Origin: Mesorhizobium sp. B2-4-3
GTDB lineage: Bacteria > Pseudomonadota > Alphaproteobacteria > Rhizobiales > Rhizobiaceae
Assembly (NCBI RefSeq): GCF_006442815.1
Contig: NZ_VFVL01000001.1
Location: 62,001 to 126,000, forward strand
Direction of reading: 5' to 3'
Length of the DNA: 64,000 bases
Shown here: positions 1 to 64,000 of the stretch, piece after piece
Layout of the letters: the number at the start of each line of letters is the position of its first letter
Numbering within the stretch: the first letter of the stretch is position 1
Position numbers and translations under genes: made by a program
The notes under the pieces: model-generated
Databases searched by the model: none
What the model was told of the DNA's origin: nothing
The model's input: only the letters and a program-made list of their open reading frames with translations

Positions 1-208
1 GGATCGAATGCCGCGGAATGGTCGCGGCGGCGGGGCTGGCGCCCGAAGCAGCGGGCGCGCCAAAAACCGGCGCGGGTTGCGGCAAGGACCCGGGCGGCGG
101 CGCTTGCTTGGCGATGCGGACGCGAAATCCGTCGCGCTCGATCTGCAACTCGCCAATGGGTGAGCGCGAGACCAAATCGATAAGCTCTCGGACGAGGTTC
201 AGATCCAT
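1..208 (-). CDS. AccB-like biotin carboxyl carrier protein, N-terminal part (cut by window edge)
   Basis: Reading the minus strand from the ATG at 206-208 gives MDLNLVRELIDLVSRSPIGE, then a stretch ending in RVRIAK, then a Pro/Ala-rich linker that runs off the window. Helical start, short beta segment and Ala/Pro linker is the N-terminal pattern of the biotin carboxyl carrier subunit of acetyl-CoA carboxylase. The C-terminal biotinyl domain with its MKM motif would lie outside. It starts only 6 bp after the stop of the aminotransferase, so the two are probably cotranscribed. It may be a second, catabolic copy rather than the housekeeping accB; the sequence here cannot decide. Confidence 0.7.
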   Translation of the reverse strand, partial: MDLNLVRELIDLVSRSPIGELQIERDGFRVRIAKQAPPPGSLPQPAPVFGAPAASGASPAAATIPRHSI

Positions 209-214
209 GCCGCG

Positions 215-1417
215 CTACCGCATGGCTTCGACTGCCTCGGCGATACGCCCGATCGCCTTCTCGATCAGGTCCATCGACGTGGCTATGGAGATGCGGAAAT
301 GCGGCGACAGGCCGTAGGCCGAGCCTTGCACCACCGCGACCCGCGCCTGATCGAGCAGGTAAAGCGAAAGATCGTCATCGCTGCCGACAACGGAGCCGTC
401 CGGACGCCGGCGGCCGATCAGGGCCGAGCAGTTGGGATAGAGATAAAAGGCCCCTTCAGGCGTCTGGCAGATAAGGCCAGGGATTGCCCGCAGCAGCTCC
501 AGTGCGCGATCGCGCCTGGCCTGGAACTCGAGCGCGCGCGGCGCCAAGAAATCCTGCGGGCCGTCCAGCGCGGCTATGGTCGCGGCCTGCGAGATGGATG
601 ACGGGTTTGACGTGCTCTGACTCTGCACGGTCGCCATGGCGCGGATCAGTGGTTCCGGCCCGCCGGCATAGCCGATCCGCCAGCCTGTCATGGCATAGGC
701 TTTGGACACGCCGTTGACCGTCAGCGTGCGCTCCTTCAGCCGCGGCTCGACGCCGGCGATCGTATGGAAGGTGCGCCCATCGAACAGGATGTGCTCGTAG
801 ATATCGTCGGTCAGCACATGAACATGCGGATGCTCGAGCAGCACTGCCGCCAAGGCAGCAAGCTCGTCACGGCTATAGACTGCGCCCGTCGGGTTGGACG
901 GGGTGTTCACGAGCAGCCATTTCGTGCGCCCGGTGATGGCTGCCCGCAAAGCGGGCGGCGTGAGCTTGAAGCCAAGTTCCTCGCCGCAGGGAACGATCAC
1001 GGGCTTGCCTTCCCCCAGAAGCACGATGTCGGTGTAGGAAACCCAGTAAGGGGCGGGAACGATCACCTCGTCGCCCGGCGCCAGCGTTGCCAGCAGGGCG
1101 TTGTAGATGATCTGCTTTGCGCCGCCGGCGACGGTAATCTCCGACGGCCTGTAGTCGAGGCCGTTCTCGCGCCTGAACTTGTCGGCCACCGCTTTCTTCA
1201 GCGCCGCCGTTCCATCCACTGCCGTGTAGCGAGTCTCTCCCCTGCGCATCGCCGCGTAGGCCGCCTCGACGACATGCGAGGGTGTCGGAAAATCCGGCTC
1301 ACCGGCGCTCAGGCTGATGACGTCGATGCCGGCCGCGCGCATGTCGATCGCTCGAGCCGTAACCGCCATGCTCGGACTTGGCTTGATGACGTCAAGACGG
1401 GGAGCGATGAGGCCCAC
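215..1417 (-). CDS. Class I/II pyridoxal-phosphate aminotransferase (aspartate/aromatic type)
   Basis: 400 residues, normal for fold-type I aspartate aminotransferases. Visible motifs are SLSAGEPDFPTP near 36-46, the NPTG motif at about 175-178, the D-x-Y pair near 205-207, the PLP Schiff-base lysine in VSKAYAMTGWR (about K239), and a C-terminal FRISIA segment carrying the carboxylate-binding arginine. It would move an amino group between an amino acid and a 2-oxo acid in the cytoplasm. It is the first gene of a minus-strand unit continuing into the AccB-like gene and is divergent from the FAD oxidoreductase across 199 bp. Substrate is not determined by the motifs. Confidence 0.88.
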   Translation of the reverse strand: MGLIAPRLDVIKPSPSMAVTARAIDMRAAGIDVISLSAGEPDFPTPSHVVEAAYAAMRRGETRYTAVDGTAALKKAVADKFRRENGLDYRPSEITVAGGAKQIIYNALLATLAPGDEVIVPAPYWVSYTDIVLLGEGKPVIVPCGEELGFKLTPPALRAAITGRTKWLLVNTPSNPTGAVYSRDELAALAAVLLEHPHVHVLTDDIYEHILFDGRTFHTIAGVEPRLKERTLTVNGVSKAYAMTGWRIGYAGGPEPLIRAMATVQSQSTSNPSSISQAATIAALDGPQDFLAPRALEFQARRDRALELLRAIPGLICQTPEGAFYLYPNCSALIGRRRPDGSVVGSDDDLSLYLLDQARVAVVQGSAYGLSPHFRISIATSMDLIEKAIGRIAEAVEAMR

Positions 1418-1616
1418 TGAACACTCCTGGGATGCTGCATGATCCAGCTGGCAGCGGATGTGTAAAAATTGGATAATGTATTCTTATTTTCTCGTCAAAC
1501 CCCTTTTTCTCGCCATTAGGCTGGGCTATGAGTGCCGTTAAAGGGCTTGTTGGCGGAGAAAAGTATCCAATCTTTGCCAACTGCCACGACATTTGAGACA
1601 AGGGAACGCGACCGGA

Positions 1617-2795
1617 ATGAGCGTAAATTACGATGTGGTGATCGTCGGCGGAGGCGTCGTCGGCAGCTCGATCGCCTATTTCCTCTCCGCCAATCCGGAT
1701 TTCGATGGCAGCATCGCCGTTATCGAGCGGGACCCCTATTACACCGCCTCTTCTTCTTCGTTGTCGACCAGCGCCATACGCCAGCAGTTCGGCACCCAGC
1801 CGAATATCGCCATGTCGAAGTTCAGCCTCGACTTTCTGCGCGAGGTGGGCACTCGACTCGCGGTCGGTGACGAGCCGGCCGACATCGGACTTCACGAGCC
1901 TGGCTATCTTGTGCTGGCGACGCCGGAGCGGGCCGAGGCGCAGCGTGCCAAGAACCGCGTTCAGCGCGAGATGGGTGTCGATATCGAGCTGATCGAGCAG
2001 GTCGATCTAGCGCGGCGCTTCCCTTGGCTCAATACGGAAGACCTGGCGCTCGGCTCATTCGGCCGCGGCTGCGAAGGCTGGTTCGACGGACCTGGCCTGA
2101 TGCAAGCTTTCCGCCGCAAGGCACGCACCCAGAAGGTCGACTATCGTGCCGCGACCGTGACCGGACTGACCATGGCTTCCCGAAGCAAGGTCGACGACGT
2201 GGTGCTGGACAATGGCGAACGGATTTCCGCCGGCACGGTCATCAACGCAGCCGGTCCGTGGAGCGCGGGCATTGCACGGATGGCCGGCACGGATCTCCCG
2301 GTCGTGCCCAGCAAGCGATGCGTCTTCGTCTTCGAAAGCCCGGCGCGGATCGACAACTGCCCTTTCGTCTTCGACGCCAGCGGCTTCTGGCTGCGGCCGG
2401 AGGGTCAGCTCTTTCTGTGCGGCATTCCACCCGTGCGCGAGAACGATCCGGACGATTTCGGGCTGGAGGTCGATTACGATCTGTTCGAGGAACTGATCTG
2501 GCCGGCGCTGGCGCATCGCGTGCCCGGCTTCGAACAATTGCGCATGCTGCGTGCATGGGCAGGCCTCTATGAGTACAACACCTTTGACCACAGCGGTATC
2601 ATCGGGCTCCATCCGGAGATCTCGAACTTCGTGTTGGCCACCGGCTTCAGCGGCCACGGCATGATGCACGCCGCGGCAACCGGTTCCGGCGTGAGCGACC
2701 TCATTGCCTATGGCGAATACCGTTCAATCGATCTCTCGGCCTTCCGCTACGAGCGTATCGCCAACAACCAGCCGATCGACGAACATGTCTACTGA
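1617..2795 (+). CDS. FAD-dependent amino-acid/amine oxidoreductase (DAO family)
   Basis: 392 residues. The N-terminus MSVNYDVVIVGGGVVGSS is the FAD dinucleotide-binding motif, followed by a serine/threonine-rich IRQQFG segment typical of sarcosine oxidase beta-like and DadA-like enzymes. A C-terminal GFSGHGMM motif closes the FAD site. I chose the ATG at 1617 because AAGGGA lies about 11 bp upstream; a TTG at 1593 in the same frame would add eight unlikely residues. It probably oxidises an N-methylated or D-amino acid. It is followed at 110 bp by a GntR gene on the same strand and is divergent from the aminotransferase, which suggests a joint amino-acid role. Confidence 0.82.
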   Translation: MSVNYDVVIVGGGVVGSSIAYFLSANPDFDGSIAVIERDPYYTASSSSLSTSAIRQQFGTQPNIAMSKFSLDFLREVGTRLAVGDEPADIGLHEPGYLVLATPERAEAQRAKNRVQREMGVDIELIEQVDLARRFPWLNTEDLALGSFGRGCEGWFDGPGLMQAFRRKARTQKVDYRAATVTGLTMASRSKVDDVVLDNGERISAGTVINAAGPWSAGIARMAGTDLPVVPSKRCVFVFESPARIDNCPFVFDASGFWLRPEGQLFLCGIPPVRENDPDDFGLEVDYDLFEELIWPALAHRVPGFEQLRMLRAWAGLYEYNTFDHSGIIGLHPEISNFVLATGFSGHGMMHAAATGSGVSDLIAYGEYRSIDLSAFRYERIANNQPIDEHVY

Positions 2796-2905
2796 GGGCG
2801 ACGGGCCTTCGGAGTGACAACAACCTATGCGCAGTGCTATGCGTCCGTTTCTTCAATCAAAAAAGCGCCGCACGCGAACAAAGGCGCCGTCGCCCTAGGC
2901 TGATC

Positions 2906-3559
2906 ATGCTCGTACAGAAGAAAACCATATCGACCCAGGTCGCCGACGCCATCAGGCAGAAGATCCTGGTCGGCGAATACGAGGCAAATGCCCAGTTGCG
3001 GCAGGAGCACCTGGCGACCGAATTCGGCGTCAGCCGGATACCCGTGCGCGAGGCGCTGCATCAGCTTCATTCGGAAGGGTTCGTCACGCTCGTCTCCCAC
3101 AAGGGAGCAGTGGTTTCCTCGATTTCGCTCGACGAAATCCTCGAGCTTTATGAATTGCGGGCCAGGATCGAGACCTGGCTGCTCGCCCTTGCCATCCCGA
3201 GGATGAGCGAGGCCGACCTCGCTTTGGCGCGGGACCGTGCCAGACAGCACCAGGAACAGGGCAAGACCGGCGAATATTCCAACCAGCTGAACTGGAACTT
3301 CCACGCAACCCTTTACGCGCCGTCCGGCCGCAAGGCGACGATCGAACTCGTCGGGCGCATCTACCAGCAGCTGGAACGCTATACGCGCATGATGGTGACG
3401 CTGACCGAGATCCAGGTGCAATCCGACCGCGACCACTGGCAGCTCATCGAGTTGTGCGAGGCCAAGGACACGCTGCGCGCCGTCAGCCTGCTGGAAATGC
3501 ATATCATCACCAGCGGCAAATTCCTGGTCGACAGGCTTCAGGAATTGCGGGGCAGTTGA
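2906..3559 (+). CDS. GntR-family regulator, FCD (FadR C-terminal) type
   Basis: 217 residues from the ATG at 2906, which gives the usual start just ahead of the winged helix. The DNA-binding domain covers about residues 10-75, with the recognition segment EFGVSRIPVREALHQLHSEG. The rest is an all-helical FCD ligand/metal-binding domain with the WNFHATLY histidine and late SLLEMHI histidine. An upstream in-frame GTG at 2834 would add 24 basic residues with no family match. It follows the FAD oxidoreductase on the same strand, so it most likely controls that gene or its divergent neighbour; no clear operator was recognised. Confidence 0.82.
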   Translation: MLVQKKTISTQVADAIRQKILVGEYEANAQLRQEHLATEFGVSRIPVREALHQLHSEGFVTLVSHKGAVVSSISLDEILELYELRARIETWLLALAIPRMSEADLALARDRARQHQEQGKTGEYSNQLNWNFHATLYAPSGRKATIELVGRIYQQLERYTRMMVTLTEIQVQSDRDHWQLIELCEAKDTLRAVSLLEMHIITSGKFLVDRLQELRGS

Positions 3560-3612
3560 CGGAGCAGCCGTCCCCCGCCGGATATTCCCCGCGAATCCTT
3601 CCCCGGGGCACA

Positions 3613-4077
3613 TCATTTGCCGGGCAAATTCGTCGCCCGGGTCAGCAGGATCACACCGGCCTTGTCGGCGGTGTCGTAATAGGTGAAGCCGGTCCGATTT
3701 TCCCGGCGCCCGCGCATCAGCACGGAAAGGCCGTCGCCTTCGGCCTCGCTTTCGGCGGCATCCGCGTCACGGACCTCGAAGCCGATGTGGAAGACGCCCT
3801 CGCCTTTCGTATCCAGGTGGATCCGCTGCGGTGAAGGATCGTGGCTTGGCTGGCAGAGCTGCAACTGGACATTCGGTAAATTGCAGATCCGGTACTGCAT
3901 GGCCATGAAGCCCTTGGGACTCGGGACCTGCAGTTCCTCATATTCGACCAGCGGCGGGTAGGCTTCCCATGGACCGATACCGATGGAGTCGTAGTAGGCC
4001 TGCGCCTTGTCGATATCATGCACGACGATGCAGATGTGATGCAGCTTGTCGAAATTGCCCGTTGCCTTGTTTGCCAT
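3613..4077 (-). CDS. VOC-superfamily protein (glyoxalase / methylmalonyl-CoA epimerase-like)
   Basis: 154 residues. The start LHHICIVVHDIDKAQAYYDS is the first beta-alpha-beta module of the vicinal-oxygen-chelate fold, with the metal-ligand histidine at about residue 14. The second module contains VFHIGFEVRDADAA with another candidate ligand. Such small single-unit VOC proteins include methylmalonyl-CoA epimerases, dioxygenases and lyases. It lies 4 bp downstream of the SDR and is the last gene of the minus-strand run from the TPP decarboxylase subunits. The reaction cannot be assigned; acting on the same pathway as the decarboxylase and dehydrogenase is an inference from operon position. Confidence 0.75.
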   Translation of the reverse strand: MANKATGNFDKLHHICIVVHDIDKAQAYYDSIGIGPWEAYPPLVEYEELQVPSPKGFMAMQYRICNLPNVQLQLCQPSHDPSPQRIHLDTKGEGVFHIGFEVRDADAAESEAEGDGLSVLMRGRRENRTGFTYYDTADKAGVILLTRATNLPGK

Positions 4078-4081
4078 TTCC

Positions 4082-4861
4082 CTACTCCTTGACCGGGACG
4101 GTGTAGTTCAGCACGCGACGTCCGCCGTCGGGGTAGATCGTCTCACCGGTGATGTAGGAGGCGTCGTCGCTGGCGAGGAAAGCGACCACGGAGGCGATTT
4201 CAGCCGCCGTGCCCAGACGTCCAAGCGGCGTGCGCGAAAGGATCGCGCGGCGCATTTCCTCGGAATCGATGAAGGTGCCGTCCATCACCATCTCCGTGGC
4301 AATCGTGCCCGGGCCGACACCGACCACGCGGATGCCGTAGGGTGCGAAGGCGACGGCGGCGGTGCCGGTCACCTGGTTCATGCCGCCCTTCGAGATCGCG
4401 TAGGTCGCGACCCGGGGATTGGCGAGCCCGGAATTGATCGAGGACATGTTTATGATGACGCCGCCCTGCCCCTGCGCGATCATCTGGCGAGCGGCCGCCT
4501 GCGTGCCCATGAACGCCCCCTTCAAATTGACGGCGAGAACCCGGTCGTAGTCGGCCTCGCCGATGTCGAGAAAATCCTGAACCGGAGCGATGCCGGCATT
4601 GTTGACCATGATGTCGACACGGCCAAACTTGGCGACCGCCGCCGCGACCAGCGCGTCGACCTGGTCCTTCCTGCTGACGTCCGTGACCAGCGCCAACACG
4701 GTCCCGGCAGTACCGATCTCGGCGGCGCATCTCTTCAGCTCACTGGCATCGATATCGCCGAGAACGACCTTCGCGCCTTCAGCTAGGAAGCGTTCGGCGC
4801 ATGCGCGCCCGATGCCGCGTGCCGCTCCGGTGACGACCGCCACCTTTCCTGCTTGTCTCAT
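4082..4861 (-). CDS. Short-chain dehydrogenase/reductase (SDR)
   Basis: 259 residues, the classical SDR length. Cofactor motif TGAARGIG at about 11-18, NNAG at 87-90, catalytic serine near 140 and the Y-x-x-x-K pair at about Y154/K158 are all present, so it should be an active NAD(P)(H) oxidoreductase. The aspartate in GDIDAS after beta-2 favours NAD(H). I chose the ATG at 4861 because GAGGGA sits 7 bp upstream; an ATG at 4879 would add six residues. It lies between the aldehyde dehydrogenase and the VOC gene in the minus-strand run. The substrate is unknown. Confidence 0.87.
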   Translation of the reverse strand: MRQAGKVAVVTGAARGIGRACAERFLAEGAKVVLGDIDASELKRCAAEIGTAGTVLALVTDVSRKDQVDALVAAAVAKFGRVDIMVNNAGIAPVQDFLDIGEADYDRVLAVNLKGAFMGTQAAARQMIAQGQGGVIINMSSINSGLANPRVATYAISKGGMNQVTGTAAVAFAPYGIRVVGVGPGTIATEMVMDGTFIDSEEMRRAILSRTPLGRLGTAAEIASVVAFLASDDASYITGETIYPDGGRRVLNYTVPVKE

Positions 4862-4915
4862 ATGCGGTTCCCTCGTCATTCTGAACGGGCCGTTGCCTTG
4901 GGGCCCTTGTCTATC

Positions 4916-6394
4916 TTAGCGGATCACGAAGGGATTGGCGGTCTTGCCGGCCGTATCTATCCATACCGTCTTGGTCTGAAGATAGGCATCGATCGCCCCC
5001 TGCCCGCTCTCGCGGCCTATACCGCTTCTCTTGTAGCCGCCGAAGGGCGCCATGTAGGAGACCGCGCGGTATGAATTGATCCAGACCATGCCAGCTTCCA
5101 TCGCCGCCGCGCCTCGCAGCGCCCTACCCATGTCGCTCGTCCACAGTCCCGCCGCCAGCCCGTACGGACTGTCGTTGGCAATGGCGAATGCCTCTTCCTC
5201 GTCGTCGAAAGGAATGACCGAAAGGATTGGCCCGAACACTTCTTCGCGCGCGATGCGCATTGAGTTGTTCACGCCGGTAAAGATGGTGGGTTCGACGAAC
5301 CAGCCCCCCGCCAGTTGGTCCGACGCAGGCTTTCCGCCGCCCAGCACGCACGACGCACCCTCGCGCCGCGCGATCCCGAGATAGGAAAGCACCTTCTCAC
5401 GCTGGGACTGCGTGGTGATGGGCCCGACCTGCGTCTCGGGCAGCGCCGGGTTGCCCATTCTTGCGCTGGCGGCAAGCGTGATCACCTTCTCCACGAACCG
5501 GTCGTGTATCGTGCGCTGGACGAGCAGTCGTGAGCCCGCGATGCAGGTCTGGCCGCTGGCAGCGAAAATGCCGGAGATCGCGCCGTTGACAGCGCTTTCC
5601 AGATTGGCGTCGCCGAAGACGATGTTGGCCGACTTGCCGCCGAGCTCCAGCGTCACCGTCTTCAACCCCTCCGCGGCTGCGCGATAGACAGCGAGCCCGC
5701 CCGGCTCGCCACCCGTGAAGGCGATCTTGGCAACGTCGGGATGGGAGACCAGCGGCACGCCGACCTCCTGCGGCATGCCGGTGACGGTGTTGACGACGCC
5801 CGGCGGAAAGCCGGCCCGCGCGAACAGCTTTACGAATTCCAGCGTCGAGGCCGAGGCGTGTTCCGAGGGCTTGATGACCACGGTGTTGCCTGCCGCGAGC
5901 AGCGGCGCAAGCTTCCAGGTCAGGAGCAGCAGCGGCGAATTCCATGGCACGATCGCGGCAATGACGCCGAGCGGCTCGTGCCGGGTGAAGGCGAACATGC
6001 CGGCCTTGTCGATCGGCAACGCCGACCCTTCGATCTTGTCGGCGAGCCCGCCGAAATAGCGGTACCATTCGGGGATGTAGCGCAGCTGCGCCGTCATCTC
6101 GGTGATCAGCTTGCCATTGTCGCGGGTCTCGATCGCGGCGATACGCTCGGCGTTCTCAGCGATCAGCTCCGACACCCGCACCAGGAGCTTGCCGCGCGCG
6201 GTCGGCGTGATGCCGGCCCAGTCCTTCGACCGGAAAGCCGAACTGGCGGAAGCCACGGCTGCATCCACTTCGGCCTTGCCGCCGCGCGGGATCAGTGCCC
6301 ACGGCCTGCCGGTGAAGGGGTCATGGCTCTCGAACATGTCGGCGCTCGATTGCAGCCGACCGCCGACCGTATTCTGGAAGCTGACCAGCGGCAT
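4916..6394 (-). CDS. NAD(P)-dependent aldehyde dehydrogenase
   Basis: 492 residues, the standard ALDH length. Residue landmarks: VPWNSP near 149-154 with the oxyanion asparagine, IKPSEHA near 174-180, catalytic general base in LELGGKS (E250) and nucleophile in GQTCIAGS (C284). The nucleotide-binding loop is FTGGEPGG where FTGS is usual. I chose the ATG at 6394, which has GAGGG upstream and begins 8 bp after the stop of the decarboxylase beta subunit; the frame stays open further upstream but overlaps that gene. It would oxidise the aldehyde made by the preceding decarboxylase to the acid. Confidence 0.88.
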   Translation of the reverse strand: MPLVSFQNTVGGRLQSSADMFESHDPFTGRPWALIPRGGKAEVDAAVASASSAFRSKDWAGITPTARGKLLVRVSELIAENAERIAAIETRDNGKLITEMTAQLRYIPEWYRYFGGLADKIEGSALPIDKAGMFAFTRHEPLGVIAAIVPWNSPLLLLTWKLAPLLAAGNTVVIKPSEHASASTLEFVKLFARAGFPPGVVNTVTGMPQEVGVPLVSHPDVAKIAFTGGEPGGLAVYRAAAEGLKTVTLELGGKSANIVFGDANLESAVNGAISGIFAASGQTCIAGSRLLVQRTIHDRFVEKVITLAASARMGNPALPETQVGPITTQSQREKVLSYLGIARREGASCVLGGGKPASDQLAGGWFVEPTIFTGVNNSMRIAREEVFGPILSVIPFDDEEEAFAIANDSPYGLAAGLWTSDMGRALRGAAAMEAGMVWINSYRAVSYMAPFGGYKRSGIGRESGQGAIDAYLQTKTVWIDTAGKTANPFVIR

Positions 6395-6402
6395 GTCGGC
6401 CC

Positions 6403-6990
6403 TCAACAGGTGGCAAAGCCCAGATGGGCGCGAAGGCGGTTCTTGACCGCGACGGCGTCGCGCGGCGGTAGCGAGCGCGGCAAGTTCTCGGCGGTGATTT
6501 TCAGCACGAACAAGCGAGGCCCCTCGGCAGGGCGCCGCAGCTTTTCGCACAGCGCATCGACCTCCTCCAACGAACGCAGTTCGGCCACCTCCGCGAAACC
6601 GCAGGCGGCAGCGACCTTGTCGAAGCCGATGCCGCGGCCGGTATGGCTGGATTGCATGCCGGTCTCGCCGAAATGCTGGTTGTCCAGAATGATCAGGTCG
6701 AGGTTCTTCGGGCGCGCCACCGAAATCGTCGCCAGCGATCCGAAAGCCATCAACTGCTCGCCGTCTCCGGTGATGACCATCACCCGCCTCTGCGGCTGCG
6801 CCTGGGCAAGCCCGAGGCCGACCAATGCCGCGCCGCCCATCGCGCCCCAGAGATAGTAATTGTCGTCCCGGTCGCCGGCGGCATGCACGTCATAGCTCGG
6901 CGAGCCGAGCCCGGTCACCACCAGGGCGCCGTCGCGCGCGTCGAGCAGCCTCTTCACCGCCACGCGGCGATCCATCGTCGGCAATGTCAT
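6403..6990 (-). CDS. TPP-dependent decarboxylase, beta (TPP-binding) subunit, ComE-like
   Basis: 195 residues, about one third of a normal TPP enzyme. It contains the TPP/Mg motif beginning GDGEQL (about 75-77) and ending near LDNQHFGETG (N104), and the glycine-rich WGAMGGAALVGLG segment before it. This matches the TPP-binding half of two-subunit decarboxylases such as sulfopyruvate decarboxylase ComDE and split phosphonopyruvate decarboxylases. It starts 5 bp after the stop of the partner half. Which 2-oxo acid is used is not shown by the sequence; the following aldehyde dehydrogenase suggests an aldehyde product. Confidence 0.8.
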   Translation of the reverse strand: MTLPTMDRRVAVKRLLDARDGALVVTGLGSPSYDVHAAGDRDDNYYLWGAMGGAALVGLGLAQAQPQRRVMVITGDGEQLMAFGSLATISVARPKNLDLIILDNQHFGETGMQSSHTGRGIGFDKVAAACGFAEVAELRSLEEVDALCEKLRRPAEGPRLFVLKITAENLPRSLPPRDAVAVKNRLRAHLGFATC

Positions 6991-6995
6991 GTCAT

Positions 6996-7556
6996 TCACC
7001 ACTTCTTCTTGCCAAGCAGGCGCTGTCCGATGAGCACGGCGATCTGCTGGTCGGCATCGAAGGCCATCGCGGCCGCCTGCGCCACGGTGTCCACCAGGTC
7101 GGGGCCCGTCTCTGCCCGCAGCACGCTGAGGCCGATTGCCCTCAGCGAAGCCTCGGTCGCCTGCCCCATTGGCACCTGCCATGGATTGAACTCGGCCCAC
7201 TCGCCGCGCATCGTCACCAGGACAAGCAAGGGAAAGCGCGCCTGCACCGACAGCGACAGCATGTTGATGCAATTGCCGACGCCGGAGGATTGCATCAGCA
7301 CGACGCTGCGCTTGCCGCCGAGCCAGGAGCCGGCGGCGATGGCTATGCCCTCCTCCTCCGTCGTCAGCACATTGGTGACGACCTCTGGATCGGCGCTGAA
7401 GCGGCGGATCAGTGTGGTATGGCCGGCATCCGGCACATAGGACATCTGGTTGATGCCGGCGGCCTTGAGCACGTCATAGACCTGATCCGGCCACTGCGCC
7501 GAAGCTGCCGCTTGCGTGACTGTCTCGGCTTGTTTTGCATGCAGGCTCGCTGTCAC
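6996..7556 (-). CDS. TPP-dependent decarboxylase, alpha (Pyr-domain) subunit, ComD-like
   Basis: 186 residues. The segment LTTEEEGIAIAAGSWLGGKR (about 64-83) carries the glutamate that activates the TPP aminopyrimidine, followed by MQSSGVGNCIN, the usual Pyr-domain core. ComD of sulfopyruvate decarboxylase and the N-terminal part of phosphonopyruvate decarboxylase have the same layout. Together with the beta half it should form an alpha/beta heteromer active on a 2-oxo acid. It is the first gene of the minus-strand run and is divergent from the LysR gene across 101 bp, so the LysR protein is its likely regulator. Confidence 0.8.
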   Translation of the reverse strand: MTASLHAKQAETVTQAAASAQWPDQVYDVLKAAGINQMSYVPDAGHTTLIRRFSADPEVVTNVLTTEEEGIAIAAGSWLGGKRSVVLMQSSGVGNCINMLSLSVQARFPLLVLVTMRGEWAEFNPWQVPMGQATEASLRAIGLSVLRAETGPDLVDTVAQAAAMAFDADQQIAVLIGQRLLGKKKW

Positions 7557-7657
7557 CGTGGACCCCCCGAGAATTGGATTGGTGTCAGAATACCTCCGTT
7601 GTCCGATCCAATCTTCGTCTCTTTCTTGTGACCAGATATAATGATATTCGATAGCTC

Positions 7658-8593
7658 ATGGAGCTGTCGCAACTGCGCACCCTGATCCACGTCGCCGAGC
7701 TCGGCAGCCTCAGCAAGGCCGCCGACCGGCTGCACATCGCGCAGCCGGCGCTGAGCCGCCAGGTACGCATGCTGGAGGAGGAACTGGGCTTTGCCTTGTT
7801 CCTGCGTCATGGGCGCGGCATGGTGCTGTCCGAACAGGGCAAGGAGGTGCTGGCTCACGCCGTGCGTGTGATGGCCGAGATCGACGAGATCCGCGCGACC
7901 GCCACGCCCGCCGATGCGCCGCTCACGGGCGAGGTTGCCATCGGCTTGCCGCCCACGGTGGCCGACATCATCTCGCTGCCGCTGGCGGCGGCTTTCGGCA
8001 AAGCCCATCCCAAGGCGAAGCTCAGGCTTGTCAGCGCCTATACCGGCTATTTGCTCGATTGGCTGCATCGGGGCGAAATAGACGTCGCGGTGCTCTACGA
8101 TCCGCGCATGGCGAGATCGCTTCGCACGCGCCCGCTGCTGCTGGAAAACCTCTTTCTGATCGGCCCGCCCGCCGCCGGCTTCTCGACCGTGCGCGCCGTG
8201 CCGTTCACCTCGCTCGCCGGGAAACGACTGTTGCTGCCGAGCGTGAAGCACGGGCTGCGCATCATCGTCGAACGCTGCGCCATCGAGACCGGCATCACCC
8301 TCGATGTCGGCGTCGAGGCGGATACCTATTCGGTGCTGAAGGACCTCGTGCGCAACGGCCATGGCTGGACGATCCTGCCGCTCGCACCCATCCATGCCGA
8401 TGTCGCCGCCGGCCTGCTCACGGCCGCGCCGTTGATCGATCCCGTGCCCGTGCGCCGCCTCATTCTTGCCTATCCGGCCGACCGGCCGGCCTCGCGGCTG
8501 GCGCGCTTTGCCGGCCAGGCGATAGAGGATACCGCCCGGGATCTTGTCGAGCGGGCCGTGTGGGTCGGCCAGCTTCTCGGTTCGGCGCCGTAA
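7658..8593 (+). CDS. LysR-family transcriptional regulator
   Basis: 311 residues with the typical layout: winged helix-turn-helix in the first 60 residues (MELSQLRTLIHVAELGSLSK, then IAQPALSRQVRMLEEELG), then a two-lobed periplasmic-binding-like effector domain. It is divergent from the TPP decarboxylase alpha gene with a 101-bp gap containing AT-rich TATAATGATATTCGAT just before the start codon. Divergent placement makes control of the decarboxylase/aldehyde dehydrogenase run likely, with autoregulation, but the acyl-CoA dehydrogenase operon 103 bp downstream is also a possible target. The effector is unknown. Confidence 0.88.
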   Translation: MELSQLRTLIHVAELGSLSKAADRLHIAQPALSRQVRMLEEELGFALFLRHGRGMVLSEQGKEVLAHAVRVMAEIDEIRATATPADAPLTGEVAIGLPPTVADIISLPLAAAFGKAHPKAKLRLVSAYTGYLLDWLHRGEIDVAVLYDPRMARSLRTRPLLLENLFLIGPPAAGFSTVRAVPFTSLAGKRLLLPSVKHGLRIIVERCAIETGITLDVGVEADTYSVLKDLVRNGHGWTILPLAPIHADVAAGLLTAAPLIDPVPVRRLILAYPADRPASRLARFAGQAIEDTARDLVERAVWVGQLLGSAP

Positions 8594-8696
8594 GAGTTTC
8601 AATTTCGGCATAGCTGATCACGCCTGCCGTGCGTTGCTGTCAAGATGTTCCGGCGTGATACTGGACGCCGGAGCGAGACGAAAGGCCCGGCAATTC

Positions 8697-9845
8697 ATGG
8701 AACACTATCAGGACATTCGGGAAGCTGTCGCAAAGCTCTGCGCGCGCTTTCCCGGCGAGTATTGGCGCGCCCTCGACAGGGATATGGCCTACCCCCGCGA
8801 ATTCGTCGAAGCCCTGACGGAAGCGGGGTGGCTCTCGATCCTTATCCCCGAGGAGTATGGCGGCTCCGGCCTGCCGCTTTCGGCCGCCGCTGCCGTGCTG
8901 GAGGAGATCCAGCGCGCCGGTTGCAACGGCGGCGCCTGCCATGCGCAGATGTACACGATGGGCACGCTGCTTCGCCACGGCTCGGCAGCACAGAAGCAGC
9001 GCTATTTGCCGAAGATCGCCACCGGGGAATTGCGCCTGCAGGCATTCGGCGTCACGGAACCGACCAGTGGCACCGACACCGGCGCGCTGAAGACCACCGC
9101 CCGGCTCGACGGCGACCATTTCGTGGTCAAGGGCCAGAAGATCTGGACCAGCCGCGCCGAACATTCCGATCTGATGCTGCTTCTGGCGCGCACCACGCCG
9201 CTGACCACCGGCATGAAGAAGACCGACGGGCTTTCCGTCTTGATCGTCGACATGGACGAGGCGCTTGGCAACGGCCTAACCATCCGGCCGATCCGCACGA
9301 TGATGAACCATGCCACCACCGAGGTTTTCTTCGACGACTTGCGCGTGCCGGCCGAAAACCTGATCGGCGAAGAGGGCAAGGGCTTCCGTTACATCTTGTC
9401 CGGCATGAATGCCGAGCGAATCCTGATCGCTTCCGAATGCGTCGGCGATGCCAAATGGTTCATCGACAAGGCAAGCGCCTACGCCAAGGAACGGCATGTG
9501 TTCGGCCGCGCGATCGGCCAGAACCAAGGCATCCAGTTTCCCATCGCCAGAGCCTACGCCAATATGCGCGCGGCAGAACTTATGGTGCGCGAGGCGCTGG
9601 CCCTTTACGAGGCCGGCAAGAACCCGGGCGCCGAGGCGAATATGGCCAAGATGCTGGCGGCGGATGCCTCCAACGAGGCCGCCAATGTCTGCATCCAGAC
9701 GCATGGCGGATTCGGCTTCGCCGAGGAATACGACGTCGAGCGGAAGTTCCGCGAGACGCGTCTCTATCAGGTGGCGCCGATCTCCACCAACCTCATCCTG
9801 TCGTTCCTGTCCGAGCACGTCCTCGGGCTGCCGCGCTCTTATTAG
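8697..9845 (+). CDS. Acyl-CoA dehydrogenase family flavoprotein
   Basis: 382 residues. Landmarks are VTEPTSGTDTG and KGQKIWTSRAEHSD (FAD and substrate loop), the YAKERHVFGRAIGQ segment, and the C-terminal THGGFGFAEEYDVERKFRE motif. The usual late catalytic glutamate (as in YEGT) is replaced by YQVAP; a glutamate is instead present in SGMNAERI (E240), the position used by isovaleryl-CoA dehydrogenase, so it is probably active. I chose the ATG at 8697; the open frame extends further upstream but without family match. It heads an operon with a flavodoxin-fold reductase, CoA-transferase and hydratase. Confidence 0.86.
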   Translation: MEHYQDIREAVAKLCARFPGEYWRALDRDMAYPREFVEALTEAGWLSILIPEEYGGSGLPLSAAAAVLEEIQRAGCNGGACHAQMYTMGTLLRHGSAAQKQRYLPKIATGELRLQAFGVTEPTSGTDTGALKTTARLDGDHFVVKGQKIWTSRAEHSDLMLLLARTTPLTTGMKKTDGLSVLIVDMDEALGNGLTIRPIRTMMNHATTEVFFDDLRVPAENLIGEEGKGFRYILSGMNAERILIASECVGDAKWFIDKASAYAKERHVFGRAIGQNQGIQFPIARAYANMRAAELMVREALALYEAGKNPGAEANMAKMLAADASNEAANVCIQTHGGFGFAEEYDVERKFRETRLYQVAPISTNLILSFLSEHVLGLPRSY

Positions 9846-9856
9846 GAGGGGTCGCT

Positions 9857-10597
9857 GTGAACGTCCTCATCGTCTATGCGCATCCGGAACCGAAGTCCTT
9901 CAACGGCGCGATGAAGGATCTCGCCTTCGAGACCCTGGCGCGGGCTGGCCACAGTGTGGCGCTCAGCGACCTTTATGCGATGGGCTTCAGCCCGGTCGCC
10001 GGACCAGGCGACATGACCGGCGAGCGCAACGATCCGGATTTCTTCAGCCTGCAGCGCGAGCAGACCGCCGCCTATGAGACGGGTCGGCTGGCGGGTGACA
10101 TCAATGCCGAGGTCGAAAAGCTGAAACGGGCGGACTTCGTGATCTTCCAGTTTCCCGTCTGGTGGTTCGGAATGCCAGCAATGCTCAAGGGCTGGGCCGA
10201 CCGGGTCTTCGCGCGTGGCTTTGCCTATTTGCCGGGCCGCAAATACGACACCGGCATGTTCAAGGGGAAGCTCGCCATGGTGGCCGCCACCACGGGCACC
10301 TCGGCCGACACCTATGCGCCCGACGGCATCGACGGCGACATCCTCACGGTGTTGTGGCCGATCCACAACGGCCTGCTACGCTATGCCGGCTTCGATGTGC
10401 TGCCGCCTTTCGTCGCCTACATGCCTGGCCGCGTCGGCGACGACGGCCGCAAGGCCTATCTGGAGGCCTATCGCAAAAGGCTCGAGGACATCGACGAAAC
10501 GCCGCGCCTGTTCTTCCACCCGGCTGAAGATTACGGCAAGAACGAGCGGCTCAAGCCCGGCGTGCTCGCCCGCTCTGGAGTACAGCGCAATGTCTGA
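9857..10597 (+). CDS. Flavodoxin-fold NAD(P)H dehydrogenase (quinone) / MdaB-KefF-like
   Basis: 246 residues starting at a GTG with a strong AGGAGG 7 bp upstream (9844-9849). MNVLIVYAHPEPKSFNGAM is the FMN/FAD phosphate-binding start of the NQO1/KefF family, and FQFPVWWFGMPAMLKGW is the characteristic isoalloxazine-binding loop. It would transfer electrons from NAD(P)H to a quinone or nitro compound in the cytoplasm. It lies 11 bp after the acyl-CoA dehydrogenase and overlaps the CoA-transferase start by 8 bp, so all are translated together. A role as electron partner of the dehydrogenase is only inference. Confidence 0.85.
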   Translation: MNVLIVYAHPEPKSFNGAMKDLAFETLARAGHSVALSDLYAMGFSPVAGPGDMTGERNDPDFFSLQREQTAAYETGRLAGDINAEVEKLKRADFVIFQFPVWWFGMPAMLKGWADRVFARGFAYLPGRKYDTGMFKGKLAMVAATTGTSADTYAPDGIDGDILTVLWPIHNGLLRYAGFDVLPPFVAYMPGRVGDDGRKAYLEAYRKRLEDIDETPRLFFHPAEDYGKNERLKPGVLARSGVQRNV

Positions 10598-11720
10598 CGC
10601 CGCTCGCCCGCTGGAGGGCCTGTTCGTCGTTTCGATCGAGCAGGCGGTCGCCGCTCCCTTGTGCACGGTCCGCCTCGCCGATGCGGGTGCTCGCGTCGTG
10701 AAGATCGAACGCCCCGAAGGCGAGACCGCGCGCCACTACGATTCCACCGTCGAAGGTATGTCGGCCTATTTTGTCTGGCTGAACCGCGGCAAGCAGAGCG
10801 TGGCGCTCGACCTCAAGGCTGAGGAAGACCTCGCTTTGTTGCACCGGATGGTCGCCCGGGCGGATGTCCTCGTGCAGAACCTCGCGCCGGGCGCGATCGA
10901 CAGGCTCGGTCTCTCCTGCGATTTGATTGCGCGGAAGTTTCCCCGGCTGATCGCCGTCAACATCGTCGGCTACGGGCAGGACACACCCTACGCGTCGATG
11001 CGCGCCTACGACATGCTGGTGCAGGCGGAAAGCGGCATCTGCGCGGTGACCGGCACTGCCGAGACGCCTTGCAAGATCGGCGTGTCGGCCGCCGACATCG
11101 CGACAGGAATGAACGCGCATGCAGCGATACTTGAGGCGCTGCTGGCGCGCGAGAAGACCGGCCGCGGCCGCTCCGTCGAGATCGCCATGTTCGACGGCAT
11201 GGCCGACTGGATGGCCGTGCCGCTACTGCACTACGAATATGCAGGACGCGAGACCGGCCGCTACGGGCTGGCGCATGCCTCGATCTATCCCTACCGACCC
11301 TATGCCTGCCGCGATGGCGCCGTGGTGGTCTCTATCCAGCAGAACAGCGAATGGAAGCGCTTCTGCGACGTGGTGCTGCGGAGGCAGGATTTGTTTGCCG
11401 ACGAACGCTTCGCCACCAATGCCTGGCGGGTGGCCAATCGCACCGCGCTGGATGCCGAGATCGAACCGCTTTTCGCGGCGATCGACTGCGAGGAAGCCAT
11501 TCGACGCCTTGACGAGGCCCGGATCGCCTGGGGTCGGGTCAGCGAGATGCGCGACCTTTCGCGCCACAGGGCTTTGCGCCGGATGGAGGTCGAGTTGCCG
11601 GACGGCAAGCGGATCGCCGTGCCGATGCCCGCAGGCCGCCTCGAAGGCCTCGGCAAAACCCCCACGGTTCCTGCTCTTGGCGCCGACACCGATCGTATCC
11701 GGTCCGAATTCGCAGCCTGA
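10590..11720 (+). CDS. CaiB/BaiF family (class III) CoA-transferase
   Basis: 376 residues. Family signs: LEGLFVVSIEQAVAAPLCT at the start, GARVVKIERPEGE, LNRGKQSVALDLK, LVQNLAPGAIDRLGL, and the catalytic aspartate in RAYDMLVQAESG (about D141) that forms the aspartyl-CoA anhydride. It moves CoA from a donor thioester to a carboxylic acid. The start overlaps the preceding gene by 8 bp. Beside an acyl-CoA dehydrogenase and a MaoC/FAS1-like hydratase it probably activates the acid this operon degrades, perhaps a branched or unsaturated dicarboxylate; the acid itself is not identified. Confidence 0.88.
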   Translation: MSDAARPLEGLFVVSIEQAVAAPLCTVRLADAGARVVKIERPEGETARHYDSTVEGMSAYFVWLNRGKQSVALDLKAEEDLALLHRMVARADVLVQNLAPGAIDRLGLSCDLIARKFPRLIAVNIVGYGQDTPYASMRAYDMLVQAESGICAVTGTAETPCKIGVSAADIATGMNAHAAILEALLAREKTGRGRSVEIAMFDGMADWMAVPLLHYEYAGRETGRYGLAHASIYPYRPYACRDGAVVVSIQQNSEWKRFCDVVLRRQDLFADERFATNAWRVANRTALDAEIEPLFAAIDCEEAIRRLDEARIAWGRVSEMRDLSRHRALRRMEVELPDGKRIAVPMPAGRLEGLGKTPTVPALGADTDRIRSEFAA

Positions 11721-11732
11721 GGAGTCAGTCAT

Positions 11733-12569
11733 ATGAGCCTGGATTCGAGCTGGGCGCTGCAGAAATGGGTCGGGCGCACCCGCGAGGTCGAGGACATCGC
11801 AACGCCTCGCCTTCTCGCCAGCTTCGAGGCCATGCTCGGCCCTCACTGCGTGCGTCGCGACGAGGCCCCGCCCGGCCTGCACTGGTGCCTGGCGCCCGAT
11901 ATCGCCGACGCAAGCGAGTTGGGTCCGGACGGACATGCCGCCAAGGGCGGGTTCCTGCCGCCGGTGCCGCTTCCGCGCCGCATGTGGGCGGGCAGCGACA
12001 TGCGTTTCCTGGCGCCGATCCGCAGCGGCGACATGATCCGTCGCCGCTCGACGCTAGGCGTCGTCGAGGAAAAACAAGGACGCACTGGCCGGCTTACCTT
12101 CGTCACTGTCCGTCACGAAATCTCCAATGCCGCCGGCCCTGTCGTCGAGGAAGACCAGATCATTGTCTATCGCCCTGCGGAAGTTGGCATTGCGTCCTCG
12201 ACGCTGCCGGACCCAAGGTCGCCCGCATCGCATGAACGGATCGTCGACGTCGATCCGGTTCTGCTTTTTCGGTACTCCGCGCTGACATTCAACGGGCATC
12301 GCATCCACTACGACGCGCCCTACGCCACAAATGTCGAGCATTACCCAGGACTTGTCATCCACGGGCCGCTTCAGGCGACATTGCTCATGAACTTCGCCGC
12401 GGTCATTGCCGGGCAAGCGCCACGCCGTTTCTCCTTTCGCGGCGTGCGTCCCGCGATCGGCCCGCAGACCTTGCTCCTGAGCGGAACGGCGCGTGGAAAG
12501 GGCGAGATGGAAATGGAGGTGCGGGCATCCGATGGACATGTGACGGTCAAGGCCACGGCCCAATGGTGA
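11733..12569 (+). CDS. MaoC-like / FAS1-like hydratase (mesaconyl- or itaconyl-CoA hydratase type)
   Basis: 278 residues made of two hot-dog halves. The first is the FAS1-like dehydratase part with the GGFLPPVPLPRRMWAGSDM segment; the second holds the hydratase-2 motif SALTFNGHRIHYDAPYA (about 182-198) with the catalytic Asp/His. This arrangement is known from mesaconyl-C4-CoA hydratase and itaconyl-CoA hydratase. It lies 12 bp downstream of the CoA-transferase and ends the operon. With the acyl-CoA dehydrogenase it could complete dehydrogenation and hydration of a CoA ester; no CoA lyase is visible nearby to finish the route. Confidence 0.8.
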   Translation: MSLDSSWALQKWVGRTREVEDIATPRLLASFEAMLGPHCVRRDEAPPGLHWCLAPDIADASELGPDGHAAKGGFLPPVPLPRRMWAGSDMRFLAPIRSGDMIRRRSTLGVVEEKQGRTGRLTFVTVRHEISNAAGPVVEEDQIIVYRPAEVGIASSTLPDPRSPASHERIVDVDPVLLFRYSALTFNGHRIHYDAPYATNVEHYPGLVIHGPLQATLLMNFAAVIAGQAPRRFSFRGVRPAIGPQTLLLSGTARGKGEMEMEVRASDGHVTVKATAQW

Positions 12570-12664
12570 GCTTGATGACGCCTGTCGTGCCGCTGTTCGT
12601 GCCGGCTACGGCCGGAAAGGTTCGCAAAGATCGATGGCGCGACCTGTAGCAGGGCGATCCAAAG

Positions 12665-12919
12665 CTATCGGCGAACTTGTGTCAAATCGGGCGGCGCCAT
12701 GGGATTCATGCGCTCGAGCGTCCGGTCCCTCAAAACGAATTGATGCCAGAGCGCGATCAGCGCGTGCAGGCCTGCCAACCAAAGGATCAGCGTCCCACCG
12801 GTTTCGGTGCAAGTCGGCAATCTCTCCTGGCGCGCCTTGCACAGGCGCCGCCAGGCTCGGCAGACCGATACCAAGAAAGGAGACCGGCACGCCGAGCCGA
12901 GAGGCGGCGTACGCGGGGT
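12665..12919 (-). pseudogene. Cytochrome b561 C-terminal remnant, truncated and frameshifted
   Basis: On the minus strand, one frame from about 12919 to 12807 reads SRLGVPVSFLGIGLPSLAAP and then EIADLH. After a one-base shift near 12806 a second frame reads ETGGTLILWLAGLHALIALW and HQFVLRDRTLERM, stopping at 12665. Joined, this is the last third of a cytochrome b561-type membrane cytochrome: the periplasmic loop, the final helix with the paired histidines and the xRMxP tail. The N-terminal two thirds and first helices are missing; the sugar-isomerase gene begins to be read where they should be. The rest of the 12570-12919 gap shows nothing else convincing. Confidence 0.6.
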
Positions 12920-13768
12920 TCACACGGCTCTGTCCCTGGCTGCCTCCAGCGAGTTCACGAAACGCAGTGAGCGCTGCAGGGCGGCACGAACGATCGGGAT
13001 GTCGACAGGCGTATTTCGTCGTTGCGGGTCGCGGTGCTGAGGGCGCTCCAATCGCAATGGCATTTCGATGCTGACTGGAAGCGCCGGAGGGAGCATGCGC
13101 CAGTATTTCAGGTAATCGACAGAGCCATCGCCGAGAGTGCAGAACGCCCATCCTGCGTCGCGGCTGACAACGTCCTTGAGATGTGCATGACCAACCGTGT
13201 CGATGGCCGCGGCGATATCTTCTGCAGGCTGCGTTGCCTCATGGCTATAGGTGAAGACGTTTCCGGCGTCGTGATTCAGGCAGACTTGGCCCGATCCGAT
13301 TTCGCGTACGAAGCTAGCTCCCATTCGAGCATTGCCAAGTAAATCGCCCCTGCCATGTCCGGGGTTCTCGAGCGCAAGAGCGACACCGGATTGCTCCAGC
13401 CTCGGCAAAACGGCATCGATCGCCTTTCGTATGCCCGCCTTTTTCGTCATCGGCCCGGCATTGGTAATCAGGAAGGATGCGCCTAGACCGGCAGCAAAGG
13501 CGATGCGCCGCGACAACGCATCCACCGCATCAGGCCCCGAAAGGTCGAGATGAGCCGATACGGCCTTGATCCCAAGCCCGGCAGCTTCCGCTGTTGCCTG
13601 CAGCCTTGAGGCATTCGTGCTTGTGAACATGCCTTCATCGAAATCGACATAGCCGCGAATAAAGGCCGGCTCCACATGCATGGCGCCGGCCTGCGCGATT
13701 TCTTCGATGGCCAATTCCATCGAATAGCCGTCGAAGAGCGCGGTCGATACCGATACGGTCCGAGGCAT
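12920..13768 (-). CDS. Xylose-isomerase-like TIM-barrel enzyme (sugar isomerase/epimerase or OiaC-like decarboxylase)
   Basis: 282 residues. Candidate divalent-metal ligands follow the AP-endonuclease-2/xylose-isomerase pattern: LENPGHG (E134), LNHDAGN (D167), HAHLKD (H194/H196) and IEMPLRLER (E235). In D-apiose catabolism a member of this superfamily, OiaC, decarboxylates 3-oxo-isoapionate to L-erythrulose, and here the gene sits 12 bp behind an ApnO-like dehydrogenase and in the same operon as a RuBisCO-like protein. OiaC is therefore the leading guess, but a sugar-acid isomerase in a separate pathway is equally possible. It is the last gene of the operon. Confidence 0.72.
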   Translation of the reverse strand: MPRTVSVSTALFDGYSMELAIEEIAQAGAMHVEPAFIRGYVDFDEGMFTSTNASRLQATAEAAGLGIKAVSAHLDLSGPDAVDALSRRIAFAAGLGASFLITNAGPMTKKAGIRKAIDAVLPRLEQSGVALALENPGHGRGDLLGNARMGASFVREIGSGQVCLNHDAGNVFTYSHEATQPAEDIAAAIDTVGHAHLKDVVSRDAGWAFCTLGDGSVDYLKYWRMLPPALPVSIEMPLRLERPQHRDPQRRNTPVDIPIVRAALQRSLRFVNSLEAARDRAV

Positions 13769-13780
13769 CGGAGACAGCGC

Positions 13781-14626
13781 TCAGGCTCCTTTGCCGTAGA
13801 CGATCAGTTCGGAGGCTTCCTTCACCTTGGCCGGAGACAGGGCCTCGCGCCAATCGTCGCGGACCACGACGCCCTTGGCGAAGCGCATCAGGCGCAGCGC
13901 CGCATCCGACGGCACTTTCGGGGAGAAGCCGAACCACATGGCGATCTCGACATTCAGATGGCCGATCAGAAAGTCGAGAGCGGCCTTTCTGGGAATGCCA
14001 TACTTGCGCTCGCATTCCTCGACAGCTTCGACCATCGTGTCGACGAAGGGCATCGCAACCATTTCAGACAGTCCCGGCTCGAGTATCGCCAGTTGCTCGA
14101 CCGTGACCCGGTGGCTTTCGATGATCGGTGACCACATCGCTTTGCACACCTCCTCGCCAAGCGCGTAGTGCTCCTCCGGACCTTGCATCAGGGCGCAGAC
14201 GATCGACTGCCTGGCTATGCCGCCGTGATAGTCGCGGCGAGCCGCCCACTCCGCCTCGTCGTTGAAAAGCGGGGGATGGCAGGGATGGCCGACAAAATAG
14301 GTCAGATCCGGCCGATCCTTCGGCAGGTCGCCGGCGTAAGGAGCCGCCGCATCGAGAATGAGAAGCATGGTGCCTTTCGCGAGCATCGGCGAGATCTGCC
14401 GCGCCACCTGGCCGATGATGTTGTCCGGCAGAGCCATCACCACGACATTGGCGCCGGGAATGCCCTCTTCCATGGTGACGGCCCTGATGTTGACCTCCGC
14501 CAGCCGCGCACGGCCTGCCTCGCCAACCTCTACGGCGCGGACATCGTAGCCCGCATCGATCAGCTTACGAGTCACGCGGAAGCCCATCTTCCCTCCTGCT
14601 CCCAGCAACGCTACGGATGTTGTCAT
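13781..14626 (-). CDS. ApnO-like NAD-dependent oxidoreductase/oxidoisomerase (paralogue)
   Basis: 281 residues. An N-terminal Rossmann motif (LLGAGGKMG, about 8-15), LDAAAPYAGDLP, and the family mark HPCHPP (114-119) are shared with the apnO gene at 21787 in this window, as is the SHRVTVEQLAILEPGLSE helix. ApnO proper oxidises D-apionate and rearranges it to 3-oxo-isoapionate. This copy diverges in the C-terminal half (WFGFSPKVPSDAA against the apnO version), so it may use another branched or C5 acid sugar. The ATG at 14626 has GGGAGA upstream and is preferred over 14641. It lies between the RuBisCO-like protein and the TIM-barrel gene. Confidence 0.75.
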   Translation of the reverse strand: MTTSVALLGAGGKMGFRVTRKLIDAGYDVRAVEVGEAGRARLAEVNIRAVTMEEGIPGANVVVMALPDNIIGQVARQISPMLAKGTMLLILDAAAPYAGDLPKDRPDLTYFVGHPCHPPLFNDEAEWAARRDYHGGIARQSIVCALMQGPEEHYALGEEVCKAMWSPIIESHRVTVEQLAILEPGLSEMVAMPFVDTMVEAVEECERKYGIPRKAALDFLIGHLNVEIAMWFGFSPKVPSDAALRLMRFAKGVVVRDDWREALSPAKVKEASELIVYGKGA

Positions 14627-14671
14627 TCGCTTCTCTCCCATTTGACTTGATGTAGCGCCGATAGCGCAGAT

Positions 14672-15967
14672 TTAACCGAACGCTTGCAGCGCGGCTTCGA
14701 GCTCCGGATGTGTGGCGGCATAATCATGCGCAGGAATGCCTGCTACCGCGGCGTCGAACGCATCGTGCAGGCTTTGAACGCCCGCGGCCGGTCCACCTGG
14801 ATGCGCCATGATGCCGCCGCCGCAGCAATAGATGAAATCGTTCGAGCCGAGCCCGCGAAAGGTCTCGGCCGCCTGCACCGCCGTCTGTCCGGACGAAAAC
14901 ACCGGCATCGCCGTATCGGGGCGGTCCGCCCGCTCGAACATCGGGGTCAGGCAGGCATGGGCCGAGGCCATCACCGACACATCCTGCTCGCAGAATTTGT
15001 TGGACAGCCCGTTGACGTGCATGTGGTCGATCCCGGCCAGCCGCCAGAACTTCTGATAGGCGAGATAGGTCATGCCTACGTCGGGAGAACGGCTGAAAAG
15101 GCCCCAGCCTGCGCGATGGCCGTGAAGAGCCACAGTTGAATGTCGGCGAGCCTCGATGACGCCCGATAGACCGACGGAGTTCAAGACGAGCATCGCGCAG
15201 GTCCCGCCGCGCCGACCAATCAGATCCAACTGACGCCGCATGGCATCGACATCTCCCGATATGTTGGCCGCGTACATAACCTTGTGACCGGTTCTGTCGG
15301 CATGTCTGTCTATAACCGCCATCACCGCTTCGAACCGCCGCTCGAACGGCGAATGCGGAGGATCTCCCATCAATTCGTCGTCCTTGATGAAATCCAGACC
15401 GGCCGCAATCAACGTATCGGCAAGGGCCGCTGTCTCTTCCGGGATGAGACCGACGCTCGGCTTGATGATCGTGCCGATCAGGGGGCGCCCTTCTACACCC
15501 GTCAGACGACGCGTTCCCTCGACGGCGAAAGCCGGCCCAGGGTAAGCGTCCGCGAAAAGATCGGGAAAGGTGACGTCCAGCAGCCGCATGGCCGAGAAAT
15601 GGTGCAGCTCGAACAAGTTACCGAGAACTGTCGACCAAACAGAAGCAAGGACGGTCCCCATATTCTCGTTGTTCCAGGAGAGTCCGACCTTTGCCCGGAG
15701 CAGTTTGCTGGCTTTCCCGTCTTTCGGGGACCTCGAAAATGGCAAGGCCTCATTCTCGACTTCCATGACATCGTCGATGAATTCGACGCGGGCTCCAAAT
15801 CTCTTCAGCAGTTCCGGTGTCTCTCCCGGGACGGCGCGGAAGGTTCCGCTGGATTGTTCGCCGGCCATTGCGGTTGCGGCAACCTCCAACGGATAGCGGG
15901 TTTCGATCAAATAGGTGGCGCAGAGACGACCATTCGATGCGGTTGTTCCGGCTGTGACATCACTCAT
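14672..15967 (-). CDS. RuBisCO-like protein (form IV), second copy (RLP2)
   Basis: 431 residues with the RuBisCO large-subunit fold: RLTGVEGRPLIGTIIKPSVG (barrel strand 1), FIKDDELMGDPP carrying the carbamylated lysine and metal ligands (K195, D197, E198), ALHGHRAGWG, and the loop-6 segment DHMHVNGLSNK with H317 and K324. The second lysine of the canonical KPKLG motif is serine, so it cannot be a true CO2-fixing RuBisCO. Related RLPs OiaX and OiaT act on 3-oxo-isoapionate-4-phosphate as decarboxylase and transcarboxylase/hydrolase. This copy is in an operon with its own GntR regulator and lacks an adjacent kinase, so its substrate may differ. Confidence 0.85.
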   Translation of the reverse strand: MSDVTAGTTASNGRLCATYLIETRYPLEVAATAMAGEQSSGTFRAVPGETPELLKRFGARVEFIDDVMEVENEALPFSRSPKDGKASKLLRAKVGLSWNNENMGTVLASVWSTVLGNLFELHHFSAMRLLDVTFPDLFADAYPGPAFAVEGTRRLTGVEGRPLIGTIIKPSVGLIPEETAALADTLIAAGLDFIKDDELMGDPPHSPFERRFEAVMAVIDRHADRTGHKVMYAANISGDVDAMRRQLDLIGRRGGTCAMLVLNSVGLSGVIEARRHSTVALHGHRAGWGLFSRSPDVGMTYLAYQKFWRLAGIDHMHVNGLSNKFCEQDVSVMASAHACLTPMFERADRPDTAMPVFSSGQTAVQAAETFRGLGSNDFIYCCGGGIMAHPGGPAAGVQSLHDAFDAAVAGIPAHDYAATHPELEAALQAFG

Positions 15968-15988
15968 GGAGCGAGCGTTAGCACCAAA

Positions 15989-16008
15989 ATGACATTATGT
16001 CATCATAT
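15989..16008 (+). promoter_or_regulatory. Predicted operator of the RLP2 operon (site 1)
   Basis: ATGACATTATGTCAT (15989-16003) is a near-perfect palindrome 22 bp upstream of the RLP2 start. With its extension it gives GACATTATGTCATCATAT (15991-16008), which recurs in inverse orientation at 16843-16860 with 17 of 18 bases identical. Position between the GntR gene and RLP2 makes it the likely binding site of the GntR protein encoded at 16047-16760. Confidence 0.6.
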
Positions 16009-16046
16009 GAGCTTGGATTGATAAAAAATTTTGAGAAGCACACTAT

Positions 16047-16760
16047 TTAGCCGCCGGCGCCGCCGGCCAACTTCGAATAGAGTTCATTGGCGCGGCCAAT
16101 GTGGTCAGCCATAGCGGCGCTCGCGCCCTCCGCATCGCCGCTGGCAATCGCCTTGTATATTCGTTCATGCTCCTCGACTGTGAGGCGTTCGGCGCCCTTC
16201 ATGGCGACGAGATCCCGCTTGAAGCGGGAAAGCCACTCGAGCATTCCCTTGGCCACAGCGGCGATCATCGAATTGCCGCTCATCTCCGCGATGACAGCGT
16301 GAAACTCCATGTCGGCGGCTACAAATCGCGTCTGATCGCCCTTCGCCTCGCGCAAATGACGCAAGGTCTCGGCAAGCCGCTCCAGGCTCTTGGCCGTGGC
16401 GCGCCGCGTCGCGATCCTGACCAGACCGGTTTCCAGCAAGAGCCTGACTTCCTTCAATTCTTCGAGCCCGCGGGAGTTGGTCGCCAGCATCATGACCATC
16501 GCGGCAGAGACCTGGTCGACAATCACTTCGGGCGTCGGATTGATTACGCGTGCGCGCTCGCCATGCGAAATCCTGATAAGGCCCATCTGCTGCAGCGACT
16601 GCATCGCTTCGCGGATCGACGGCCGGCCCACGCCAATCATGGTCATCAGTTCCTTCTCCGACGGCAATTGCGAACCGGGCGGAAACTCCGATGTCGAGAT
16701 CGCGGCCAACAGCCGGTCGAGCACCTCGACATACAACTTCTTCTTCTGGACCGGTTCCAT
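16047..16760 (-). CDS. GntR/FCD regulator, NanR-like, for the RLP2 operon
   Basis: 237 residues. Winged helix in about residues 8-75 with LPSEKELMTMIGVGRPSIRE and the NanR-type RISHGERARV turn, then an FCD domain with DMEFHAVIAEMSGN and EEHERIYKAI. It closely resembles in layout the regulator at 30105-30818, but the operators near each gene differ. The stop is 79 bp before the RLP2 start on the same strand, and a matched 18-bp site lies both in that gap and upstream of this gene, suggesting self-repression together with control of RLP2, the ApnO-like gene and the TIM-barrel gene. The inducer is unknown. Confidence 0.87.
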   Translation of the reverse strand: MEPVQKKKLYVEVLDRLLAAISTSEFPPGSQLPSEKELMTMIGVGRPSIREAMQSLQQMGLIRISHGERARVINPTPEVIVDQVSAAMVMMLATNSRGLEELKEVRLLLETGLVRIATRRATAKSLERLAETLRHLREAKGDQTRFVAADMEFHAVIAEMSGNSMIAAVAKGMLEWLSRFKRDLVAMKGAERLTVEEHERIYKAIASGDAEGASAAMADHIGRANELYSKLAGGAGG

Positions 16761-16842
16761 TCGCCCCTCCGTAATCCTTCTTCGGCATATCGACAGCGAG
16801 TCGCACGGGCAAACAAGCCCTGCCGGTCAATTGACATTACAT

Positions 16843-16860
16843 ATATGATGACATAACGTC
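16843..16860 (-). promoter_or_regulatory. Predicted operator of the RLP2 operon (site 2)
   Basis: On the minus strand this reads GACGTTATGTCATCATAT, matching site 1 at 15991-16008 in 17 of 18 bases. It lies 83 bp upstream of the GntR start codon, so it is placed for autoregulation. Confidence 0.6.
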
Positions 16861-16971
16861 CACTTTGCGTGGAGCCACAAACCGGCGCGCAGGATGCCGG
16901 AGCGCAGCCGGAACGGAAGCCCGTTCCCGACACTCGGAAGCGAACGAGTTCCGCTATTGGCTTGCCTATTT

Positions 16972-17001
16972 GGTATGCTGGTATAACATGTAAATGGTAT
17001 G
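16972..17001 (+). promoter_or_regulatory. Predicted NanR-type operator with three GGTATR direct repeats (apiose regulon)
   Basis: GGTATG at 16972, GGTATA at 16980 and GGTATG at 16996 are spaced 8 and 16 bp apart. E. coli NanR, a relative of the regulator at 30105-30818, is known to bind repeated GGTATA. The middle copy sits in CTGGTATAACATG, matching the CTGGTATRA core upstream of apnO, the second transporter and oiaX. It is about 80 bp before the first CUT2 transporter gene. Confidence 0.6.
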
Positions 17002-17079
17002 GCATCTTTCGGAAGAGACGCTATAAGGAAATGACAGACGACCGACCGTGTTGGGCGGTTTTTTTGGGAGGAGATATCC

Positions 17080-18099
17080 ATGAAGTTTGCAACTGTGGCG
17101 GCATTTGCCGCCGCGCTGGCGAGTGTTTCGGTTCTACCGGCAATGGCGTCGCAGGACGCACCGGTCATCGCGCTGGCCAACGCCTATTACGGCAACACCT
17201 GGCGGCATCAGATGGTTGAGGCGTTCGAAGCCTCGGCCAAGGAAGCCAAGGCCGCCGGGCAGATCGCCGACTATATCGTCATGAACGGCGATGGCTCGGT
17301 CGCACAGCAGAACAGCCAGATCGCCGAATTGATCCTCAAGAAGGTTGATGTACTCGCTGTCGATGCCGCCTCGGAGACCGCCGTCAACGGCGTGATCGAG
17401 AAGGCCTGCAAAGCCGGCATCATCGTGATCTCCTTCGATTCCGTCGCATCGGCGCCGTGCAACTACCAGCTCAATTTCGACTTCAAGGGCTACAAGGCGG
17501 CCCAGGCCGAAGCCGTGTTCAAGATGCTCGGCGGTAAGGGCAATGTCATCCAGGTGCGCGGCGTGAAGGGCTCGGCGCCCGACAACGACATGTTCAACGC
17601 GCAACAGTCGGTGCTGGCCAAGTATCCCGACATCAAGGTGGTAGCCACCGTCTACGGCCAGGCGACCGCTTCGGTGGCGCAGGCGGCCATCGCCAATGTG
17701 CTACCCTCGCTGCCGCATGTCGACGCAGTGCTCGGCCAAGGCGGCAGCGACGATGTCGGCATCGCCCAGGCCTTCGTCCAGTATGGCGGCGACTACAAGG
17801 ATAAGATGCCGGTCATCGAAGGCGGCGGCGGCACCGACTTCGTCAAATGGTGGGCCGACGAGAACGCCAAGAACGGCTACCAGACGGTTTCGATGAACAC
17901 CACGCCTGGCATCGGCGGCGCCGCCTTCTGGCTCGGTCTGTCGCTGCTCAAGGGCGCCAAGGCGCCCAAGCTGATGATCATGCCGGTGGCGACGGTCGAT
18001 GCGAGCAATCTGAAGGATTATGCAAAGCTGCCGGGCGGGCAGATCATCAGCCCGAGCTACTCGCTGGACTGGGTCAAGCAGAACCTGCTCAGCAAATAA
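17080..18099 (+). CDS. CUT2 sugar ABC transporter, periplasmic solute-binding protein (RbsB-like)
   Basis: 339 residues with a Sec signal peptide ending near AMA-SQ (cleavage about residue 23). The mature part is a two-lobed type I periplasmic binding protein (ALANAYYGNTWRHQM, then ILKKVDVLAVDAASETAVNG) as used for pentoses and other monosaccharides. The start codon at 17080 has GGAGGAG 7 bp upstream. It leads a transporter operon whose control region carries the apiose-regulon operator, so D-apiose or a derivative such as apionate is the likely ligand. It is followed by a stable hairpin before the ATPase/permease gene. Confidence 0.87.
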   Translation: MKFATVAAFAAALASVSVLPAMASQDAPVIALANAYYGNTWRHQMVEAFEASAKEAKAAGQIADYIVMNGDGSVAQQNSQIAELILKKVDVLAVDAASETAVNGVIEKACKAGIIVISFDSVASAPCNYQLNFDFKGYKAAQAEAVFKMLGGKGNVIQVRGVKGSAPDNDMFNAQQSVLAKYPDIKVVATVYGQATASVAQAAIANVLPSLPHVDAVLGQGGSDDVGIAQAFVQYGGDYKDKMPVIEGGGGTDFVKWWADENAKNGYQTVSMNTTPGIGGAAFWLGLSLLKGAKAPKLMIMPVATVDASNLKDYAKLPGGQIISPSYSLDWVKQNLLSK

Positions 18100-18114
18100 G
18101 GCAGGCAGTTCGGG

Positions 18115-18146
18115 GATCGGGCGCTGCCGCACGGCCGCGCCCGATC
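18115..18146 (+). other. Intercistronic hairpin after the solute-binding-protein gene
   Basis: GATCGGGCGC (18115-18124) pairs perfectly with GCGCCCGATC (18137-18146) around a 12-base loop and is followed by only three T. Such hairpins often cause partial termination or protect the upstream message, giving more binding protein than membrane parts. Confidence 0.6.
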
Positions 18147-18172
18147 TTTGTCCGCGCAAAACCGGAGGACGA

Positions 18173-20641
18173 ATGTCCCACATCGCCGTTGCCGTACAGG
18201 GCACCGCTGCCGCCCCTGCTGGACCGAGCGTCGTTTCGCTGAGCGGGATTACCAAGAGTTTTGGGCCGACGCTTGCCAATGCGGGGATCGACCTCTCCGT
18301 GCGGGCCGGCGAAGTGATCGGGCTCGTCGGCGGCAACGGTGCCGGCAAGTCGACGCTGATGCGCATTCTGTGCGGCGCGATGTGGCCGACGCTGGGCGCG
18401 ATTTCCTTTGCCAGCGAAGAGGTGCCGTTCGCGGCCTACGACACCGGCGAAGCGCAGCGGCGCGGCATCCGCATGGTGCATCAGGAGCTGTCGCTGTGCG
18501 CCAACCTGTCTGTCGCCGAGAATTTCTTCCTGGAGACCCCTGGCGACTCGGCAAGCCGGCCGGGCTGGCGGGCGTTGTACCGAACCCGCGCCCGCGCCGC
18601 GCTCGACGCCGTTTTCCCGGGCAACGGCATCGACGCCGATGCCGAGGTCGGCCATCTCACGATTGCCGAACGGCAGATGGTCGAGATCGCGCGTGCCGCG
18701 GCGACGCCCGGCGTCAAGCTGATCGTGCTCGACGAGCCGACCTCTTCTCTCGACCTCGACCGCTCGAAGCAGCTCAGAGCCTTTATCCGCGGGCGGGCAA
18801 AAGCCGGACTCGCCTTCATCTTCATCAGCCACAAGCTGCAGGAGATCATCGACATCGCCACCGAAGTCGTGGTGCTGCGCAACGGCCGCATGGCATGGCA
18901 GGGCCACGCCTCGGATGCTTCGATCGGCAAGCTGGTGCAGTTGATGGGCGGCGACGCCGATCCGATCCATCAGCACAGCGTCGCCGCCGCATCCTCGCAG
19001 GACGTGCTCGTGCGGCTCTCGGGAGCGCTGACGGCGGAGCTCGGCCGCGACGTCGACATCGTGCGCGGCGAGATCGTCGGGCTGGCCGGGCTCGAGGGCA
19101 GCGGGCAGAAGGAGCTGCTGCACGCGATCTTCAAGCCCGACCGAAAGCAGCAGGCGACTGTCGCCAGGCATGCCGATGCGGGCTTCATCGCCGGCGACCG
19201 GCAGAAGGAAGGCGTGTTCCCGCTGTGGAGCGTGCTCGGCAACATCAGCATCGGCGCGCTTGCCCGCCGATCGGCGCTGGGTGTCGTTTCCGAGCACGCC
19301 AACAGCGACACGGCGAAAGGCGCCGCCAGCAAGCTGCGGCTCGACGACAAGCGCTTCCCGTCCAACATCACCGAACTCAGCGGCGGCAACCAGCAGAAGG
19401 CGCTGGTGGCACGGGCGCTGGTCGCTGACACGCCGATCATCCTGCTCGACGATCCTACCCGCGGCGTCGACATAGCCACCAAACAGGATTTCTACCGGCT
19501 CTGCAACGAAATCGCGCGTGGCGGCCGGGCGCTGATCTGGCATACGACCGAGGACGCGGAACTGCTTGCCTGCGACCGCGTGTTGGTCTTTTCCGGGGGC
19601 CATATCGTCAACGAGCTGGCGGGCGGGGCTATTACCGAGCAAGCCATCGTCGGCGCCTCCTTCGCGCAACCGGCGGTCAGCCAATCCAATGCCGACAGCG
19701 AGCGGACCGCCATGGCGGGACTCGGGCGCAAACTGGTCAATGCCGCGCCGTTCATCGGGCTTGCCGCCGTGCTTGCCATCATGATCGCGATCAATCCAGC
19801 GGTGGCCTCGACTTTCGGGCTCGACCTTCTACTGATGCCGGCGCTGTCGCTGGTGCTGGTGACGGCGGCGCAGATGTTCATCGTCGGGGGCAGCGAGATC
19901 GACCTCGGTGTCGGCGCCTTCGCCGGGCTGGTCAGCGTGATCAGCGCCACGCTGCTCTACGACCAGCCATGGCTCGGCGCGCTGGCGCTGGTGGCGGCGC
20001 TCGCCGCCTATGCGGGGCTTGGCGGCGTCATCCAGGCGCGTAAGATCCCGGCCATCGTCGTCACGCTGGGCGCGTCCTTCATCTGGGTCGGTATCGGCTA
20101 CGCGCTGCAGCCGACGCCCGGCGGCGCCAGCCCGGACTGGCTGACCACCCTGTTCGGCTGGTCGATCGGCTTTATGCCGACGTCGATCATCATGATCGCG
20201 GCCGTGGCGCTGATCGTGCTCGTCATCGACCGGTTGCCGCTCGGTGTGGTGCTGCGTGGCTTCGGTAACAACCCGGCTGCGATGATCCGATCAGGATGGT
20301 CGCCGACGCGCTATGCGCTGGTGCGCTATCTCATCGCCGGCCTGTTCGCGGGCGCTGCCGGCCTGTCGCTGACGGCCATCAACACTGCGAGCGACATCAA
20401 CTCCGGCAATTCCTTCACGCTGCTCAGCGTCGCCGCGGTGGTGATGGGCGGCTGCTCGCTGCTCGGCGGCATCATTTCGCCGGTCGGCGCCGTCGCCGGC
20501 GCGGTGACGCTGTCGCTGATCGGCGCGCTTCTGGGCACGCTCAGCGTCAGCAGCGACTACAACGCCGCCACGCAAGGGTTGATCCTGATCGCGCTGCTCA
20601 CCTTGCGCAGCCTGACCGCCGATCGCAGGAGCGAGTCATGA
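18173..20641 (+). CDS. CUT2 sugar ABC transporter: RbsA-type double ATPase fused to RbsC-type permease
   Basis: 822 residues. Residues about 20-510 form two ATPase domains: first with Walker A GGNGAGKST (53-61), signature LTIAERQMVEIARA and Walker B IVLDEPTSSL; second with the degenerate GLEGSGQKE and the signature ELSGGNQQKALVARA. From about residue 523 a hydrophobic RbsC-like permease follows with eight or more membrane segments and VGGSEIDLGVGAFAGLVS, the usual permease core. Separate genes are the rule; here one chain holds both. I chose the ATG at 18173 with GGAGGA upstream. It overlaps the next permease by 4 bp, giving a transporter with two different permeases. Confidence 0.88.
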   Translation: MSHIAVAVQGTAAAPAGPSVVSLSGITKSFGPTLANAGIDLSVRAGEVIGLVGGNGAGKSTLMRILCGAMWPTLGAISFASEEVPFAAYDTGEAQRRGIRMVHQELSLCANLSVAENFFLETPGDSASRPGWRALYRTRARAALDAVFPGNGIDADAEVGHLTIAERQMVEIARAAATPGVKLIVLDEPTSSLDLDRSKQLRAFIRGRAKAGLAFIFISHKLQEIIDIATEVVVLRNGRMAWQGHASDASIGKLVQLMGGDADPIHQHSVAAASSQDVLVRLSGALTAELGRDVDIVRGEIVGLAGLEGSGQKELLHAIFKPDRKQQATVARHADAGFIAGDRQKEGVFPLWSVLGNISIGALARRSALGVVSEHANSDTAKGAASKLRLDDKRFPSNITELSGGNQQKALVARALVADTPIILLDDPTRGVDIATKQDFYRLCNEIARGGRALIWHTTEDAELLACDRVLVFSGGHIVNELAGGAITEQAIVGASFAQPAVSQSNADSERTAMAGLGRKLVNAAPFIGLAAVLAIMIAINPAVASTFGLDLLLMPALSLVLVTAAQMFIVGGSEIDLGVGAFAGLVSVISATLLYDQPWLGALALVAALAAYAGLGGVIQARKIPAIVVTLGASFIWVGIGYALQPTPGGASPDWLTTLFGWSIGFMPTSIIMIAAVALIVLVIDRLPLGVVLRGFGNNPAAMIRSGWSPTRYALVRYLIAGLFAGAAGLSLTAINTASDINSGNSFTLLSVAAVVMGGCSLLGGIISPVGAVAGAVTLSLIGALLGTLSVSSDYNAATQGLILIALLTLRSLTADRRSES

Positions 20642-21678
20642 ACGCATTTGCCAGCTTCGGCCTCTGGGCGCAGCGCAACCGCTGGATCTGGGCCGCGATC
20701 GGCGTGCTGATCCTCTGGCTGATACTCTCCGTCGTGACAAACCGGTTCAGCCTCTCCAGCCTGTCCGGCGTCATCCTCTCGGCATCGTTCCTGACGGTCG
20801 TCGGCATTGGCCAGATGTTCGTGGTGACCACCGGGCGCGGCAACATCGACCTCTCCGTTGCTTCGGTGATCACGCTGAGTGCCTTCGTCGCCCTGCTGAC
20901 CATCAAGGGACAGGATGCCAACCTCGCCATCGGCATCTTCGCCGCCGTGCTGCTCGGCCTTGCCGTCGGCGCGCTCAATTCGCTGCTCGTCGTCGGGCTC
21001 GGCATTCCGGCGATCATCGCGACGCTGGCGACCGGCTATGTGTTGGCGACCGCAACGTTGCTGTCAAACAAAGCGATCCCGGGTTTCGCGGTCAGCCCGG
21101 CGCTGAAGGAACTGGCGACAGGCCGTATTTCCGGCGTGCCGATCATGGCCGCCATCGCCATTCTCGGCGTCGCCGCAACCTCCTTCGTTTTGCGCTACAC
21201 GGTGTTCGGGCAACTGCTGTCAGCGGTCGGCCAGAACCGCGCCGCGGCCCGGCTCGCGGGCATCCGCAACGGTCCGGTGGTCGCATCGGCCTTCATCATC
21301 TCCTCGGTGCTGGCCTCGCTCGACGGTCTGCTGCTCGGCGCCTATATCGGCGGCGCCTTCCTGGAGATGGGCCAGCCCTATCTCTTGCAGTCCATCGCCG
21401 CGGTGGTGCTCGGCGGAACGCTGATCTTCGGCGGATCGGCGACGGCTTTAGGGACGCTCTTCGCCAGCATCCTGCTCATCCTCATCGTCACCACCATGCA
21501 GATCATCGGTCTGCCTCCGGGCGCACAGGACATCGTGCAAGGCATCGTTGTCATCTTCGTGCTTGCGCTGGCCGGGCGCCAGGCAATGGCGCGGCGCACG
21601 TCCGCCGACCTCGCGGACGGCGACAAGGACTCGGAGGCGACGACGAAAGTGCCGGCGGCGACGGTCCAGCCGAGATGA
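20638..21678 (+). CDS. CUT2 sugar ABC transporter permease (RbsC-like)
   Basis: 346 residues, hydrophobic with about eight to ten membrane segments and the BPD_transp_2 core TTGRGNIDLSVASVITLSAF. The ATG overlaps the stop of the fused ATPase/permease gene (ATGA), so translation is coupled. It should pair with the permease half of that fusion to form an asymmetric channel in the inner membrane. The C-terminal tail is charged and cytoplasmic. Substrate as for the binding protein, probably apiose or a related acid or lactone. Confidence 0.88.
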   Translation: MNAFASFGLWAQRNRWIWAAIGVLILWLILSVVTNRFSLSSLSGVILSASFLTVVGIGQMFVVTTGRGNIDLSVASVITLSAFVALLTIKGQDANLAIGIFAAVLLGLAVGALNSLLVVGLGIPAIIATLATGYVLATATLLSNKAIPGFAVSPALKELATGRISGVPIMAAIAILGVAATSFVLRYTVFGQLLSAVGQNRAAARLAGIRNGPVVASAFIISSVLASLDGLLLGAYIGGAFLEMGQPYLLQSIAAVVLGGTLIFGGSATALGTLFASILLILIVTTMQIIGLPPGAQDIVQGIVVIFVLALAGRQAMARRTSADLADGDKDSEATTKVPAATVQPR

Positions 21679-21712
21679 CGGGCAAATCATAGACGATTCC
21701 TCTTGCCAAACT

Positions 21713-21733
21713 CTGGTAGAGTGATCATACCAG
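21713..21733 (+). promoter_or_regulatory. Predicted apiose-regulon operator upstream of apnO
   Basis: CTGGTA (21713-21718), nine bases, then TACCAG (21728-21733) form an inverted repeat. The minus strand reads CTGGTATGATCACT, sharing the CTGGTATRA core with the sites at 16978, 22664-22672 and 30944-30952. It lies 54 bp before the apnO start. Confidence 0.62.
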
Positions 21734-21786
21734 TATGCAAGATGACGATTGGCACGGCCCGTCGTCTGAACATCAGGAGCAGATTG

Positions 21787-22614
21787 ATGACAACGATTGC
21801 GCTATTGGGTGCCGGCGGCAAAATGGGCTACCGCCTGTCGACCAATTTTCGCGGCTCGCCCTACACCATCCGCCATGTCGAGATCAGCGAAGCGGGCAAG
21901 GAGCGCCTAAAGACCGGGCTCGGCATCGACACGATGAGCGTCGACGAGGCGCTCGAGGGCGCCGAGGTGGTGATCCTGGCCGTTCCCGACACGCATATCG
22001 GCAAGGTGGCGGCCGGCATCGAGAGCAAGCTCGCGGCCGGCACGATGGTGATCGTGCTCGACGCGGCGGCGCCTTTTGCCGGCCACCTGCCGAAGCGTCC
22101 GGATCTCACCTATTTCGTCACCCATCCCTGCCATCCGCCGATCTTCAATGACGAAACCGATATGGCGGCCAAAAAGGACTTCTTCGGCGGCGTCAAGGCG
22201 AAGCAACACTTCGTCAGCGCCCTGATGCAGGGTCCGGAGCAGGACTATGCCAAGGGCGAGGAGATCGCTCGGATCATCTGGGCGCCGGTGATGCGCTCGC
22301 ATCGCGTGACCGTTGAGCAAATGGCGCTACTGGAGCCTGGTCTGTCGGAGACGGTTTGTGCTTCGCTGCTCGTCGTCATGAAAGAAGCCGTCGACGAGGT
22401 GGTGGCGCGCGGCGTCGACAGGCAGGCGGCGCTCGACTTCCTGCTTGGCCACATGAACGTGCTCGGCGCCGTCATCTTCGGTGAAACCAAGGGTGTGTTC
22501 TCGGACGCCTGCAACAAGGCTATCGAATTCGGCAAGCCGGTGCTCATGCGCGACGACTGGAAGCGGGTCTTCGAACCGGAAGAGATCGCAGCCAGCATCC
22601 AGCGCATAACCTGA
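21787..22614 (+). CDS. apnO: D-apionate oxidoisomerase
   Basis: 275 residues with a Rossmann motif LLGAGGKMGYR (about 6-16) and the family mark HPCHPP (113-118), followed by FNDETDM. In the described apiose pathway ApnO converts D-apionate to 3-oxo-isoapionate with NAD. I chose the ATG at 21787, with CAGGAG upstream; the open frame extends further but covers the operator at 21713-21733. It stands as a single gene between the two CUT2 transporters, with an operator of its own and another behind it. The assignment relies on its company: apsD, apnL, oiaX and oiaK are all in the same regulon. Confidence 0.82.
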   Translation: MTTIALLGAGGKMGYRLSTNFRGSPYTIRHVEISEAGKERLKTGLGIDTMSVDEALEGAEVVILAVPDTHIGKVAAGIESKLAAGTMVIVLDAAAPFAGHLPKRPDLTYFVTHPCHPPIFNDETDMAAKKDFFGGVKAKQHFVSALMQGPEQDYAKGEEIARIIWAPVMRSHRVTVEQMALLEPGLSETVCASLLVVMKEAVDEVVARGVDRQAALDFLLGHMNVLGAVIFGETKGVFSDACNKAIEFGKPVLMRDDWKRVFEPEEIAASIQRIT

Positions 22615-22651
22615 CGCGAAGTCGTGAGTTAGGTACATATCACCTGAATTA

Positions 22652-22672
22652 GTGGTTGACTCATCATACCAG
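22652..22672 (-). promoter_or_regulatory. Predicted apiose-regulon operator upstream of the second CUT2 transporter
   Basis: GTGGTT (22652-22657), nine bases and TACCAG (22667-22672) repeat the 6-9-6 inverted layout of the apnO site with two mismatches. The minus strand reads CTGGTATGATGAGT. TTGACT at 22656-22661 could be the -35 box, which the bound regulator would cover. It lies about 200 bp before the binding-protein gene. Confidence 0.6.
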
Positions 22673-22860
22673 TTAGCTTTAGCTGCCCTGGCTTCGGATT
22701 TTTGGGAAATCCGACCATGGAGGAGTGACGGACGGCGGGGGAGCGACGAGACAAGGCTCGGACACAAAGCCGGCAAAGGCTTTCAAAATCCGAACGACGC
22801 GATCTGCACCGCCTTACGAATTCAGACAAATGGCCTCGGCCGTCCGGGGCAGGTTTTTAA

Positions 22861-23814
<954 letters not shown>

Positions 23815-23832
23815 GCCGGCAAGGGTGCAACA

Positions 23833-23862
23833 GCGAGGGGCGAACCCGGGTTCGTCCCTCGC
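23833..23862 (+). other. Strong intercistronic hairpin after the second binding-protein gene
   Basis: GCGAGGGGCGAACC (23833-23846) pairs with GGTTCGTCCCTCGC (23849-23862) over 14 positions including one G-U pair, with a two-base loop. No T-run follows, so message stabilisation or a partial block fits better than full termination. Confidence 0.6.
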
Positions 23863-23896
23863 CTCCATTTCACGATCCGGGTGCTTATTGACCGCC

Positions 23897-24553
23897 ATGC
23901 CGAACAAGTTGACCTGGCCGACCATTGGGCTGACCCTTGCCGCACTTGCCGGCATTGGCCTCAGCGCCTGCAAGATCCTGCCAACGCAGTCGGCACAGGA
24001 AGAGAGCAAGGCGCCCACCTTCAATCCCGACAGGATGGTCGAGGATATCTGGGCCTCGAAGGTCATCCCCTATCTGCAGCAGAAGGCAGGGCCGTTCGCC
24101 GAAGTGCACGCGCTCGCGAAAACCGATCAGGCGGCCGCCGGCGCCAAATACGGCAATCCCAAGAAGCAGGCGAATTCGCCGTGGACCTTCGTGGTGCGTT
24201 TCGAAGGCAAGATCGTCGCAGCCAACACCCAATCGCGCGCGGCGACCATCGATGTCGACGTCGATGGCGACGGCAAGGCGGATGCGCGCGTGCAGATCGG
24301 GCCGGCGATGCGCGGCACCGCCATTCGCGACAGCCTCGATTTCGTGCAGTTCAACGACTTCACCAACCAGATCGACTTCGCCCAGTTCGGCAAGGCCTTC
24401 AACGGCTATGCCGACAAGACGGTGCTGTCCAAGCTGGCGCGCGACGGGCTGGAAGGCCGCACCGCGAAGGTGCTCGGCGCCTACACGATCGAAGGCGGCC
24501 TGGACCTGCCGCTGGTGACGCCGGCGGAGGCCGAGATCGGACCGAAGCCATGA
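23897..24553 (+). CDS. DUF2291-type periplasmic lipoprotein linked to a sugar ABC transporter
   Basis: 218 residues. The N-terminus has a membrane segment and the lipobox LSAC with the lipidated cysteine at about 25. The mature part includes FNPDRMVEDIWASKVIPYL and FVVRFEGKIVAANTQSRAAT, which I recognise as the DUF2291 family, regularly found inside CUT2 sugar-transporter operons. Its function is not established. It probably sits on the periplasmic face of the inner membrane and may assist the binding protein or permease. The stop overlaps the ATPase start by 4 bp. I chose the ATG at 23897 because it places the lipobox properly. Confidence 0.72.
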   Translation: MPNKLTWPTIGLTLAALAGIGLSACKILPTQSAQEESKAPTFNPDRMVEDIWASKVIPYLQQKAGPFAEVHALAKTDQAAAGAKYGNPKKQANSPWTFVVRFEGKIVAANTQSRAATIDVDVDGDGKADARVQIGPAMRGTAIRDSLDFVQFNDFTNQIDFAQFGKAFNGYADKTVLSKLARDGLEGRTAKVLGAYTIEGGLDLPLVTPAEAEIGPKP

Positions 24554-26103
24554 GCCCTTCGCCCGGTCACGACGTCATCCTCAAGCTGGAAGACATCTCC
24601 AAAGTCTATGCCGGCACCGTGGCGGTCAAGCACGCCAATTTCGAGGTGCGCAAAGGCGCGGTCAACGTGCTGGTCGGCGAGAACGGCGCCGGCAAGTCGA
24701 CGCTGATGAAGATCATCGCCGGCGTCGAGCGACCGACCGCCGGCCGCATCCTGCTCGACGGCAACGAGGTTTCGTTCTCGTCCTCGGGAGAGGCCGTCAG
24801 CCGCGGCATCGGGATGGTGTTCCAGGAGTTGAACCTGTTCGGCAATCTCTCCGTCGCCGAAAACATCTTCGCCACGCGCGAACTCATCAACGCCTTTCGC
24901 AAGATCGACCACAAGGGACAGGAGCGGCGCGCCGCCGAGTTTCTCGAACAGCTCGAGGCCGGCATCCGGCCGGACATGCTGGTCGAGGACCTGCGCATCG
25001 GCCAGCAGCAGCTGGTCGAGATCGCCAAGGCGGTCTCGCTCGACGCGCGCATCCTGATCATGGACGAGCCGACCTCGGCGCTGAGCGCGGCCGAGGTCGA
25101 GATCCTGTTCAAGGTGATCGCCGACCTCAAGGCGCGCGGCGTCGCCATCGTCTACATCTCGCATCGCCTCGAGGAGCTGATCCGCATCGGCGACTACATC
25201 ACGGTGCTGCGTGACGGCCGCATCACCGGCCAGGAGGAGATGAAAAACGTCGACACGCAATGGATCGTGCGGCAGATGATCGGCTCGGACGCCAAGGATT
25301 TCGCCAAGGCCGACGGCCATCAGCCGGGCGGGGAGGTGTTCCGCGCCGAGGAGATCTGCCTGCCGCGCGTTACCGGCGGACTGGCGGTCGACCATGTCTC
25401 ACTGTCGCTGCGCGCCGGCGAGATCCTCGGCATCTACGGATTGATGGGCGCCGGGCGCAGCGAGCTGTTCGACTGCATCATGGGCCGCCACGGCCAGGCG
25501 AGCGGCAGGATCTTCATCGACGGCAAGCCGGTGAAGGAGCGCGACACGGCGCGGCGCATCCAGCGCGGCCTGGCGCTCATCCCCGAAGACCGGCAGCGCG
25601 AAGGCATGGTCTCGATCCTCTCGGTCGCCAGCAACCTGACGTTGGCCAGCCTGTCGCGCTTCGTCAGCCTGTTCCACATCCGCGGCGGTGCCGAGCGCCA
25701 GGCCGTCGCACAGATGGTGCGGGAGCTCTCGATCAAGGTCGCCGACCCGGCGCAGGAGGTTTCCTCGCTATCGGGTGGCAACCAGCAGAAGGTGGTGATC
25801 GGCAAGGCGCTGCTCACCGGACCGAAGGTACTGTTGATGGATGAGCCCAGCCGCGGCATCGATGTCGGCGCCAAGGCGGACGTGTTCCGCACCATGCGCA
25901 AATTGTCCCGCGATGGACTCGGCATCCTCTTCGCCACCTCCGACCTCGACGAGGTGATGGCACTGTCCGACCGCATCGCGGTGATGAGCAACGGCAAGCT
26001 GACAGGCATGTTCGATCGCGCCGAGGCGACGGAGGCGGCGATCGTCGCCGCATCGGCGCTTGGTCATGGACCCGCCCCGCACACGGAGACCAACGCCCGA
26101 TGA
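24550..26103 (+). CDS. CUT2 sugar ABC transporter ATP-binding protein (RbsA-like, two ATPase domains)
   Basis: 517 residues with two ATPase halves. First: Walker A VGENGAGKST (42-51), signature LRIGQQQLVEIAKA, Walker B ILIMDEPTSALS. Second: degenerate GLMGAGRSELF in place of Walker A, signature SLSGGNQQKVVIGKA and LLMDEPSRGIDVGAK. Degeneracy of the second site is normal for RbsA, AraG and XylG. It overlaps the lipoprotein and the permease by 4 bp each. It powers import of the ligand bound by the 22873 gene product. Confidence 0.92.
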   Translation: MSPSPGHDVILKLEDISKVYAGTVAVKHANFEVRKGAVNVLVGENGAGKSTLMKIIAGVERPTAGRILLDGNEVSFSSSGEAVSRGIGMVFQELNLFGNLSVAENIFATRELINAFRKIDHKGQERRAAEFLEQLEAGIRPDMLVEDLRIGQQQLVEIAKAVSLDARILIMDEPTSALSAAEVEILFKVIADLKARGVAIVYISHRLEELIRIGDYITVLRDGRITGQEEMKNVDTQWIVRQMIGSDAKDFAKADGHQPGGEVFRAEEICLPRVTGGLAVDHVSLSLRAGEILGIYGLMGAGRSELFDCIMGRHGQASGRIFIDGKPVKERDTARRIQRGLALIPEDRQREGMVSILSVASNLTLASLSRFVSLFHIRGGAERQAVAQMVRELSIKVADPAQEVSSLSGGNQQKVVIGKALLTGPKVLLMDEPSRGIDVGAKADVFRTMRKLSRDGLGILFATSDLDEVMALSDRIAVMSNGKLTGMFDRAEATEAAIVAASALGHGPAPHTETNAR

Positions 26104-27164
26104 CTGACATTCCAGGCAAGGCGACGGCGTCCGCCGCTTCCAGCGGCTCGCTGCTCCTGACCCTGATGAAGCTGAGGACCTTCATCGCGCTGATCGTGGT
26201 ACTGGTGTTCTTCTCGATCGCGGCGCCGAACTTCCTGTCGGCCGCCAACATGATCCTGATGGCCAAGCATGTGGCGCTCAACGCCTTCCTCGCCATGGGC
26301 ATGACCTTCGTCATCATCACCGGCGGCATCGACCTTTCGGTCGGCTCGATCGTCGGCCTGTGCGGCATGGTCGCCGGCTACCTGGTGCTCAACGGCATCG
26401 ACCTGCAAATCGGCTATACCGTCTATTTTAACGTCGTCGAGATCGCGTTGATCACGCTTTTGGTCGGCATAGCGATCGGCGCTATCAACGGATTGCTGAT
26501 CACCCGGCTCAACGTCGCGCCCTTCATTGCTACACTTGGCGTGCTCTACGTCTCGCGCGGCCTGGCGCTGTTGTCGTCCGACGGCCGAACCTTCCCCAAC
26601 CTCGTCGGCAAGCCGGAGCTTGGCACCACAGGCTTCGGCTATCTCGGCGCCGGCAAGATGCTTGGATTGCCGGTTTCGATCTGGATCCTGGTGGTGGTGG
26701 CGCTGGGTGCTGCCTATCTCGCGCGCTACACGCCGCTCGGCCGCCACATCTTCGCCGTCGGCGGCAACGAACGCGCGGCGCGGATTTCGGGCGTGCGGGT
26801 CAACATGGTCAAGATGTTCGTCTACATGTTCTCCGGTTTCTGCGCGGCGATCGTCGGCCTCATCATCTCGTCGGAGCTGATGGCCTCGCATCCTGCGACG
26901 GGAGAGAGCTTCGAGCTCAATGCGATTGCGGCCGCGGTGCTCGGCGGCACCTCGATGTCGGGCGGACGCGGCACGATCGGCGGCACCATAGTCGGCGCCT
27001 TCGTGATCGGTATTCTTTCCGACGGGTTGGTGATGATGGGCGTGAGCTCGTTCTGGCAGATGGTGATCAAGGGCCTCGTCATCATCGTCGCCGTCGTCGT
27101 CGACCAGGCGCAGCGCCGGCTGCAGAGCCGCGTGACGCTGAAGCAGATGGCGAAGGTGGGCTGA
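26100..27164 (+). CDS. CUT2 sugar ABC transporter permease (RbsC-like)
   Basis: 354 residues with a polar N-terminal tail and about ten hydrophobic segments. The core ITGGIDLSVGSIVGLCGMVA is the standard RbsC permease signature and AVLGGTSMSGGRGTIGGT the second conserved loop. It overlaps the ATPase stop by 4 bp and ends 2 bp before apsD. In this transporter the permease is a separate protein, in contrast to the fused version at 18173-20641. Confidence 0.92.
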   Translation: MTDIPGKATASAASSGSLLLTLMKLRTFIALIVVLVFFSIAAPNFLSAANMILMAKHVALNAFLAMGMTFVIITGGIDLSVGSIVGLCGMVAGYLVLNGIDLQIGYTVYFNVVEIALITLLVGIAIGAINGLLITRLNVAPFIATLGVLYVSRGLALLSSDGRTFPNLVGKPELGTTGFGYLGAGKMLGLPVSIWILVVVALGAAYLARYTPLGRHIFAVGGNERAARISGVRVNMVKMFVYMFSGFCAAIVGLIISSELMASHPATGESFELNAIAAAVLGGTSMSGGRGTIGGTIVGAFVIGILSDGLVMMGVSSFWQMVIKGLVIIVAVVVDQAQRRLQSRVTLKQMAKVG

Positions 27165-27166
27165 TC

Positions 27167-28201
27167 ATGGCGACCTTGCGTGGAGCGCTGATCGGCTGCG
27201 GCTTCTTCGCCGTCAACCAGATGCATGGCTGGCGCGATATCGACGGCGCCTCGATCGTGGCTATCTGCGACCGCGACCCGGAGCGACTGAGAATCCTCGG
27301 CGATCAGTTCGGCATCGCGAAGCGCTACAGCGATGCGACCGCGCTGTTTGCCAATGAGACGCTCGACTTCGTCGACATCGCGACCACCGTCAGCAGCCAT
27401 CGGCCGCTGGTCGAGATGGCGGCCAGTAACCGCGTCCCCGTCATCTGCCAAAAGCCGTTCGCGCCGACGCTGGCCGACGCCAAGGCCATGGTGAACGCCT
27501 GCGCCGACGCGGACGTGCCGCTGATGGTGCACGAAAATTTCCGCTGGCAGTCGCCGATCCAGGCGGTACGCGCTGTGCTCGACAGCGGCGAGATCGGCAC
27601 GCCGTTCTTCGGACGCATCTCGTTCCGCTCGGCCTATGACGTGTTTTCCGGACAGCCCTATCTAGCGACAGGCAAGCGCTTCATCATCGAGGATCTCGGC
27701 ATCCACATCCTCGACATCGCTCGCTTCCTGCTCGGCGATGTGTCGAGCCTCATCGCGCGCACCACGCGCGTCAATCCGGCCATCGCCGGCGAGGACGTGG
27801 CGACGATGTTGATGGACCACGAGAATGGCGCAACCTCGGTGGTCGATTGCAGCTACGCGACGAAGCTTGCCACCGAACCGTTCCCCGAGACGCTGATCGA
27901 GCTCGACGGCTCGGACGGCACGATCCGGCTGGCGCAGGGCTACAAGCTCACCGTCACCGGCAGGAGCGGCACTAGCGTCACCGATGTCTCGCCGCCGCTG
28001 CTCACCTGGGCGTCGCGGCCGTGGCACAATATCCAGGAGAGCGTCGTCGCGATCCAGAAGCACTGGGTGGACTGCCTTGCCGATGGCAAGGAACCCGCCA
28101 CCTCCGGCGCCGACAACCTCAAGACATTCGCGCTGGTCGAGGCTGCCTATGCCGGTGCGGCCAGCCGGCAACCGGTGCGCATCGACGAGTTGCTCAAATG
28201 A
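27167..28201 (+). CDS. apsD: D-apiose dehydrogenase (Gfo/Idh/MocA family)
   Basis: 344 residues. The N-terminal Rossmann segment ALIGCGFFAVNQMHGW and the QKPFAPT motif (about 95-101, equivalent to EKP with the catalytic lysine) define the Gfo/Idh/MocA family; EDLGIHILDIARFLLGD carries the second catalytic histidine/aspartate region. In the described pathway ApsD oxidises D-apiose to D-apionolactone with NAD. It is placed 2 bp after the permease and overlaps the lactonase gene by 4 bp, exactly the expected enzyme order. Assignment by family plus context. Confidence 0.84.
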   Translation: MATLRGALIGCGFFAVNQMHGWRDIDGASIVAICDRDPERLRILGDQFGIAKRYSDATALFANETLDFVDIATTVSSHRPLVEMAASNRVPVICQKPFAPTLADAKAMVNACADADVPLMVHENFRWQSPIQAVRAVLDSGEIGTPFFGRISFRSAYDVFSGQPYLATGKRFIIEDLGIHILDIARFLLGDVSSLIARTTRVNPAIAGEDVATMLMDHENGATSVVDCSYATKLATEPFPETLIELDGSDGTIRLAQGYKLTVTGRSGTSVTDVSPPLLTWASRPWHNIQESVVAIQKHWVDCLADGKEPATSGADNLKTFALVEAAYAGAASRQPVRIDELLK

Positions 28202-30102
28202 CCGCGGATCCCTTCCTCCTCTACGGCACACGCGCGGTTGAAGCCGAACCGGTCCGGCTCCGTGCCGGCCCGCTCAGCGCCGATTTCGTCAACGGCAATC
28301 TGCGCAGCATCCGTCATGGCGGTATCGAGGTGCTGCGCGCCATCGCCTATATCGTGCGCGACCGCGACTGGGGCACCTATGAGCCGGTACTAGCGGATCT
28401 GGAGATCGAACAAGCCGACGATCGTTTCTCCGTGCGCTATTCGGCAAGCTGCGAAGCTCCTGGCGGTAGCCGGCTCGGCTTCCGCGCCACGATCGAAGGC
28501 CACGCCGACGGCCGTCTCAGCTTCGATGTGGGTGCGCTGCCCGAGAACGATTTCGAGACCAACCGCTGCGGCTTCTGCATCTTGCATCCAATCGCCGGCC
28601 TCGCCGGCAGCCCGGTCAAGGTCGAGCACACCGACGGCACCATCGTGGACACCAAGCTGCCGCTGCTGATCGACCCCTGGCAGCCGTTCAAGGATATGCG
28701 CGCCATCACCCATAACGTGCGGCCGGGCGTCAGCGCCGAATGCCGGATGGAAGGCGACGTCTTCGAGATGGAGGACCAGCGCAACTGGTCGGATGCTTCC
28801 TACAAGACCTACGTGCGGCCGCTCGCTCTGCCATGGCCCTATGTGCTGCCGGCCGGCCAGCCGATGCGCCAGACGATCAGCCTGCGCATCACCGGCGGCT
28901 CCAAGGAGACTGCCGCAGCAACCGGCGCCGAGCCGGTCCGCATCGAACCCGGCGAGACCGGAGCGAAGCTGCCTGATGTCGGTGTGGTCATCTATCCGGA
29001 AGATGTCGAGGCGGCGTTGGACAAACTGCCGCTGCTCAAGAGGCTTGGCCCACAGCAGCTTCTCCTCCATTACGATCCGACACGCGGCCACGGCCTGGAC
29101 GCCTTGCAGGCTCATGCCAGGCTTATCGCCGCATACCCGGCCGCGACAACGCTCGAGTGCGTGGTCGCCTGCGCCGGCGGTCTTGACGCGGAACTCTCCG
29201 GTGTCGCCGAGATGGTGCGCAGAGCGGGCCTGCGGCTCGATGCCATCGCGGTCTCGCCTTCGGTCGACCGCCAGTCGACGCCGCCGGGCAGCACCTGGCC
29301 AGACTGCCCGCCGCTCGAGGACGTCTACGCCGCCGCCCGCCGCGCCTTTCCGGACCTCCGTCTAGGCGGCGGCATGTTCAGCTATTTCACCGAGCTTAAC
29401 CGCAAACGCGTTCCCGCCGGCGCGCTCGATTTCATCACCCATTGCACCTGCCCGATCGTGCATGCGGCGGACGACCTCAGCGTCATGCAATCGCTGGAGG
29501 CATTGCCTTTCATCACAGGGTCGACAAGGGCGATCTACGGCGCGAAGCCTTATCGTATCGGACCCTCGACGATCCCCATGCGGCAGAACCCTTATGGCGG
29601 CGCGACCAAGGACAATTCAGGCGGCCAGCGCATAGCCATGGCCAATCGCGATCCGCGCCATGCCGGCTTGTTCGCCGCCGCGTGGACGATCGGCTACGCC
29701 GCGCGCGTGGTGCCGGCCGGCCTGGAGATGCTGACGCTCTCGAGCTTCACAGGATCGTTTGGTCTGCTTGCGGCCGCGGGCGAACCCGCCGAAGAAGGAA
29801 CGCCGCGGCCGATCTTCCATGCGGTGCAAGGCCTGGCCGCACTGGCGGGCCACACTCATGTCGCTGTGCGTCTCAGCGACGATCGCGTGGCCGCGTTGGC
29901 GGGCCACTCGCCGGCCGGCCTGACCACAGCCTGGTTGGCAAACATCACGTCGGATGATGTACCCGTCGACATCTCGGCGCTGGTTCGCGGAGCGCCAGCC
30001 CAAGTTACGATCTGGGACGGAGCGGAAGCGCGCAGGTTCGGCCCAGGCACAGTTCCGGGGCACCTCGCAATGCCCGCCTACGCCATAGCCAGGGTCGGCT
30101 GA
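28198..30102 (+). CDS. apnL: D-apionate lactonase
   Basis: 634 residues, no signal peptide. The opening LRAGPLSADFVNGNLRSIRH and the RDRDWGTYEP segment match what I know of the D-apionate lactonase family, which hydrolyses D-apionolactone to D-apionate. The middle and C-terminal parts look like a glycosidase-type barrel (ALDFITHCTCPIVHAADD). The ATG overlaps the apsD stop by 4 bp, so product and substrate enzymes are translationally coupled. It ends 2 bp from the end of the convergent regulator gene. I chose 28198 because upstream sequence belongs to apsD. Confidence 0.84.
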   Translation: MTADPFLLYGTRAVEAEPVRLRAGPLSADFVNGNLRSIRHGGIEVLRAIAYIVRDRDWGTYEPVLADLEIEQADDRFSVRYSASCEAPGGSRLGFRATIEGHADGRLSFDVGALPENDFETNRCGFCILHPIAGLAGSPVKVEHTDGTIVDTKLPLLIDPWQPFKDMRAITHNVRPGVSAECRMEGDVFEMEDQRNWSDASYKTYVRPLALPWPYVLPAGQPMRQTISLRITGGSKETAAATGAEPVRIEPGETGAKLPDVGVVIYPEDVEAALDKLPLLKRLGPQQLLLHYDPTRGHGLDALQAHARLIAAYPAATTLECVVACAGGLDAELSGVAEMVRRAGLRLDAIAVSPSVDRQSTPPGSTWPDCPPLEDVYAAARRAFPDLRLGGGMFSYFTELNRKRVPAGALDFITHCTCPIVHAADDLSVMQSLEALPFITGSTRAIYGAKPYRIGPSTIPMRQNPYGGATKDNSGGQRIAMANRDPRHAGLFAAAWTIGYAARVVPAGLEMLTLSSFTGSFGLLAAAGEPAEEGTPRPIFHAVQGLAALAGHTHVAVRLSDDRVAALAGHSPAGLTTAWLANITSDDVPVDISALVRGAPAQVTIWDGAEARRFGPGTVPGHLAMPAYAIARVG

Positions 30103-30104
30103 GG

Positions 30105-30818
30105 CTACTTCTCGGAGTTCATCACATAGAGGGCGCGCGAACGTTCGAGGTGTTTGATCATCGCCTTCTCGGCGCCTTCAGCGTCCTTCTTCTCAATACT
30201 GCCGACGATCTCTTCATGCTCGGTCAGCGTGAACTTTTCCTTGCCGGTCCAGATCAGCATCTCGGTATGGTATTCCTTCAGCCAGCCGAGCATCGCCTCG
30301 CTGACGGCGACATAGATAGGATTGCCGGAGATCGCCGCGATCTGGGTGTGAAAGCGCATGTCGGCGGAGATGAAGGCCTCGGCATCGCCGCGCGCGCCGC
30401 GCTGTTCGGCGACGGTCGCCCTCAGCCGCTGCACATCCTCGGGCGTCGCCTTCTCTGCCGCTTCCTTGACCATGCCGCGCTCGAAGAAGATGCGCGCGCT
30501 CTTCAAATGCTCCAGCGTGTCTTTCGACGACGACAGGATGATCTTGGCCGCGCCGTCGACCTGCTTGATGATCGACTTGGCGGTGAGCTGCAGCACCTTG
30601 GCGCGTTCGCCATGCGAGATGGCAACCAGGCCCATATTGCTCAGCGCCTGCATCGCCTCGCGGATCGCCGGCCGGCCGACCTCGAAGCGCTCCATCAGCT
30701 CACGCTCGGACGGCATGTCGTCGCCCGGCTGCAATTCACCGCTGGTGATCAGCCGCTTCAGCCTGACGAAGACTTCATCGGAAAGCTTGCGCCGGACGAT
30801 CGGTTCCGAACGGTTCAT
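30105..30818 (-). CDS. GntR/FCD regulator, NanR-like, of the apiose regulon
   Basis: 237 residues. Winged helix in about 8-75 with MPSERELMERFEVGRPAIRE and the NanR-type AISHGERAKV turn; then an FCD domain with DMRFHTQIAAISGNP and TEHEEIVGSI. NanR is known to bind repeated GGTATA, and CTGGTATRA sites lie upstream of the first transporter, apnO, the second transporter and oiaX, the last one in the 187-bp gap divergent from this gene. It is therefore the probable repressor of the whole apiose set; an apiose-derived intermediate would be the inducer. Confidence 0.88.
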   Translation of the reverse strand: MNRSEPIVRRKLSDEVFVRLKRLITSGELQPGDDMPSERELMERFEVGRPAIREAMQALSNMGLVAISHGERAKVLQLTAKSIIKQVDGAAKIILSSSKDTLEHLKSARIFFERGMVKEAAEKATPEDVQRLRATVAEQRGARGDAEAFISADMRFHTQIAAISGNPIYVAVSEAMLGWLKEYHTEMLIWTGKEKFTLTEHEEIVGSIEKKDAEGAEKAMIKHLERSRALYVMNSEK

Positions 30819-30937
30819 CGCCGCGAATCACTCCCTTGGCCCTGGTTCAATCTAGCACCGCGACCGCAATTTCCCGAATGCCCGTCGTCCTTGCGCATGG
30901 CGCGCCGCAGGGCAGGATAGTGCTTGCAATGCTCATG

Positions 30938-30952
30938 TACTCATTATACCAG
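30938..30952 (-). promoter_or_regulatory. Predicted apiose-regulon operator between the regulator and oiaX
   Basis: The minus strand reads CTGGTATAATGAGTA, sharing CTGGTATRATGAGT with the site at 22652-22672. Only one clear half-site is present. It lies in the divergent gap, about 54 bp before oiaX and 120 bp before the regulator, so it could control both. Confidence 0.58.
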
Positions 30953-31005
30953 ATTTCAGGCGCAGGGAATTCTTTTCCTGCGTTTTCGACTGGGTATTGC
31001 CGGCC

Positions 31006-32256
31006 ATGATCACCCTCACTTATCGCATCGAAACCTCGGGGAGCATCGAGGGACTGGCGGCTAAGATCGCCAGCGACCAGTCGACCGGCACCTTCGTCGC
31101 GTTGCCGGGTGAAACCGAGGAGTTGAAGGCGCGCGTGGCGGCGCGCGTGCTGGCGATCCGGCATCTGCCGGACGCGGCGCAACCTTCCATTCCCGAGGCC
31201 GGCAGCGGTCCCTTCAAGCGTGCCGATGTCGACATCGCCTTTCCCTTCGACGCCATCGGCACCGATCTCGCGGCGCTGATGACGATTGCGGTCGGCGGCA
31301 CCTATTCGATCAGGGGCCTGTCCGGTATCCGAGTCATCGACATGAAGCTGCCGGAGGAATTCAGGGGCGCTCATCCGGGTCCGCAATTCGGCGTCGCCGG
31401 CAGCCGCAGGCTGACCGGCGTCGAAAGCCGGCCGATCATCGGCACCATCGTCAAGCCGGCGCTCGGTTTGAGGCCGCATGAGACGGCTGAAATGGTGGGC
31501 GAGCTGATCGGGGCCGGTGTCGACTTCATCAAGGATGACGAGAAGCTGATGAGCCCGGCCTATTCGCCGCTGTCGGAGCGGGTGAAGGCGATCATGCCGC
31601 TGATCCACGACCATGAGCAAAGGATCGGCAAGAAGGTGATGTACGCCTTCGGCATCTCGCATGCCGATCCGGACGAAATGATGCGCAACCACGACATGGT
31701 GCTCGAGGCGGGCGGCAATTGCGCCGTCATTAACATCAACTCCATCGGTTTTGGCGGCATGGCTTTCCTGCGCAAACGCTGCGGACTGGTGCTGCATGCG
31801 CATCGCAATGGTTGGGACATCCTGACCCGCCACCCCGGCCTTGGTATGGATTTCAAGGTCTGGCAGCAGTTCTGGCGACTGCTTGGCGTCGACCAGTTCC
31901 AGATCAATGGTATCGCGTCCAAGTACTGGGAGCCGGATGACTCCTTCGTCCGCTCTTTCGAGGCGGTGGCGACGCCGATGTTTTCGCCTGAGGATTGCGC
32001 GCTGCCCGTGGCCTGCTCCGGCCAATGGGGTGGACAGGCGCCGGAAACCTATCGACGTACAGGACGCACGATTGACCTGCTTTACCTCTGCGGCGGCGGC
32101 ATTGTCAGCCATCCGGACGGACCGGGAGCCGGCGTGCGCGCCGTGCTGCAGGCCTGGCAGGCAGCGGTCGAGGGTATTCCGCTGACGGAATTTGCCAAAG
32201 CCCATGTGGAACTGGCGCGCTCGATCGAGAAATTCGCCGACGGCAAGGCGGCCTGA
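31006..32256 (+). CDS. oiaX: RuBisCO-like protein, 3-oxo-isoapionate-4-phosphate decarboxylase (RLP1)
   Basis: 416 residues with the RuBisCO large-subunit fold: GTIVKPALGL at strand 1, FIKDDEKLMSP with carbamylated lysine and metal ligands (K176, D178, E179), HAHRNGWDIL, and loop 6 QFQINGIASK ending in K306. Canonical H327 is replaced by glutamine (Q299) and the second lysine of KPKLG by alanine, so it does not fix CO2. It stands directly before the kinase oiaK, lerI and derI, the arrangement expected for OiaX, which decarboxylates 3-oxo-isoapionate-4-P to L-erythrulose-1-P. OiaT-type transcarboxylase activity is the alternative, but the isomerase genes favour OiaX. Confidence 0.8.
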   Translation: MITLTYRIETSGSIEGLAAKIASDQSTGTFVALPGETEELKARVAARVLAIRHLPDAAQPSIPEAGSGPFKRADVDIAFPFDAIGTDLAALMTIAVGGTYSIRGLSGIRVIDMKLPEEFRGAHPGPQFGVAGSRRLTGVESRPIIGTIVKPALGLRPHETAEMVGELIGAGVDFIKDDEKLMSPAYSPLSERVKAIMPLIHDHEQRIGKKVMYAFGISHADPDEMMRNHDMVLEAGGNCAVININSIGFGGMAFLRKRCGLVLHAHRNGWDILTRHPGLGMDFKVWQQFWRLLGVDQFQINGIASKYWEPDDSFVRSFEAVATPMFSPEDCALPVACSGQWGGQAPETYRRTGRTIDLLYLCGGGIVSHPDGPGAGVRAVLQAWQAAVEGIPLTEFAKAHVELARSIEKFADGKAA

Positions 32257-32258
32257 GC

Positions 32259-33590
32259 ATGCAGAAGCTGCTTCTCAGTTATTATGGCGACGACCTCACC
32301 GGCTCGACCGACGTCATGGAGGCGCTGGAACTCGGCGGCGTGCCGACCGTGCTGTTCATGCGCAAGCCGGATGCCGCACTGATGGCGCGCTTCGCGCATT
32401 GCCGCGCCGTCGGGCTCGCTGGCACCAGCCGAAGCGAATCCCCGCAGTGGATGGACACGCATCTGAAGGACGCGTTTGCCTGGCTGAAAACGCTTGAAGC
32501 CGAGCTCTGCCACTACAAAGTCTGCTCGACCTTCGATTCCAGCCCGACAATCGGCAGCATCGGCAGGGCGATTGAGATCGGCCGAACCGTCTTCACCCAG
32601 GACTGCGTGCCGCTGGTGGTTGGCGCGCCGCAGCTCAAGCGCTACACCGCCTTCGGCCATTTGTTCGCCGCCTATCGTGACAGATACTACCGCATCGACC
32701 GTCACCCAGTGATGAGCCGTCATCCGGCAACGCCGATGGACGAATCCGACCTCCTGGTGCATCTGTCACGGCAAACGGATCTTCCATCCGAATTGCTCGA
32801 TCTGGCGACATTGCGCTCGCCCGGCGGGACCACAGTCTTCGACAGGCTGGCCGCCGGCGCGGCGATCCTCCTCATCGATGTCGACAGTCCCGAAAGCCAG
32901 GCGCTGGCCGGCAAGGAAATCTGGCGCACCCGAAAGCCGGGCGGGTACTTCGTCGTCGGCTCCTCCGGCATCGAATACGCGTTGCTTGCCGAATGGGCGG
33001 GAAATACCGCGCCGCCAGCAGGGGCCGGCTTCGGGGCGCCGGGAGCGAGCGACCGCATCGCCGTCGTGTCGGGCAGTTGTTCGCCCACGACCGAACGGCA
33101 GATCCGCCATGCGATGAACGACGGCTTCGACGGCATCGAGGTCGACCCGGTCGAGCTGGTCTCCGAGGGTTCCCAAAAAGCGATCGCGCGCGCGGCGGCA
33201 GCCGGCAATGCCAGCCTCGCGGCCGGACGCAGCGTCATCCTCTACACCGCGCTTGGTCCAACCGCCGATCGCGGCGCCGAGATCGACCGCCAGGAAGGCG
33301 CCCGGCACAAGCTCGGCCGCGGCCTGGGCGAACTGCTTCGCGCATTGACCGTGGACCAGAAGCTGAAGCGTGTCATCGTCGCCGGAGGCGATACGTCCAG
33401 CCACGCGCTCGGCCAGATGGGCGTCGATGCGCTGACGGTCAGGATGCCGCTGCCTGCCTCGCCCGGCTCGCCGCTCTGCGTCGCGCATTCGAGCATTGCG
33501 GCGATCGATGGGCTGGAGGTCGCACTGAAGGGCGGACAAGTCGGAACCGACCGGTATTTCTCAGCCATCCGAGACGGTCTCGGCGGTTGA
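32259..33590 (+). CDS. oiaK: 3-oxo-isoapionate kinase (DUF1537 four-carbon acid-sugar kinase family)
   Basis: 443 residues. The start YYGDDLTGSTD (about 8-18) is the hallmark substrate-binding motif of DUF1537 kinases, VCSTFDSSPTIGSIGRA is the second substrate motif, and VAGGDTSSHALGQMGVDAL near the C-terminus binds ATP. It starts 2 bp after oiaX. OiaK phosphorylates 3-oxo-isoapionate at O4, making the substrate of the RuBisCO-like protein. Other DUF1537 members act on tetronates, but gene company decides for OiaK here. Confidence 0.85.
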   Translation: MQKLLLSYYGDDLTGSTDVMEALELGGVPTVLFMRKPDAALMARFAHCRAVGLAGTSRSESPQWMDTHLKDAFAWLKTLEAELCHYKVCSTFDSSPTIGSIGRAIEIGRTVFTQDCVPLVVGAPQLKRYTAFGHLFAAYRDRYYRIDRHPVMSRHPATPMDESDLLVHLSRQTDLPSELLDLATLRSPGGTTVFDRLAAGAAILLIDVDSPESQALAGKEIWRTRKPGGYFVVGSSGIEYALLAEWAGNTAPPAGAGFGAPGASDRIAVVSGSCSPTTERQIRHAMNDGFDGIEVDPVELVSEGSQKAIARAAAAGNASLAAGRSVILYTALGPTADRGAEIDRQEGARHKLGRGLGELLRALTVDQKLKRVIVAGGDTSSHALGQMGVDALTVRMPLPASPGSPLCVAHSSIAAIDGLEVALKGGQVGTDRYFSAIRDGLGG

Positions 33591-33644
33591 TGGCGCCATG
33601 CCGCACCCACCGCACTCGGCTCGCCGCCGCCAGGGGACGCACCA

Positions 33645-34412
33645 ATGACACGGATGCCTGACGTGTGGATCGGCACGAGCTGGAAAATGAACAAGACGCT
33701 TGCCGAGGCGCGGGCCTTCGCCAGCGGGCTGCTTGCCGATCCGGAAGGCGACCCGCGTGTCCAGCGCTTCGTCATCCCGCCCTTCACGGTCGCGCGCGAG
33801 GTCAAGGCGATGCTGAAGGACACGTCTGTCAAGGTCGGAGCCCAGAACATGCATTGGGCCGATGAAGGCGCATGGACGGGCGAGATTTCGCCGGTGATGT
33901 TGAAAGACTGCAATCTGGACATCGTCGAGCTCGGCCATTCCGAGCGCCGTGAGCATTTCGGCGAAACCGACGAAACCGTGGGCCTCAAGACGGAAGCCGC
34001 GGTGCGCCATGACCTCATTCCGCTGATCTGCATTGGCGAGACATTGGCCGAGCGCGAGGCCGGCCTTGCCAGCGAGGTTCTCGCCAGGCAGGTGCGCGGC
34101 GCACTCTCCAAGCTCGGCGCCGCGCAGAAGAGCGCCCCGATCCTGCTCGCCTACGAGCCGGTCTGGGCGATCGGTGCAAACGGCATTCCGGCAGCCTCGG
34201 ACTATGCCGACGCTCGCCAGGCGGAGATCGTCGCTACTGCCCAAGACGTGCTCGGGCGCCGTGTCCCCTGCCTCTATGGCGGTTCGGTCAATCCCGGCAA
34301 TTGCGCCGAACTCATCGCATGCCCGCATATCGACGGGCTGTTCATCGGGCGCTCCGCATGGGCTGTCGAGGGTTATCTCGACATCCTGTCCAGATGCGCC
34401 GCAACATTATGA
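33645..34412 (+). CDS. lerI: L-erythrulose-1-phosphate isomerase (triosephosphate-isomerase-like)
   Basis: 255 residues with the TPI fold: [12 protein letters not shown] holds the catalytic lysine but has serine where housekeeping TPI has the asparagine of [18 protein letters not shown] has the catalytic histidine, AYEPVWAIG the glutamate, and YGGSVNPGN the phosphate loop. The GTSWKMN variant and overall wording match the Brucella erythritol enzyme EryH/TpiA2 as I recall it, which isomerises L-erythrulose-1-P to D-erythrulose-4-P. It is 54 bp after oiaK and just before derI. Confidence 0.86.
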
Positions 34413-34423
34413 AGGAGACGATC

Positions 34424-34879
34424 ATGAAGCTCGCGGTTGCAGGCGACAGCGCCGGCGAAGGCCTGGCCAAGGTTCTCGCGGATTACCTGAAGGACAGGCA
34501 CGACGTGTCGGAGGTGTCGCGCACCGAGGCCGGCGCCGATCCATTCTACGCCAACCTGTCAGACCGGGTCGCGAGCGATGTGCTGGCCGGCAAATATGAC
34601 CGGGCTATCCTGATCTGCGGCACCGGCATCGGCGTCTGCATCTCGGCCAACAAGGTGCCGGGCATCCGCGCGGCGCTGACCCACGATACGTATTCGGCCG
34701 AACGCGCCGCGCTGTCGAACAATGCCCAGATCATCACCATGGGTGCGCGCGTCATCGGCACGGAACTGGCGAAGTCGATCGCCGATGCCTTCTTAAAGGA
34801 GACATTCGATCCGCAGGGGCGGTCGGCCGGCAATGTTGCCGCTATCGACCAGATCGACGCAAAGTACAACGCTCGCTGA
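34424..34879 (+). CDS. derI: D-erythrulose-4-phosphate isomerase (RpiB-like)
   Basis: 151 residues, RpiB/LacAB fold. [20 protein letters not shown] carries the conserved catalytic cysteine and [20 protein letters not shown] the phosphate-binding region. It resembles Brucella EryI. It would convert D-erythrulose-4-P into D-erythrose-4-P, feeding the pentose-phosphate pathway. I chose the ATG at 34424, which has AAGGAG about 7 bp upstream; ATG 34409 in the same frame would start before that site and overlap lerI. It is the fourth gene of the oiaX operon. Confidence 0.87.
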
Positions 34880-34880
34880 G

Positions 34881-34948
34881 GCTTCGCGACTTCATGCTTC
34901 GCGACCTTGGTTGGACCAGAAGAAGACCGTTTCCCCGCCGTCGCGAAA
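34881..34948. repeat. Repeated TTCGCGAC boxes between derI and dhaK
   Basis: GCTTCGCGAC occurs at 34881-34890 and again at 34896-34905, a 15-bp period, and GTCGCGAAA at 34940-34948 is an inverted partial copy. The spacing and gap position suggest a regulator or promoter site for dhaK/dhaL, but no regulator is assigned. Confidence 0.4.
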
Positions 34949-34989
34949 CACTCTAGTCTCAAGATCGGAGATGATACAGGGAGACCCGA

Positions 34990-35997
34990 ATGAGCCTGAC
35001 GCAGAAGCTGATCAACGACGGCAATGCGGCCGTGGACGAAATGCTGGTCGGTATCATGGCCGCGCATCCCGAGCATCTCTGGCGCCCTGACAACGCCCCG
35101 CGCGCGGTCGTTGCCAAGAATGGCCCGCGGGCCGGCAAAGTCGCACTGGTGATCGGCGGCGGCTCAGGCCATGAGCCGACCTTCCTGGGCTATGTCGGCA
35201 AGGGACTGGCGGATGCCGCCGCGATCGGCAACGTCTTCGCGTCGCCCCCTCCGCAGCCGGCAGTCGACGCGGCGATGGCCGCCAGCGGCGACGCGGGCGT
35301 CCTGTTCATGTATGGCAACTATGCCGGCGACGTGATGAACTTCGACATGGCGGCCGAGCTTTTGGAGATGGAAGGCATCGAGGCGCGCACGGTGCTGACC
35401 ACCGACGACATCGCATCGGCGCCGCTCGATCAACGGCAAAAGCGCCGCGGCGTGGCCGGCAACGTGTTCATCTTCAAAGCCGCCGGTGCCGCCGCCGACA
35501 TGATGATGCCGCTGGACGAGGTGGAGCGGATCGCCCGTCACGCCAACGACCGCACCTTCACCATGGGCGTGGCGCTCTCGTCGTGTTCTCTGCCACAAAC
35601 GCGGAAGCCAAGCTTCGATCTGCCCGTTGGCGAGATGGAGATCGGCATGGGCATCCACGGCGAGCCCGGCGTGCGGCGCGGGACGTTGCGTTCGGCCAAC
35701 GACGTCGCTGACGAAATCATGGACGCGATCCTAGCGGAAATGAAAGCGCCGGCCAGCGAGCGCGTCGCGGTGCTGGTCAACTCGCTCGGTGCGACGCCGC
35801 TGATGGAGCTTTACATCCTGAACGCGCGCATCGCGGAACGCCTGAAGGCTGCCGGGCTGGTCGTCCACAAGACGCTGGTCGGGCCCTACTGCACGTCGCT
35901 CGACATGGCCGGAGCCTCGATCACCATCATGCATCTCGACGACGAATTGCAGCGCATGATCGACCACCCCTGCGACTGCGCCATGTTCCGGAGCTGA
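34990..35997 (+). CDS. dhaK: DhaK-type kinase subunit (dihydroxyacetone/L-erythrulose kinase)
   Basis: 335 residues. Substrate-binding motif LVIGGGSGHEPTFLGY (about 53-68), KAAGAAADMMMP, and the histidine that holds the keto substrate covalently in GIHGEPGVRRG (H223) are present, so it is complete. A separate DhaL gene follows 5 bp later, but no DhaM phosphotransfer gene is visible here. In the apiose set the natural role would be phosphorylation of L-erythrulose, should a decarboxylase such as OiaC produce it. Dihydroxyacetone is the default alternative. Confidence 0.84.
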   Translation: MSLTQKLINDGNAAVDEMLVGIMAAHPEHLWRPDNAPRAVVAKNGPRAGKVALVIGGGSGHEPTFLGYVGKGLADAAAIGNVFASPPPQPAVDAAMAASGDAGVLFMYGNYAGDVMNFDMAAELLEMEGIEARTVLTTDDIASAPLDQRQKRRGVAGNVFIFKAAGAAADMMMPLDEVERIARHANDRTFTMGVALSSCSLPQTRKPSFDLPVGEMEIGMGIHGEPGVRRGTLRSANDVADEIMDAILAEMKAPASERVAVLVNSLGATPLMELYILNARIAERLKAAGLVVHKTLVGPYCTSLDMAGASITIMHLDDELQRMIDHPCDCAMFRS

Positions 35998-36002
35998 ACG
36001 CG

Positions 36003-36611
36003 ATGGAGTTTACCACCGGGGATTTGAAAGCCCTTTTCGGCGCCTTTTCCGCGCGGATGGCGGCTGAGCGCGACAGGCTCTGCGTGCTTGACGGGGCAAT
36101 CGGGGACGCCGACCATGGCATCGCCATGGAACAAGGCATGAAGGCCGCGGCCGATGCGGCCCAGGCCGCCGAGGACACGTTGCAGGATGTCTTCAATGCC
36201 GCCGCCAAAGGTTTTCTCAACGCGGTCGGCGCCTCGTCCGGACCACTCTATGCAACCGCCCTTCTGCGCGCCGGCAAGGCCGCGGGCCCGCGCGGATCGA
36301 TGCCCAGAACAGAGTTGCGAACCGTCATTGCGGCTATGCGCGATGGCATCGTGCAGCGTGGCAAGGTGGAACCCGGCCAGAAGACGATGCTCGATGCCTG
36401 GGGACCGGCCGCCGATGCCGCACTCGATGGTCAGAATGCCGATACCATAATCGCGGCTGCCCGGCAGGGAGCAGAAGCGACACGCAACATGGTTGCAACC
36501 GTCGGCCGCGCCGCACGTCTCGGCGAGCGTTCTCTGGGCCACCCGGACCCGGGCTCGATTTCGGCCGCTATGCTGGTCGAAGAAATCTGCAACGCGATGA
36601 AAGCCGCTTAA
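36003..36611 (+). CDS. dhaL: DhaL-type nucleotide-binding kinase subunit
   Basis: 202 residues, all-helical. LCVLDGAIGDADHGIAMEQG contains the three aspartates (about D30, D35, D37) that hold the two Mg ions with the nucleotide, and VGASSGPLYATALLRAG the phosphate-binding loop. It starts 5 bp after dhaK. DhaL carries ADP for PTS-type systems or ATP for kinases; which is used depends on whether a DhaM exists elsewhere. It ends the apiose block; the next gene is convergent after 37 bp. Confidence 0.85.
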   Translation: MEFTTGDLKALFGAFSARMAAERDRLCVLDGAIGDADHGIAMEQGMKAAADAAQAAEDTLQDVFNAAAKGFLNAVGASSGPLYATALLRAGKAAGPRGSMPRTELRTVIAAMRDGIVQRGKVEPGQKTMLDAWGPAADAALDGQNADTIIAAARQGAEATRNMVATVGRAARLGERSLGHPDPGSISAAMLVEEICNAMKAA

Positions 36612-36648
36612 CCCCTTTTTGGAGGCGGCTCCGAGAGAGCAGGCTCCC

Positions 36649-37704
36649 TTAGTTTATCCTCATACGGGTCTCTGCGTCGAACAGATGCACCTTATGCATG
36701 GCAATCTCCAGATTCACCTCCTGATCCGGTTTGAAGGGTGGTCGGTCCCGGACCTCCACCATCAGGTCGACGCCATCAGCGGTCAAGGTGATTTCCTGCG
36801 CGTCACCGGTCGGCTCGACCACTTGGACTTTCGCCTTTGCGTGGCTGCCACCGATAGCGATGTGCTGAGGACGGATCCCGTAGACCACGCCTTGCCTGTC
36901 CCCCACTCCCGTCTCCTGCGGCAAGGGCAAGCGTAGGCCCTGCTGAGCGATGAATGCACCGCTCTGGATGCGACCCCCGATCAGGTTCATTTCCGGAGAG
37001 CCGATGAAGCCTGCGACGAACAGATTGGCCGGGTTCTCGTAGAGCTCGGTGGGGGTGCCGACCTGTTCTATGCGGCCTTTGTTCAGGACCACGATCCGGT
37101 CGGCGAGCGTCATCGCTTCGGTCTGGTCATGCGTGACGTAGATGCTGGTCCGTCCTAGCCGTTGGTGCAGCTTCTTGATCTCGGCACGCATCTTCACGCG
37201 CAGCTTCGCGTCGAGATTGCTGAGCGGCTCGTCGAACAGGAAGGCCGAGGGATCGCGCACGATGGCGCGGCCCATGGCGACACGTTGGCGCTGGCCGCCG
37301 GACAGTTGACGCGGCATGCGGCCGAGCAGGTCCTGCAGACCGAGGATTTCGGCCGCGGCCTTCACCCTGGAGACGATCTCTCCCCGAGGAACTTTGGCCA
37401 GCCGGAGCGCGAAGCTCATATTGTCCGCCACGCTCATATGCGGGTAGAGCGCATAGCTTTGGAATACCATGGCTATGTCGCGCGACTTGGCCGGCATCTC
37501 GTCGACGACGCGCCCGCCAATACGGATCTCGCCCGTCGTATGCTCTTCGAGCCCCGCGATTATGCGCAGCAGCGTTGACTTGCCGCAGCCTGACGGACCG
37601 ACCAGGACGACGAACTCGCCGCTGGCGATTTCGATGTCGACGTCGCGCAGAACTTCCACCGCGCCGAAGCTCTTGCCGAGCTGTTCTATCTCGATTGCAG
37701 ACAC
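36649..37704 (-). CDS. CUT1 sugar ABC transporter ATP-binding protein (UgpC/MsmK type)
   Basis: 351 residues starting at GTG (37702-37704) with GGGAGA 7 bp upstream. Walker [11 protein letters not shown] (about 35-44), signature [15 protein letters not shown], Walker [16 protein letters not shown], then a C-terminal OB/TOBE regulatory domain ending in [12 protein letters not shown]. It is the last gene of a minus-strand operon: binding protein, two permeases, RraA protein, ATPase. In CUT1 systems one ATPase dimer serves both permeases. Confidence 0.92.
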
Positions 37705-37730
37705 CTATTTTTCTCCCGTACCGGCACGGC

Positions 37731-38486
37731 TCATTTTCGTTGAGCCTGCCGCCATGCGCGGTATTCGGCCTCGCCTTCGGGGCTCAGCGGATAGTATTTC
37801 CGCAGGTCGCCGCCCTTCGCGAGCCGCGTGCGTGAAAACTCTTCCCACTCGATATGCGCGCCGGCGAGTTCCACCAGTCGGGGGGGAAGGGCGACCGGCA
37901 CGACAACCACGCCATCGTCGTCGGCGACGATGATGTCGCCGGGGATGACCAGCACGTTCGAGCAGGCGATCGGAACGTTGACTGCAAAGGGGACGATGTT
38001 GGTCTGGGCATGAAAGTTCGGCGTGACGCCCCTCACCCAGATGCCGACATCGAGCGCCGCCGCCTGAGCGGAATCCCGAATGCAGCCGTCGACGACGACG
38101 CCGGCGCCGCCGCGCCCGGCGAAATAGGTCAGCATCATCTCGCCGAAGATGCCGCTGCCCAGATCGCCGCGGGCATCGACCACCACCATGTCGCCAGGCT
38201 GTGTGGGATAGAGCACGTGTCGGTGTAGTTGCCGCTCCGGTTCCTCATACTCCGTTTCGTTGTACAGATCCTCGCGCTTCGGCATGCACTGGAGCGTAAG
38301 GGCCGGCCCCGCTGCCGTGCTGCCAGACCGCAAAGGACGCGGCCCACGGATCTGCGGATCGCGAATGCCCATCTTGTGGTAAAGCTCGCTGGCCAGCGTC
38401 GCCGAACCGATGGCCGCAAGCGCGTCGACCAGCTCTCGCGGCGGCCGCGAAATGTCCGATATCGCCGGTACCTGATCAGCTTCCAT
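37731..38486 (-). CDS. RraA-family protein (HMG/CHA aldolase-like or demethylmenaquinone methyltransferase-like)
   Basis: 251 residues with GGAGGA before the ATG. The core is RraA-like: HRHVLYPTQPGDMVVVDARG, the VVDGCIRD motif with the Arg/Asp pair that binds metal and substrate carboxylates in 4-hydroxy-4-methyl-2-oxoglutarate aldolase, and PGDIIVADDDGVVVVP. It is longer than RraA itself by extensions at both ends, as in several sugar-acid gene clusters. It lies between the permease and ATPase genes of a CUT1 transporter, and a close relative occurs at 57159. An aldolase or decarboxylase acting on a keto sugar acid is plausible but unproven. Confidence 0.78.
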   Translation of the reverse strand: MEADQVPAISDISRPPRELVDALAAIGSATLASELYHKMGIRDPQIRGPRPLRSGSTAAGPALTLQCMPKREDLYNETEYEEPERQLHRHVLYPTQPGDMVVVDARGDLGSGIFGEMMLTYFAGRGGAGVVVDGCIRDSAQAAALDVGIWVRGVTPNFHAQTNIVPFAVNVPIACSNVLVIPGDIIVADDDGVVVVPVALPPRLVELAGAHIEWEEFSRTRLAKGGDLRKYYPLSPEGEAEYRAWRQAQRK

Positions 38487-38591
38487 CGCGTTTCCTCCAA
38501 TCTGCGGTGAGGCGCCAGCCTCATCGATCCTTCACAATCTGTTGCGTTCAACCGTCGAAGGCGTTGATCGCCTCTGACGCATGTACGCCAT

Positions 38592-39470
38592 TCAGCCGCG
38601 AACCGCGCCGGTCGTAAGGCCTTTGACCAGCAGCCCCTGGGCAAACCAGACGAACACCAAAGTCGGGATGACCATGAGCACGCCGGCGGCCGACATGGCG
38701 CCCCAGTCGATGCCGAACTGGGAGACGAAATTGGTGAGCCCGACCGGCAGCGTCTGCGCGGCCTTGCTCGAGGTCAGGGTCAAGGCAAGCAGGAGGTCGT
38801 TCCAGGTGAAGAGGAAGGTGATGACGGCGCTGGCGCCGATGCCGGGCGCAATCAGCGGCGCCACGATCTGGACCAGCGTGCGCACGGTGCCGGCGCCGTC
38901 CGACTGGGCAGCCTCTTCGATCTCCTTCGGCACATCCTGGATGAAGCCCAGAAGCAGCCAGATGGCGACAGGCAGTTTGGCTGCCGTATGGCTCAAGATC
39001 AGCGCCCAGACTGTGTCGAGCAGGCCCAGGGCGGCAAACACTGCGAACAGCGGTATGGCAAGCGCGATGACCGGGATCATGCGCATGATCAAAAGCAGCC
39101 CGAAGATCAGCATGGCGCCCGGCATCCTGAAGCGTGACAGCGCATAGGCGCAGGGAATAGCCAGCAGATGCACGAGGACGACCGTCGCCACCGACACGAT
39201 GACGGTATTCCAGACATACCCCATCGTGTCGTACTGGGCAAAGACCGAGACATACTGCGTCAGCGTCGCTGTCTCGGGGATGATGTGCACCGGAACCGAG
39301 AAAATGTCGGCCGAGCTGCGGATCGACGTCAAGAACAGCCACACCAGCGGAAAGACGGTGAGCGCGACCGTCAGGGCCAGCGCCAAATACTGACCGGCGA
39401 TCCCCGCCGTGAACCGGCGGCGCCGGCGCTTTGGCATGGAACGTGCGCCGACGATGACGGCTTCGGTCAT
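38592..39470 (-). CDS. CUT1 sugar ABC transporter permease (MalG-like)
   Basis: 292 residues, six membrane segments after a basic cytoplasmic tail (SMPKRRRRRFT). The conserved EAA loop is visible as EIEEAAQSDGAGTVRTLVQI before the APLIAPGI segment. The ATG overlaps the stop of the other permease (ATGA). It ends 105 bp before the RraA gene. Confidence 0.9.
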   Translation of the reverse strand: MTEAVIVGARSMPKRRRRRFTAGIAGQYLALALTVALTVFPLVWLFLTSIRSSADIFSVPVHIIPETATLTQYVSVFAQYDTMGYVWNTVIVSVATVVLVHLLAIPCAYALSRFRMPGAMLIFGLLLIMRMIPVIALAIPLFAVFAALGLLDTVWALILSHTAAKLPVAIWLLLGFIQDVPKEIEEAAQSDGAGTVRTLVQIVAPLIAPGIGASAVITFLFTWNDLLLALTLTSSKAAQTLPVGLTNFVSQFGIDWGAMSAAGVLMVIPTLVFVWFAQGLLVKGLTTGAVRG

Positions 39471-40390
39471 ATCGCCCTCCGTTTCGCAATCAGCCACGGC
39501 ACTCCGTAGAGCAGGCCGAGCACGAACAGCGACATGCCCAGCGCGATGTAGGAGACCGCGGCCGCGTGTCCGAAATCCACCGCCTGAAACGCCAGCAGGT
39601 AGGAATAGACGGTCAGCAGGTTGGTGGCGCCGCCCGGTCCGCCTTGCGTCATCAGCCAGACGACGTCGAACGTTCGGAACGTGTCGATGATGCGCAGCAT
39701 CAGCGCGATCATGATGACCGGACGCATCAGCGGCAGCACGATGTGCCAGAAGCGCTGCCATGGCGTGGCGCCGTCCACGGTGGCCGCCTCGAGCGGCTCC
39801 TGCGGCAAGGATTGCAGGCCGGCAAGGAACAGGAGCACCATCAGCGGCGTGTTCTGCCAGACATCGGCGACGATCACCGAGACGAGCGCCCAGGCCGGGT
39901 GGTTGAGCCACGGAATGTCCGGCAAGTTGAACATGCGCAGCAACGCGTCGACCAAGCCGTACTGGGTGTTGAACAGCCAGCGGAAGTTCAGGCCGACGAC
40001 GGCGGGCGCGATCATCGGCGGGACCAGGAGCAACGTGCGCGCAAGGCGCATGCCGCGCAGTTTGCCGTTGACCAGAACGGCGATCGCCATGCCGGCCACC
40101 ACTTCGATCGTGATGGAAACGACGCTGAAAATCGTCTGGTTTCGCAGCGCCTGATTGAACTGGCGGCCGAAAAGTTCGTCGCTATAGTTTCCGGTCCCGA
40201 TGAATGGCGCCGAGCCGCTCAGATCCCACCGGAAGAAACTCATGATGAAGGAGTATCCGAGCGGATAGACGAGGATGGCCAGCATGACGAGAAGCGCCGG
40301 GCTGGCCAGGAGGTAGCCTCTCTGCCAGGTGTAAGGCAGCGGCGAACGTCTCCGGCGCCCTGGCGCCTGGTGCTGCGCGACGGCCGACAT
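39467..40390 (-). CDS. CUT1 sugar ABC transporter permease (MalF-like)
   Basis: 307 residues, first of the permease pair. After a basic tail there is a first long membrane segment (LLASPALLVMLAILVYPLGY), then FFRWDLSGSAPFIGTGNYSD, the usual periplasmic part, and the EAA loop PLEAATVDGATPWQRFWHIV. The ATG at 40390 follows the binding-protein stop by 2 bp. The open frame continues upstream through the binding-protein gene but that is a shadow. Confidence 0.9.
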   Translation of the reverse strand: MSAVAQHQAPGRRRRSPLPYTWQRGYLLASPALLVMLAILVYPLGYSFIMSFFRWDLSGSAPFIGTGNYSDELFGRQFNQALRNQTIFSVVSITIEVVAGMAIAVLVNGKLRGMRLARTLLLVPPMIAPAVVGLNFRWLFNTQYGLVDALLRMFNLPDIPWLNHPAWALVSVIVADVWQNTPLMVLLFLAGLQSLPQEPLEAATVDGATPWQRFWHIVLPLMRPVIMIALMLRIIDTFRTFDVVWLMTQGGPGGATNLLTVYSYLLAFQAVDFGHAAAVSYIALGMSLFVLGLLYGVPWLIAKRRAI

Positions 40391-40392
40391 TC

Positions 40393-41673
40393 TCAGTCGT
40401 AAGCTCCGGCCCGACGCATGATCTCTTCCGCTTCGGTCGCCGCCTGATTGAGCGAGTCGGCGGGCGAAACCTGGTCGGATAAGGCTTGCTCGATGGCCGA
40501 GAACATCAAGGTGCAGACCTTTGAGAACCCGGCAAGCTTGGGCCATTCCTTGCCGTTGGCGATCGTCGTCTCGAGCTGCCGCAGCCATGTGGCCTGCGGC
40601 CCCTTCGCCGCGGCGATCACTTCCTTGGCTATCGCCTGGCTGCTCGGAAAGTTGGTGAACTGTTCGAACTGCAGCCGCTGGGCATCCGCGCCGACCGTGT
40701 ATTTGATGAACTCGACGGCGGCTTCCTTGCGGCCGGATTGGCCATTGAGCGCCATGGCATGGGAGATGGCGCATGAGATCGCTGCTTTGTCCCGCACGTA
40801 GGGAGCTGTCGACCATTTGCCGACGATACGCGAGGTTTCCGGATTGGACAGGGTGGCGAAGGCGCCCGGCCAATCGAAATTGGCATAGACCGTACCGGAC
40901 GAGAATTCGGTCGAGTTCTCGTTCCATTGATAGCCGACGGCGTCGGACGGCACGATTTTGTGCTTCTGGATCAGATCGCGATAGAAGGTGAGCGCCCTGA
41001 TGCCGGCTTCGGAATTGAAGGCCGGCTTGTTGGCCTGGTCGACCCAGTCGCCTCCAGCTTGCCAAAGCAGGTCGCTGAAGGTGCGTTGCGCGGGGTCGCC
41101 CTGCCCCGGCACGACAAGACCGTAGTGACCGTTGCCCGTGAGTTTCAGGCCGACGTCGACGAGTTCTTCCCAGGTCTCGGCCGGCTTCAGGCCCTTCTCT
41201 TGGTAGATGTCGCTGCGGTAATACTGAACGCGCGCATCCATGTTGCGCGGGATTGCCGCCAGATTGCCAGTCTTGGGATCGCGCAGATATTTGACCGCAA
41301 CGGGATAGAATTCCGCCAGTTCGGAGTCGCTGAAATAGCTGTTCAGTGGCGCGAAATGGTTGAAGTAGGAGTCTATCTGCGCCGTGTGGGTGCTGTAGAC
41401 GTCGTACTGGCTCGACCGTGCCGCGCTCAGCGTGACCACCTTCGCCGTCAAAGGGGTGAATTCCAGGAGGTCGTAGCGAACCTTGATGCCGGTCTTGGCG
41501 GTGAAATCCTGAACGATCTTCTCCCAGTATTTGGGATAGAGCGGGCCGCCGGTGATCAGCAATGCGGTGATTTCGTTCGTCTGAGCCCTGGCGATCCATG
41601 GCGCGGCGATGGAGCCTGCGGTCACGGCCGCGCTCGCGGCCAGGAATTTGCGTCTCGATAAGTTTCCGGACAT
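40393..41673 (-). CDS. CUT1 sugar ABC transporter, periplasmic solute-binding protein with Tat signal
   Basis: 426 residues. The N-terminus MSGNLSRRKFLAASAAV is a twin-arginine signal and WIARAQT a probable cleavage site (about residue 29), so the protein folds in the cytoplasm before export. The mature part is a family 1 extracellular binding protein (ALNGQSGRKEAAVEFIKYTV is the typical late motif). I chose the ATG at 41673; AAGGAGG lies upstream on the minus strand. It heads the operon and is divergent from the GntR gene at 42017. Together with nearby acid-sugar dehydratases it probably takes up a sugar acid or uronate. Confidence 0.88.
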   Translation of the reverse strand: MSGNLSRRKFLAASAAVTAGSIAAPWIARAQTNEITALLITGGPLYPKYWEKIVQDFTAKTGIKVRYDLLEFTPLTAKVVTLSAARSSQYDVYSTHTAQIDSYFNHFAPLNSYFSDSELAEFYPVAVKYLRDPKTGNLAAIPRNMDARVQYYRSDIYQEKGLKPAETWEELVDVGLKLTGNGHYGLVVPGQGDPAQRTFSDLLWQAGGDWVDQANKPAFNSEAGIRALTFYRDLIQKHKIVPSDAVGYQWNENSTEFSSGTVYANFDWPGAFATLSNPETSRIVGKWSTAPYVRDKAAISCAISHAMALNGQSGRKEAAVEFIKYTVGADAQRLQFEQFTNFPSSQAIAKEVIAAAKGPQATWLRQLETTIANGKEWPKLAGFSKVCTLMFSAIEQALSDQVSPADSLNQAATEAEEIMRRAGAYD

Positions 41674-42016
41674 CACAATCTCCTCCTTGGTTAGTTCCTC
41701 GGCCCGTCCAGCGACGGCCGAAGACTTTGAGCCTCGGCAAATACTCGCGGCTTGCTCCTCCCGCCGCGAGACTGCCTGGATTACTTCCCGGATGATGCTT
41801 GCGAACCCGCCGGGCAATCGGCACTTATGCGCCAACACGCTTGGCGTGGTGGCGAAGGCGTATCGATCCTGATCTCGAACGACGGCAATCGGAGCGCGGC
41901 GGCTGGACACCGCTCGATCCGCCCTTCCCGCAGGCCGAGCTATAGGCTAGTGAGCAAATATGAGATAAGTTGACTGCATATCTAGCTATCAGCCTATAAG
42001 CTTATCAGACAAGTGG
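41674..42016. other. Divergent intergenic region between the binding-protein gene and a GntR gene
   Basis: 343 bp with no convincing gene in any frame. The right end (about 41960-42016) is AT-rich and holds the palindrome ATAAGCTTAT (41997-42006) and the GntR operator GCTTATCAGACAAGT (42000-42014). The left part is a G+C-rich leader for the transporter operon, ending in an AAGGAGG ribosome-binding site. Confidence 0.55.
42000..42014 (+). promoter_or_regulatory. Predicted GntR operator, copy 1
   Basis: GCTTATCAGACAAGT differs by one base from GCTTATTAGACAAGT at 44018-44032. It ends 2 bp before the ATG at 42017, so the regulator gene either starts a little further down (ATG 42023 or 42026) or blocks its own ribosome access. 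Confidence 0.58.
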
Positions 42017-42721
42017 ATGTTAATGATGGATACCGTTGAGGTCAAGCTTCAAACTTTGCCCAAGCAAGTGGCGGGCGTGCTTGCGCGTCGCATCGCCGGC
42101 AGCGGTGTCGCGGGCGGCCAGGGGCCATCGGAACAGCAGATCCTCCAGGAGTTCGGGGTCTCGCGTGCGGTCGCGCGAGAGGCGCTGAAGATCCTTGCGT
42201 CCCTCGATATGATCGAGATCGCGCAGGGACGGCGCGTGGTGCTGCGTCCCGCCGAAGAGTGGGATTACCTCAGCCCATTGCTCATCGACTGGCTGCCGCC
42301 CGAGCAGATGCGCGAGATCCTGGCTGAAGCGCATGCGACGCGGATAATCATCGAACCGGCCATCGCCGCCATCGCGGCCAAGCATATGACCAAGGAAAAG
42401 CTGGAGCGTCTTGGCACCTTGCTGGCGGCGATGTCGGCAAGCGAGGACAATCCGGACGCCTATCTGAAACTCGACCTGGATTTCCACATGGAGATTTGCC
42501 GGGCGGCGCAGAACAGGATTCTCGACCGCTTCATGTATTCGTCTCGGTGGTGGCAGATGGCGAGCAGACGCATCAGCAACCAGATGCCGCATGCGCTGCC
42601 CTCCGCTACCGACATGCACAGGGCAATCTACGACGCGCTCGTGGCCCGCGACGAAAAGCGGGCGGAAGAAGCGATGCGCCGGCACCTCAAGAAAACCACC
42701 GCCGTCGGCTTGCCTCGGTGA
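42017..42721 (+). CDS. GntR/FCD transcriptional regulator of the acid-sugar island
   Basis: 234 residues. The winged-helix part includes GGQGPSEQQILQEFGVSRAV and AREALKILASLDMIEIAQGR (about 32-75); the FCD domain has LDLDFHMEICRAAQNR and DMHRAIYDALVARD with the metal-binding histidines. The DNA-binding domain resembles DgoR/LldR-type regulators. A 15-bp operator-like site abuts the start and recurs before the enolase-superfamily gene at 44093, with a weaker version before the aldo/keto reductase, so it probably represses transporter, reductase and dehydratase together. ATG 42023 or 42026 are alternative starts. Confidence 0.85.
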   Translation: MLMMDTVEVKLQTLPKQVAGVLARRIAGSGVAGGQGPSEQQILQEFGVSRAVAREALKILASLDMIEIAQGRRVVLRPAEEWDYLSPLLIDWLPPEQMREILAEAHATRIIIEPAIAAIAAKHMTKEKLERLGTLLAAMSASEDNPDAYLKLDLDFHMEICRAAQNRILDRFMYSSRWWQMASRRISNQMPHALPSATDMHRAIYDALVARDEKRAEEAMRRHLKKTTAVGLPR

Positions 42722-42812
42722 AGGAGTGACGCAGCCAGCATTTGCGCTGGCCGCGCCACAGCGTGTCGGGAGGACACGGGTGGATTTGGAACAATCCAGG
42801 AAGGGTCCCTTT

Positions 42813-43799
42813 CTAGGCTCTTTTTGCTTGTTGTTCCTGGCGCTGTCGGGCGCGAAAGCCGAACATGTCGCCCTTGTCCTTGATTTCCGCCCAGACCGGC
42901 TCGGTGATCCTGTCGATGGCGGCAATGTCCGCCCCGGAAATCACCCAGCCCACGCTATCGACGTTTTCTTCCAGCTCCTTGACGGTGCGGGCACCGACCA
43001 GCGGCGAGCTGACGCCTGGCCTGCTGGTGAGCCACTGGATCGCAAGCTGCGGAACCGTCTTGCCGTAGCGCGCCGCGATCGGCTTGAGCAAATCGACGGC
43101 GTTCACCGCCCGCTCATAGGTGCCCGGCTGGAACAGCACCGTCGTGCGCCGCTCATCACCCTCGACGAATTTGGTGTCCGGCGACAATGTGCCGGTGAGC
43201 AGTCCCTGCGCCAGACCGCTATAAGGCATGACGCCGATATTGTGCTTGCGGCAATAGGGCAGCGTCTCGGCTTCCACCTCGCGCCACAGCATGTTGTAGG
43301 GCGGCTGCAGCACGTCGATGACGCCGTGCTGACGGGCGCTGTCCATGTCGGCGATGCTGAAATTCGAGACGCCGACTGCCTTGATCCGCCCTGACGAACG
43401 CAGCCGCTCCATCATTTCCATGGTCGGGCCGATCGGAAAATCCGAGTTCGGCCAGTGGACGAAATAGACGTCGACATGATCGGTCCGCATGCGCTTCAGC
43501 GAACCGTCGAGTGCTGCCTCTATCGCGGCGGGTTCGAGGTGATTGGGCGCGACCTTGGTCGCGATGACAGCCTTCTCCCGGCGACCGGCCAGCGCCTGAC
43601 CGACGACCTCCTCGGCATGGCCGTGTCCATAAGCTTCGGCCGTGTCGATCAGCGTGATGCCAAGCTCGAATGCGCGCCTGATCACCCTGACTGATTCCTC
43701 GTCGTCAGCCGCGCCCCAAAACGCACCCGACATGCCCCAAGTCCCGAGGCCGATCTCCGATACCTTGATCGGCGACGATCCCAGCTGTCGCTGTTGCAT
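42813..43799 (-). CDS. Aldo/keto reductase
   Basis: 328 residues with GGAGGAA before the ATG. Catalytic tetrad visible as DTAEAYGHGH (Asp and Tyr, about D52/Y57), IATKVAP (Lys near 82) and YFVHWPNSD (His). QPPYNMLWREVE and GARTVKELEENV are the family's NADP-binding parts. It would reduce or oxidise a sugar aldehyde or keto group. It is convergent with the GntR gene and divergent from the enolase-superfamily gene at 44093, with a probable operator between. No substrate can be read from the sequence. Confidence 0.9.
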   Translation of the reverse strand: MQQRQLGSSPIKVSEIGLGTWGMSGAFWGAADDEESVRVIRRAFELGITLIDTAEAYGHGHAEEVVGQALAGRREKAVIATKVAPNHLEPAAIEAALDGSLKRMRTDHVDVYFVHWPNSDFPIGPTMEMMERLRSSGRIKAVGVSNFSIADMDSARQHGVIDVLQPPYNMLWREVEAETLPYCRKHNIGVMPYSGLAQGLLTGTLSPDTKFVEGDERRTTVLFQPGTYERAVNAVDLLKPIAARYGKTVPQLAIQWLTSRPGVSSPLVGARTVKELEENVDSVGWVISGADIAAIDRITEPVWAEIKDKGDMFGFRARQRQEQQAKRA

Positions 43800-43859
43800 T
43801 CTGTTCCTCCTGATTGATAGCGCTCACGGGCTTCCGCCCCGATGCAATCCAATTTATAC

Positions 43860-43883
43860 GCTTATATACTCGTCTAACAAGTA
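43860..43883 (+). promoter_or_regulatory. Weak GntR operator variant in front of the aldo/keto reductase
   Basis: GCTTATATACTCGTCTAACA followed by AGTA has the same GCTTAT and ACAAGT ends as the sites at 42000 and 44018 but with eight extra bases between. The minus strand also offers TATAAG as a -10 box for the reductase gene. Low certainty. Confidence 0.35.
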
Positions 43884-44010
43884 TATTCTTGGGCATTAAC
43901 GACTCTCGATCGAAAACGTCGAATTTATCAATTAATTCAATGGATAACAACGCCTTGAATGCACCTGTATGCAAAATCAGTCAAAGGGGGTTTACGCCCC
44001 GCTGCCTAAT

Positions 44011-44032
44011 CTTGTATGCTTATTAGACAAGT
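44011..44032 (+). promoter_or_regulatory. Predicted GntR operator, copy 2
   Basis: CTTGT (44011-44015) and ACAAG (44027-44031) form an inverted repeat around GCTTATTAG; the 15-bp core GCTTATTAGACAAGT matches the site at 42000 in 14 of 15 bases. It lies about 60 bp before the dehydratase start at 44093. Confidence 0.6.
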
Positions 44033-44092
44033 TGGCTTTCGATCGAAATTCTGCGTTTTTGAGCGCGGCGCCATCACGGGGAGAAGGATCCG

Positions 44093-45250
44093 ATGAAGAT
44101 CGTGGATATCAAGACGGCGGTCGTCGCCTATCACGGCAAGGCGACCCTGATCCGGATCGATACGGACGCCGGCATCTCCGGCTATGGCGAAGCCAATCCC
44201 GATGCCGGCGCGGCGGCCATCGTAGGGCTCATCTCGGAGCTGAAGTCGGAGCTGATCGGCCAGGATCCGCGCAATGTCGAATATTGCTGGGACAAGATCC
44301 GCCGAGATCATGTCTTCTCCGGCGCCCAGGCCGGCGTCTTTCTCATCGCGCTCACCGGGCTCGAAATGGCGCTGTGGGACGTGGCGGCGAAAGCCGCCGG
44401 CCAGCCCCTCTATCGCATGTTCGGCGGCAAGTTCCGCGACCGCATAAGGCTCTATGCCGATTGTGGCGACGGCGACGACCAATCCGGATCGCCGCAGGGC
44501 TGCGCCGCCCGCGCGCGCCGCATGGTGGCGGAAGGTTTCACGGCGCTGAAATTCGACATCGACAATCTGCGCCACCCGGCGAAGTTCGATGCAGTCAACC
44601 ACACTATAAACGGCGCTGAGCTCCGCTTCATGATCGAGCGCGTCGCCGCTGTGCGCGATGCGGTCGGCCCCGACATCGATCTCTGCATCGACCTGCATGC
44701 GCGATACGACGCGCTCAGCGCCAGCCGCATAGCGGCCGAAATGGAGCGCTTCAACCTTCTCTGGCTCGAAGAGCCGATCCCGGCAGAAAACGTCGAGGCC
44801 CTGAAGCAGATCCGTATGCGGACCAAGACGCCGATCTGCGTCGGTGAAAACCTCTATCTGCGCTGGGGCTTCCGCGAGCTGTTCCAGAATTACGGCGCCG
44901 ACGTCGTCATGCCCGACGTACCGAAATGCGGAGGCCTTGCCGAAAGCCGCAAGATCGCCAATCTCGCCGAGATGTACTACGTGCCCTTCGCGCCGCATCT
45001 GGTGTCGACGCCGCTCGGCACGATGGCGACTTGCCATGTCTGCGCCAGCGTGCCGAACTTCCTCGTGCTGGAGTGGCACGCGCTCGAGGAGCGCGAAGCC
45101 TGGGACAGCTATGTCCGCCTCTCGAATGGCGCGAGGTCGATCGTTGAGGATGGCCACATCGTGGTGTCGGACATACCGGGCATCGGCGTCGAGCTCGACA
45201 TGGATGGCGTCCGCAAACACGCCGTCCCTGGCTACGGCATTTTTGAGTAG
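44093..45250 (+). CDS. Mandelate racemase/enolase-superfamily sugar-acid dehydratase
   Basis: 385 residues. The capping domain is followed by a barrel with Mg ligands D200, E226 (LWLEEP) and E252 (VGENL), and the D-x-H motif CIDLHARYD (H202) used by galactonate-type dehydratases as acid/base. A second conserved histidine is in FAPHLVSTPLG. The usual K-x-K is ALKFDID. Known relatives remove water from aldonates or uronates to give 2-keto-3-deoxy acids. It has a GntR operator upstream and is followed by an NAD-dependent epimerase/dehydrogenase gene at 66 bp. Confidence 0.87.
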   Translation: MKIVDIKTAVVAYHGKATLIRIDTDAGISGYGEANPDAGAAAIVGLISELKSELIGQDPRNVEYCWDKIRRDHVFSGAQAGVFLIALTGLEMALWDVAAKAAGQPLYRMFGGKFRDRIRLYADCGDGDDQSGSPQGCAARARRMVAEGFTALKFDIDNLRHPAKFDAVNHTINGAELRFMIERVAAVRDAVGPDIDLCIDLHARYDALSASRIAAEMERFNLLWLEEPIPAENVEALKQIRMRTKTPICVGENLYLRWGFRELFQNYGADVVMPDVPKCGGLAESRKIANLAEMYYVPFAPHLVSTPLGTMATCHVCASVPNFLVLEWHALEEREAWDSYVRLSNGARSIVEDGHIVVSDIPGIGVELDMDGVRKHAVPGYGIFE

Positions 45251-45316
45251 CGCATTGCGGGGGCTCGGGCGGCCGGATGCCGCTATTCGATCAGACCGAT
45301 CCGTTGTGAGGAAGCC

Positions 45317-46210
45317 ATGGGCAAGCGCATCGTTTTCACTGGCGGCAGCGGCAAGATCGGCCGCCACGTCATACCCTATCTGCTGAAACGCGGGCATCAG
45401 GTGCTCAACCTCGATCTGGCGCCGCTCGATGTGCCAAGTGTCGACACCGTCATCACCAACCTTGCCGACGCCGGTGAAACCTATAATGCGCTGACGCTGC
45501 ATTTCGGCTTCAGCGAGTATTTCGGCGGCAAGGGCCGAGGCCCAGTCGACGCCGTGGTCCATTTCGCCGCGCTGCCGCGGATCTTCCTGCGACCCGACAA
45601 CGCCATGTTCGCCGCCAATGTGCAGTCGACCTACAATGTGATTGAGGCCGCCACTAAGCTAGGCATTCGCAAGATTGTCACCGCCTCCAGCGAAACGGTC
45701 TATGGCGTGTGCTTTGCCGAAGGCGTCCGCGACTTCACGTCGTTTCCGGTGGATGAGGATTACGACGTCGATCCGACCGACAGCTACGGCCTTTCCAAGG
45801 TACTGGGCGAGAAGATCGCGCGTTCTTTCGCCTCCCGCACAGGAGCCGACATCTACGTGCTCAGGATCGGCGGCGTCGTCGAACCGCAGGATTATGCCCG
45901 CTTTCCGGAATTCCTGGCCGATCCCTCGAAACGGCGGCGCGACGCCTGGACCTATATGGACGCGCGCGACCTGGGTCAGATCGTCGACCTGTGCGTCGAG
46001 AAGGACGGCCTTGGGTTCCAGATATTCAATGCCGTCAACGACAACATCGTGGCCGAGCTACCGACAGCGGAATTTCTTAGCAAGCATGCACCCAACACAC
46101 CAGTCACGCGTGCCATGGACGGGTTCGAGGGACCGATCTCAAATCGGAAGCTGCGCGACGTCCTTGGGTTCCGGCAAGAGCATGACTGGCGGACACAGCG
46201 ACCCGGTTGA
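45317..46210 (+). CDS. NAD-dependent epimerase/dehydratase-family (extended SDR) protein
   Basis: 297 residues. VFTGGSGKIGRHV (about 6-18) binds NAD, TASSETVYG (S124/S125) and SYGLSK (Y157, K161) form the catalytic triad. The size and the short substrate domain recall uronate dehydrogenase or simple nucleotide-sugar epimerases. With the dehydratase just upstream, oxidation of a uronic acid or aldose to a lactone is the more attractive guess, but this is inference. It converges on the minus-strand dehydratase at 46228 with 17 bp between. Confidence 0.82.
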   Translation: MGKRIVFTGGSGKIGRHVIPYLLKRGHQVLNLDLAPLDVPSVDTVITNLADAGETYNALTLHFGFSEYFGGKGRGPVDAVVHFAALPRIFLRPDNAMFAANVQSTYNVIEAATKLGIRKIVTASSETVYGVCFAEGVRDFTSFPVDEDYDVDPTDSYGLSKVLGEKIARSFASRTGADIYVLRIGGVVEPQDYARFPEFLADPSKRRRDAWTYMDARDLGQIVDLCVEKDGLGFQIFNAVNDNIVAELPTAEFLSKHAPNTPVTRAMDGFEGPISNRKLRDVLGFRQEHDWRTQRPG

Positions 46211-46227
46211 TGCGCTGACGGGCAGCT

Positions 46228-47430
46228 TCAGCGATCGAAGAAGCCCCTGTCCTCTTCGCTCAGATATTTCCTGGCCGCTTCGGCGTCGATGTCGAGGCCC
46301 AGCCCCGGTGCTTCCAGCAGGTCCACCATGCTGTCCTTCACGATCTGCTGCGGCAGGCCGATCACCAAGTCTTCCCACCACGGGTCGGAGGCGCTCGGAT
46401 ATTCGAAGGCGATGTAGTTGGCGGGCAAGGTGGCGCAGACATTGATCAGCGCGCCAAGGCCGAGCAGGCCGTTGGCGGTGCCGTGCGGCGCCATCAGGAT
46501 CGAGTGCATGTAGGCGTGCTCGGCAACCCATTTGAGCTCGGCGATGCCGCCTATATCGGCTGGATCGGGGCCGATGACGCGCACCGCCTGGGTCTCGATC
46601 AGCTCCTTGAAATTGTGCCGCAGGTAGATCTGCTCGCCGGTATGGATCGGCGTCGAGGTGGAGGTCGTCAGCTCCCGATAGGCCTGCGGATTGACCCAGG
46701 GCACATAGTCGCCGGTCAGCATGTCCTCCAGCCACATCAAATTGTACTTCTCGACGGCGCGGGCGAATTTGATCGCGTCGGGCAGCATCCAGCCCGGGCC
46801 GCAGTCGAGCGCCAGGCTGACCTTGTCGCCAAGCACTTCCTTCATCGCGATCACGCAGTCGAGCATGTGATTGAAACCGCGCTCGCTGATCACGCCTTGA
46901 TCCATGGCGCCGTGATAGCCGGCCTTCTTTAGCGTCACCCCGTAATGGAAGCCCTCGACTGTGTCCTTCATGTTGGAGTGGAACGAGATGCCCTGCTTGA
47001 CCATGAAGAAGTTCTGCGGCTGCTCCATCATCCATTTGACGTCGGCGGCATAGTCCTCCGGCCGGTCGCCCGTGCGCTTGCGGCGGATCGAGCCGTTGTA
47101 GACGCGCACCTTGTCGCGCACCTTGCCGCCGAGCAGCTTGTAGACCGGCACGCCCGCGGCCTTGCCGGCGATGTCCCACAGCGCATGCTCGATGGCGCTT
47201 ACCGCCGCGCCATAGGGCTTGAACGAGCCGCGCTGGCGGATCTTCAGCATCACTCGCTCGACATCGGTCGGGTCCTCGCCGATCAGCGCCTCGCGGAAAT
47301 GCAGCACGAACGGCTTGAGATAGGTCTTTGTGAACTCGACTTCGCCGAGGCCATAAAGACCCTCGTCGGTCACGATGCGAATGATGGGATGCTTGCCGAT
47401 GACGGCGCAACGCAGGTCGGTGATCTTCAT
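46228..47430 (-). CDS. Mandelate racemase/enolase-superfamily protein with unusual active-site lysine region
   Basis: 400 residues. Mg ligands are D209 (LALDCGPGW), E235 (MWLEDM) and E266 (HTGEQIY); the late histidine is in MAPHGTANG. Unlike the dehydratases at 44093, 49292 and 55969 the residue two after the first ligand is glycine, not histidine, and the KxK region reads FFMVKQG. So it is likely to have different acid/base chemistry within a similar substrate family. It lies 9 bp downstream of the NIPSNAP gene, last in the minus-strand operon that begins with the GntR gene. Confidence 0.84.
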   Translation of the reverse strand: MKITDLRCAVIGKHPIIRIVTDEGLYGLGEVEFTKTYLKPFVLHFREALIGEDPTDVERVMLKIRQRGSFKPYGAAVSAIEHALWDIAGKAAGVPVYKLLGGKVRDKVRVYNGSIRRKRTGDRPEDYAADVKWMMEQPQNFFMVKQGISFHSNMKDTVEGFHYGVTLKKAGYHGAMDQGVISERGFNHMLDCVIAMKEVLGDKVSLALDCGPGWMLPDAIKFARAVEKYNLMWLEDMLTGDYVPWVNPQAYRELTTSTSTPIHTGEQIYLRHNFKELIETQAVRVIGPDPADIGGIAELKWVAEHAYMHSILMAPHGTANGLLGLGALINVCATLPANYIAFEYPSASDPWWEDLVIGLPQQIVKDSMVDLLEAPGLGLDIDAEAARKYLSEEDRGFFDR

Positions 47431-47439
47431 GGCGCAGCC

Positions 47440-47766
47440 CTATTTCACGGACGAGAAAGCTGTCGGCGTGAGCAGCTGGCTGCTGATATTGGCAACGATC
47501 TGCCCGTCGCGCTCAGACTCATCCCGGGCTCTGCGCCATACCGGATCGGCGACGAAAGCCGCCCATTTCACCTCACGCTCGGCCAGCGATTCCCAGGCGA
47601 GGAAATAGGTGAGGCGATTGTTGTTTTCGCCGATCGCCGTGGTGAAAAACCCGGCTTGGCGGATGCCATGCCTCTCCCAGATGGCCAGCGTTTGGTCGGA
47701 AAAGCGCTTGAGCAAAGCCGGCAGCCTGCCCGGCAGACAGTCATAGATACGCTGTTCGTAGATCAT
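47440..47766 (-). CDS. NIPSNAP-family small protein
   Basis: 108 residues. MIYEQRIYDCLPGRLPALLK and RLTYFLAWESLAEREVKWAA are typical of NIPSNAP domains, ferredoxin-like alpha/beta-barrel dimers of uncertain function often found beside sugar or amino-acid catabolic enzymes. The gene is inserted between two enolase-superfamily genes in a minus-strand operon, with no strong ribosome-binding site visible. It may be an isomerase, a chaperone-like helper or a small ligand binder. Confidence 0.75.
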   Translation of the reverse strand: MIYEQRIYDCLPGRLPALLKRFSDQTLAIWERHGIRQAGFFTTAIGENNNRLTYFLAWESLAEREVKWAAFVADPVWRRARDESERDGQIVANISSQLLTPTAFSSVK

Positions 47767-47868
47767 GGTTTCGTCCGTTTCTTTCTTCGCCTCACCTTGG
47801 TGGAGATCGACATGAATGGTCGGTCGTTGGTCGTGTGAACCTGGGGGAATGAGGACAGGGGGTCCGGG

Positions 47869-49227
47869 CTAACTCCAGGTCCGGTCCCAGCTATATTCAT
47901 TGTCCCAATGCTCGGTGGATTGCCATATCCCCGTGACACCGGGCTGCAGATGCCGGCCGATCACCTCGTCGACCACATCGTCTATGCCCAGCCCCGGTTT
48001 GTCCGGAACGGTTACGAAGCCATCCTTCACAAGCGGCTTGGGAAGGCCCGTGACGATATCGTCCCACCAGTCGACATCGGCGGAGTGATATTCGAGCGCC
48101 ATGAAGTTTTCGGTCGCGGTCGCGACATGCGCCGCGGCCATCGCGGCGATCGGGCTTTCGGCCATGTGGATCGCCATCGCGACGCCCTGGTCCTGCGCCA
48201 TGTCGCCGATCTTCTTGGTCTCGAGGATGCCGCCGCTGGTGAGAAGGTCCGGATGGATAATGGAGACACCGCCGCTCCTCAGCAGAGGCTCGAAGCCCTC
48301 CTTGAGGTAGATGTCCTCGCCGGTGCAGATCGGCACCGTGGTGGCCTGCTGCAGTTGCCGGTATTGCTCGGTGTACTGCCACGGGATCACATCCTCGAGC
48401 CAGGCAGGGACGTATTTCTCGATACGGCGCGACAGGCGTATGCCGTCCTGCAGCGAGATGTGGCCGACATGGTCGATGGCCAAAGGTATCTCGTAACCGA
48501 TGACCTCGCGAACCTCATGGATATACTGCTCGAGCAGGTCGATACCCTTCTCGGTGAAATGCAGGCCCGTGAACGGATGCTGCACGTTCTGCGCATCGTA
48601 GGCGAGGTTGCGGGCCTTGCGCTCCTCGAGCGTGCCGCTGCGGCCGCGTGGATTGGCGCGAAACCCTTCGAGCGCGCCGGCGGGCGCCGTCACCGCGCCC
48701 GGGATGTGGGCGATCTGCATCAGGCCCAGGTCCATCTTGAGGAAGGTGAAGCCGCGCTCCATGCGCGCCTTGAGGCGCTTGCCGGTCTCCGTGCCGCTCG
48801 GCTTCTCCGCATCCGTATCGCAATAGACACGCACCTGATCGCGAAACTTGCCGCCGAGCATCTGGTAGATCGGCACGCCATAGGCCTTGCCGGCGAGGTC
48901 CCAGAGCGCGATCTCGGCCGCCGAGACGCCGCCGCCTTGCCGGCCGTGGCCGCCGAACTGCTTGATGCGGCGAAACAGGCGATCAATGTCGCAAGGGTTC
49001 TCGCCAAGCAGCCGGCTTTTCAGCATCAGTGCGTAAGTGGCGCTGGCTCCGTCACGAACCTCGCCAAGCCCGACAATGCCTTGGTTGGTATAAATCTTGA
49101 GCAGCGCCGAGGTGAACGGCGCGCCGACGATTTCGGCCACCCGCATATCGGTGATGCGAAGCTCGGACGGCCTGGAATTCGCGTTGACCCGATTGAGAGC
49201 CTCATCGGCTCCACCCGTTTTTGGCAT
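47869..49227 (-). CDS. Mandelate racemase/enolase-superfamily protein, long form
   Basis: 452 residues, longer than its neighbours by an N-terminal extension and an insert near 170-225. Mg ligands are D252 ([10 protein letters not shown]), E278 (AWLEDV) and E304 (CTGEDI). The first ligand is followed by H-V-G-H rather than x-H, and the late histidine is in AIHMAESP, where the proline usual before it is isoleucine. The lysine motif is FLKMDLG. A dehydratase for an acid sugar is likely, but the rearranged histidines set it apart. AGGAT precedes the ATG at 49227. Confidence 0.84.
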
Positions 49228-49291
49228 GGCCTATCCTCGTTCTGTTTGGCGGGGATTGTCGCCCCTGATGCTGAGCCGGCGCGGAGGAATG

Positions 49292-50458
49292 CTACCCCAG
49301 CTCGATCTCGTGGGCCTGCAGGTAGTCGCGGTTCATCTCGACGCCGAGACCAGGCTTCGACGTCAGCTTGAGGTTGCCGTTCGAAATGTCGAGCGGGTTG
49401 TCGATCAGGTGATCGTATTTGGAGAGGTCCCACGCCGACGTTTCGAGCTTGTAGAAGTTGGGAACGGTCATCATCACCTGCGCTCCCGCGACCACGTTGA
49501 TCGGTCCGGCGGCATCATGCGGCGAGACTGGGACGTAATAGGCTTCGCACAGGGCTGAGATCTTTTTGAGCTCGGTGATGCCTCCAGTCCAGGTGACGTC
49601 GGGCATGATGTAGTCGGCGAGCTTATTCTCGAGCACCGGCACGAAATCCCATTTGGTGTGGCCGCGCTCGCCCCATGAGATGGCGGCGCTGACCTTGTCG
49701 CGCACCTGCTTGAGGGCGTTGAGGCTCTCGGGCGGGCACGGTTCCTCGAACCAGTCGATCTGGCCGGCTTCCTCGAGGCAGCGACAGAGGCGGATGGCGG
49801 TGGGAACGTCGAAGCGCCCATGCGCATCGATGAGGATGTCGACATCGGGACCCGCCGTCTCACGGATCAGCGCCGTCAGTTCGGCGGCTTCACGCTCGTC
49901 CCTGCGGGTCATGCCGCCATCGAGATAGCCGTCCCGCCTCTCACGGGCCACGCCATCGACGCTGGGACCCTGATGGGGAAACGGGTCGAATTTGAGCCCG
50001 GTGTGACCGGACTCCACGATGTCGCGAATTTCGCGGACCACGGCCTCCTTGCTGGTGAATTTGGCCTGGTTCGGATGGGTGTAAAGCGAGATTTCGTCGC
50101 GCACCGGTCCGCCCAGCAATTCGTAGATCGGCTTGCCGAGAACTTTGCCGCGAATGTCCCAAAGCGCGATGTCAATTGCGCTCACGCATTCCACGGCGGC
50201 GCCGCGGCTGCCCATATAGGTGAAGCTGCGGAAAACCCTGTGCCACAGGTGCTCGATGCGCGCCGGATCCTCGCCTGTCACGGCGGCGCCGATCTGTCTC
50301 AGGATCGTGCACAGCGCGCGGTTGGCGAGCTTCGTCGTGGTCGTGATCTCGCCCCACCCGCTCACCCCCTCGTCCGTCGTCACTTCGACGAACAGGTACT
50401 CTCCCCAGTAGGAAGCGTCGGACTTGATCAGCCACGGCCGAACGCCTGTGATTTTCAT
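49292..50458 (-). CDS. Galactonate-dehydratase-like enolase-superfamily enzyme
   Basis: 388 residues. Mg ligands D211, E238 (FEEP) and E264 (WGERGH), the D-x-H motif LIDAHGRFD (H213), and SPHDAAGP with the second catalytic histidine all match D-galactonate-dehydratase-type enzymes; the lysine motif is GLKFDPF. I chose the ATG at 50458 with AAAGGAT upstream. It is the first enzyme gene after the GntR gene at 50501-51226, and the operon then continues to 47869, 47440 and 46228. Confidence 0.87.
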   Translation of the reverse strand: MKITGVRPWLIKSDASYWGEYLFVEVTTDEGVSGWGEITTTTKLANRALCTILRQIGAAVTGEDPARIEHLWHRVFRSFTYMGSRGAAVECVSAIDIALWDIRGKVLGKPIYELLGGPVRDEISLYTHPNQAKFTSKEAVVREIRDIVESGHTGLKFDPFPHQGPSVDGVARERRDGYLDGGMTRRDEREAAELTALIRETAGPDVDILIDAHGRFDVPTAIRLCRCLEEAGQIDWFEEPCPPESLNALKQVRDKVSAAISWGERGHTKWDFVPVLENKLADYIMPDVTWTGGITELKKISALCEAYYVPVSPHDAAGPINVVAGAQVMMTVPNFYKLETSAWDLSKYDHLIDNPLDISNGNLKLTSKPGLGVEMNRDYLQAHEIELG

Positions 50459-50500
50459 CTCAACTATCCTTTCTGAAACGGCCACGCTGATGCTGTTGCG

Positions 50501-51226
50501 CTAACCTGCCCGGGCAGCGCTGCGCGCGCGCATGTGTTCGAGGACATGCCGGCCGGAGCCCTCGACATGGCGAGCAATGAGTTCGGCCGCCTTGTCGGCG
50601 TCTCCCGATTTCACGAGCGCGATGAGTTCGCGGTGCTCGCGGATGATCGCGGCGCGACGGGCAAGCGTGAAATTGAAACGGCGGCTCACGGCCCGCAGCA
50701 CCTCGCGATGCTTCCACCAGAGCTCGGCGGCGTGGCGGTTATAGTGACGCTGGTACATCACCGTGTGGAAGGCAGTATCCAACTCACTGTGCCTGAAGGT
50801 ATCGGCAAAGTTGTTCTCCTCGATCAACCCCTGGAGCCGTTCGAGTTCGGCGATGTCCTCGTCGGTCGCCATGCCTACAAACCAGCGCGTCAGGGCGGGT
50901 TCGATCAGAACGCCGATCTCGTAGATATCGCGGACAAAATCCTGATCTATGGGCCGTACGCGCGCCCCGCGATTGGGAAGAAAGGTGACGAAGCCTTCTC
51001 CACGCAGCAGTTGCAGGGCCTCGCGCACGGGGTTTGTCGAGGTGCCGTGACGCCGCGCAAGATCGGCGACAACGAGCCGTTCGTTGGCGGCCAGCCGTCC
51101 TTCGATGATATCCTCCCTGATCAGCTCATAAAGCGAGGCGCCCTCGCTGGAAGCCCCGATCGGGTCGATCCCCGCAGGTGGCTCCGCTTTGAAATCGCTC
51201 GTTTCGCCCAAGGCCAAGTCCCCCAA
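50501..51226 (-). CDS. GntR/FCD transcriptional regulator
   Basis: 241 residues, apparently starting at TTG (51224-51226) with GAGGG 9 bp upstream; no ATG is available before the winged helix. The DNA-binding part contains VVADLARRHGTSTNPVREAL and QLLRGEGFVTFLPNRGARV, followed by an FCD domain with SELDTAFHTVMYQRHYN and REHRELIALVKSGD. It is divergent from the CUT1 binding-protein gene at 51429 and in the same direction as the dehydratase operon, so it may control both. An inverted pair of TGTACG boxes lies in the 202-bp gap. Confidence 0.83.
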   Translation of the reverse strand: MGDLALGETSDFKAEPPAGIDPIGASSEGASLYELIREDIIEGRLAANERLVVADLARRHGTSTNPVREALQLLRGEGFVTFLPNRGARVRPIDQDFVRDIYEIGVLIEPALTRWFVGMATDEDIAELERLQGLIEENNFADTFRHSELDTAFHTVMYQRHYNRHAAELWWKHREVLRAVSRRFNFTLARRAAIIREHRELIALVKSGDADKAAELIARHVEGSGRHVLEHMRARSAARAG

Positions 51227-51271
51227 GTCAATACACCCTCCGCCCTATATCACGCTCGGCTCTGACAAAAC

Positions 51272-51323
51272 AATGTACGATTCTTCGCGTTGACAGGTAA
51301 TCTGTGATCTGAAAACGTACAAA
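51272..51323. promoter_or_regulatory. Predicted GntR operator: inverted TGTACG boxes
   Basis: AATGTACGATT (51272-51282) and, on the other strand, TTTGTACGTTT (51313-51323) share 8 of 11 bases and face each other with centres 41 bp apart. TTGACA at 51290-51295 between them may be the -35 box for the transporter operon. Confidence 0.4.
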
Positions 51324-51428
51324 GTGATCGAAGGGATACATTAGGGCGGAGGAACATCCCGGCGATCGAAACGACCAAGGACCGCTTGCCTCGACGCAGA
51401 GCGGCATGGGAGAACCTGGAGGAGACCT

Positions 51429-52910
51429 ATGAGGAGGATCACAGTCGGCGGTGCCGTCCTGCGCGGCGCTGTCTCCACTGCTTTGACGATATCGCTGATG
51501 TCGGCGCCTGCGCTTGCCGCGCCGCCGGTCGATCTGAGCAAATGGTCGCCGGAATATGTGCGCTCGATCGCCGGCACGCAGGATTTTGATACGGCGGGCG
51601 ATTGCGCCAAGGTCACCCCGCTCGACTACAAGGGGCGACTGACGTTCTGGTATCAGGGCGTGTTCGAGGGCGACCCGGATCTGCTGCGCCAATACTACAA
51701 GGATTTCTTCGAGACCTTCCGCAAGACCTATCCGAACATTCAGCTCGAGGAAGAGGCCCTCACCTACAACGACCTTCTCGACAAGTTCCGCACGGCGCTG
51801 CTCGGCAACGCGGCGCCGATGGCGGTCCGCCTGCAGATACTGGGCGGCACCGAGTTCGCCTCCAAGGGCTATCTGCAGCCGCTCAAGCCCGAGGATGTCG
51901 GCTATTCGACCGAGGATTTCTGGCCGGGCGCCATGAAGGCGGTGACCTGGGACGGCGTGACCTACGGCATTCCGACCAACAACGAGACGATGGCTTTCAT
52001 CTGGAACGCCGACATTTTCAAGCGCGCGGGTCTCGACCCCGACAAGGCACCGGCGACTTGGGACGACGTCGTAAAATACTCCAAGCAGATCCACGACAAG
52101 CTCGGCATTGCCGGTTACGGCCTCGTGGCGCGCAAGAATGCCGGCAACACGCCCTATCGCTTCATGCCGCAGCTGTGGGCCTATGGCGGCGGCGTTTTCG
52201 ACGAAGCGGCTGCGAACCCGACCTACAAGGACATCGAGCTCAACAGCCCGCAGAGCAAGGCGGCGCTGCAGGCTTCCTACGACATGTATGTCCGCGACAA
52301 ATCGGTTCCCGTTTCAGCGCTCACCAATCAGCAGGCCGACAACCAGCCGCTTTTCCTCGCCGGCCAGCTCGGCATGATGATCTCGCATCCGTCCGACTAC
52401 AACGTCATGCTCGACCTGCAGAAGAAGGCGACGGGCACCGACAAGGACAAGGCACAGACCGTCATCGACAACATGCGCTACGGCCTCATTCCGACCGGCC
52501 CCGACGGCAAGCGCGCCGTCGTGTTCGGCGGCTCGAACATCCACATCCTGAAGCCCGAATATGTCGAGGGCGGCAAGGTGGACGAGCCCGCGGCAAAGGC
52601 CATCATCTGCATGTGGACGAGCCCCGAATGGTCGCTGAAGATGGCTTACGCCGGCTCGAACCCGGGCAACCTCAACGGCTTCAAGACCAAATGGATGAAG
52701 GAACGTCTGGACAGCATCAAATTCCTCGATGTCACGACCTCGATGCTGCCATACGGCATACCGTTCCCGGCGCTGCCGCAGTCGCCCGAAATCATGAACA
52801 TCATCGTCCCGGACATGATGCAGAATGCCCTGACCGGAGCGATGACCGTCGACCAGGCGGCAGACGACGCGGCCAAGAAGGTGAAAGACCTGATGGGAGG
52901 CGGGCTCTAA
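51429..52910 (+). CDS. CUT1 sugar ABC transporter, periplasmic solute-binding protein
   Basis: 493 residues with a Sec signal ending near ALAA-PP (about residue 30). The mature part shows the family 1 binding-protein pattern, with YNDLLDKFRTALLGNAAPMA and YGIPTNNETMAFIWNADIFK, and is longer than average. GGAGGAG precedes the ATG. It opens a transporter operon that ends in an enolase-superfamily dehydratase and an RraA protein, so the ligand is probably the acid sugar those enzymes use. A stable hairpin follows the stop. Confidence 0.9.
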   Translation: MRRITVGGAVLRGAVSTALTISLMSAPALAAPPVDLSKWSPEYVRSIAGTQDFDTAGDCAKVTPLDYKGRLTFWYQGVFEGDPDLLRQYYKDFFETFRKTYPNIQLEEEALTYNDLLDKFRTALLGNAAPMAVRLQILGGTEFASKGYLQPLKPEDVGYSTEDFWPGAMKAVTWDGVTYGIPTNNETMAFIWNADIFKRAGLDPDKAPATWDDVVKYSKQIHDKLGIAGYGLVARKNAGNTPYRFMPQLWAYGGGVFDEAAANPTYKDIELNSPQSKAALQASYDMYVRDKSVPVSALTNQQADNQPLFLAGQLGMMISHPSDYNVMLDLQKKATGTDKDKAQTVIDNMRYGLIPTGPDGKRAVVFGGSNIHILKPEYVEGGKVDEPAAKAIICMWTSPEWSLKMAYAGSNPGNLNGFKTKWMKERLDSIKFLDVTTSMLPYGIPFPALPQSPEIMNIIVPDMMQNALTGAMTVDQAADDAAKKVKDLMGGGL

Positions 52911-52932
52911 TCCGGGCCTGACCGACGATCCG

Positions 52933-52959
52933 ATCGGCTGCGCCGCGAGCGCAGCCGAT
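52933..52959 (+). other. Intercistronic hairpin after the third binding-protein gene
   Basis: ATCGGCTGCG (52933-52942) pairs perfectly with CGCAGCCGAT (52950-52959) over 10 bp with a 7-base loop and no T-run. It is in the same place as the hairpins behind the two CUT2 binding proteins. Confidence 0.6.
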
Positions 52960-52987
52960 ACTTCCCCAACAACAAGGGCGCGCTACA

Positions 52988-53947
52988 GTGACGATCGCGA
53001 CCGGCAAGGCCGAGGCTCGCCGCAGATTGCAACCCGCCGGGTCCAGCTTGCTCCGCAAGATCTGGGAGCATCGCGCCGACTACGCGTATGTGCTTCCGGC
53101 GATCGCCGTGATGCTCATCGTCATCGCCTATCCGATCTACTACACGATCGAGCTGTCCTTCTTCAACACCCCGCCCGGCCTGCAACTCCGCGACAAGATC
53201 TTTGTCGGTTTCAACAACTACACGGCCATCTTGACCAGCGGGGTGTTCTGGCAGGTCACCTTCAACACCCTGATCTGGACAATCGCATCCACTTTCTTTT
53301 CCTTCGTGCTGGGGTTCGGCGCCGCGCTGGCGCTCCATCGCGACTTTATCGGTCGCGGCATCCTGCGCGCGATCCTCATCATTCCCTGGGTCATCAGCGC
53401 CGTCGCCGCCTCCTATATCTGGAAGTGGATCTACCATTCGGATTTCGGCATCATCGGCGCGGTGCTGGTCGAGCTTGGATGGGCCAGCCGGCCGCCGAAC
53501 TTCATCGACAGCGTCTCAACGGTGCTGCCCTCGCTGATCGTCGTCAACATCTGGCGCGAGTTCCCTTTCGCCATGATCATGATGACGGCCGGCCTCCAGA
53601 CAGTCCCTGAACAGTTGCTGCGCGCCGCAAAAGTCGATGGCGCCAGCGCGTGGCAACGCTTCTGGCACGTCACCTTCCCGCATTTGCGCAATGTCTCGAC
53701 GGTGACGATCCTGCTGCTCGCAGTCGCCAACTTCAACTCCTTCATCATCCCGTGGATCATGACCGGCGGCGGCCCGTCGAACGCTTCGCATATCTGGATC
53801 ACCCACATCTATGAGCTCGCCTTCGGCCGCCAGCGCTGGGGCGTGGCATCGGCCTATTCGGTGCTTCTGTTCATCATCCTGATGACGCTCGGCTACTTCT
53901 ACGTCCGCGCGCTGAGCGGCAACGAGCGGAAGGATGGCAGCGCATGA
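52988..53947 (+). CDS. CUT1 sugar ABC transporter permease (MalF/UgpA-like)
   Basis: 319 residues starting at GTG (52988). Six membrane segments begin at DYAYVLPAIAVMLIVIAYPI; LLRAAKVDGASAWQRFWHVT is the EAA loop that contacts the ATPase. It overlaps the next permease by 4 bp. The intergenic hairpin upstream probably lowers its expression relative to the binding protein. Confidence 0.9.
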   Translation: MTIATGKAEARRRLQPAGSSLLRKIWEHRADYAYVLPAIAVMLIVIAYPIYYTIELSFFNTPPGLQLRDKIFVGFNNYTAILTSGVFWQVTFNTLIWTIASTFFSFVLGFGAALALHRDFIGRGILRAILIIPWVISAVAASYIWKWIYHSDFGIIGAVLVELGWASRPPNFIDSVSTVLPSLIVVNIWREFPFAMIMMTAGLQTVPEQLLRAAKVDGASAWQRFWHVTFPHLRNVSTVTILLLAVANFNSFIIPWIMTGGGPSNASHIWITHIYELAFGRQRWGVASAYSVLLFIILMTLGYFYVRALSGNERKDGSA

Positions 53948-54834
53948 GCACGGTTTCCGCGACCGCCGCACGAGGCCAGTCCGCTCGCCGCCTGCGCATC
54001 GATGGGTGGCGATGGGGCGGCCGTTTCTTCCTGGTGTTCATGCTGCTTTACACCGCCTTGCCAATGATCTGGATGTTGCTCACCTCGATCAAGTCCGGCT
54101 TCGCGGCGATGCAGTTTCCGCCGCAGTGGTGGCCCGACCAGCCTACCCTTGCCAGCTACCAGAAGCTGCTCGACCCGCAGAACAGCGTCGGCCAGGATTT
54201 CCTGCGCTTCTTCTGGAACAGTCTCATCGTCTCGACCGCCACCACCATCCTTTCGGTGATCGTGGCGGTCCCCGCGGCCTACGCATTCTCGCGCTTCACC
54301 TTCCCGGGCCGGAACTTCCTGTTCTTCGCCGTCCTGCTGCGCAACATGTTTCCGGCGGTGATCTTCCTCGTGCCGCTCTTCATCCTGATGCGCGCGATCG
54401 GGCTGGTGAACACGCACGGCTCGCTTGTTCTCACCTACCTCACCTTCGGCCTGCCGCTGGCGATCTGGCTGTTGAAGGGCTTCTACGACAACATCCCGGT
54501 GCAGCTCGAGCAGGCGGCGCGCATCGACGGCGCAACGCGCTTCCAGGCCTTCGTCCTGATCGTGATGCCGCTCTCGACGCCGGGCATCATCGCCACCGCG
54601 ATCTATTCCTTCATCGGCGCCTGGAACGAGTACATCTACGCCTACACTTTCCTCTCCAAGAACGAACAGCTGACGCTGCCGGTCGGCATCCAGCGCTTCT
54701 TCTCGGAGAACACGACGGACTTTCCGGGCCTGATGGCCGCTAGCTTCATGATGAGCGTGCCCGTCGTGGTGCTGTTCCTCCTCCTGCAACGATATTTTGT
54801 GCGCGCCCTCACGGAAGGCGCCGTGAAGCACTAG
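53944..54834 (+). CDS. CUT1 sugar ABC transporter permease (MalG/UgpE-like)
   Basis: 296 residues, six membrane segments. VQLEQAARIDGATRFQAFVL is the EAA loop, and WNEYIYAYTFLSKNEQLTLP the conserved periplasmic stretch of MalG-type proteins. The start overlaps the MalF-like gene by ATGA, and the ATPase starts 9 bp after its stop. Confidence 0.91.
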   Translation: MSTVSATAARGQSARRLRIDGWRWGGRFFLVFMLLYTALPMIWMLLTSIKSGFAAMQFPPQWWPDQPTLASYQKLLDPQNSVGQDFLRFFWNSLIVSTATTILSVIVAVPAAYAFSRFTFPGRNFLFFAVLLRNMFPAVIFLVPLFILMRAIGLVNTHGSLVLTYLTFGLPLAIWLLKGFYDNIPVQLEQAARIDGATRFQAFVLIVMPLSTPGIIATAIYSFIGAWNEYIYAYTFLSKNEQLTLPVGIQRFFSENTTDFPGLMAASFMMSVPVVVLFLLLQRYFVRALTEGAVKH

Positions 54835-54843
54835 GAGCTGCCG

Positions 54844-55941
54844 ATGGCCCATGTGGTCCTCAAAGACCTCGTCAAGACCTATGGCAGCTTCAAGGCCGTC
54901 AACGAGGTTTCGCTGACGGTCAATGACGGCGAGTTCGTCGCGCTCGTCGGCCCTTCGGGTTGCGGCAAGACGACCACGCTCAATCTCGTCGCGGGGCTGA
55001 TCCCGATCAGCTCTGGCGACATCCTGATCGGCGACCGGGTGGTCAACGATCTCGACCCCAAGGACCGGGACATCGCGATGGTGTTCCAGAACTACGCGCT
55101 CTATCCGCAGAAGTCGGTCTATATGAATCTCGCCTTCCCGCTGCAGATGCGCAAACTGCCCAAGGACGAGATCGACAGGAAGGTGAGGGAAGCGGCGCGT
55201 GTGCTCGACATGACGCAGCTGCTCGAGCGCAAGCCGCGCGAGCTCTCGGGCGGGCAACAGCAGCGCGTGGCGCTCGGCCGCGCCCTGGTGCGAGATCCGG
55301 CAGTGTTCCTGATGGACGAACCGCTCTCCAACCTCGACGCAAAGCTGCGCGTGCAGATGCGGTCCGAGATCAAGCGGTTCCATCAGGACCTCAAGGCGAC
55401 GATCATCTATGTGACGCACGACCAGCTCGAGGCCGTGACCATGGCCGACAGGATGGCGGTGATGAACGGCGGGTATCTGCAACAATATGATTCGCCGGCG
55501 CAGGTTTTCGCCCATCCCGTCAACATGTTCGTCGCGAGCTTTGTCGGCAGCCCGGCGATGAGCCTCATTCCGCTGGAGGCATCGACGGCAAACGGCAGCA
55601 CCGTTCTGACAAGCGCGGAAGGCTGGAACCTCGAGCTGTCGCAAAGCAACGCGCGCAAGGTGCAGAGCGCGACCACCAGCAAGATCGTGCTCGGCGCGCG
55701 GCACTCGACGATCAAGCTGCACAAGAGCTCCGTCCCCGGCGCCATTCCGGCCAAGGCCTATACGGTGGAACCGACCGGAGACGTCACCTTCGTGCAAGCG
55801 TTCCTCTCCGGCGCCATCGTCAACATCAGCGTGTCCCCCAGCGTCGCCGTCAAACCTGATGAGCAGATCTGGCTCGAATTCGACCAGGAACGCATGCACC
55901 TGTTTGACGGCGAAACTGAAATGGCTCTCGAAGCCTACTGA
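54844..55941 (+). CDS. CUT1 sugar ABC transporter ATP-binding protein (UgpC/MsmX type)
   Basis: 365 residues. Walker [11 protein letters not shown] (about 36-45), signature ELSGGQQQRVALGRA, Walker [16 protein letters not shown] and the H-loop IYVTHDQLEAVTMADR. The C-terminal OB/TOBE region from about residue 240 is typical but rather diverged. Ribosome-binding site AGGAGCTGCCG precedes the ATG. A dehydratase gene follows at 27 bp. Confidence 0.92.
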   Translation: MAHVVLKDLVKTYGSFKAVNEVSLTVNDGEFVALVGPSGCGKTTTLNLVAGLIPISSGDILIGDRVVNDLDPKDRDIAMVFQNYALYPQKSVYMNLAFPLQMRKLPKDEIDRKVREAARVLDMTQLLERKPRELSGGQQQRVALGRALVRDPAVFLMDEPLSNLDAKLRVQMRSEIKRFHQDLKATIIYVTHDQLEAVTMADRMAVMNGGYLQQYDSPAQVFAHPVNMFVASFVGSPAMSLIPLEASTANGSTVLTSAEGWNLELSQSNARKVQSATTSKIVLGARHSTIKLHKSSVPGAIPAKAYTVEPTGDVTFVQAFLSGAIVNISVSPSVAVKPDEQIWLEFDQERMHLFDGETEMALEAY

Positions 55942-55968
55942 AACAAGGCGGATGCGTGTGGGACGTGG

Positions 55969-57132
55969 ATGACGACAAAGCTTAAGATCACCGCGATCAA
56001 GCCCTATCCGGTGTGGGTAGGAATCCGTAACCAGATGCTCGTCAAGGTCGAGACCGACCAGGGCATCTTCGGCTGGGGCGAGAGCGGCTTGAGCGGCCGC
56101 GAGAAGGCCGTGGCGGGCGCGGTCGAGCACTATCGCGAGTTTCTCATCGGCCGCGACGCCATGCAGATCGGCCGGATCTGGCAAGAGCTTTATCGCAGCC
56201 AGTACTTCGAAGGCGGGCGCGTTCTGCAGGCGGCGATCTCCGCCATCGACATCGCCCTTCACGACATCAAGGGCAAGGCGCTCGGAGTGCCGGTCTATGA
56301 TTTGCTCGGCGGCAAGCAGCGCGATCGCATTCCCACATTCGCCTCGACCGGAGACGAGGCCGAGAGCGATACCGCCATCGAACGAGCCGGCGAATTGCGC
56401 GCGCAGGGTTGGCAGGCGATCCGCTTCTTCCCTACGGGACAAAGCAGCAAGGACATCTTTGAGCCGCGCGTATCGATCGGCGCGACCGCCGGCATGCTGA
56501 ATAAGGCGCGTGAGGCGTTGGGCGACGAAGTCGTGCTTGGCATCGACTATCACCATAGGCTGTCAGTGGCCGAGGCGGCGAGCTTCTGCAACAAGCTCGG
56601 CCGCGGCGTGCTGGATTTCCTCGAGGAACCAATACGCGACGAGACGCCGGAGGCCTACGAGACCCTGCGCAGGATGACAGACATCCCGTTCGCCATCGGC
56701 GAGGAATTTGCCAGCAAGTGGCAGTTCCTGCCCTACATTGAGCGTGGCATCCACCAGTTCAACCGGCTCGACGTCTGCAATGTCGGCGGGCTCACCGAAG
56801 CGATGAAAGTCGCTGGCTGGAGCGAGGCGCATTATGTCGACTTGATGCCGCACAACCCGCTTGGTCCGGTGTGCACAGCCGCGACCGTGCATCTCGCGGC
56901 TGCGGTGCCCAACTTCGCCTGGCTCGAGACCAGGGCGCCCGAAAGGAAGCTGGGCTTCGACAATTCCGAGTTCTTCCCCGTGCAGCCGCGGCTGGACGGC
57001 ACCCATTACCCGGTCGGCGATCTGCCGGGCCTCGGCGTCGAGGTCAACGAGGCGGCGATCCAGGCGCAGAGTTTTCGCTTCTGGGAAGCGCCGCATCTCA
57101 AGCGCCGCGACGGTTCCGTCACCAACTGGTAA
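55969..57132 (+). CDS. Galactonate-dehydratase-like enolase-superfamily enzyme, transporter-linked
   Basis: 387 residues. Mg ligands D193, E219 (FLEEP) and E245 (AIGEEF); D-x-H motif GIDYHHRLS (H195); second histidine in LMPHNPLGP. The lysine motif common in the superfamily is replaced by AIRFFPTG, so one basic residue is arginine and the second is missing. These are the marks of galactonate- or related aldonate dehydratases. It is cotranscribed with the CUT1 transporter before it and the RraA gene behind it, suggesting uptake, dehydration and cleavage of one acid sugar. Confidence 0.87.
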   Translation: MTTKLKITAIKPYPVWVGIRNQMLVKVETDQGIFGWGESGLSGREKAVAGAVEHYREFLIGRDAMQIGRIWQELYRSQYFEGGRVLQAAISAIDIALHDIKGKALGVPVYDLLGGKQRDRIPTFASTGDEAESDTAIERAGELRAQGWQAIRFFPTGQSSKDIFEPRVSIGATAGMLNKAREALGDEVVLGIDYHHRLSVAEAASFCNKLGRGVLDFLEEPIRDETPEAYETLRRMTDIPFAIGEEFASKWQFLPYIERGIHQFNRLDVCNVGGLTEAMKVAGWSEAHYVDLMPHNPLGPVCTAATVHLAAAVPNFAWLETRAPERKLGFDNSEFFPVQPRLDGTHYPVGDLPGLGVEVNEAAIQAQSFRFWEAPHLKRRDGSVTNW

Positions 57133-57158
57133 TTCAATTCATTCGGAGTCCATCTGTC

Positions 57159-57893
57159 ATGACGCATACCCCCGACATCACCCGGCCGGCCAAGGACCTG
57201 ATCGACGCGCTGAAGGAGATCGGCGCTGCGACAGTGGCCGGCACGCTTGGTCACATGGGCTTCCGCAGTCCGCACATGGTCGGCCCGGTCGCGCAGATCC
57301 GTGGCAAATCGATCGTCGGACCAGCATTGACGCTGCAGTTTCTGCCGCAGCGGCCCGACCTCTTCAACGAGGGGGAATATGCCGATCCGGAGACACAACT
57401 GCACCGGCACGTGCTCTATCACGCGCAGGAGGGCGATGTGGTCGTGGTGGACGCGCGCGGCGACATGAGGTCGGGCGTCTTCGGCGATATGATGTCGACC
57501 TATTTCAAGGGCAGAGGCGGCGCCGGCATCGTCATCGACGGATGCATGCGCGACCGGCCCAATGTCGAGAAGCTCGACCTGCCGCTATGGCTGCGCGGCT
57601 GGACGCCCAACTATCATGTCCAGACCAGCATCTATCCCAATGCCGTCAACGTCCCGATTGCGTGCGGCGGTGTCACGGTGATCCCTGGCGACATCATCGT
57701 CGCCGACGATGATGGCGCGGTGGTGGTCCCCGTCTCGATGGCGCCCATGGTGATCGAAGAGGCGCACAAGCATCACGAATGGGAAGAGTTCTCACGCGAG
57801 AAGCTCATGCAGGGTGCGCCCTTGCAGCGTTATTATCCCCTGCACGACGATGCTCGCGGCGAGTACGAGGAATGGCGCAAAACAAGGCGTTAG
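57159..57893 (+). CDS. RraA-family protein (possible keto-acid aldolase)
   Basis: 244 residues. VGPALTLQFLPQRPDLFNEG, HRHVLYHAQEGDVVVVDARG, VIDGCMRDR and PGDIIVADDDGAVVVP match the protein at 37731-38486 block by block; both are clearly paralogues. The Arg/Asp pair of DGCMRD that binds metal and substrate in 4-hydroxy-4-methyl-2-oxoglutarate aldolase is kept. It is 26 bp after the dehydratase, ideally placed to cleave a keto-deoxy acid into pyruvate and an aldehyde, although that reaction is not shown for this subgroup. Confidence 0.8.
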   Translation: MTHTPDITRPAKDLIDALKEIGAATVAGTLGHMGFRSPHMVGPVAQIRGKSIVGPALTLQFLPQRPDLFNEGEYADPETQLHRHVLYHAQEGDVVVVDARGDMRSGVFGDMMSTYFKGRGGAGIVIDGCMRDRPNVEKLDLPLWLRGWTPNYHVQTSIYPNAVNVPIACGGVTVIPGDIIVADDDGAVVVPVSMAPMVIEEAHKHHEWEEFSREKLMQGAPLQRYYPLHDDARGEYEEWRKTRR

Positions 57894-58193
57894 CCGCTAC
57901 TGCAATACAGGCCGACAGTCGGCCGAACGACACCCTCAACCGGCCACGCGCTGCCGCTCCTCAGGGTAGTCATACGATCGCCAGCCGGATGCGCCGCTTC
58001 GCTGGCCCGCCAACTCGGAATGATCCCAATATCCAAAACTATCGGCACCCTACCCCAACGGGGGTATATACCCCGGCGATATGCTCCCTGAAAGTAGTCT
58101 CATGGAGATTGAGGGGTATGCGCGATAACTGGTCGATCTGGAACCAAGACTGCGACGTCGCTCTGTCATTCATGGATTTGAGAGGCACGATCG
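57894..58193. promoter_or_regulatory. Intergenic region with a GGGGTATATACCCC palindrome
   Basis: 300 bp without a convincing gene. GGGGTATATACCCC (58061-58074) is a perfect 14-base palindrome, preceded by the small hairpin CCCCAACGGGG (58053-58063) that overlaps it. The next gene begins 119 bp further, so this may be an operator or promoter for it. No regulator is assigned. Confidence 0.4.
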
Positions 58194-60281
58194 ATGCGCC
58201 GCTTGGTTGATCATGGAGCGATGAGCGCGGTCGGCTATGCCACACCCTGGAGCGTAAGGCCCGGCCAGCGGGTGGAACTTGGCCTCTCCTGCAGCCGGTC
58301 GGTAGAGAGCGTGCGGATATGTCGGCTGGACACGCAAGCCGCGGACTTTGTGAATTGGCCAATCGAGGCGACATCCGAGCCGGACGCGCATCGCAGCTTC
58401 GATCATGGATCGTACCTTCGCCTGCGTGCCGAGGAGCTTGCAAAGGCGCCGGCCGTCAAGGGCATCCGCTTCGAGCTGCTTCTCACCCGCAACATGGGGC
58501 CGCGCACGATCCTGGAAGCGGGATCCTTTCTGCTGAGCCTTCGCGATGGGGCGATCGCCTTGGAGATGCGCAACGATCGTCTGTTCACCGCGGCGGTTCC
58601 GCAAGGGGTTTGGCTGACCGTCGAGCTCGGTGTGAATGTGGACGAGCCGTTCTTCAAGCTGAAATCTCACGACCTCCTCGCCCCTTACGAGTTCAAGCGG
58701 CGATTGCGCGACGCCGAATGGCCTCCGCAAGGGCCCGACATCCTCTTCGGAGCGAGCGGCTCTCGAAGCGAGCTGACGCTCAATGCGAGATTTGCGGCTA
58801 TTCGGCTGGAGACTTCTCAGGGACCAATCGCCTGGGATTTCCCGACTCTGCTGCCGGCGGGACCGATCCTGTCTTCAGGCGGACCGGTTCCGCTGGCGCT
58901 CGATGTGGTCAATCAGCCCACATTCTGCGTGACATCGGCGCGCTGGGATGGATCGAGCTTCGACCCGCGGCTCGTACCTTCGCACTACGATGCCATCCAT
59001 TGCCATGACGATGACATGGGACCGCTCCAGTGGCCTGCTTCCCATCGCGCCGGGGTGCCCGAGGATGCGAAGCCGGGTGTATACGCATTCCAGGTGGAAT
59101 GGGACGGCGGCTACGAGCGCATCGTGTTCTTCGTCACCTCCGCGCGTGCATCGTCACCGCTGCTTTATCTGCTGCCGACCGCGACCTATCTCGCTTACGC
59201 GGACGAGTATCTCCCCGACCATCTCTATGAATGGAAGTGCGACGACCGCGGACACCGCTTTGCCATCGCAAACAGCCTCAGGTCGCTCTACGACTACCAC
59301 TCCGATCTCAGCGGCGTGTCGATCTGCTCCTATCGCAAACCCAAGGCGACATTGCGGGACGACTACAACTACCCCCTGTGCGGCTGCCCTCACAACCTGC
59401 CGGTCGATCTGCATTTCCTCAGATTCTGCAACGAGAACGGCATAGCGCTCGACATCGTCACCGATCACGATCTGCATCGGCAGGGGATCGAAGCTCTCCG
59501 CTGGCATCGGGCCGTCGTGACCGGAAGCCATCCGGAATACATGTCGACCGAGATGGAAGGGGCACTGCGGCAATTTGCGGCCGAGGGCGGCAGCATTGCC
59601 TATCTCGGCGGAAACGGCTTTGCCGGAACGGTCGCCTTCAAGGACGAACTGATGGAATTGCGCCGTTCGCCCCTGGAATCGGGCCGCACATGGGACGGTC
59701 CGATCAGCGAACAATACCTGTCGATAACCAACGAGCCTGGCGGCCACCTTCGCTCTCGCGGCCGGGGCGAGTTTTCGCTGGTCGGCGGCGCGATTTCGCT
59801 GATGGGTTTCGACGGCGCGCGCCCGTTCACGCGAACGCTCGAAAGCCACGCGCCGGAATGCGCATGGCTGTTTGAAGGCATCGAGGACGAAACCTTCGGT
59901 TCGGAAGGCATCGTATTGGGTGCTGCCGCGGGTTACGAGGTGGATGCGACGAACCCGGCCTTGGGCACGTCGGCCGACACCATCGTGATCGCCCGCGCGA
60001 CGGACTTTCCAGCCGGCTTCTTTCAGGATACCTCGCGCTGGTACGAGGGCGGGGATGAAGAACGCGCCGGCCGTCGCTGCGCTGAAATGACCTTACGAAA
60101 TCTTGCTGCGGGTGGCCTGATCTTCTCAGCAAGTTCGGTCGCCTGGTGCGGCGCGCTGCCTGCCGGCAAAGCAATGAACGATGTGGGGAGGATCACCCTA
60201 AACCTGCTCAACCATCTCTCGGCACGACAAAACAGGAGGCCAACTCCGACGCCGGGCGATCAACCTCATGAGGAGAACTGA
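58194..60281 (+). CDS. N,N-dimethylformamidase large-subunit-like protein
   Basis: 695 residues, no signal peptide. The C-terminal half contains VVTGSHPEYMSTEMEGALRQ and GGSIAYLGGNGF, which I recognise from the large subunit of N,N-dimethylformamidase, plus LLPTATYLAYADEYL and the cysteine-rich PLCGCPHNLP; the N-terminal third looks like a lectin-type beta sandwich. DMFase hydrolyses dimethylformamide with a small helper subunit, but no such gene is visible here, so a different amide may be the substrate. ATG 58194 has GAGAGG 8 bp upstream; ATG 58221 is an alternative. Its end overlaps a broken transporter gene. Confidence 0.75.
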   Translation: MRRLVDHGAMSAVGYATPWSVRPGQRVELGLSCSRSVESVRICRLDTQAADFVNWPIEATSEPDAHRSFDHGSYLRLRAEELAKAPAVKGIRFELLLTRNMGPRTILEAGSFLLSLRDGAIALEMRNDRLFTAAVPQGVWLTVELGVNVDEPFFKLKSHDLLAPYEFKRRLRDAEWPPQGPDILFGASGSRSELTLNARFAAIRLETSQGPIAWDFPTLLPAGPILSSGGPVPLALDVVNQPTFCVTSARWDGSSFDPRLVPSHYDAIHCHDDDMGPLQWPASHRAGVPEDAKPGVYAFQVEWDGGYERIVFFVTSARASSPLLYLLPTATYLAYADEYLPDHLYEWKCDDRGHRFAIANSLRSLYDYHSDLSGVSICSYRKPKATLRDDYNYPLCGCPHNLPVDLHFLRFCNENGIALDIVTDHDLHRQGIEALRWHRAVVTGSHPEYMSTEMEGALRQFAAEGGSIAYLGGNGFAGTVAFKDELMELRRSPLESGRTWDGPISEQYLSITNEPGGHLRSRGRGEFSLVGGAISLMGFDGARPFTRTLESHAPECAWLFEGIEDETFGSEGIVLGAAAGYEVDATNPALGTSADTIVIARATDFPAGFFQDTSRWYEGGDEERAGRRCAEMTLRNLAAGGLIFSASSVAWCGALPAGKAMNDVGRITLNLLNHLSARQNRRPTPTPGDQPHEEN

Positions 60282-60387
60282 AATCCTGAAGAAATTGGGA
60301 CTGGCAATCACCATTGTCGCAATAGCCATGAGCGCCGCCTGCGCGGATACCATCAAGCTCGGGCTGCAGCCCTGGCTGGGCAAATGA
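60268..60387 (+). pseudogene. Truncated ABC solute-binding-protein gene (NitT/TauT-like)
   Basis: The 39-codon frame begins MRRTEILKKLGLAITIVAIA, continues MSAACADTIKLGLQPWLGK and stops. It is an intact signal peptide followed by the first strand of a NitT/TauT-type binding protein, which normally runs on for about 300 residues. The ATG overlaps the DMFase-like gene by 14 bp, so an amide- or amine-uptake system was once translationally coupled to it. The 145-bp inverted-repeat element begins 26 bp after the stop. Confidence 0.6.
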
Positions 60388-60413
60388 ACTTGGCTAACCG
60401 GAGGAAGAAATTA

Positions 60414-60558
60414 GTAAGAGGGGCAAAAGTCGTGGCGAAGTTCCCGGATCGCTTGTCGTCGCCGATGAGCCGGCAGCACAAGCGCTTGATATCATTGAAC
60501 TCGTAGCAGTGCGATCGAGTGTGCATCGCCTGCTCGTCACGACTTTTGCCCCTCTTAC
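60414..60558. mobile_element. 145-bp element with perfect 21-bp terminal inverted repeats (MITE-like or IS scar)
   Basis: GTAAGAGGGG and the following 11 bases (60414-60434) are exactly repeated in reverse complement at 60538-60558. The 103-bp interior has no gene. Clear target-site duplication was not found at the flanks. It lies just behind the truncated binding-protein gene, so it is a likely cause or trace of that deletion. Confidence 0.55.
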
Positions 60559-60628
60559 AGATGTGCCGGCGGTATTGATTTTATTGGCTTTTTTCGCGGG
60601 TCAAAGTCGAAGGAGCGGTGCTGCTTCC

Positions 60629-60662
60629 AAAAATGCCCGCGACGGCCTTCGACCGCGGGCAT
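60629..60662 (-). terminator. Rho-independent terminator after the minus-strand binding-protein gene
   Basis: On the minus strand ATGCCCGCG (60662-60654) pairs with CGCGGGCAT (60641-60633) and is followed by five T (60633-60629 region). It lies 25 bp beyond the stop at 60688. Confidence 0.72.
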
Positions 60663-60687
60663 CGAGAGCGTTTCGGGAAACCAGCAG

Positions 60688-62007
60688 TCAAATGTTGGCG
60701 AGCAATTCGTTGACGCGGCTTTCCATGTCGGCAAGTGCGGCATCGACGTCCTTCTGGCCGGTGATTGCAGCGCTCATCTCTTCGCCCACAATGTCCTGGA
60801 TCGCAAACTGGCGCTGCACTGCCGACGGCAGCGGCCTGCCGAGATCGGCGACCGCGGCGATGGTATTGCGATGCGGCAGCGCCTTGAAGGCGTCCGAGGC
60901 GATGATGGCCTTGTAGGCCGGCAGGTGGCCGGTGCGCGACCAGTCGAAGTCATGGTCCGCGAAGAACTTCAGGAACTTGCCGATAGCCGCGGTCTGTTCG
61001 GGTGTGCGGTCCTTCTGCGAGACTGCCCAGGTGTGGCCGTCGGCATATTGCGCGTGGGCGCCGGCAAATAGCTGCGGATACGGGTAAACCGCATAGCCGC
61101 CCTTGTTGAGGGCCGTGCCCTTGGTTTCGGACTGGGCGTTGTTGTCGCCGACAACCCACGTGCCGTTGAGCTGCACGCCACCTCCACCGGCAAGGAAGGC
61201 GTTGATGGCGCCGCCATAGTCGAGGTCCTTGGTGGTGTAGCCCTTGTCGAAGATCGCCTTGTACATCTCGACGATCTTCTTGGCTTCCGGCGTGTTCAGC
61301 TTCACATGCTTTGGATCGGCGAAGAAATCGGAATTCTGCTGGAAGAGATAGGTATAGAGATTGCGCGTGTAGAGCGCGGTCTCATTGGCGAGGTTCTGAA
61401 CGAAGTAAGGCTTGCCGGTCTTCTGCTTGAACTGTTCGGCCTGGGCGAGCAGTTCCTCTGGCGACTTCGGAAGGATCGGCGTGCCGTCGGCATTGACGAG
61501 ATCAGCCTGTTTGAAGAGATCCATGTTGATGTGATAGAGCATCGTCCAGCTGTCGATCGGCAGGCCGTAGATCTTGCCGTCCTTGGTGGCGCCGTTGCGC
61601 GCCGCGTCCGTGAAGGCATCGGGTGTGACGCCGACGGACTTCAACAGATCGTCAAGCGGCATCAACAGCCCCTTGGACTGGTAATCCGAAAGCACGGATT
61701 CATGGATCGTGACGATATCGGGTGCATCGCCCGAAGCGAACTGCGCGGTCAGCTGGTCATAGCCCGGCCATTCCACAGTGCTGACGTTGACGTGAACATC
61801 GGGGTTGTCGGCGTTGAACTTGTTGATCAGCGAGGTGATGATGCCGCATTCGCCTACTGCCTTGGCGACATCGGTGTTGGTGCCGAAATCGGCATCGCAG
61901 GCACCGAAAAAGCGCTGCACGGTCAATTCCGTCGCTGCAAGGCTCGGGCTTGCGAGCATCAGCACGCCCGCGGAGACCGCTGCAAACAGGACTTTCTTCA
62001 TTTTCAT
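60688..62007 (-). CDS. CUT1 sugar ABC transporter, periplasmic solute-binding protein
   Basis: 439 residues with a Sec signal ending near SLA-AT (about residue 25). The mature part begins ELTVQRFFGACDADFGTNTD, an unusual cysteine-bearing opening with a second cysteine at VGECGIITSL, possibly a disulfide; the remainder is a family 1 binding protein. I chose the ATG at 62007, with AGGAGG 7 bp upstream; ATG 62001 is possible. It is the last gene of a minus-strand transporter set, in contrast to the others here where the binding protein leads. Confidence 0.88.
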   Translation of the reverse strand: MKMKKVLFAAVSAGVLMLASPSLAATELTVQRFFGACDADFGTNTDVAKAVGECGIITSLINKFNADNPDVHVNVSTVEWPGYDQLTAQFASGDAPDIVTIHESVLSDYQSKGLLMPLDDLLKSVGVTPDAFTDAARNGATKDGKIYGLPIDSWTMLYHINMDLFKQADLVNADGTPILPKSPEELLAQAEQFKQKTGKPYFVQNLANETALYTRNLYTYLFQQNSDFFADPKHVKLNTPEAKKIVEMYKAIFDKGYTTKDLDYGGAINAFLAGGGGVQLNGTWVVGDNNAQSETKGTALNKGGYAVYPYPQLFAGAHAQYADGHTWAVSQKDRTPEQTAAIGKFLKFFADHDFDWSRTGHLPAYKAIIASDAFKALPHRNTIAAVADLGRPLPSAVQRQFAIQDIVGEEMSAAITGQKDVDAALADMESRVNELLANI

Positions 62008-62100
62008 ATCAGTTCCTCCTACTGAGTCTGCGCCACTCCACGCTGGACTGGCTTCATGCTTCAATCGCTGCGACGCACTCCCCGCCGTCAGGCAATCTCG

Positions 62101-62949
62101 TCATCGCACCGCGGCGCCCGAGACGGCCGTGACGATGTATTTCTGGAAAAACAGGTAGACGATCAGGATCGGCGCGCCGGCGAACACCGCCTGCGCCATC
62201 AAGAAGCCGATGCCTTCCGACTGGGCGAAATTGGTCTGTGTCGAGGCCATGCCGACCGTCAGCGTGTACATATCCTTCTTGGTTGCCGAGATCAGCGGCC
62301 ACAAATAGTCGTTCCACGCGCCGAGAAAGGTGAAGATGCCGAGGGTTGCCTGGGCGGGCACCGTGAGCGGCAAAAGAATCTTCCAGAAAGTCCTGAATCG
62401 GCCGGCATTGTCCAGCATGGCGGCTTCGTCCAGCTCCTTCGGGATGGCCTTGAAATACTGGGTCATCAGGAAGACGCCGAATGAAGCCGACAGGCCCGGG
62501 AGAATGAGCCCGTGATAGGTGTTGTGGAAGTTCAGCATGCTGAATATCTGATGGCGCGCGACAAGCACCGCCTGTTCCGGAACCGCCAGGCCGAAGAGCA
62601 CGATCACGAACAGGACGTTTCGGCCGGGGAAATTCAGCCGTGCAAAGCCATATCCGGCAAGCGATGACAGGATCAGCGTTCCGAGCGTCAATCCTCCCGA
62701 GACGATGATGCTGTTGAATACCCAGACGAACACCGACGAGGTGCCGATGGTGTTGATGTAGTTCTTCAGAGTATAGGGCGCCTGAAACACCGAATTCGGA
62801 TTTGCCATCAGCTCGGCATTTTCCTTGAGCGACAGGCCGATAACCCACAGAACCGGCGCGACCATGACCAGGGAAAGCAGGATGACCAGAGCCAGCAACA
62901 CGCGGTCGCCGAATGCGCGTCCCTTGATGGAAATGGCTGGAGCCCTCAT
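62101..62949 (-). CDS. CUT1 sugar ABC transporter permease (MalG-like)
   Basis: 282 residues, six membrane segments. The EAA loop is IPKELDEAAMLDNAGRFRTF and the conserved late stretch is FLGAWNDYLWPLISATKKDM. The start overlaps the stop of the other permease by 4 bp. A 93-bp gap separates it from the binding-protein gene. Confidence 0.91.
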   Translation of the reverse strand: MRAPAISIKGRAFGDRVLLALVILLSLVMVAPVLWVIGLSLKENAELMANPNSVFQAPYTLKNYINTIGTSSVFVWVFNSIIVSGGLTLGTLILSSLAGYGFARLNFPGRNVLFVIVLFGLAVPEQAVLVARHQIFSMLNFHNTYHGLILPGLSASFGVFLMTQYFKAIPKELDEAAMLDNAGRFRTFWKILLPLTVPAQATLGIFTFLGAWNDYLWPLISATKKDMYTLTVGMASTQTNFAQSEGIGFLMAQAVFAGAPILIVYLFFQKYIVTAVSGAAVR

Positions 62950-63881
62950 GCCTGACCTGCCTTGTTGCGCGTGACCAGGTACTGGGCCATGGCCGCCATC
63001 AGGATGAGGATGAACAGCACCTCCGAAGCCGCGGCACCCATGCCGAGATCCCAGCGGCGGAACGCGGTGTCGTAGATGTAGAGCACGATCGGCTTGGTCA
63101 GGTTATTCGGACCGCCGCGTGTCATCAGCCAGGCCTGGCCGCACAACTGGAACTGCAGCACGATCTGGACGATGACCACCAGGACGAAGGTACGTTTGAT
63201 CGACGGCAGCGTAATCGAGCGCAACGTCTGCCAGCGATTGGCATTGTCCAGGGCTGCCGCTTCGTAAATATCCTGCGGAATCTGCTGGAGGGCCGAGAGA
63301 AAGAGCATCATCGGCAGGCCGATGCACCACCAGACGGTGGCAATGGCGATGCCGATCATCGCCAGGCTGGGATCCGAAATGAAGGCCGGTGCCGTTGCGC
63401 CGAACCATCCGTAGATCGTCGACAGAAGGCCGACATTCGGAATGAACACGATGCGCCAGATCAGTGTGACGATCGTGACCGACAGCACCGAGGAAGAAAA
63501 GAACAGGGTCCGCAGCACCGCGGCAGTACGGGTGCGGCGGTTGAGGCAAAGCGCGAGAAAAAGGCCGATCAGCGCCAAGGTCGGAACGGTAAGGAGCACG
63601 AAGTAGAAGGTATTCCAGACCGATTGCAGGAACACCTTGTCGTGAAACAGCCTGATATAGTTGCCGAAACCGACGAAGTTTCCGGATGAGAAAGTGTCGG
63701 CCTTGTGGAAGCTCAGCCACATTCCCCAGAACAGCGGGACCAGCAGAAGCGTCGTGAAGAAGAACAGGAACGGCGCGACGAAAATGAAGTTTCGCCATTG
63801 CGGTGCGTAGATATCGACGCTGGCAGCTCCGAAGCTGGCGGCCGGAAGCGCGGTCCGCGGCGTCGCCCGTCGGTCACCCAT
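62946..63881 (-). CDS. CUT1 sugar ABC transporter permease (MalF-like)
   Basis: 311 residues, with a long N-terminal tail before the first membrane segment (FIFVAPFLFFFTTLLLVPLF). EAA loop IPQDIYEAAALDNANRWQTL is clear. I chose the ATG at 63881, one base after the stop of the preceding ATPase gene; the frame remains open upstream but overlaps that gene. Confidence 0.91.
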   Translation of the reverse strand: MGDRRATPRTALPAASFGAASVDIYAPQWRNFIFVAPFLFFFTTLLLVPLFWGMWLSFHKADTFSSGNFVGFGNYIRLFHDKVFLQSVWNTFYFVLLTVPTLALIGLFLALCLNRRTRTAAVLRTLFFSSSVLSVTIVTLIWRIVFIPNVGLLSTIYGWFGATAPAFISDPSLAMIGIAIATVWWCIGLPMMLFLSALQQIPQDIYEAAALDNANRWQTLRSITLPSIKRTFVLVVIVQIVLQFQLCGQAWLMTRGGPNNLTKPIVLYIYDTAFRRWDLGMGAAASEVLFILILMAAMAQYLVTRNKAGQA

Positions 63882-63882
63882 G

Positions 63883-64000
63883 TCACACCTCCCTCGCGTG
63901 CCAGGCGCGACCGGTCTCGCCGAACAGATGCGATTTCCGGCCGTCGAAGGCGAGCCCGACCTTGTCGCCGACCGCGACGCGGCTGTTGCCAACATCCGAG
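63883..64000 (-). CDS. CUT1 ABC transporter ATP-binding protein, C-terminal end (cut by window edge)
   Basis: The last 38 codons before the TGA at 63885-63883 read SDVGNSRVAVGDKVGLAFDG, then RKSHLFGETGRAWHAREV. This is the end of the TOBE domain of a UgpC/MalK-type ATPase. The gene begins outside the window. The permease starts one base after its stop, so ATPase, permeases and binding protein form one operon. Confidence 0.75.
   Translation of the reverse strand, partial: SDVGNSRVAVGDKVGLAFDGRKSHLFGETGRAWHAREV

Follow-up and report, generated by a model that had tools for sequence, protein, structure and literature searches.

Mesorhizobium sp. B2-4-3 is a soil bacterium and apiose is a plant sugar. 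Among the enzymes of D-apionate degradation, OiaC is a decarboxylase of the xylose isomerase family, and the characterised OiaT comes from Xanthobacter autotrophicus. Two enzymes of this degradation are described as RuBisCO-like proteins (RLPs), the transcarboxylase/hydrolase OiaT and the decarboxylase OiaX of Agrobacterium radiobacter K84 (Carter et al. 2018, via PMC6302742). We compared these systems with a 64-kb window of the Mesorhizobium genome, the whole stretch of DNA analysed here, in which an operon with a second RLP gene adjoins a D-apiose set. The operon most likely adds two already described routes for apionate breakdown rather than a new pathway.

Gene content of the operon and the adjoining apiose set

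The operon runs leftward on the minus strand (16760-12920) in the order nanR2, rlp2, apnO2, xi2. nanR2 (16047..16760) encodes its GntR/FCD regulator, and rlp2 (14672..15967) encodes RLP2 (PF00016, 211.7 bits), which we assign to an OiaT-type group from trees and catalytic residues. apnO2 (13781..14641) encodes a protein resembling NAD(P)-dependent D-apionate oxidoisomerase but of a separate clade (PF16896, 206 bits; best PDB match 3c24, 421 bits), and xi2 (12920..13768) a xylose-isomerase-fold protein (PF01261, 54.9 bits) that is a candidate OiaC-type decarboxylase. These are the four gene types that the first-pass annotation had named on this strand, and it was also right that the operon lacks a kinase and that its RLP and dehydrogenase have diverged from their apiose-set paralogues: RLP2 shares 43% identity with OiaX (RLP1) of the window and ApnO2 52% with ApnO1. 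In none of the four genomes with the operon does it include a kinase gene, and in each of them OiaK is present in the adjoining apiose set.

On the plus strand, the apiose set includes a second ABC transporter, whose sugar-binding protein SBP2 (17080..18099; PF13407) has counterparts of 75% identity in the genome labelled G112 and 65% in the Sinorhizobium meliloti apiose cluster, and whose ATP-binding and permease parts form one protein (18170..20641; PF00005 and PF02653 in one ORF). apnO1 (21706..22614; PF16896, 239.9 bits), the D-apionate oxidoisomerase gene of the set, belongs to the ApnO clade linked to OiaK and RLPs, and its start may lie further in. A Gfo/Idh/MocA oxidoreductase gene (27167..28201) is a candidate for the D-apiose dehydrogenase from its gene order, which is that of other apiose clusters, with no NCBIfam model reaching its cut-off for the protein; it is followed by apnL (28195..30102), the D-apionate lactonase gene (NF049900, 935.7 bits, cut-off 750), and by the regulator gene nanR1 on the minus strand (30105..30818; NF003011, 354 bits, above cut-off). 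As in the OiaX system, the set then combines oiaX (RLP1; 30997..32256, 3-oxo-isoapionate-4-phosphate decarboxylase) with oiaK, a TPI-like gene, an RpiB-like gene and dhaKL, all on the plus strand. oiaK (32259..33590), directly after oiaX, encodes a DUF1537-type 3-oxo-isoapionate kinase for which NF042436 is the best model at 466 bits, below the cut-off of 700. The triose-phosphate-isomerase-like protein (33645..34412; NF000722, 419 bits) is a candidate L-erythrulose-1-phosphate isomerase, and the RpiB-like isomerase ORF (34301..34879) was read from its translation, with the true start probably inside; an RpiB gene occupies the equivalent place in Rhizobium sp. C104. The kinase subunit genes are of dhaK type (34990..35997; dihydroxyacetone kinase models), a candidate for L-erythrulose kinase, and of dhaL type (36003..36611; TIGR02365, 171 bits, above cut-off).

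The operon is kept in two congeners (RLP2 identity 86-87%) and also occurs on a plasmid of S. meliloti LMB1, while NanR2 is 95-97% identical in the genomes labelled G028, G032 and G034 and 83% in S. meliloti LMB1. Purifying selection acts on all operon genes, with dN/dS of about 0.1 for RLP2, 0.07 for ApnO2 and 0.2 for XI2, and these low values rule out decay of the operon in Mesorhizobium sp. B2-4-3. Losses were seen in relatives, G032 lacking RLP2 only and G033 having a 27-residue remnant.

Phylogenetic placement and catalytic residues of RLP2

RLP2 and its three orthologues form the basal branch of a group of OiaK-linked RLPs other than OiaX (98-99% bootstrap), with a long stem of 0.54 changes per column in the RLP tree; a position inside the proteobacterial members of the OiaT-type group was not rejected (p 0.25). 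The phylogeny suggested at first pass thus gave a divided answer as to whether RLP2 sits tightly within the OiaT or OiaX clade: it joins the OiaT-type group, but as a long-stemmed basal branch, and OiaX is excluded. In the best 80 genome loci for RLP2 (51-60% identity), an OiaK gene adjoins the RLP in almost all, and an ApnO, ApnL or Gfo/Idh gene is usually also present. RLP2 keeps the RuBisCO-numbered residues E60, N123, K175, K201/D203/E204, H294/R295, H327, K334 and S379 as in the OiaT-type group, from which it differs at 10 other group-conserved positions. Its predicted fold (pLDDT 90) is closest to PDB 3nwr, a Burkholderia fungorum RLP that is the best PDB match in both sequence (43% identity) and structure (TM-score 0.90-0.96) but is more distant from RLP2 than the OiaK-linked relatives are, and whose entry title gives no function.

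That RLP2 is instead a redundant copy of RLP1 performing the OiaX decarboxylation is very unlikely. The two RLPs share one region and OiaX is the best NCBIfam model for both, but on that model (NF042437, cut-off 700) RLP2 reached 428 bits against 779 for RLP1, a single clade of RLP2 and OiaX was rejected (AU test, p-AU 0.0036), and RLP2 has neither N123 to G nor H327 to Q, both of which are found in OiaX. The OiaT-type proteins that we scored on the OiaX model also fell below 700, at 454-462 bits. The trees further ruled out rlp2 and apnO2 as recent duplicates of the RLP1 and ApnO1 genes.

RLP2 is therefore best read as an OiaT-type RLP, a label that rests on relatives such as those of Ancylobacter, which is in the same family as Xanthobacter, and on gene context. 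The likeness to the OiaT system comprises membership of the same OiaK-linked group with equal catalytic residues, and ApnO, ApnL, Gfo/Idh and sugar ABC transporter genes nearby. The differences are that OiaK lies in the neighbouring set rather than in the rlp2 operon, that RLP2 is a separate branch coupled to ApnO2 and XI2, and that it has its own NanR2; OiaK in the same operon is usual in the OiaT-type group and is not known to be required. The apiose set beside the operon in S. meliloti LMB1 includes OiaK and shows no OiaX gene in 33 kb, OiaX lying elsewhere on the plasmid. Since RLP2 groups with OiaK-linked RLPs of apiose clusters and has the same catalytic residues, the undescribed RLP chemistry that had been proposed for this operon is not needed.

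ApnO2 and XI2 as a separate module

ApnO2 combines a Rossmann domain with a C-terminal PF16896 domain, the composition by which ApnO is recognised, and has 48 positions in common with 95% or more of the ApnO proteins. It falls outside the OiaK/RLP-linked ApnO clade in a clade of its own (support 100/100, stem 0.85), with 10 specific substitutions at positions where other ApnO proteins are conserved to 90% or more; four of the substitutions (F139H, A166C, T194M, A251L) affect positions that are invariant in those proteins. PDB 3c24, a putative oxidoreductase of Jannaschia sp., belongs to this clade and has no assigned substrate, such that both the structure and the clade gain a candidate substrate here.

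ApnO2 and XI2 form a module separate from RLP2. Eight loci from five genera carry an XI2-type gene paired with ApnO2, and the two were found together wherever this was checked; G032, a congener, keeps the pair without RLP2, and it also occurs in three genomes labelled G280, G341 and G261. Searching the whole class for ApnO2 added no members to the clade, and a search through ApnL for apiose clusters without OiaK, aimed at a second OiaC type, found several kinds of lactonase cluster and no further XI2 relative. XI2 had no meaningful NCBIfam or PDB match, its single-sequence model was poor (pLDDT 52) and was excluded from the argument, and literature searches on OiaC/L-erythrulose and OiaT yielded no further characterised enzyme. 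Its metal-ligand pattern (E134, D167, H196, E235) is invariant in 13 relatives.

In G261, whose genome is about 100% complete, RLPs are absent and OiaK is represented at most by a distant DUF1537 kinase (136 bits), so the ApnO product must be taken further by some enzyme; a DhaK gene lies about 8 kb from xi2 in this genome. The binding proteins of the G341 and G261 clusters with the pair are 59-74% identical to those of apiose clusters with kinase and RLP, and the Gfo/Idh protein of G261 is 55-60% identical to its counterparts in three of the latter (L110, L064, L075). Because ApnO2-XI2 replaces OiaK and RLP in clusters whose transporter and sugar dehydrogenase are the same, XI2 is best read as a putative OiaC-type decarboxylase: like OiaC it would be a xylose-isomerase-fold metalloenzyme, paired with ApnO in a cluster (G261) without OiaK or RLP. 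The first-pass annotation had recognised this gene by its fold and missed its candidacy as OiaC. In the window, as in the OiaC system, an ApnO-type gene adjoins a xylose-isomerase-fold gene without a kinase, and DhaKL, TPI-like and RpiB-like genes are near; the differences are that ApnO2 forms a clade of its own and that the pair comes after an RLP gene, and the label OiaC-type draws only on gene context and fold family.

Most PF01261 proteins are isomerases or epimerases, and XI2 could be one of these, acting for example on erythrulose, in which case the operon would have no direct decarboxylation route. Distant relatives (24-40% identity) in Rhizobium, Shinella, Pasteurella and Klebsiella do adjoin DhaKL, RpiB, TPI and transketolase genes, but the recurrent pairing with ApnO2, including one genome without an RLP or close OiaK, makes this reading rather unlikely.

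The divergence of ApnO2 would also fit an operon for another branched or C5 sugar acid, in which ApnO2 would be an oxidoisomerase of altered specificity, XI2 would isomerise or decarboxylate its product, and the substrate of RLP2 would be an analogue phosphorylated by OiaK or by a different DUF1537 kinase. Consistent with this, the long-stemmed ApnO2 clade is separate from all OiaK/RLP-linked ApnO proteins in the tree and has specific changes at positions that are invariant in the others, the operon is served by a regulator and box of its own, and the genome of G280 has the pair in addition to a complete OiaX/OiaK set at another place. The similarity of the binding and Gfo/Idh proteins to those of apiose clusters, the catalytic residues that RLP2 shares with its OiaK-linked relatives, and the adjacency of the full operon to an apiose set in every genome carrying it all argue against another acid, which we consider unlikely. 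We give similarly low probability to the broader proposal that the pair, found in several Hyphomicrobiales genera, represents an undescribed oxidoisomerase pathway on a branched acid other than apionate, with RLP2 specialised to its phosphorylated product. With ApnO2-XI2 read as an ApnO and OiaC-type pair, the new substrate favoured at first pass is not needed.

Operators and proposed role of the operon

NanR2 scored 287 bits on the NanR subfamily model of NCBIfam (NF003011, cut-off 260), and a putative NanR2 box, ATATGATGACATAA, adjoins its gene. This motif occurs only twice in the window, upstream of nanR2 (16843..16856, plus strand) and between nanR2 and rlp2 (15995..16008, minus strand), compared with 0.11 occurrences expected even with two mismatches allowed. 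The motif is conserved in S. meliloti, and congeners have exact or near-exact copies. The apiose set has a different box of NanR1 type, RTYATACCAG, with four copies against 0.08 expected: upstream of the SBP2 gene (16978..16987, minus strand) and, on the plus strand, of apnO1 (21724..21733), the SBP1 gene (22663..22672) and oiaX (30943..30952). Because the two boxes differ and each has its own sites, the rlp2 operon is, as predicted from sequence, under control separate from that of the apiose set, in agreement with the separate operator first proposed for it.

The NanR2-controlled operon would supplement the adjoining D-apiose set by acting on the same intermediates. ApnO2 would convert D-apionate to 3-oxo-isoapionate, which XI2 would decarboxylate directly to L-erythrulose, like OiaC. 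L-Erythrulose would then be carried to erythrose 4-phosphate by proteins that the apiose set encodes, namely DhaKL and the TPI-like and RpiB-like proteins. The neighbouring OiaK would provide 3-oxo-isoapionate 4-phosphate, which RLP2, like OiaT, would turn into 3-phosphoglycerate and glycolate and which RLP1/OiaX would decarboxylate. Both earlier suggestions, borrowing OiaK or a non-phosphorylated route, thus appear to hold, the former for RLP2 and the latter for ApnO2-XI2. Since XI2, RLP2 and RLP1 would each provide one route, the three known fates of 3-oxo-isoapionate probably all meet in this locus, and NanR2 would control two of them.

A diverged OiaT-type RLP, OiaX and an OiaC candidate are thereby brought together in one small, assayable locus, and the residues that switch the RuBisCO-like scaffold between decarboxylase and transcarboxylase/hydrolase could be compared within one cell. 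The arrangement raises the question of why bacteria maintain routes with and without phosphorylation for the same sugar acid next to each other under different regulators. The NanR1-type box before the SBP2 gene is also present in G033, a genome without nanR2.

Gene content and control of the operon

The first-pass annotation had described a minus-strand operon of four genes, and all four were recovered in that order, namely nanR2 (16760-16047), rlp2 (15967-14672), apnO2 (14641-13781) and xi2 (13768-12920). The window covers G000:C1:62001-126000 in a genome of 6.2 Mb. Downstream, on the plus strand, lies a D-apiose set with two sugar ABC transporters, the D-apionate oxidoisomerase ApnO1, a Gfo/Idh oxidoreductase, the lactonase ApnL (935.7 bits vs. 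a model cut-off of 750), NanR1, OiaX (779 vs. 700 bits), an OiaK-like DUF1537 kinase (466 bits, short of the 700-bit cut-off), a TPI-like protein, an RpiB-like ORF, DhaK and DhaL. The second apiose-type transporter includes one protein (18170-20641) that fuses ATP-binding and permease domains. Elsewhere in the window, two adjacent minus-strand ORFs (6403-7556) each resemble one half of a sulfopyruvate or phosphonopyruvate decarboxylase that depends on thiamine diphosphate; aldehyde dehydrogenase, SDR and LysR genes lie next to them.

The box ATATGATGACATAA, searched with up to two mismatches (0.11 matches expected), occurred in the window only before nanR2 (16843) and before rlp2 (15995); it was retained in Sinorhizobium meliloti and was exact or nearly exact in Mesorhizobium congeners. 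The box RTYATACCAG (0.08 expected) was confined to four sites, upstream of the second transporter, apnO1, the gene for sugar-binding protein SBP1 and oiaX. Since each gene set has its own box, the operon is separately controlled, as had been proposed, and we are more confident of this than of the overall explanation developed below. NanR2 would recognise the former box and NanR1 the latter. The second transporter was assigned to the NanR1 set because its box is also present in congener G033, which lacks nanR2.

Affiliation of the second RuBisCO-like protein

Among the best 80 genome loci, relatives of the RuBisCO-like protein (RLP) RLP2 at 51-60% identity span many phyla, and the RLP was almost always adjoined by an OiaK gene and in most cases by ApnO, ApnL or Gfo/Idh. 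In two maximum-likelihood trees, RLP2 and three orthologues formed a single branch (100/100, stem 0.54) basal to the acidobacterial and proteobacterial members of this OiaK-linked group; a position inside the proteobacterial members was not rejected (p = 0.25). A common clade of RLP2 and OiaX was rejected (p-AU = 0.0036). RLP2 retains the group residues E60, N123, K175, K201, D203, E204, H294, R295, H327, K334 and S379, in what we take to be RuBisCO numbering; OiaX instead carries glycine at position 123 and glutamine at position 327. The OiaX model gave 454-462 bits for group proteins, including that of Ancylobacter, a relative of Xanthobacter, and 428 bits for RLP2, unlike true OiaX. The characterised transcarboxylase/hydrolase is the Xanthobacter RLP (PMC6302742). 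RLP2 is predicted to adopt the usual RLP fold and matches 3nwr best. RLP2 is thus probably OiaT-type, a label drawn from its relatives; that it is not OiaX is held more firmly than the explanation as a whole.

One OiaK-linked RLP amid the OiaT-type proteins (locus L007:1501; G051:C19:76739-77974) had an unusually long branch (1.0), and its genome also encodes an OiaX-like RLP.

The ApnO2-XI2 pair and candidate routes from D-apionate

ApnO2 was ruled out as a recent copy of ApnO1, falling in a separate clade (100/100, stem 0.85) with PDB 3c24 and proteins from two other Hyphomicrobiales genera, outside every OiaK/RLP-linked ApnO in the tree. It has 48 strongly conserved positions in common with ApnO and 10 clade-specific changes. 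Action on a different branched acid would fit its long stem and its changes at otherwise invariant positions, and is the strongest remaining case for novelty.

XI2 carries the E, D, H, E metal-ligand pattern typical of its xylose-isomerase fold, and a relative lies close to every ApnO2 gene examined (the window, congeners G028, G034 and G032, S. meliloti, and genomes G280, G341 and G261). The binding proteins in G341 and G261 share 59-74% identity with their counterparts in kinase/RLP apiose clusters (loci L075, L064, L110 and L060), and the G261 Gfo/Idh is 60% identical to the corresponding proteins there. The ~100% complete G261 genome lacks an RLP, has only a distant DUF1537 kinase (136 bits) and carries DhaK ~8 kb from xi2. 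Because of these shared binding proteins and the lack of an RLP or close kinase in G261, the ApnO2-XI2 pair seems to replace OiaK and RLP for the same imported sugar. The described OiaC route, in which ApnO is followed by a xylose-isomerase-family decarboxylase yielding L-erythrulose, makes the same substitution. Both kinds of route co-occur, as in the source genome, in G280 (OiaX and OiaK) and G341 (OiaT-type RLP and OiaK).

In the working we favour, with moderate confidence, ApnO1 or ApnO2 would convert D-apionate to 3-oxo-isoapionate, which XI2 could turn into L-erythrulose for the DhaKL, TPI-like and RpiB-like proteins, or which OiaK could phosphorylate for decarboxylation by OiaX or transcarboxylation/hydrolysis by RLP2. 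We are less sure of the chemistry of XI2 and of ApnO2 action on D-apionate. The operon could do without a kinase of its own because OiaK is encoded next to it and because the XI2 route would need none before decarboxylation. For every component a counterpart has already been described; the two divergent clades, and the way the parts are combined, appear new to us, and no comparable locus was found in the literature searched.

Distant XI2 relatives adjoin DhaK/DhaL genes in Rhizobium and Shinella records, and dihydroxyacetone-kinase, RpiB, TPI, transaldolase and transketolase genes in Klebsiella/Pasteurella. These loci (L115:11992-14509, L116:11992-17403, L118:3572-10843 and L119:8172-19860), some with TRAP transporters, possibly encode tetrulose pathways.

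Distribution and other RuBisCO-superfamily loci

Apiose-type ApnO1 was present in 20 of 36 congeners searched, source genome not counted, and ApnO2 with XI2 in three of these 20 (G028, G034 and G032). RLP2 accompanied them only in G028 and G034 among the 36; G032 has nanR2, apnO2 and xi2 without rlp2, and G033 retains a 27-residue RLP2 remnant adjoining the second transporter. Beyond the genus, the entire operon occurs on plasmid pA of S. meliloti LMB1 (identities: nanR2 83%, rlp2 77%, apnO2 87%, xi2 61%), beside an apiose set of ApnO1, ApnL, Gfo/Idh and OiaK-like kinase. OiaX was not found within 33 kb of that operon and lies ~640 kb off on the same plasmid with its own kinase. Low dN/dS indicates that the operon genes are maintained.

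A genuine RuBisCO large chain (G000:C1:12601-13524; PF00016, 450.9 bits) is encoded ~48 kb left of the window, so that this contig holds three RuBisCO-superfamily genes, two of them RLPs, in ~82 kb. Pairs of RLP and DUF1537 kinase with an SDR gene nearby (L148:9004-12470, L150:6993-11643, L151:9001-12382 and L152:9001-15367), with no ApnO gene seen within ~9 kb, may serve another acid. In L148 and L151 the RLP-kinase pair is followed immediately by the SDR gene, and L148 and L150 also have LysR together with a KDG permease or TRAP transporter in the neighbourhood. In the RLP tree, L150 and L152 make up a branch of their own.
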